From a virus, in IMG/VR virus record IMGVR_UViG_3300033153_012914, positions 1-22,703 of that record: a DNA stretch of 22,703 nt; one strand, 5' to 3'. The notes below the pieces were generated by a model, which made no database searches, was not told the origin of the DNA, and saw nothing but the letters and a program-made list of their open reading frames with translations. Positions 1 through 22,703 of the stretch are shown here, piece after piece. The stretch's first letter is position 1. Each line of letters starts with the position of its first letter. A program made the position numbers and the translations under genes.

Positions 1-68
1 AAAAAGCTATTTCAGCAGCTACAGAGATGAATCTTGCGGCTCTTAGGAGAGAAGGGAGCGGCCATTGA
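1..68 (+). CDS. 3' end of an upstream phage gene (partial)
   Basis: The window opens inside a reading frame whose codons start at base 3 and run for 21 residues to a TGA at 66-68. The visible tail reads KAISAATEMNLAALRREGSG followed by His, a helix-like, mixed-charge C-terminus. Its stop overlaps the TTG start of the next gene (65-67) as ATTGA, the same kind of coupled junction seen elsewhere in the window, which is the main reason to believe this frame over the other two (they stop at 30 and 46). In phages with this gene order a tape-measure or tail-completion gene often sits here, but the fragment is too short to identify. Confidence 0.6.
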   Translation, partial: KAISAATEMNLAALRREGSGH

Positions 69-307
69 GCAGAACCCAAGCAAAAAGAAAATACGTATTC
101 ACCTCAGATCTCGGGACTATCGTGGTCACAGGAGAGCTAGTTACAGAGTTCGATGTGGAAGATGTGGTTCGAGACAGAGCTTTGTCTCAAGCTCAGGCTC
201 TAGAGTTCATAGCGATCGGGAATGAGGTATATCCAAACGCTCAGCTACCTAGCGTAGCAATACCTTCTGTGTTCAAGAATAATGGCGTTGTGCTGGAGGA
301 AGACTAA
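65..307 (+). CDS. Small phage protein, 80 residues, TTG start
   Basis: I do not recognise this protein. The first possible start in the frame is TTG at 65; an in-frame TAG lies at 44-46 and no ATG or GTG occurs between. A purine-rich Shine-Dalgarno stretch (AGGAGAGAAGGGAG, 45-58) sits just upstream. The product starts MSRTQAKRKYVF and then alternates short beta-like and helical stretches, with acidic residues in the middle and at the C-terminus (LEED). There is no signal peptide or membrane segment. It overlaps the next gene by one base (TAATG at 305-309). Its place directly before the tail-initiator and hub genes suggests a small tail or baseplate component, but that is inferred only from position. 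Confidence 0.75.
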   Translation: MSRTQAKRKYVFTSDLGTIVVTGELVTEFDVEDVVRDRALSQAQALEFIAIGNEVYPNAQLPSVAIPSVFKNNGVVLEED

Positions 308-1497
308 TGGCAGAAGATACTGTAGGATCAGGCGTATTAGCACCTACCGAGACAACCGAATCTTCCGGGACATACGAATCTGGTGGCATAGGGTCAAACA
401 TATTTGAATCGTACGAACAAGGAACAATCGCCGCAAACATATTTGGCGACACCCCCGCCGATCCCCCACCTGTACCTTTAAGGGCTAAAGAAGCAGTATC
501 AACCCCAAGCGACAGTGTTGCCAAGGTCAAGAAGCCTAAGCGAGCCGTAAGAAAGGCTGCTGCGAAACCAAAAAGAAATAAGATTGTGGAAAAACGAAAA
601 GCCAAGCCTTCGCAGGGCTACGGCATCACACCTGTTAAGTGGCACCCAGGCCACCCTGCTGACTTCTATAGGCACGGTAAACAGATTGTCCACACAGACG
701 AAACTGGCAAGGAAGTAGTAACATACGAACACTGGCCTAGATTTATAGAGGAGTTCGATGGCGAAGAGAGGCACAACGACAATGCACACATACATATCAT
801 AGGCCGCAAAAAAGGCGGCAAGATAGAAATGGATCTTGTCCCTAAGTACACCAAGTTTCTACTTACAGGCGTACAGGAATCACACCAAGAGCGCTCTCAG
901 ATAGTGGAAACATTTGGGGACTTCTATGTCTTCTTCTATGGGGAAAGGCCGCCCGTCTACACCTTTTCTGGTACTCTTGTTAACTCTAGAGACATCAACT
1001 GGCTAGCAGATTTCATGTTCTACTATGAGAACTTTCTACGCGGTACGAAAGCTGTAGAGAACGAGGCAAGAGCTATTGTAACCTACCAGGGTAGGCAGGT
1101 AGAAGGCTTCATAACACAAACATCTAATGTGACATCAGCAGACAGTCAAAATGGTGTACAGTTCAACTTCTCTATAATAGTGACACTAAGAAGAAGTCTC
1201 CGAGCTAAAGCCGCAGGTGCAGGCGTTGGTCCTATAGGAGCTTCTGTAGATTTTGGTTTAATAGAAGTAGACAAAGTTTTCAGAACATCAAACACACTGA
1301 CACAGCTCTTTAGAGAGAAGGGCCTCTCCAGAGCAGAAGTATCTAAGGCTTGGACTGACGCACAATTTATTCTAGACCAGAAAAAAGCAGCACAAGAGGC
1401 TCGTGACGCAAAAGCAGCGGAGCTAAAAGCTCTGGCGAAAGAATACAATACGAATATTAGGGCAGATAACTTTGGCGATCTTGTATTGCCAGCATAA
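307..1497 (+). CDS. Baseplate / tail-tube-initiator-like structural protein
   Basis: A 396-residue protein in two parts. Residues 1 to about 105 look disordered: a Ser/Thr/Glu/Gly-rich start with two similar NIF(E/G) stretches, a proline run (ADPPPVPL), and a strongly basic segment at 73-100 in which 15 of 28 residues are Lys or Arg. Residues about 105-315 look folded and include FGDFYVFFYGERPP (203-216), then YTFSGTL, a tyrosine-rich NWLADFMFYYENFLRGTK, and a FNFSIIVTLRR strand. This pattern resembles phage baseplate proteins that begin the tail tube next to the hub; the family call is from memory. The C-terminal 80 residues are Ala/Lys-rich and helical. It is followed after 12 bases by the hub-like gene, with a good GAGGAAG ribosome site at 1499-1505, which supports a shared role. 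Confidence 0.65.
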   Translation: MAEDTVGSGVLAPTETTESSGTYESGGIGSNIFESYEQGTIAANIFGDTPADPPPVPLRAKEAVSTPSDSVAKVKKPKRAVRKAAAKPKRNKIVEKRKAKPSQGYGITPVKWHPGHPADFYRHGKQIVHTDETGKEVVTYEHWPRFIEEFDGEERHNDNAHIHIIGRKKGGKIEMDLVPKYTKFLLTGVQESHQERSQIVETFGDFYVFFYGERPPVYTFSGTLVNSRDINWLADFMFYYENFLRGTKAVENEARAIVTYQGRQVEGFITQTSNVTSADSQNGVQFNFSIIVTLRRSLRAKAAGAGVGPIGASVDFGLIEVDKVFRTSNTLTQLFREKGLSRAEVSKAWTDAQFILDQKKAAQEARDAKAAELKALAKEYNTNIRADNFGDLVLPA

Positions 1498-1509
1498 TGA
1501 GGAAGACAC

Positions 1510-3531
1510 ATGGGTGCAGGACGTGTATTAGGAGCAAAACTTTTATTGGAGGGTAAGGAGGTTCCTTTCATAGGGGCTACCATTACTCATACAGTCAATC
1601 AGGCTGCTATAGCCTATATTGATCTAGTTCCTCATAAGGAAATAAATCAGGTTAAACCAAGAACTTTAGCACAAGTTTTTGTAAGGAATTACAATGCCCC
1701 GTCCACAGGCGGAAATCTACACTTCCCCTACGTTCTAGCTTTTGAGGGCGAAGTCTTTGGCTTCAACTTTGGGCGGACCCCTAGCAGCAGAACATTCTCA
1801 ATCTCGTGTATCGACTACTCTAACTACTGGGACAATGTAGTAACATATTTCTTCAACGCCATGCAATCCATGGGCAAGGGTGCTGCCGGATTATGCCGTG
1901 TGGGGTTTGATTTATCAGACGCTGAAAAACAGGGTGAAAAGGTAACCCCAGTGACCCACTCAACAGCCTCCTATTTTATACAACTCATGAGAGGTAAAAC
2001 AGACTTTTTAGACGGACTTGTTGAGGTGATAAGAAATGTAACAAAGCTGAACACCTTCTACCAAAATGCTCAGGGGAGGCTCCGGATAAATGATAGAATA
2101 AGGCTGAAATCTAGTGGTGAGCTGAACGCCCTGTTGGCAAAGAAGGAAGCCTCTCAGTGGACCAAGTGGATGGAGGGTATAATTGGAAGAACTAATGGGA
2201 TGTCCACCCTAAGAATGGTGATACAAGACTTGATGTCTATCGTCTTCCACGACTTCGTGAGCGTACCTTTCCCAGCAAAGGTCGCGTCTTCTAACCTATC
2301 TGGCCCTGCTGTTAAATATACTGGTACTGCATCCTCAAAAACAATTGGCAACTTCATATTTAAACCCAACTTGTACATGGTCGCTCCGCCCTCCTGTAAT
2401 ATATTCTTCCCGAACGAATACTCGAGCTTTCAGTACAGTAGGAACTTTTTCCAGGAACCTACACGACTTATATACAAACCAGAGATGATGTCTTTTGGTG
2501 GCAGACAGCTGGGGATATGCCTACCACACCACTATATGCCTCCATCGTTTGATCATTTTATGAGGGGGAAAGGAAGTCCGGGTAGCGACGTACTTGGAAG
2601 CGCCGACATAAAAACAAACCAAAACTACGGGCACATCGGAGACCCAGACCCCAGCCCGAACTCCAGCGCAACAAACCAGGGTAAAAAAAGAGAGGCTCAG
2701 TTTTTGACTAACGAGGAAAAAATGCGAGGTATTTTGACTCGTCAGGAGGGCATGGTCCCCGCTGCGACTCAATTCAGATCTAGCATGTCTAAGGAGGGAA
2801 AGCGAGCCTACGCGGATGGTGTTTCTGAATACCTGTTTTACAAAAAGAGATTCCAAGGGCGAAAGGTTCAGATTACAAGCCATCTGAAGCTTTCTGTTGT
2901 ACCTGGGTTTACTACACTAATACTTGATAACAGCGATAGTGACCAGAGTGTTGTGGCCTATTGTAGTTCAGTAACACATAGAGTTTACGCAACTCAGGGT
3001 GGCTTTACAAATACAACACTGTCTTACGCTCGGACGATTGAAGAGCAGGATGTTGCCACGGGCAAAGACACAGAACCTCCCGTCCCTCCTTGGTTTTCTT
3101 CCGCGATATTTGGAGGGGCGAAGGACGATGCTAATAGAACGATTTTTCCAAACGCGTTGTCTACGTTCTACGCATCTCTGCTTGGTAGTAGGGGATCAAA
3201 GTCAATACCACACCTTATGGGTACCAGAACCGTAGCGGGAGCAGCAAGAGCGCTAATAAAAAGATACAACTCGGTAAACGAGCAGGGGCAGAGAAGACTC
3301 CAAACCTTTATAGCAAATATTACAGACAGAGACTACGTTACCATGAGGCAAGCTATGAAGTTCTTGGGTGCAGGTACTTCCCGAAAAGACCTCACCACAC
3401 CTTTTGTAGAGTTCTATGGTGCGAGACTTCGAGGAGAAGGGGCCGGCGACGCTTCACAGATAAGAATGAGAAGATCTGTTATAGACAAATACAGACACGA
3501 GTTAAAGACGAAGAGAGGCTTCCGTGGCTAA
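1510..3531 (+). CDS. Putative baseplate hub protein
   Basis: A 673-residue protein with the outline of a tail hub (the T4 gp27 / P2 gpD / Mu gp44 type), which links the tail tube to the central spike. The N-terminal beta-rich part has ATITHTVNQAAIAYIDLVP and FEGEVFGFNFG (from residue 78), where hub proteins set an interface strand and an 'intervening' strand around a domain like the tube protein. SISCIDYSNYWDN follows. The middle is long and irregular. Around residues 450-515 a strand-rich part reads KVQITSHLKLSVVPGFTTLI, then a valine-rich strand and SVTHRVYATQGGFTNTTLSY, a pattern common in hub proteins (a VPGF turn, then GG..NTT). The last 110 residues are Arg/Lys-rich and helical. It overlaps the sigma-like gene by eight bases. 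Remote similarity only; the exact fold is unproven. Confidence 0.6.
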   Translation: MGAGRVLGAKLLLEGKEVPFIGATITHTVNQAAIAYIDLVPHKEINQVKPRTLAQVFVRNYNAPSTGGNLHFPYVLAFEGEVFGFNFGRTPSSRTFSISCIDYSNYWDNVVTYFFNAMQSMGKGAAGLCRVGFDLSDAEKQGEKVTPVTHSTASYFIQLMRGKTDFLDGLVEVIRNVTKLNTFYQNAQGRLRINDRIRLKSSGELNALLAKKEASQWTKWMEGIIGRTNGMSTLRMVIQDLMSIVFHDFVSVPFPAKVASSNLSGPAVKYTGTASSKTIGNFIFKPNLYMVAPPSCNIFFPNEYSSFQYSRNFFQEPTRLIYKPEMMSFGGRQLGICLPHHYMPPSFDHFMRGKGSPGSDVLGSADIKTNQNYGHIGDPDPSPNSSATNQGKKREAQFLTNEEKMRGILTRQEGMVPAATQFRSSMSKEGKRAYADGVSEYLFYKKRFQGRKVQITSHLKLSVVPGFTTLILDNSDSDQSVVAYCSSVTHRVYATQGGFTNTTLSYARTIEEQDVATGKDTEPPVPPWFSSAIFGGAKDDANRTIFPNALSTFYASLLGSRGSKSIPHLMGTRTVAGAARALIKRYNSVNEQGQRRLQTFIANITDRDYVTMRQAMKFLGAGTSRKDLTTPFVEFYGARLRGEGAGDASQIRMRRSVIDKYRHELKTKRGFRG

Positions 3532-4243
3532 AGAAGACGAACTAGCTTTATTTAAAAAATGGAAACGAAGTCAGAACAAAGAACAGTTTCAGGAGCTGTA
3601 TGAGTCTATGCGGCCACTTATTTACAGGGCTTCACAAAAAGCAGCTTATGGGTCTAACATCCCAGAAAGTGCTCATGGTATCTACGCCGCACAGAACTTC
3701 TATGATGCTCTTAGAACCTATGACCCTACGAAAGGCGCAGCTCTAGGAACTCACGTGCACAACACAGTAGAGCAGAAGGGAAAGCGTCTAAACTATCTCT
3801 ACCAAAATCTAGGGCACATGCCGGAACCGAGAGCTCAATCTGTGGGGCTGTACCAAAACGAGTACGGCAATCTCAGAGCTACATTAGGTAGAGAACCATC
3901 TGCGGCGGAACTATCCGACCGGCTTGGTTGGAGCCTTACTCAGGTTAAAAACATAAGAAAAGAAATACAAAAAGACCTATCTCTTAGTGAGGGGCTAGAA
4001 GAGCAGTCCTTTTTTGAAAGCTCCAAAGATGAAGAGCTCCTGAACTATCTCTACTATGATCTTACAAGCGAGGAGAAGGTAGTTTACGAGCACGTGTTTG
4101 GTAAGAATGGCAAGCCCCGCCTTATGAAAGCAAACGGCAGAGTAAACTTCCCCCAAATTGCACGAAAAATGGGGGTTTCTGAGTCAAAAGCGAGGTCTTT
4201 ATTTAACAAGATACGAACCAAACTGGAGAAAGCAGCTAGATGA
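3524..4243 (+). CDS. Sigma-70-family RNA polymerase sigma factor
   Basis: A 239-residue protein with sigma-factor regions in order. Region 2 (about 20-100) contains YDPTKGAALGTHVHNTVEQ (from residue 66), matching the FDP.KG..FSTY...W.RQ core-binding and -10 recognition stretch. Region 3 is clear at 121-150: LGREPSAAELSDRLGWS then a helix. DLSLSEGLEE follows, like the SLE....E linker of cellular sigma factors. Region 4 (180-236) has LTSEEKVVYEHVFG and a helix-turn-helix from residue 209 (FPQIARKMGVSESKARSLF) for the -35 element. The start is GTG at 3524 with AAGAGAGG at 3511-3518, inside the 3' end of the hub-like gene; the stop overlaps the next start as ATGA. It would direct host RNA polymerase to phage promoters, probably late ones. 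The region 2.4 part is weakly conserved, so promoter specificity cannot be read. Confidence 0.85.
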   Translation: MAKEDELALFKKWKRSQNKEQFQELYESMRPLIYRASQKAAYGSNIPESAHGIYAAQNFYDALRTYDPTKGAALGTHVHNTVEQKGKRLNYLYQNLGHMPEPRAQSVGLYQNEYGNLRATLGREPSAAELSDRLGWSLTQVKNIRKEIQKDLSLSEGLEEQSFFESSKDEELLNYLYYDLTSEEKVVYEHVFGKNGKPRLMKANGRVNFPQIARKMGVSESKARSLFNKIRTKLEKAAR

Positions 4244-5709
4244 GTATAGAGCTTATCACCTCATTCATACTTACTAAGCGAGAAGACATTCTGAAAAGTA
4301 ATGACGGTATCGCAATATTAAAAGAAAAAAGTCCTATAGACGTCCTAACTGGCGGTGTTAGAGACAAAGCAACTAGTACCGCTGTCGACCAGCTAAAAGG
4401 ATCGCCACTCAGCCAGCTGGGAGAAGACTACCTAGCAGAACAGGTATCCAAAAATGGTGGGCAAATACTAAACAATGTCACCAACCAGCTGGAGGAGGAC
4501 CTGGACAGAATCACAGGGATTCCTGTCCGCCAAACATTAGAGAACTCACAGCAGCTTGTTTTCAATACCATGAGCGCAGCAATAACTGCTGAAAACGACC
4601 TCATCATGTACTTCCTACAGGAACTGGCGAAGAACTGCATCAACAGACTCGAAAACAAGATACGTATAGCCCGCCTGTTGGTAGAAAAACTGAGACTCTT
4701 GTATAACGCTCTGATTATTTTAGTACACGGCCAGCCGTACTTCTCTGCGTACCTGGATAAGCTTCGCAGAGCACTTATAAAACTAGATCAGGCTGAGAAG
4801 CTTATAAGCCTGGTAAAAGGCACACTTGAGGCAAAAGACTTTTATTTAGGGGTACAGTTTAAAGACGCACAAGACCTGATGGACGACGCAAAAGTACTCA
4901 TCACTCCAGAAGAAAACGACCCAGATGTAAAGTTTACAGACGGTGGTCTTCTGGAAAATGTTGGGATACCCTCGGAGCCACAGCAGGCAACAATAATACT
5001 TTCAATACCTCAGCTAGTGCAGGATGTTTTGATGGCGGCAAATGGATACTTCACTGCCACTCTCGAAACAAATATTTATCTGCTTGGGTATATCCAGGGA
5101 CTCGACAAGCTAAAGGCGTCTTCGTCCAAAAAGCTCACGGAATACACATTGTCTATGCTGAGTTCCCTGAAGGATAGGCTGAACAAGCTGAACAATAAAA
5201 TGGGGCTACAAATAAATGGGCCAAAGGTTGATCCAGAGACAGGTGCAATATCTGGCGCTCGGGATGCGCCAGTGCCCGGTTTTACGCCTGATCCAATAAA
5301 AACCTCTGCCAACGCTCTTGGTTGGGTAATAGAACTCCAGACCATCATAGAGTACGCCAAGTTTGTGCCCGGAAAAACTTTCGAAGACATTCAGCTAAGC
5401 AATGACGCTGTTAAAAAATATCTGGAGTCTGTAGCCAAACTACAAGAAAAGGATGATCGAATTAAAGGCGATGCAATATTAAGGGCTACCGACGGGCGAG
5501 AGAGTCTTGGTGACTTGGAGTCACAGCTTTCAACTTTCTGCGCCGCCAGCCTGCGAGCAATTGTAGACGCAGAAATAGCAGATAATATCCTATCTCTGGG
5601 CCGCACTATTATCACTAGGGTTAACCTGTCCATAACTCAAGATACCGAAATTATTGAAATACTAGGTGGCTTCTCTAAGGCAGACTTAGCCTTTCGAGGA
5701 ATTTTTTAA
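4240..5709 (+). CDS. Unrecognised helical virion protein, 489 residues
   Basis: I do not recognise this family. The protein is largely alpha-helical with long Leu/Ile/Ala-rich amphipathic stretches suggesting coiled coils: roughly residues 80-215 (including NRLENKIRIARLLVEKLRLL) and 255-325 (ending LSSLKDRLNKLNNKMG). A flexible Pro/Gly/Asp-rich link (GPKVDPETGAISG, ASRDAPVPG-like, near 330-350) joins these to a second helical part (360-489). There is no signal peptide; the few hydrophobic runs, such as LYNALIILV, are too short and isolated to call membrane segments. The ATG overlaps the sigma gene's TGA. Lying between the hub-like gene and the gp25/W gene, it is likely a baseplate structural or assembly protein, but that is from context only. 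Confidence 0.7.
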   Translation: MSIELITSFILTKREDILKSNDGIAILKEKSPIDVLTGGVRDKATSTAVDQLKGSPLSQLGEDYLAEQVSKNGGQILNNVTNQLEEDLDRITGIPVRQTLENSQQLVFNTMSAAITAENDLIMYFLQELAKNCINRLENKIRIARLLVEKLRLLYNALIILVHGQPYFSAYLDKLRRALIKLDQAEKLISLVKGTLEAKDFYLGVQFKDAQDLMDDAKVLITPEENDPDVKFTDGGLLENVGIPSEPQQATIILSIPQLVQDVLMAANGYFTATLETNIYLLGYIQGLDKLKASSSKKLTEYTLSMLSSLKDRLNKLNNKMGLQINGPKVDPETGAISGARDAPVPGFTPDPIKTSANALGWVIELQTIIEYAKFVPGKTFEDIQLSNDAVKKYLESVAKLQEKDDRIKGDAILRATDGRESLGDLESQLSTFCAASLRAIVDAEIADNILSLGRTIITRVNLSITQDTEIIEILGGFSKADLAFRGIF

Positions 5710-5710
5710 C

Positions 5711-6097
5711 TTGAACTCTAAGACTGCCACATTCGCCGGAGCCGCTCTTCTAGGGATTGCGACATTAAAAGAAGGACTTAGCACAGAAGAAGACAGAGAA
5801 CAACTCACCCAGGCAGAAAGAGTTATCCAAAGAGACTCAAAGTCGAAAGAACTTCTTTCTCAAAGAACCGCAACAACTGGGTTCGCAGCTCAAATAGCTC
5901 AGAATACCCGCTCAGATAAAAGACTTGAGGCTATCGGGGTCAAGGCCGTGGTCGCAGCAGGGAAATCTGGTTTGTCAAGCGGGCCAGCAACACCTAATAT
6001 GTTAACAGGCGGGGTTGCTAAGGCAATGGGTGTTGGCCTAGGTGGAAACTTGACGGCTTCCCAGAGTCTTTCTAATCTCGGAAAAGGAATTATATAA
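5711..6097 (+). CDS. Small Ala/Gly-rich protein, 128 residues, TTG start
   Basis: I do not recognise this protein. The likely start is TTG at 5711, one base after the preceding stop, with GAGGA at 5696-5700. The N-terminus has a short hydrophobic stretch (TATFAGAALLGIATL, residues 5-19), possibly a buried helix rather than a true signal peptide since no cleavage site is evident. A charged helical part (EEDREQLTQAERVIQRDSKS) follows, and the last 50 residues are Gly/Ala/Ser-rich (LTGGVAKAMGVGLGGNL). The stop overlaps the gp25/W start as TAATG. Its place before the wedge genes is where many phages put spike or hub-completion genes, but no spike (OB-fold or PAAR) motif is visible. A small tail-completion part is one guess. 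Confidence 0.7.
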   Translation: MNSKTATFAGAALLGIATLKEGLSTEEDREQLTQAERVIQRDSKSKELLSQRTATTGFAAQIAQNTRSDKRLEAIGVKAVVAAGKSGLSSGPATPNMLTGGVAKAMGVGLGGNLTASQSLSNLGKGII

Positions 6098-6516
6098 TGG
6101 GCTTTGATGATATTCAGGTAACAAATGTACACCCCGAAACCGGAGTAATCACGCTAGGACTGCAGCCCAAACGCCTAAAAGGAATTAGTAAGCTAGTTCA
6201 AGTTGTGGTACTATCCATACTAAATAGTCCAGGCCAAGATGTTCTTGATTTTGAGAAGGGATCCGGTCTGGGTGGCTATGTCGGCGCCAATATAGAATCA
6301 GAAAACTCTACCGAGCTTCTATCTCATATTGCGCTGAGCATCACCAAGACGGAGAAAGAAGTACTTGCAGCCCAGATTGGACTGGATGAAGACCCGGAGG
6401 AGCTGCTGAAAGAGTTACATATCGTAGATATAAGACAGGGTGGAAATATAGATGAATATTACGTAATCGTAAGGGTTATAAACGAAGCCGGTCAAACCGC
6501 AGATATATTGGTGTAA
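6097..6516 (+). CDS. Baseplate wedge protein, gp25/GpW-like
   Basis: A 139-residue protein of the length and layout of the T4 gp25 / P2 gpW family, which forms the core of each baseplate wedge and contacts the sheath and inner ring. The diagnostic stretch is VVVLSILNSPGQDVLDFEKG (about residues 35-54), corresponding to the I...L.T..GE.....E.G pattern, where the usual GER is SPGQD. The C-terminal half reads ELHIVDIRQGG then D(E)YYVIVRVINEAGQTADILV, the typical terminal strands with a 'V..V.NEAG' ending. A cysteine-free, acidic helical part (EKEVLAAQIGLDEDPEELL) lies between. It is followed at once by the J-like gene, the classical W-J pairing, which raises confidence. Confidence 0.8.
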   Translation: MGFDDIQVTNVHPETGVITLGLQPKRLKGISKLVQVVVLSILNSPGQDVLDFEKGSGLGGYVGANIESENSTELLSHIALSITKTEKEVLAAQIGLDEDPEELLKELHIVDIRQGGNIDEYYVIVRVINEAGQTADILV

Positions 6517-6519
6517 AAT

Positions 6520-8973
6520 ATGGCACAACTACCAATTGCAGAATTTTTAAAAGAGCGCTTAGTCGAATACGATCCTGAGTTTGAGCTTAGAAAAGGCACG
6601 GCCTTCGAGCACCTTTTCTTCAAACCTATGGAGTTCATCACTCAGCCATTTCGTGACGAGGCAAATGAAATCTACATATCTCAGAGTTTTCTGAGAATCC
6701 TAAGGAGTCCTGATCCGGACGGCTTTGACGAAGAAGCTGTCGACGCTTTAGCGGCTAACCTGTACGTCACACGACGCGGCGGAAATAAATCTAGCGGAGT
6801 GGTCAGAGCTTATTATAATGAACCGGTTGACCGGGAATACCCCGCTACAGGAGCGGTATGGAACTCCAGTGGTGGAGATGTCTTTGTTAACCCAGCAACA
6901 TTCGTTATCACAGTAGACCAGATGTCTATCCAAGTTGAGGATGGTCTTTTCTATTTTGACATACCCATTGAGTCAGAAGAAGAGGGTGACATTGAGGTAG
7001 CCGTTGCCGAGATAGTTGAGCTTGTAGGTGATGACGACGTAATACGTGTGACCAACAAGCTTGCTTTCAGCGGTGGTGTTGCCAGAGAAACAAACGTAGA
7101 TTTTATTGCTCGTATTCAGCAATCAATCGCTGTAAGAGATCTGCTAATAGGCAAAGGTTTCAGTGCTATTCTTTTTGAAAACTTCCCGAATACTCTACTC
7201 GAAGTCCAGCCAGTTGGGTTCGGCGACGATGAGATGATGAGGGATATTTTATACAATACTCACATAGGTGGGAAGGTCGACGGATACTCGAAGACTGGTA
7301 CCATCCTAACAGGAGAGGCTGACTTTGTAGGGCTCCTTCTCGATACGACTCGGCAAACCTTTTCGAGTGCAAACGTTTTGCTAGACGGAGTCGCATGGGC
7401 TACGGTTGGTCAACCTAACATAGACCGAAGCAACGGCCTGGCCCCCACTGTTAAAGAGATTAAGCTATCAAGCGCGGCAGTATTTCATTCTGCTCAAGAT
7501 CTTTCTGGTGCAATAAACCTCTCTACGAACCAGCATGTTCGTATCGGAATAGACAGTGACTTCAGGAACATTCGAATTGCTGGAGTTGTTCCGTCTGCTA
7601 CAACTAGAAACGAAATTATAAACCTGATAAATATTAGTTTTGGAGTCACAGTCGCCTTCCCAGAAGGAAATAGCTTAAAAATACAATCAACAACAGTAGG
7701 GCTAGATAGCTCGGTAATAATAGACAACCCAACAGTAGGAAACAGTGCAATCTTTCTAGCCTTCGGGCTGCTGACTGGCCTTGCTCCGCACGAATACAGT
7801 GGAGACGGGCCGATTACTTTTGTTGAGGGATTTCACTATGAAGTAGACGACGAAGCAGGGAAAGTACGAAGAGTGGTCGGACCAGACCTCCTAACCTCAG
7901 AAACTACGGGGGATACAGTAGACACGAGTGCTGTCTTCACCGACTTAACAGCTAACCAATTCTTGGCAGTCTCCGAAAGAGACATCCTTACTATAGAGAC
8001 AGGAGCCGACGTTGGTGATTATAGAATCCTAGAAAAAACCGACATTAACAACTTAGTCCTAGACGCCGAACTCACAGCTACCGCTTCAGGTATACAATAC
8101 AGCATACGGAGAACAGGTATAAAGGACAATGAGCTTGTTTATGTCGAGTACTACTACAACCCACTCTCCATCGATATAGGTAAAAATATCGTACTTGATG
8201 AGTGGGGTAGAGAGCGTGGAATCAGGCCCGGCAGGGAGGAGCAGACCATTACAGATCTGGCTTTTCTCAGAATACGAAAGATCGAGCAGATAGACCCCTT
8301 AACACTGGAGCCTACTGGAACGGTACTGGACGGTACTGGAGGCTACGGACAAGGTGGATACGGACAAGGTGGGTACGGTATCGGGGAAGGCTCCGAGTAC
8401 AGGCTTAGTGTTGTGTCACCGCACGAACGGTTCTCTATGTTTGAGCATAGCTACATCGTCATAAACTCAGGACTTCAGGGCTTGAGCTTCAAAGTAACCT
8501 ACGACTACGTCCCTGAGATAGAGCAATACCACGATTTCGTAAGAACTGAGGCTGAAAGAATTCTGGGCGGAGATATCTTAATGAAGCATCTGCTGCCAGT
8601 GTATGTACGTGGGACAATAACGTATTCAATTGACGAAACAGATGCCACCATTCCAGATAATGCCACCTTAACGGAGGCTGTATACAATTACATCAACACA
8701 CAGAGAGCTGGAGTTGACCTCGAATATTCTGACATCATTCAATTCATTGTTAGAACGGTGGATCCGTTTGATAAGTACGGCTCGTTCATAAAGACGTTTG
8801 AGCTGGACGCAGTAATACATAATGTGGATGGTACAATCCTGAAAATCACAGGGAAAGACAAACTGGTGATCCCTACTTTGGACCCATTTCCTATCGAAAC
8901 GACTAGGCCCTTAAGCTCTAGAATCACACACTGGATTGCGGATAAAGACAACCTGATCCTGGAGAGGATCTAA
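6520..8973 (+). CDS. Baseplate J-like wedge protein
   Basis: An 817-residue protein of the baseplate J family (P2 gpJ, Mu gp47, T4 gp6 core), which dimerises around the hub to form the inner wedge ring. Visible marks: an opening helix (AEFLKERLVEYDPEFELRKG), FDEEAVDALAANLYVTRRGG near residue 70, a beta-rich domain carrying GAVW, SGGVARETNVDFIARIQQSI near 185-205, and the family's G(F)GDDEMMRDI...HIGGKVDGY with HIGG at 248-251. The rest is larger than in P2 (about 300 residues) and carries a 'GD-x-L-x-I' module at about 471-533 shared with other proteins here, a GYGQG repeat loop at 608-622, and a C-terminal part with MKHLLPVYVRGTITYSI. The ribosome site is weak, so translation is probably coupled to the W gene four bases upstream. 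Confidence 0.82.
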   Translation: MAQLPIAEFLKERLVEYDPEFELRKGTAFEHLFFKPMEFITQPFRDEANEIYISQSFLRILRSPDPDGFDEEAVDALAANLYVTRRGGNKSSGVVRAYYNEPVDREYPATGAVWNSSGGDVFVNPATFVITVDQMSIQVEDGLFYFDIPIESEEEGDIEVAVAEIVELVGDDDVIRVTNKLAFSGGVARETNVDFIARIQQSIAVRDLLIGKGFSAILFENFPNTLLEVQPVGFGDDEMMRDILYNTHIGGKVDGYSKTGTILTGEADFVGLLLDTTRQTFSSANVLLDGVAWATVGQPNIDRSNGLAPTVKEIKLSSAAVFHSAQDLSGAINLSTNQHVRIGIDSDFRNIRIAGVVPSATTRNEIINLINISFGVTVAFPEGNSLKIQSTTVGLDSSVIIDNPTVGNSAIFLAFGLLTGLAPHEYSGDGPITFVEGFHYEVDDEAGKVRRVVGPDLLTSETTGDTVDTSAVFTDLTANQFLAVSERDILTIETGADVGDYRILEKTDINNLVLDAELTATASGIQYSIRRTGIKDNELVYVEYYYNPLSIDIGKNIVLDEWGRERGIRPGREEQTITDLAFLRIRKIEQIDPLTLEPTGTVLDGTGGYGQGGYGQGGYGIGEGSEYRLSVVSPHERFSMFEHSYIVINSGLQGLSFKVTYDYVPEIEQYHDFVRTEAERILGGDILMKHLLPVYVRGTITYSIDETDATIPDNATLTEAVYNYINTQRAGVDLEYSDIIQFIVRTVDPFDKYGSFIKTFELDAVIHNVDGTILKITGKDKLVIPTLDPFPIETTRPLSSRITHWIADKDNLILERI
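8321..8385 (+). repeat. Short tandem repeats in the J-like gene (GYGQG loop)
   Basis: Two tandem copies of the ten-base unit CGGTACTGGA (8321-8340) are followed by three copies of a 15-base unit beginning GG(C/A/G)TACGG (8341-8385). The second set encodes three five-residue steps, GYGQG, GYGQG, GYGIG, at residues 608-622. The 10-base unit is not a multiple of three, so a change in its copy number would shift the frame, whereas the 15-base unit can vary safely. It probably encodes a flexible glycine-rich loop. Confidence 0.8.
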
Positions 8974-9158
8974 TGCCGTTTAAGAGTAAAGCCCAGAGGA
9001 GAAAGTTTTACGCACTCAAATCCAAGGGCGATATGGATCAGAAAACTATAGATGAATGGGAGGATGAGACTCCTAAAAAGATACCGGAACGAGTCCCTGC
9101 TAAAGAAGCAGACATCGAGAAGACTGCCTTTTGGGCTGGATTTTTTAAGGATAGATAA
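8973..9158 (+). CDS. Small KSKAQRRKF-type phage protein, 61 residues
   Basis: A 61-residue, very charged protein starting MPFKSKAQRRKFYALKSKG, then DQKTIDEWEDETP and a short C-terminal helix (EKTAFWAGFFKDR). The KSKAQRRKF(Y/F)A opening is a motif I know from small proteins of unknown function in many phages, often in structural regions; the function is not known to me. The basic first 18 residues and acidic middle suggest it binds something charged. It sits between the J-like and gpI-position genes with TAATG overlaps on both sides, so it is made in step with the wedge proteins and may be a minor baseplate part or an assembly factor. Confidence 0.8.
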   Translation: MPFKSKAQRRKFYALKSKGDMDQKTIDEWEDETPKKIPERVPAKEADIEKTAFWAGFFKDR

Positions 9159-10753
9159 TGGCTTCGAAGACTTATTTTAACTATTTAGGTTCTGTGTGGG
9201 AGCACCTACCAACCAAAGATATAGAACGTATGGGAGAGCTGTGGCATGGCTACGAACAGGTCATGGCCTCTGTATACCAGAACTTTGTAGAGGTCGATGT
9301 CAACGTAGTCATACACGATCTCATACCATTTGAAACAGAGCGCTGGCTTCCGTATGAATTCACAGAGGACAATCAAATTCTGAAGCCTGCCGTTCACACA
9401 GCAACTCAGGATCTATCTGTCGGGGCTAACCTTGCCAACAGATATCTACTAAGACTACAAGTAGACGATGGCATTGAGTTCGAGGTTGACTTACGTGGCC
9501 TGACTCCTGCATCAACACAAATCGACGAGATTGTGTCTAAGATAAACATGGCAGCTGGGTACAACCTAGTAGCTACTGTTCTGCTGAACTCTACACTTCA
9601 GTTTACCTCTCCAACATCTGGACCAAACTCCAAAATCACTTTCCTAGAAGCTTCGCTGCCGGCTAAAGACGCAATAGAATTCGTGGTGGGAATACAATCT
9701 ATAGATCTTCCGGTAACAGTTCCGGAATACCCGTACATATACAGCAGCCCATATGAAAGTGTTGTCAGCATCCCAGAATTGAGGACAAAGATAAGAGACG
9801 AATCCCTTGATGAATCCGGGCTGGAGATATTCGAAGACGAGAACTACTCTGTGGATAGAAGCTTAGCGGAGATCGCGTTTAAAGAGGCGCCTCCGGAAGC
9901 CATGTGGGCGAAGAGAACTCTGTTCGACGAGGAAACCCCGTGGCATAATTTTGGTTTCCTCATGGATATCTACGATACTAACTCAGTGCAATATTTGAAT
10001 GCTCTTCGCGGCCTATGGTTCGCTTTTTGGAACGGACCAAAGCCCGAAAATTTGAGGAAGGCTCTTTACCTCCTTTTTACTCTTCCGTCTGCTCTAGAGG
10101 ACTCCACTGTCACTCGAGTAACCACAACGGTGATCGAAACGACTAGCGATGACGGCGTGATAAGGCTGTTTGAAATACCGTCCGGGCTGGTATCAGTTGT
10201 AACAGAGGGTCAAGAAGTCGAGGAATTCCAGCCACTTGTGGACGGAATTGATGTTTTCGACAAAACAAGCTTACCCGGATTTGTGACTACAGAGATTGGC
10301 AGAGCTAATATTCAGAGGTTTCTTACACCTGACGCCAGCCGCGGGGTTGGGGATACCGACGAAACCAAGGCTATGAGGCTGCTGGAAGAGCACACCTTTC
10401 TGCCGCAAATTAACGTGAACGCGTTTGTCACGCCAGACATCAATTTAGGGAACGTTCGAACCTTCCTAGATGCCATCCAGCCTCTGCACAAAACATACAT
10501 GTTTCAGATCATAGTTGGTGCTTTTGAGGATCAGATACTTATTGATGATAAACTTGGTCTAGATATTGGCATTGATGTGACTCCTAATGTAGACTCAAAC
10601 CAAACAACGTTTGCTGAAACAACAATTTTAGACGATTATGAAACTGTGGAAGACACAAATCTCAATGTTGACTCTGATGGGATGTTATTCCAGGAGAGTG
10701 TTTTTATTGAGGTTTATAGTTTTGCTATCTTGATTGACAGCTTTGTTGCTTGA
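9158..10753 (+). CDS. Baseplate wedge protein in the gpI position
   Basis: A 531-residue protein that follows W and J, where P2-like modules put gpI, the wedge protein that ties the baseplate to the fibres. It opens with an aromatic helix (FNYLGSVWEHLPTKDIERMG) and LWHGYEQVMASVYQNFVEV, typical of wedge proteins that pack on the J ring. The middle is beta-rich. Near 280-310 it has LRGLWFAFWNGPKPENLRKA then LYLLFTLPSALE; a similar 'LR.L..AF..GP...N...AL..LL.LP' run is familiar from phage baseplate proteins. The last 60 residues are acidic and repetitive in character (FAETTILDDYE, VEDTNLNVDSDG) and may be an extended tail. It ends with two stops in a row (TGA, TAA) that begin a stem-loop. The gpI match is by place and outline, not by clear sequence identity. 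Confidence 0.6.
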   Translation: MASKTYFNYLGSVWEHLPTKDIERMGELWHGYEQVMASVYQNFVEVDVNVVIHDLIPFETERWLPYEFTEDNQILKPAVHTATQDLSVGANLANRYLLRLQVDDGIEFEVDLRGLTPASTQIDEIVSKINMAAGYNLVATVLLNSTLQFTSPTSGPNSKITFLEASLPAKDAIEFVVGIQSIDLPVTVPEYPYIYSSPYESVVSIPELRTKIRDESLDESGLEIFEDENYSVDRSLAEIAFKEAPPEAMWAKRTLFDEETPWHNFGFLMDIYDTNSVQYLNALRGLWFAFWNGPKPENLRKALYLLFTLPSALEDSTVTRVTTTVIETTSDDGVIRLFEIPSGLVSVVTEGQEVEEFQPLVDGIDVFDKTSLPGFVTTEIGRANIQRFLTPDASRGVGDTDETKAMRLLEEHTFLPQINVNAFVTPDINLGNVRTFLDAIQPLHKTYMFQIIVGAFEDQILIDDKLGLDIGIDVTPNVDSNQTTFAETTILDDYETVEDTNLNVDSDGMLFQESVFIEVYSFAILIDSFVA

Positions 10754-10784
10754 TAAGATACAACGCGCTAAGGTGTTCTTATCA
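10751..10784 (+). promoter_or_regulatory. Inverted repeat spanning the tandem stops before the fibre genes
   Basis: A perfect eight-base inverted repeat, TGATAAGA (10751-10758) and TCTTATCA (10777-10784), encloses 18 bases; an inner ACA/TGT pairing (10760-10762 with 10774-10776) can lengthen the stem past one bulged T. It takes in both stop codons of the preceding gene and ends two bases before the GGAG ribosome site (10787-10790) of the next. It lacks a T-tract, so it does not look like an intrinsic terminator. It could affect translation of the fibre module or mark an RNA-processing site. This is the only gap above about 15 bases in the window. Confidence 0.4.
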
Positions 10785-10798
10785 CCGGAGAAAACATT

Positions 10799-11407
10799 AT
10801 GAAGGCTAGAGAAAAATTAGGGCTTAGAGGTAAGGTTGAGCTCTTTGTAACTAAGGGAAAAGCCCCTATAATAAAGCAAGGCAAGCTACTCTACGACAAG
10901 CCCTACCCAGTCTACGACAAAGCCGAAATAGACTTCTCAGGCACTCAATTAATAGATAAACAAGTCCTCCACAACATCATATTGAACCAGGGGAAAGACA
11001 AGGTAATAACCAGCCTGACTACTGGATTCATGCGGCCCATCGCTCGTATGGCTATAGGTGACCGAGGTACTGAGCTTTACAACGAAACCTACAGGGATGA
11101 CGTTGATACAACCACATTGGATGTTGGCACACCCACTGTTCATGAAGTACAGTTTATTAAGACATTTTCTGCTTTAAATGTGCCAATTACGGCATTTTCC
11201 AACCAAGCAAACCCACTAGTCAATGAGGTGGCTTTGGTTATGATAGATATTCTAGGTGGTAATCCTCTGCCCAGAGCTCCAGTAGCATCACCAAATAGTC
11301 CTGATGCAGATGAAGAGCTTTTTGGTATTCGGGCCTTCAAGTCAATACCATTTGAGGCAGCTAATGAAATAGCAATAACAATCCGTTACACCATTTTCAT
11401 AGAGTAG
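10799..11407 (+). CDS. Tail-fibre adaptor-like virion protein
   Basis: A 202-residue protein that opens the fibre module, preceded by GGAG at 10787-10790. The middle carries FMRPIARMAIGDRGT (about residues 77-91) and the end carries FGIRAFKSIPFEAANEIAIT then RYTIFIE. The ARMAIGD.G...-then- 'NE..L......L...R.FKSI.F.....I.I.YTI' outline is one I recognise from small structural proteins placed between baseplate and fibre genes in phages of several host groups, usually annotated only as virion structural proteins. It probably forms a beta-sandwich that attaches fibres to the baseplate rim, but that is inferred. A Pro/Ala/Ser stretch (PRAPVASPNSPDADEE, about 155-170) looks like an exposed loop. 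Confidence 0.6.
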   Translation: MKAREKLGLRGKVELFVTKGKAPIIKQGKLLYDKPYPVYDKAEIDFSGTQLIDKQVLHNIILNQGKDKVITSLTTGFMRPIARMAIGDRGTELYNETYRDDVDTTTLDVGTPTVHEVQFIKTFSALNVPITAFSNQANPLVNEVALVMIDILGGNPLPRAPVASPNSPDADEELFGIRAFKSIPFEAANEIAITIRYTIFIE

Positions 11408-11411
11408 GCTT

Positions 11412-12818
11412 ATGGGAACAACAACTGATTACTTAAATTTGATTCTCCCCTTAAACAACGAGTACCAAGACATTTGGGACCAGCCCACGAATGAGAATTT
11501 TCAAAAAATCGATGACTGGGCAAAGGATTTTGGTAACGAGTTGATAGACGCGCGTCAAGGAAAGGCCACTTTGCTGGAATTTCTGCAAGTTGCACACGCC
11601 TCTAATGGGACTCTGCTAGCCACAACCGAGATAGTGAACTCTCGCAGCTCCTTCTTATACGGAGATGAAAATGGTTCTGGTGTGGACTTCTACCTCTCTG
11701 ATACACTTGAAGAGGGGGACAGGGAAGTTCATAAGGCCAGGGAGGGCTACCCCTCCTTACGTGAGGCTCTCGGGGCAAAGGTCTTCCTAGGCAATGCAGT
11801 GCTCGATGGGGCAAACGACGTAGATGGATACCCCACCTGGTTAGGCTTTACAGGCGCAAACGCCCAAGTCGACGGATCAGCGGATCCTGTGTACCTACTC
11901 ATTGGTGGGCAGCAGGGGCGAGTCAGAAGCCTTAAACAAATCACAATCTCCGGGTCTGCCGGGGAAAAATACCTATATGCTCAGCTTGAGGTGGACGGAA
12001 CAGTAATCGTCGATGGCGATTCTGGCACTCCCCCACCAGCTACTCCAGAAGGAACAGCTGGAAGTGACGGCACAAAAGTTCGTATTTTAGAGGACTTAAC
12101 TGTAGACTTTCCCGCAGCCGGCGTAGAAGTCGGCGATATCCTTAGAATACTGGGAACCACATCAAACTCTGGCGATTATCTTATTGAAGACGTTGCCCCA
12201 GGTGGTGATGTGAACCAGGTTCAAATCAAGGGAGTATTCCCGGGCGGAACACTGGCTTCTCTGGATTATGAAGTTCGAGATCCTTTTGGGGTTACTTTAG
12301 GCTTTGACGATGCACTTGCTCCTGCTTCAGGAAAGATATACATGGGCGAAGCAGATTTCGACGGGATTTCAATCACAGAAGTACGCGCCATGCACTTCAA
12401 AGACTCCTTTGTAGGAGACTGGCGGGCTGCAGATGTTAGCGGAGGATCCCCAACATTTGAGGAAATCTGGCATCACAACTTTCTATCCGATACGGTAGAG
12501 GTTGCTGTCCAAGTCTCTCAAGCTAATGACGGAAGTGAACCTGTGGAGGAGCTAAGTAAATGTACGACTCTCTCCGGTTTAGGTGTAAATATAAACGACA
12601 CATATGCGTTTGATCCGGGAACTTCGGATGCTTCGCTGAGCGGGAGTGTCACAGGCAGCCTAACAGGCTCTCTGGATGTTGACAGATCTGCTCAAGTAAA
12701 ATGGGATAAAAATAGTGTATATGTTAAAAACCCCATCTCTGGAAAGTTTTACAGGGACTATGGTAATGCCCAGCAAACTTCAGGGTTTATACGGGTAGTG
12801 GTGAGAAAAAGGGCTTAA
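11412..12818 (+). CDS. Tail-fibre protein with N-terminal attachment motif
   Basis: A 468-residue protein. The N-terminus (TDYLNLILPLNNEYQDIWDQ, then PTNENFQKIDDW) is a familiar opening for phage fibre proteins that attach at the baseplate ('YLNL..P......W....N.NF..ID'). The rest is beta-rich, Gly/Ser/Asp-heavy and low in charge, as in fibre shafts. Residues 222-290 form a module with VEVGDILRILG and SGDYLIEDV that resembles parts of three other proteins here. Near 205-215 a Pro/Thr-rich hinge (GTPPPATPEGT) separates two parts. The end (SGSVTGSLTGSLDV, then RVVVRKRA) has a short serine-glycine repeat. No enzymatic motif is seen. The ATG lies four bases after the previous stop, with a weak TAGG site. 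Confidence 0.65.
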   Translation: MGTTTDYLNLILPLNNEYQDIWDQPTNENFQKIDDWAKDFGNELIDARQGKATLLEFLQVAHASNGTLLATTEIVNSRSSFLYGDENGSGVDFYLSDTLEEGDREVHKAREGYPSLREALGAKVFLGNAVLDGANDVDGYPTWLGFTGANAQVDGSADPVYLLIGGQQGRVRSLKQITISGSAGEKYLYAQLEVDGTVIVDGDSGTPPPATPEGTAGSDGTKVRILEDLTVDFPAAGVEVGDILRILGTTSNSGDYLIEDVAPGGDVNQVQIKGVFPGGTLASLDYEVRDPFGVTLGFDDALAPASGKIYMGEADFDGISITEVRAMHFKDSFVGDWRAADVSGGSPTFEEIWHHNFLSDTVEVAVQVSQANDGSEPVEELSKCTTLSGLGVNINDTYAFDPGTSDASLSGSVTGSLTGSLDVDRSAQVKWDKNSVYVKNPISGKFYRDYGNAQQTSGFIRVVVRKRA

Positions 12819-12821
12819 TAC

Positions 12822-15800
12822 GTGGGCGTAGACAAAAAGAACGGCTTTAGGGCACCTTACAGAAGTCTGACGTTTAGAAATCAGGCAGATACAATAATCA
12901 CTCGAAACGGTATCCTATCGATGGAAGACGACGTCTACGAATCGGGCGGAGATATCAAGATACCGCCGTACGTCTTCACACAAGAAGGCTTACTCGTCGA
13001 AGTTGATATTGAAACCTCTGTGAACATCCCACCAGATATAACCTCTCCTTATTATCTAACAGTAAACGCAATCACCTCCGCACAAACAGACGACCTCTCA
13101 TATCAATTTGCCAAGGCTCCCGGAGATGTATCACCCACAGAAGTGATCATTGCCGAGTATGATGGTGGAGAATGGCGACACCTTCCCTTTGTAAGTATCG
13201 ATGCTCAGATCAGATATCATGAGCAGAATAATATAGATCTCGAAAAGATAGGACCTCAGCAGGGCCTATTCACTACATTTTCCGGTGGCAACTTCAATAA
13301 CTCTCCCGGAGTAGTACACGACAGCCAGGGTCTCAAAACCGTTTTGGACGAAGAGTTTGTTACGCCTCCAGTGGCTGACGATCCTGATGGTTGGGAGCGC
13401 GTAGACAGGATGATCTACAGGCGCCCTGCGGACGATGAACACAGAATTGGCGTAAGAAAATACGTTGTCGGCGGCAACTACACTACGGGCATAGAAACTC
13501 TCCATCTCACATCTTTTCTAACAGCCAGCCCTGGAGACCCCCTTACTTTTGTAAGAACTCTCATCAACGACAACAACGAAGCCCTCATCTTTATATCTGA
13601 GGGATACGGCAATACTTTCGAAGTTAAATACACAAAATACAGCTCTGACCGAACCTCAGTTGTTGAGGCTCTGACCCCGCTGGTAAGCTCGAACAGCCAA
13701 TATTTTGATGTTGGTCTAGACCCAAACGGCGAAATTCAAATAGCCTTTGTTGCTGGCAATAACGAAGAGATACACTGGTCCAAATTTGACCAAACCGGCG
13801 CTCTCGTTTCTGGCCCAGCCACAGTACACGCAACTACTGGGTTCCCCGTAGATCAGCCAAAACTGGTTATTGACGTCGTAGACTTGAAAACATTGATGGT
13901 CTACCAACAGCTCTTAGGCCCTTCAAACAACCAGCTTTATTTTGCTTCTACAAACTTCAGTGGAAGCACCATAACCGCTACAAAAGATATCACTGCAACA
14001 CTCACGAATATCATCAATCCAGATATCTTCATGACGGACGATTCCCTGCTGTATATTGCTTATGAAGACGAGACAGTCGGAGAAATTCATTACGATATTT
14101 TGGATGATATAGGTGACTCCACTCTAGGTTCCGGAACAGTTTCTGATGCTACCGATGGCGGTGGATTTGGAACACTTGTACACAATGCCCGGAAGCCCAA
14201 GATTCGAGTCGCAGATAACAAAGAGCTTTTCATATTCTTTCTTCAAGACAAAGGCGGGACCGACGGTCTAGCAGTTTGGGCAGATGGTTCTGCGACATTA
14301 CAGGAAATCATAAGTGCTAGCGAAGACTTTGTTGATTACGCTGTAACCATTGATGGCGTCTTGAACGAGATCCACCTCACCCTTGCCCAGGCTACCCAGA
14401 TAGATTATGCCAAGCTGGATGAAGAAGATATTGTAATGACTGTATCTCTTGACTCAGGGGACTACAGCTATGTGGACAGTGCAAAGGATAAGCTTGGATC
14501 AATGTTCCATGTCTGGTCTTTTGAGGCGCCCACCACCTATTCGAATATATCCACACCTCAGCCTGTGAATGATATAGGGCCGTTTGTTGTAGTAGGCACA
14601 ATTGACACTATAGTCCTAAATTCTGATGAGATGATGCTCATCTTGGGGTCTCTCACATACACCCCGGTGGCTGGCGATAGGTTTGATATCGCAGCATCTG
14701 GTGCTGGAAACGATGGAACCTACTACGTCGAAGGAGTTAGGATTGCTGACTATAACGGAATTGGCGACGTACTTGTTGTCAAAGCCACGACAAACTTCGT
14801 AGCTGCTGAATCACCAACACCGGGAAGTACGGCCCAGTTTGCACAGCCCGACGGCAACGAGGCCAGGTTCATAAAGAGTGTGGCAGAGAAAGATCAGGCA
14901 GACGCACTTACTACGGAAGTCCTATCGAGTGATGTCTTACTAGCTCGTATTTTAATACCAGGCCCCTCGATTTTGAATTACATCCCAGCTGGCGGACCTG
15001 GAGTCAACACAGATATTTTTGGCATGTACGGCGATGTGCTCATTGACTGGGAGGTTACAGCTCCTGGGTCTTTCACAATGGCTGGTAGCCCATATGTTGT
15101 AGACCTTACCAATAACGTACTCTATACCATTACCTCTGGGAGTTACGCCTTATCCGAGGGTGACGCTCTATATATTACCCTGGACGGAACAGACCTAACA
15201 CCAACACCTCAAGTAACATCCATCCAAACACTTCCATGGGGCGACCCCATGCAAGTTTTGGGCTATATAAAGGACGGAGAGTTCCAACCTCATTTTTTCA
15301 GCATTGCCGGAGTAGGGCAGATAGATAGTGGTGAAACCGCCACTATGGGTACCGACCTCCCGAAAGCTATGAGGACTCGGATCGGTATTCTTACCGAAAC
15401 GACCTTTGAGAACTACACATCAACCCTACGAATCGCTTTAACAGACACATATCCACAAGCCCTCTCAAAACTAGATGCATTGGTTGATGCGATCCTTACG
15501 GATCTGCCAAAAGAGGAATTTACGTTCGTCCCGTTCGGCGGAACAACAACATTCTCTGCAGTCAGCTTGTCCTGGGAAAATGACAACACAAATTGGGACG
15601 TCAAAGTCTATGTAAATGGCCGGAAACAATCACAATCAATCACAGGTGCATTGGATCAGGACTTTAGAAAAACTAGCACTACAGACCTAGAATTTTCCTA
15701 CACCATACCCGAGCTTTCCAGAATTGAAGTCAGACTTGAAAGAACTGGCGGAACCGGAAGCTCTGGCGGGACAGGCGCAGATATATATGATGAAGGGCTG

Positions 15801-16301
15801 ATAGTTATCGGAACACCAGATATTATCAACTTCACCGGTGGAGGAGTAACAGCCACTCTGGACTCTCCTGGGTTAGCCAAGGTAGATATCCCTCTGGTTA
15901 CAGATGTTCAAAGAATAGTAAAATATCATAAAAATGATACTGGCTCATCTATTGCCCCAGATAAGGCTCTGGCGTTCTTAGATGACGGAACGATAGCTTT
16001 GTCAGACTCAAACGTAGTGGCGATATCTGATTTTGCAGGATTTTCCATGGAAACTATTGCAGATGGGGCTTTCGGAAAAGTATGTAAAATAGGCAACATG
16101 GCTGGGATACTAGCAGCCCTTGCCCCGACAAACGGACAGTATATATTCTTGGGAGAGGTGCCAGGTGAATTACAACTAACAGCACCCCCTGCATTGACTG
16201 ATACAATATTAACCGTTGGTAGAGCAGAACATCCAGATGGAGCTCTAGCAGCAAGCGCGGAAGACTTGTTTGTCTCTCCTGAAGTAATAGCAGAGCCTTA
16301 A
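12822..16301 (+). CDS. Large tail-fibre protein with a probable beta-propeller
   Basis: An 1159-residue fibre protein starting with GTG at 12822 after AAGGG (12809-12813). The N-terminus (about 1-125) has IPPYVFTQEGLLVEV and PYYLTVNAIT, a typical baseplate-proximal fold. Between about 230 and 570 I count six or seven degenerate repeats of 45-60 residues beginning near 230, 292, 345, 399, 459, 504 and 549; examples are NPDIFMTDDSLLYIAYEDE and KPKIRVADNKELFIFFLQD, each followed by a strand like IHYDILDD. This is the pattern of a beta-propeller, as in sialidase-like and sugar-binding proteins, but no Asp-box or catalytic set is evident. A GDRFDI module follows near 618. The C-terminal 130 residues contain NGQYIFLGEVPGELQLTAPP and VGRAEH, a common fibre or capsid-decoration ending. 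It is likely a receptor-binding or structural long fibre. Confidence 0.7.
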   Translation: MGVDKKNGFRAPYRSLTFRNQADTIITRNGILSMEDDVYESGGDIKIPPYVFTQEGLLVEVDIETSVNIPPDITSPYYLTVNAITSAQTDDLSYQFAKAPGDVSPTEVIIAEYDGGEWRHLPFVSIDAQIRYHEQNNIDLEKIGPQQGLFTTFSGGNFNNSPGVVHDSQGLKTVLDEEFVTPPVADDPDGWERVDRMIYRRPADDEHRIGVRKYVVGGNYTTGIETLHLTSFLTASPGDPLTFVRTLINDNNEALIFISEGYGNTFEVKYTKYSSDRTSVVEALTPLVSSNSQYFDVGLDPNGEIQIAFVAGNNEEIHWSKFDQTGALVSGPATVHATTGFPVDQPKLVIDVVDLKTLMVYQQLLGPSNNQLYFASTNFSGSTITATKDITATLTNIINPDIFMTDDSLLYIAYEDETVGEIHYDILDDIGDSTLGSGTVSDATDGGGFGTLVHNARKPKIRVADNKELFIFFLQDKGGTDGLAVWADGSATLQEIISASEDFVDYAVTIDGVLNEIHLTLAQATQIDYAKLDEEDIVMTVSLDSGDYSYVDSAKDKLGSMFHVWSFEAPTTYSNISTPQPVNDIGPFVVVGTIDTIVLNSDEMMLILGSLTYTPVAGDRFDIAASGAGNDGTYYVEGVRIADYNGIGDVLVVKATTNFVAAESPTPGSTAQFAQPDGNEARFIKSVAEKDQADALTTEVLSSDVLLARILIPGPSILNYIPAGGPGVNTDIFGMYGDVLIDWEVTAPGSFTMAGSPYVVDLTNNVLYTITSGSYALSEGDALYITLDGTDLTPTPQVTSIQTLPWGDPMQVLGYIKDGEFQPHFFSIAGVGQIDSGETATMGTDLPKAMRTRIGILTETTFENYTSTLRIALTDTYPQALSKLDALVDAILTDLPKEEFTFVPFGGTTTFSAVSLSWENDNTNWDVKVYVNGRKQSQSITGALDQDFRKTSTTDLEFSYTIPELSRIEVRLERTGGTGSSGGTGADIYDEGLIVIGTPDIINFTGGGVTATLDSPGLAKVDIPLVTDVQRIVKYHKNDTGSSIAPDKALAFLDDGTIALSDSNVVAISDFAGFSMETIADGAFGKVCKIGNMAGILAALAPTNGQYIFLGEVPGELQLTAPPALTDTILTVGRAEHPDGALAASAEDLFVSPEVIAEP

Positions 16302-16310
16302 AGGACGTAG

Positions 16311-17810
16311 ATGGCTGAAATTGAATTTTTTGTACTAGAAAACGGAGTAAAAACAAGGAAAGTCAGTTCTGATTTATCTGCTGACTTTTCTTCCGTTAAG
16401 GTTGGTGCATCAAAACTAGAGATCAAGGAGACCGCTGGCCATCTAGATATGGGAGGCAAGAAGCTCAAAAACAGTGGTGAGCCCGTAGACGCTTCTGACC
16501 AAGCTACAAAAGGCTATTGCGATACTCAGCATTCTAATCATACAGGTGATACAGCAAACCCTCACTCAGTAACCAAAACTCAGGTAGGACTATCAAACGT
16601 ACCCAACTTGAAGGTGAATCTTATTGCTACCACGGATCCTAGTGCAACTGATGATTCTGGTTCTGGTTATGCAGTAGGATCGCGCTGGGTGAATGTTACC
16701 CTGGACAAAGAGTTTGTTTGTCTAGATGCGACTTCGGACGCAGCAGTTTGGGGTGAAACTACTGGCGGTTATAGCTCATCTAAAGGCTCGATGGAGCTAT
16801 CTCTTAACTCCACGGCTACTACTATATCAACAATGAGTGTTGCTGTTAAGGCCGCTGGCACTACTAGTTCTGTAGGGACTTTGGTTGATTTCACTCATGC
16901 ATCCAATAAACTAACCTACACTGGAACAAACACGATAGAGTTTTTAGTTGTCGCAAGTTCGACCATCACAGCCGGTTCGGACAAAGACGTTTCTTGGATG
17001 TTGTATAAAAACGGATCTCAAGTAGGCCCAAGACAATCTGTGTACGGGCAGGCCGGTAGCGGAAAAATAGGATCTGGCTCAATAAGTCAATTGGCTACTC
17101 TTGCTACAAATGATTACCTAGAGATTTGGTTTATAAACGACGAATCAACTGACAACATGACCCTAGTGGATTTAAGTTTTGTGGTCTTTGACCACACCAA
17201 AAAAGGGGAGGCAGGTCAGGTGGGTGTCCAGGGTGCCCAGGGCGACCAGGGATCTCAGGGCGACCAGGGATCTCAGGGAGAAACAGGAGATCAAGGCGTT
17301 CAGGGAGAAACAGGAGATCAGGGAGCAGCCGGAGCCTTAGTCCATCTTGGCCCATGGGCGACATCAACTGCTTACATAGTGGGTGATGGTGTTGAAAACG
17401 ACGGATCTAGCTACACATGCTACGCAGCTCACACAAGCGGCGCGTCTACTGAACCCGGAGTGGGTGGGTCGTGGGCGGATAAATGGTATCTACAGGCGGC
17501 TAAGGGCGAAGCTGGGGCTGTGTCTTTTACAGAAGAATCTGATACGATAACCACAGATTCTAGTGCGTCGTGGGTAGATAGGACGCTAACTGGGTTTGCA
17601 AATAAAACAGTCGAAATACTTATGCACAACGATTCTACAGGTACCAGGGTATTAGGTGTAAGAGCTAATGGCAGTTCTCTCGAAAGAAAAATTTCCATTG
17701 TGAAGGAGACAGCACTAACAATGCTAGTCCAAGTAGACAGCAGCGGCATCATAGAAATTTACAGTAGTGGGACTAGCGTTGTATTTAAGAATAACGGGAG
17801 TTTGGGCTAA
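16311..17810 (+). CDS. Tail fibre with collagen-like and carbohydrate-binding-like parts
   Basis: A 499-residue fibre protein. Near residues 44-72 it has MGGKKLKNSGEPVDASDQAT then KGYCD, the 'NKRI.N..DPVD..DA..K.YVD' fibre motif, and at 77-99 HTGDTANPHSVTKTQVGLSN, the 'NPH.VTK.QVGL.NV' motif known from many fibres. A beta-rich domain follows. Residues 299-340 are 14 unbroken Gly-X-Y triplets, mostly with Gln in the third position and acidic residues in the second: a collagen-like triple-helix stalk that implies a trimer. Residues 347-396 (GPWATSTAYIVGDGVENDG, then YTCYAAHTSG and W..KWYL) match the outline of small chitin/cellulose-binding (CBM5/12-type) modules. A beta-rich tip of 100 residues ends the protein. 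AAAGGA at 16300-16305 is the ribosome site. Confidence 0.8.
   Translation: MAEIEFFVLENGVKTRKVSSDLSADFSSVKVGASKLEIKETAGHLDMGGKKLKNSGEPVDASDQATKGYCDTQHSNHTGDTANPHSVTKTQVGLSNVPNLKVNLIATTDPSATDDSGSGYAVGSRWVNVTLDKEFVCLDATSDAAVWGETTGGYSSSKGSMELSLNSTATTISTMSVAVKAAGTTSSVGTLVDFTHASNKLTYTGTNTIEFLVVASSTITAGSDKDVSWMLYKNGSQVGPRQSVYGQAGSGKIGSGSISQLATLATNDYLEIWFINDESTDNMTLVDLSFVVFDHTKKGEAGQVGVQGAQGDQGSQGDQGSQGETGDQGVQGETGDQGAAGALVHLGPWATSTAYIVGDGVENDGSSYTCYAAHTSGASTEPGVGGSWADKWYLQAAKGEAGAVSFTEESDTITTDSSASWVDRTLTGFANKTVEILMHNDSTGTRVLGVRANGSSLERKISIVKETALTMLVQVDSSGIIEIYSSGTSVVFKNNGSLG
17205..17330 (+). repeat. Collagen-like coding repeat
   Basis: This segment encodes the 14 Gly-X-Y triplets of the fibre protein. 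At base level an 18-base unit is exactly doubled (17238-17255 and 17256-17273), and a second 18-base unit beginning CAGGGAGAAAC occurs at 17274-17291 and again at 17301-17318, split by nine bases. Such near-identical units allow copy-number change by slippage or recombination without shifting the frame. Confidence 0.9.
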
Positions 17811-18361
17811 TGGGACTTCTTAAAACATACACCATAGCGACTGATATTACTAAGGGGATTCTTAACCACACAAGACTCGAGTCAGAGATAAGAACAAGTG
17901 GCTATGTCACAAATTTTTTAGACATCTCCAGTGATGATGTTTATGTAAGAGTTTACGGAGACAGCCTCTCAAATGAGTCAGCTCTGGGTACTCTGGTGGA
18001 GGATCACGGCTATGAGACCTTGGCGGAGTTGAAAGACAGGAGATATAACGAAATTGACTACAAAACAATGACTCTGATAGCTCCTGGATTTACATATGAC
18101 GGCACTACGTTCAGCCTGTCTATCTCGGCTCAAATGAACTGGTCGAGCATCAAAGAAAACACTTCGGACTTCACGTTTCCGCTAAACATATCGACAATTG
18201 ATAATTATGAGTACACCCTTGCCGAGGCAGACGTTTGTGACTTCTGGTGCGAAGGTAGAGACACTGTAAAGGGGCATTTAGATAGCGGAAGAGCTTTAAA
18301 AAAATCAGTCCACGACGCTGCCGATGAGGCAGCTGTAGACGTAGTAACTGACACAAGATGA
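17810..18361 (+). CDS. DUF4376-like fibre-associated protein
   Basis: A 183-residue protein whose start overlaps the previous stop (TAATG). The middle to C-terminal part reads RRYNEIDYKTMTLIAPGFTY, then DGTTFSLSISAQMNW (about residues 78-110), FPLNISTIDNYEYTL, and ends with LDSGRALKKSVHDAADE, VDVVTDTR. This is the outline of DUF4376-type domains I know from phage fibre and fibre-assembly proteins: 'R...I..GF...G..FS......'. Its biochemical role is not established to my knowledge. It lies between two large fibre genes, so it may be a fibre-joint part or a fibre-folding helper. The N-terminal 70 residues (IATDITKGILNHTRLESEIR) are particular to this protein and may bind the partner fibre. Confidence 0.7.
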   Translation: MGLLKTYTIATDITKGILNHTRLESEIRTSGYVTNFLDISSDDVYVRVYGDSLSNESALGTLVEDHGYETLAELKDRRYNEIDYKTMTLIAPGFTYDGTTFSLSISAQMNWSSIKENTSDFTFPLNISTIDNYEYTLAEADVCDFWCEGRDTVKGHLDSGRALKKSVHDAADEAAVDVVTDTR

Positions 18362-18373
18362 GGATAAGTTAAT

Positions 18374-20743
18374 ATGCCAAAGACAGAGGGCTCAAATTTT
18401 CAAGATGTCAATGAAGCGGGATTAGCCGTTTTAGGGCAAACTGAGCGCAGCAACAATGAAGTGTTGATGTCTGCCGTTGACAATGAATTCGAGGGCCCGT
18501 TCCGTCTAGCTGCAACTTTCCCAACTCCAGATAGCAAGCTCAACATTACAGGCAGCCAAGTAGCCTCGTCTGATGGCACTGGTAAAAACGCTGCTCCTCT
18601 TAACAACCAAGTAATTGAATTTGACGATTCCACCATTGATTTTCAAGCACAGAGCACAACCGGTGGAACAATAGATATAACATGGGAAGCCTCTACTGTA
18701 GGGCAATACAGAAGGCTGGGACTTTCGCTTCTTGCGAGCGGTGTGATTCGCGCTATCTTTAGCGATGAAGAAGCCGTGTTTACCAACCTACCAAATCCGG
18801 GCGATGTCTTTGTACGAATAGACGCTGTCCCGATTGGTTGGCTCGATCTAGTATGCACAGACGTAACCGGCAAGTTCAAGACTGTCGGGAGCGCTACGAA
18901 TATAATTGAAAATTCTGTTGGCAGTGACATTCGTGTAAACAAGTTTAGCAATGGAGCTGGTGCCGGCGGCGCAGGCGAGGAAGCGGTTTCTTTCGAGCCG
19001 GCTGACGGATTTCAACTAGCTGTTCAGGATAAGTTTGACGCTTCACCTGGCGACGCCTCAGCTAGGGTTGATAGCTCTGTTACTAATGCCGACTACGAGC
19101 CAGAAGCTTACTACAGGCTATCTTGCGATAAATCGCGGACCGTCTCTCCCGTTGGCACTTCATATACTCTATCAGGTGCACCAGGGTTTACGGTAAAAGA
19201 AGGCGACATTGTCTACGTAAACTCGACTGAAGAATGGCGTCGTATCGATACGGTTACGACCCAAACAACCGGTGTTTTGGATACGGCGTTCTCCGGAAAT
19301 CCTACAGCAGAAGCCGGTATGGTCTCCCAAGCTGTGTGGACCAAGGATCTCATCAGTGTAGGAGAAGCTTCTCAGAAAACAAGACCTGGCGTCCCAGTTC
19401 CTCTCGTTAGTTTAGACTATGTGGACAGTCTTGATGCGGGTGACACGGTTGGCGATATAAATGATGATGCTCGAATCGTAGCATCAGCTTCAAATGACGG
19501 AGTCCAAGCAGATGTAGGGCTTCCTGATTCAGATACTTTTCTCCCGTTTCACACAAGGCCCTCGGGCTTAGATCTGATACAAAACTATGATCTAGGTGGA
19601 GCCGGAGAACGACTTTTCATAGTATTCTTTTGTAACCCCGACAACGCTACAGTCACAGCTGCAGCAAACGTCTTAGACTATAGAGTAAGCCTTTATGAGT
19701 TAAGTTATCTTCTCAACGGTGGAATACTAGAGTCCGCGTTCTGCATGAGTGATGGAACAGGAACAGCTAACAATTGTCAGCCCCCCACTGTTGTATTTGA
19801 TGCGACGGAGGGTAAAAATGTTACTGAAGTTGAACTTGATTTTTCTTTTGTGTCTGGTGTTAAGCCTGGTCAGCCTAGTGGTCACATAATATCCATCGTT
19901 GAGGGTAATATACTCCCAAGAAAATTCCCTGGAGTTGTAGGTCAGTTTTGGTTTCCTGCTCCTGGTTCTAATAACAAGGTACGGTTTTCTGATGACCTCT
20001 CTGGCCAATCTTTCTCATTACACTTTGAGAAGAGGCAGGGGACCATTGATGTCAGTGATCTGAACCGAGCACTTATTGAGACAAACATAGATGATATTGC
20101 TGCCAATACTCTAGCGCTTCCGCCCATTGGATCCATAACTGCTTTTTCTGGTGGTTATTTCACGAACAGCTCCAACGGCGGATTTACTATGGTTCAGGCA
20201 GGCGGGAACAATGCTGCCGCGGTCAACGCAGCTCTACCTGCTAACTGGCGAGTTTGTGACGGGGCCGCTTTAAACGATCCAGAATCGCCTATATTTAATG
20301 GCGGTAGCAGATACCTACCCAACCTTGATGACAATAGATTTATAATGGGTAGCACGAGTGTTGGTGCTACAGGTGGCGCTAATTCATACGACCTTACTCA
20401 TACTCACAGCATTAGTGTTAGTGTTGCTGCTGCTAACCCCGGCCATACCCATTCCTTCAGTGGATACGCTAAACTACATGCCAGATACGTAAGCTCTTCG
20501 CCGTCTCACTTAGCACAACAGAAGGCTGTCGCCGCCTGGCCATCTAATGTCAATCTTATAGGCAGCTGGGTCGTAGGTGGCGATCCTGTTAACGAATACG
20601 TCGGTACAGACGTAATAGGCTCAGTATCTGGCAATAGCATGTCACACGGCCATAGCGCCAGCTCTAGCTTGGGTACCGGTCTAGGTGCCACGACTGTAAT
20701 ACCACAGTACTTAACTTGCTTTTATATAATGAGAGTAAAATAA
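18374..20743 (+). CDS. Tail fibre with C-terminal collar-type tip domain (copy A)
   Basis: A 789-residue fibre protein; GAGGA at 18360-18364 overlaps the previous stop. The first 580 residues are a beta-rich shaft with a GAGAGGAGEE loop near 195-205 and a GFTVKEGDIVYVN module near 272-310. From residue 584 a tip domain starts: PIGSITAFSGGYFTNSS, WRVCDG, DPESPIF, RYLPNLDDNRFIMGSTS, then HxH motifs at 676/678, 691/693 and 758/760, and the end PQYLTCFYIMRVK. This is the phage tail-collar pattern, in which HxH motifs in T4 gp37 and gp12 hold metal ions along a trimeric needle. The 64 residues between the second and third HxH are unlike those of the two later copies. It is the probable receptor-binding fibre. 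Confidence 0.8.
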   Translation: MPKTEGSNFQDVNEAGLAVLGQTERSNNEVLMSAVDNEFEGPFRLAATFPTPDSKLNITGSQVASSDGTGKNAAPLNNQVIEFDDSTIDFQAQSTTGGTIDITWEASTVGQYRRLGLSLLASGVIRAIFSDEEAVFTNLPNPGDVFVRIDAVPIGWLDLVCTDVTGKFKTVGSATNIIENSVGSDIRVNKFSNGAGAGGAGEEAVSFEPADGFQLAVQDKFDASPGDASARVDSSVTNADYEPEAYYRLSCDKSRTVSPVGTSYTLSGAPGFTVKEGDIVYVNSTEEWRRIDTVTTQTTGVLDTAFSGNPTAEAGMVSQAVWTKDLISVGEASQKTRPGVPVPLVSLDYVDSLDAGDTVGDINDDARIVASASNDGVQADVGLPDSDTFLPFHTRPSGLDLIQNYDLGGAGERLFIVFFCNPDNATVTAAANVLDYRVSLYELSYLLNGGILESAFCMSDGTGTANNCQPPTVVFDATEGKNVTEVELDFSFVSGVKPGQPSGHIISIVEGNILPRKFPGVVGQFWFPAPGSNNKVRFSDDLSGQSFSLHFEKRQGTIDVSDLNRALIETNIDDIAANTLALPPIGSITAFSGGYFTNSSNGGFTMVQAGGNNAAAVNAALPANWRVCDGAALNDPESPIFNGGSRYLPNLDDNRFIMGSTSVGATGGANSYDLTHTHSISVSVAAANPGHTHSFSGYAKLHARYVSSSPSHLAQQKAVAAWPSNVNLIGSWVVGGDPVNEYVGTDVIGSVSGNSMSHGHSASSSLGTGLGATTVIPQYLTCFYIMRVK

Positions 20744-20756
20744 AACGGGAGAACAC

Positions 20757-21044
20757 ATGAACTACACGGTCAGATACAAGAAAATTGGCGGACTTTTTTG
20801 GAGTAAAATTAAAAATGTTAAAGGTGATGGGTTTGTCGAGGTTGCTGAGCGGGACTCATCTGGTAAGCCAGTCGTAACAAAGAGTATAAATGTACGATGG
20901 TTTATGTTGGATGATGAAACTAGAATTGAAGTCCCAGCTCAAAACGCGGTTTTTGAGTTTGATAATAATAGATGGCTTTCAATCAAAAAAGCCATGGAAG
21001 CCGAAGCCGGGCAAACTATCCCTACAAACAGTAAACTAGGATAG
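20757..21044 (+). CDS. Conserved small phage protein, 95 residues
   Basis: A 95-residue protein with a clear ribosome site (CGGGAG, 20746-20751). It starts NYTVRYKKIGGLFWSKIKNV then KGDGF, has RWFMLDDETRIEVPA in the middle, and ends with FEFDNNRWLSIKKAMEAEAG, QTIPTNSKLG. I recognise this 'YTVRYKK.G..FW..IKNVKGDG' and 'F.L.DETRIEIP....F.FS..R..SI..' outline from small proteins of unknown function in many phages. It is mostly beta-strand with a terminal helix and has no signal peptide. It separates the copy A fibre from the two shorter tip proteins. It may be a fibre-associated accessory part, though position alone supports that. Confidence 0.75.
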   Translation: MNYTVRYKKIGGLFWSKIKNVKGDGFVEVAERDSSGKPVVTKSINVRWFMLDDETRIEVPAQNAVFEFDNNRWLSIKKAMEAEAGQTIPTNSKLG

Positions 21045-21046
21045 CG

Positions 21047-21853
21047 ATGTCATCAGGAAGACCAGTTACGAGTGATATAGTAATCAGACCGCAGGATCCT
21101 GGTGCGGGACAGTCTTTCTTTGAGAAGAGTATACAAGGTAAACATATTGCTCTGGGCAACGTTAAAATGCGGCACTTGTCCCAAGATCTACTGGATGAGT
21201 TCGCGCCCATTGGTTCCATAGTTCAGTACGTCGGTGGATACTTCACAAACAGCTCAAATGGTGGCTTCACCATAACAGAAGCCGCAGGAAATAACTTTTC
21301 TTCTGTCAACAACGCACTCTCAGAGAACTGGAGAGTCTGCGATGGCACTCAATATAGCGACCCCGAGTCTCCCATCTTTGGCGGGGCTGGTAGGTATCTG
21401 CCAAACATGGACAATGACAGGTTTTTGATGGGCTCTACGTCTGCGGGATCGTCTGGTGGAACAAATAATGACAGCCACTCGCACGGTCTTGCAGGAGCTC
21501 TTGGTGTGCACGGGCACACTTCAGGAGATATAAGATTCTCTTGGGATATGAGATGGGTGTTGGGACAAAACGTAAATGTAATTGTATGGCATGAGGACCC
21601 TGTCTCGAGTTTTACACCAAGCAGAACAGCGCGGTTTAATCTCTGGTCCTATGACGGTTGGGGCGACTTCGGGCCTGAGTACACCCAAACCACCGTACAC
21701 ACTGGTGGGGGCTGGATAAACACTACCTACGCACAGTCCGCAGGCTCAACTGGTAGTGTAAACCTATCACATTCCCATGGCAGCACATCAAGCTTGAGCT
21801 TAGATAACAGGCCGCAATACTTAAGTTGCTTTTATCTGATGAGGGTTAAGTAA
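21047..21853 (+). CDS. Short fibre-tip protein with collar-type domain (copy B)
   Basis: A 268-residue protein made of a short N-terminal part (1-53, with HIALGNVKMRHLSQDLLDEF) and a tip domain (54-268) homologous to the end of the 789-residue fibre: PIGSI, GGYFTNSSNGGFT, WRVCDG, DPESPIF, RYLPNMDNDRFLMGSTS, HxH at 144/146, 155/157 and 242/244, and RPQYLSCFYLMRVK. The insert between the second and third HxH is 84 residues, rich in Trp and aromatic residues (WDMRWVL, LWSYDGWGDFGP), with no evident similarity to copies A or C. The N-terminus aligns with that of copy C, so B and C are full-length paralogues. The ribosome site AGGA is at 21038-21041. It may be an alternative or additional receptor-binding tip, or a short tail fibre. 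Confidence 0.8.
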   Translation: MSSGRPVTSDIVIRPQDPGAGQSFFEKSIQGKHIALGNVKMRHLSQDLLDEFAPIGSIVQYVGGYFTNSSNGGFTITEAAGNNFSSVNNALSENWRVCDGTQYSDPESPIFGGAGRYLPNMDNDRFLMGSTSAGSSGGTNNDSHSHGLAGALGVHGHTSGDIRFSWDMRWVLGQNVNVIVWHEDPVSSFTPSRTARFNLWSYDGWGDFGPEYTQTTVHTGGGWINTTYAQSAGSTGSVNLSHSHGSTSSLSLDNRPQYLSCFYLMRVK

Positions 21854-22617
21854 TGGCAAAGCAAGTGGATAAAGACATTGTAGCTGTTACAAACTATATA
21901 AAGGAAATAGTCCCAGAAAGGTCTGTGGAAGCGCGGCACATTGCTGATGGGTCTGTTGATCCTGTACATGTCACTCAAAACATAAGAAATCAGTTTCTAC
22001 CTGTTGGCAGTATCATACCCTATTTCGGCGGATACTTTACCAGCGGTGCTAGCTTTGTCATTACAGAAGCCGGCGGGAACAACTCATCTTCAGTAAATTC
22101 TGCTCTGCCAGACAAGTGGAGAGTTTGCGATGGGTCGTCATTAAACGACTCAGAGTCTCCTATATTCAACAGTAGCGGTAGGTATCTGCCAAACTTGGAT
22201 GACGGTAGATTTATAATGGGGGATTCCTCTGTGGGCTGGGGTGGTGGTAATGACAGTAGATCCCATCAACATGGGTATACTCCTTCCGCTCTGGGTAACC
22301 ATGCTCATGCATCTGGGAATATAACAGCCAGGATAGGTAGAACTACTCTGGGAGCGTATCCTGCGGGAGAAACTTTTATAGGCATGCAGGTCCAAAATCC
22401 AGGCGGATGGACGCCTAACCAAAGATTCCTGAGCAGAAACTTTCCTGGCTTTTCCAGTTCTATAACAGAGCCAGCGCCTTACTCAGCTTCCACGTCTCCA
22501 CACTCCGAAGGTACCACTACTAATGTTGATCTATCACACGGACACCAGGTTTTGTCCGGTGGCGGAACGAATATACCGAGATACTTGTCTTGCTTTTACA
22601 TAATGAAGGTGAAATAG
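21853..22617 (+). CDS. Short fibre-tip protein with collar-type domain (copy C)
   Basis: A 254-residue paralogue of copy B whose start overlaps the previous stop (TAATG). The N-terminal 49 residues (MAKQVDKDIVAVTNYI, HIADGSVDPVHVTQNIRNQF) match copy B's layout. The tip domain (50-254) has PVGSI, GGYFTSGASF, WRVCDG, SESPIF, RYLPNLDDGRFIMGDSS, HxH at 138/140, 150/152 and 229/231, and IPRYLSCFYIMKVK. Its 76-residue insert between the second and third HxH is rich in Pro, Gly, Thr and Ser (GGWTPNQRFLSRNFPGFSSS) and differs from the other two. Both cysteines of the domain, in WRVCDG and in CFYIM, are kept in all three copies. It is a probable receptor-binding tip. Confidence 0.8.
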   Translation: MAKQVDKDIVAVTNYIKEIVPERSVEARHIADGSVDPVHVTQNIRNQFLPVGSIIPYFGGYFTSGASFVITEAGGNNSSSVNSALPDKWRVCDGSSLNDSESPIFNSSGRYLPNLDDGRFIMGDSSVGWGGGNDSRSHQHGYTPSALGNHAHASGNITARIGRTTLGAYPAGETFIGMQVQNPGGWTPNQRFLSRNFPGFSSSITEPAPYSASTSPHSEGTTTNVDLSHGHQVLSGGGTNIPRYLSCFYIMKVK

Positions 22618-22703
22618 ATGAAGAAACAGGTTGAAAACGGGATTGTTATTTTGCAAGAAGACGAAAGGCAAAAAGATCCCTTTTTGAATACGCCTGTTGA
22701 CTC
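22618..22703 (+). CDS. Next gene, 5' part only
   Basis: An ATG directly follows the TAG of copy C, with AAGGTG at 22606-22611 as ribosome site. The 28 complete codons that fit before the window ends read MKKQVENGIVILQEDERQKD then PFLNTPVD. The KQV...IV opening is loosely like copy C's KQVDKDIV, so it may be a fourth member of the fibre-tip set or a fibre-assembly protein. There is too little sequence to decide. Confidence 0.7.
   Translation, partial: MKKQVENGIVILQEDERQKDPFLNTPVD

Follow-up and report, generated by a model that had tools for sequence, protein, structure and literature searches.

A sigma-70-family factor encoded among the baseplate genes of phages that carry their own RNA polymerase, and its probable packaging in the virion

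The stretch of DNA considered here, referred to as the window, comprises 22,703 nucleotides of the IMG/VR virus record IMGVR_UViG_3300033153_012914, and carries a block of baseplate genes, all on the plus strand. First come a gene for a conserved 396-aa tail or baseplate protein (307–1497), whose homologue gp6 of Salmonella phage Arash appears in the Arash virion proteome, and, 3′ of it, one for a 673-aa baseplate hub protein (1510–3531) homologous to the lysozyme-bearing hub Arash gp8, which carries Phage_lysozyme; the hub also matches positions 8089–11586 of the related locus L002 (BLASTP E=2e-10). The gene that follows (3524–4243) encodes a sigma-70-family factor of 239 aa with a GTG start, with regions 2 and 3 and a weak region 4. 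As the initial annotation had noted, it overlaps structural genes at both ends, sharing 8 nt at its 5′ end with the hub gene (stop at 3531) and being overlapped at its own stop (4243), through ATGA, by the gene starting at 4240. A putative ribosome-binding stretch beginning GAAGAGAGG (3507–3523, plus strand) lies within the end of the hub gene, ahead of the GTG, and GTG is taken as the start codon because the 13-mer spanning it, GAGGCTTCCGTGG, is also present in the closest relative, locus L006. Further downstream are a 489-aa protein (4240–5709), a 128-aa ORF with a TTG start (5711–6097) that matches part of a 675-aa ORF in L006, a gp25-like baseplate wedge protein (6097–6516; phrog_2669, phrog_43) and a baseplate J or gp6-like wedge protein (6520–8973; phrog_6, E=1e-14). 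The 489-aa and 128-aa ORFs together correspond to the one continuous 675-aa ORF of L006, and the two-ORF state of the window (4240–6097) may reflect a gene split, a frameshift or a sequencing error. Beyond the block, a putative tail-fibre protein (16311–17810) has collagen-like GxQGxQG repeats, and three ORFs (18374–20743, 21047–21853 and 21853–22617), which have a similar C-terminal part with the motif YLPN[LM]D[DN]xRF[IL]MG and the end FY[IL]M[RK]VK, are apparent tail-fibre or adhesin duplications.

Positions 3524–4243 encode a real sigma-70-family protein, with chance similarity excluded. Against Pfam the product matches Sigma70_r3 (PF04539) over the gathering score at E=4.5e-7 and Sigma70_r4 (PF04545) under the curated cut-off at E=0.0014; residues 54–236 match PHROG 351, ‘RNA polymerase sigma factor’, at E=4e-11, and the NCBIfam FliA/WhiG model is matched below its cut-off. 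A profile of 30 family members, compared with the PDB, matches SigA, HrdB and RpoS over regions 2–4 (best SigA, E=2.8e-14). The profile search that had been suggested as a check on the initial annotation led to sigma each time, and the features that it had listed, YDPTKG at residue 66, LGREPSAAEL at 121 and a helix-turn-helix from about 209, are where it had placed them; that regions 2, 3 and 4 stand in order is borne out by the family alignment to SigA, with region 4 weak when taken alone. Among the 30 members searched individually, Sigma70_r3 is found at E<0.01 in 28, Sigma70_r2 directly in five and Sigma70_r4_2 in just five, region 4 being the weakest part. An AlphaFold model of the window protein has a mean pLDDT of 80 and a pTM of 0.40; its top PDB matches are nearly all sigma factors, with TM-scores kept low because the domains are unplaced relative to one another, and among its structure matches in BFVD (Foldseek) the named ones are likewise nearly all sigma factors.

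Like the Group 1–3 sigma-70 proteins (SigA, RpoS, FliA/WhiG), the window protein has regions 2, 3 and 4 in order and aligns by profile over its full length. For the residues of E. coli sigma and beta′ used here as position labels (E407, Y430, W433, W434, T429, R441 and R275) we assume their accustomed roles. The equivalents of T429 and R441 are invariant in the family (30 of 30), as is D-P-x-K-G in region 2, and the most conserved columns are those of regions 2.3–2.4, through which known sigmas contact promoter DNA (mean top-residue frequency 0.69 versus 0.45 for region 4). What sets the family apart from Groups 1–3 is the replacement of Tyr430, Trp433 and Trp434 of the −10 pocket by His, Asn and a variable residue, a divergent region 4, and a phage-specific signature, NYxYQN, in region 2.4. 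At the E407 position Glu is retained in 23 of the 30 members and the window sigma has Tyr. Binding to core RNA polymerase and promoter-specific initiation are the predicted functions of the window sigma.

Searching IMG/VR with the window sigma alone found no close relative; a profile of three sequences (those of the window, Arash and Vibrio phage D69) recovered 40 loci. Among isolated phages, homologues were found in Arash (gp10) and in Vibrio phages D69, D148 and D181. Over 42 loci (the 40 from IMG/VR plus Arash and D69) the sigma gene keeps its place in the baseplate block: 41 have one or more homologues of the window's baseplate-block genes next to it on the same strand, in agreement with its initial placement inside a baseplate operon, and a J-like wedge gene is near it in 37. 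The nearest relative, L006 (genome G001), has a sigma 61% identical to that of the window and the same gene order. Arash Gp10 (OQ632216; PMC10585845), about 30% identical, occupies the same slot between lysozyme hub and gp25-like genes. In most relatives a small leader gene of 65–100 aa intervenes between hub and sigma (e.g. L002:11600–11890, L003:10732–10995), and it is absent from the window and from L006/G001. Arash differs from the window's clade in having this leader, a second sigma (Gp196) and a polymerase split into beta–beta′N and beta′C, that of the window's nearest relative being fused. The leader product could be a sigma partner or an anti-sigma; that of Arash, Gp9, is absent from the virion table.

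The sigma gene belongs to the core set of phages that encode their own beta/beta′ RNA polymerase. The window record is a 24-kb fragment with no polymerase gene in it. RNA polymerase beta (PF00562) is present in 15 of 27 sigma-bearing records, and in 14 of the 15 that are at least 130 kb long; the lone exception, G017, has a close relative, G021, with the polymerase. In all 15 sigma-bearing records with a polymerase the two genes are on the same strand. Searching in reverse, with the polymerase as the starting point, added 20 contigs, and the sigma is in five of five of those of at least 150 kb and one of 15 shorter ones. Shared ancestry alone could explain this co-occurrence. In Arash, beta and the N-terminal half of beta′ are fused in gp206 (PF00562, 2.8e-56; PF00623, 6e-16), with the remainder of beta′ in gp216, and the enzyme of G001 is a single beta–beta′ chain of 2511 aa (L098:5102–12637). 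That ORF also has an apparent intein, with a LAGLIDADG-like LLGYFVGTVAGDGW, right after the catalytic NADFDGDQ motif. No alpha subunit was found in the 20 records searched. The lineage matches the one published as mReC (multi-subunit RNAP-encoding Caudovirales; Weinheimer and Aylward 2020), to which it is likened by gene content, with tailed-phage genes and cellular-like beta/beta′ found by standard profiles in metagenomic contigs; that paper mentions neither sigma factors nor virions (PMC7481178).

Could such a polymerase accommodate a sigma? The known docking sites are the clamp helices of beta′ and the flap-tip helix of beta. In the G001 polymerase the alignment to bacterial beta′ runs through the former and that to bacterial beta through the latter, and the clamp-helix region is kept across the phage polymerases compared, with the residues that contact sigma in E. 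coli (such as R275) changed. The residues of the bacterial sigma–beta′ contact are largely altered in both phage partners, which fits, and does not by itself establish, a co-adapted pair.

Evidence of another kind comes from published virions. The 116 proteins reported from sucrose-gradient-purified Arash particles, replication enzymes included, contain the baseplate sigma beside both polymerase chains: Gp206 (beta) has 128 unique peptides, the most detected, Gp216 (beta′) 40, and Gp10 24 with 100% coverage (PMC10585845, Table 2); Gp196, the second sigma, is missing from the list. The authors suggested either a role in early transcription or carry-over of abundant proteins (PMC10585845). Expressed as unique peptides per residue, a measure that is semi-quantitative only, Gp10 stands at 0.103 and the polymerase chains at 0.084 and 0.066; the neighbours of Gp10 from Gp4 to Gp15 range from 0.016 to 0.055, Gp16 reaches 0.083, and primase and ligase have 0.002–0.006. 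On this semi-quantitative scale the level of Gp10 is that of the polymerase and not that of a trace contaminant.

The genomes also contain short promoter-like motifs, in two classes segregated by strand. GKTATAAG occurs upstream of genes on the non-structural strand far above expectation (observed versus expected: Arash 14 versus 0.2, G013 15 versus 0.2, G018 19 versus 0.4, D69 16 versus 0.4, G001 8 versus 0.1, G011 6 versus 0.2 and G023 6 versus 0.4), and in these seven genomes none was found on the structural strand. On that strand TAAAATA is enriched in D69 (11 versus 0.8), G023 (10 versus 0.8), G011 (8 versus 1.1) and G013 (4 versus 0.7), and YTAAAAT in G018 (8 versus 1.2) and, weakly, in Arash (3 versus 0.5). 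No −35 element is evident with the phage motifs. T4 late promoters, too, are −10-only. In the records examined neither the T4-late TATAAATA nor TTGACA is clearly enriched, and TATAAT shows a modest excess in two records only. The GC-rich members G021, G022 and G039 yielded no motif, and the late motif was not found in the window's own clade (G001). The window itself holds a single GTATAAG, inside an ORF.

The TAAAATA class is present in all six genomes with a second sigma (Arash gp196, L049:44656–45693, and its relatives) and in none of nine without it, three of the nine being GC-rich and so less informative, and the baseplate sigma is in all 15. G001 has the GKTATAAG class, and a second sigma was not found in it, with the caveat that G001 may be incomplete. 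The pattern suggests that GKTATAAG belongs to the baseplate sigma and TAAAATA to the second one, a pairing by presence and absence in which the second sigma marks one clade and the cases are not independent events. Before or near the start of the second sigma, five loci have TTGACT-N18-TACTAT and a sixth a TTGACA/TACTAT variant, and these host-type sequences suggest that it is the host polymerase that at first transcribes the second sigma gene.

The baseplate sigma gene has motifs of its own upstream. All six Arash-like loci have an exact GGTATAAG in the gap that separates the hub stop from the leader start, though the flanks differ, and this internal motif implies that expression of the Arash-like sigma is not purely late. 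The L009/L010/L018/L032, L016, L017 and L040 loci have TAAAATA at or near the hub–leader junction, and in the D69-like loci it is found just within the end of the hub gene. Altogether TAAAATA or GKTATAAG precedes the leader–sigma pair in 16 of 23 leader-type loci versus 23 of 333 control junctions (fixed 110-nt window; Fisher p=3e-12, inflated by relatedness, with about six lineages involved). With a motif at the junction, the sigma is probably not expressed by read-through alone. None was found before the sigma gene of the window or of L006.

The reading we favour, with a probability of roughly 60%, is that the sigma is the promoter-specificity subunit of a virion-packaged phage RNA polymerase that is injected for early transcription. 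It would be produced from the structural gene block, serve as specificity subunit of a phage-encoded polymerase of bacterial type made of beta and beta′, the phage enzyme and not that of the host being its likely partner, and be packaged into the virion together with that enzyme. The holoenzyme would then be delivered along with the DNA so that phage early transcription could begin, its promoters most likely being those of the GKTATAAG class. The window phage may be expected, by analogy, to behave like its relatives. Less secure is the fuller scheme in which the lineage packages a sigma-70-type holoenzyme that reads GKTATAAG early, while in one clade a second sigma, expressed from a host-type promoter, drives TAAAATA late; on that we would offer slightly worse than an even wager.

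The initial annotation had proposed positive feedback on late transcription, with packaging and injection as a different idea. Of the two the packaging idea fares better: the Arash mass spectrometry (PMC10585845) gives strong support to its packaging half, injection being the inferred step. The feedback proposal would make the protein a late sigma of the infected cell, directing host or phage polymerase to late promoters and amplifying its own operon, with its presence in virions a matter of carry-over. A gene inside the structural block suits this, as does the excess of motifs before the leader–sigma pair in several lineages, and the late-type motif there in the L009/L010/L018, L016, L017 and D69-like groups would amount to autoactivation if the baseplate sigma reads it. 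It is nevertheless not the best fit for a sigma accompanied by a phage polymerase: TAAAATA is enriched only where the second sigma is present, the peptide density of Gp10 is like that of the polymerase and above that of most baseplate neighbours, and in the window's own clade there is no motif before the gene through which feedback could act. We consider this late role unlikely overall.

More improbable is that the sigma works only with the host core enzyme, the phage polymerase finding promoters in another way, as is described for phiKZ-type enzymes. Published surveys do pair sigma-encoding large phages with the host core (PMC7598289, PMC7824862), and the Glu retained at the E407 position in most members would agree with it; against it are the co-occurrence of sigma and polymerase from both search directions, their joint presence in Arash virions, the sigma-docking elements retained by the phage polymerase and the Tyr of the window sigma at that same position. 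A sigma-derived protein that takes no part in transcription and has come to serve the baseplate as a structural or assembly component would account for the fixed slot in the hub–gp25 part of the block, the weak region 4 of most members and the homologue in the Arash virion, and is the least probable reading of all given that the promoter-contacting regions are the best conserved, with two invariant positions, that the top Foldseek matches include no named baseplate protein and that the peptide density exceeds that of most baseplate neighbours.

Two counterparts in T4 were considered and set aside. An equivalence with gp26 or gp51, from the same hub–gp25 slot, is unsupported, these being phrog_150 and phrog_634 and the Foldseek matches being almost only sigma factors. 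As to a late sigma of gp55 type, phrog_234 misses the window protein and all 20 of 20 relatives' records, the T4 control scoring 2.5e-70. Like the window protein gp55 is a phage sigma, but its gene lies apart from those of the baseplate and it uses the host core enzyme.

Among other phages, phiKZ and AR9 also have an alpha-less multisubunit polymerase, one form of it packaged, and a specificity subunit (AR9 gp226). In contrast to the window protein, which is clearly sigma-like, AR9 gp226 and phiKZ gp68 do not resemble sigma in sequence and act with the non-virion enzyme; a recognisable sigma-70 protein in its virion distinguishes the window's relative Arash from both. Reviews describe polymerase-encoding jumbo phages as lacking sigma and sigma-encoding ones as lacking a polymerase and using the host core (PMC7824862, PMC7598289, PMC13282480). 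Contrary to this, sigma and polymerase coexist in the present lineage, and one isolate has the two together inside its particle. If the fuller scheme is right, here is a phage-encoded polymerase with a sigma cascade of its own. With two polymerase chains plus sigma and short −10-type motifs, the lineage offers a tractable system for testing how a deep-branching RNA polymerase uses sigma, and it is relevant to the question of whether sigma-dependent initiation in such phages was taken from cells or is an old form that they retained. As a minor observation, the G001 genome has near-identical copies of TATATTACTGTTTATAATTA[AT]TTATGTATAAGTGG twice, on opposite strands, at C1 80287 (−) and 138465 (+).
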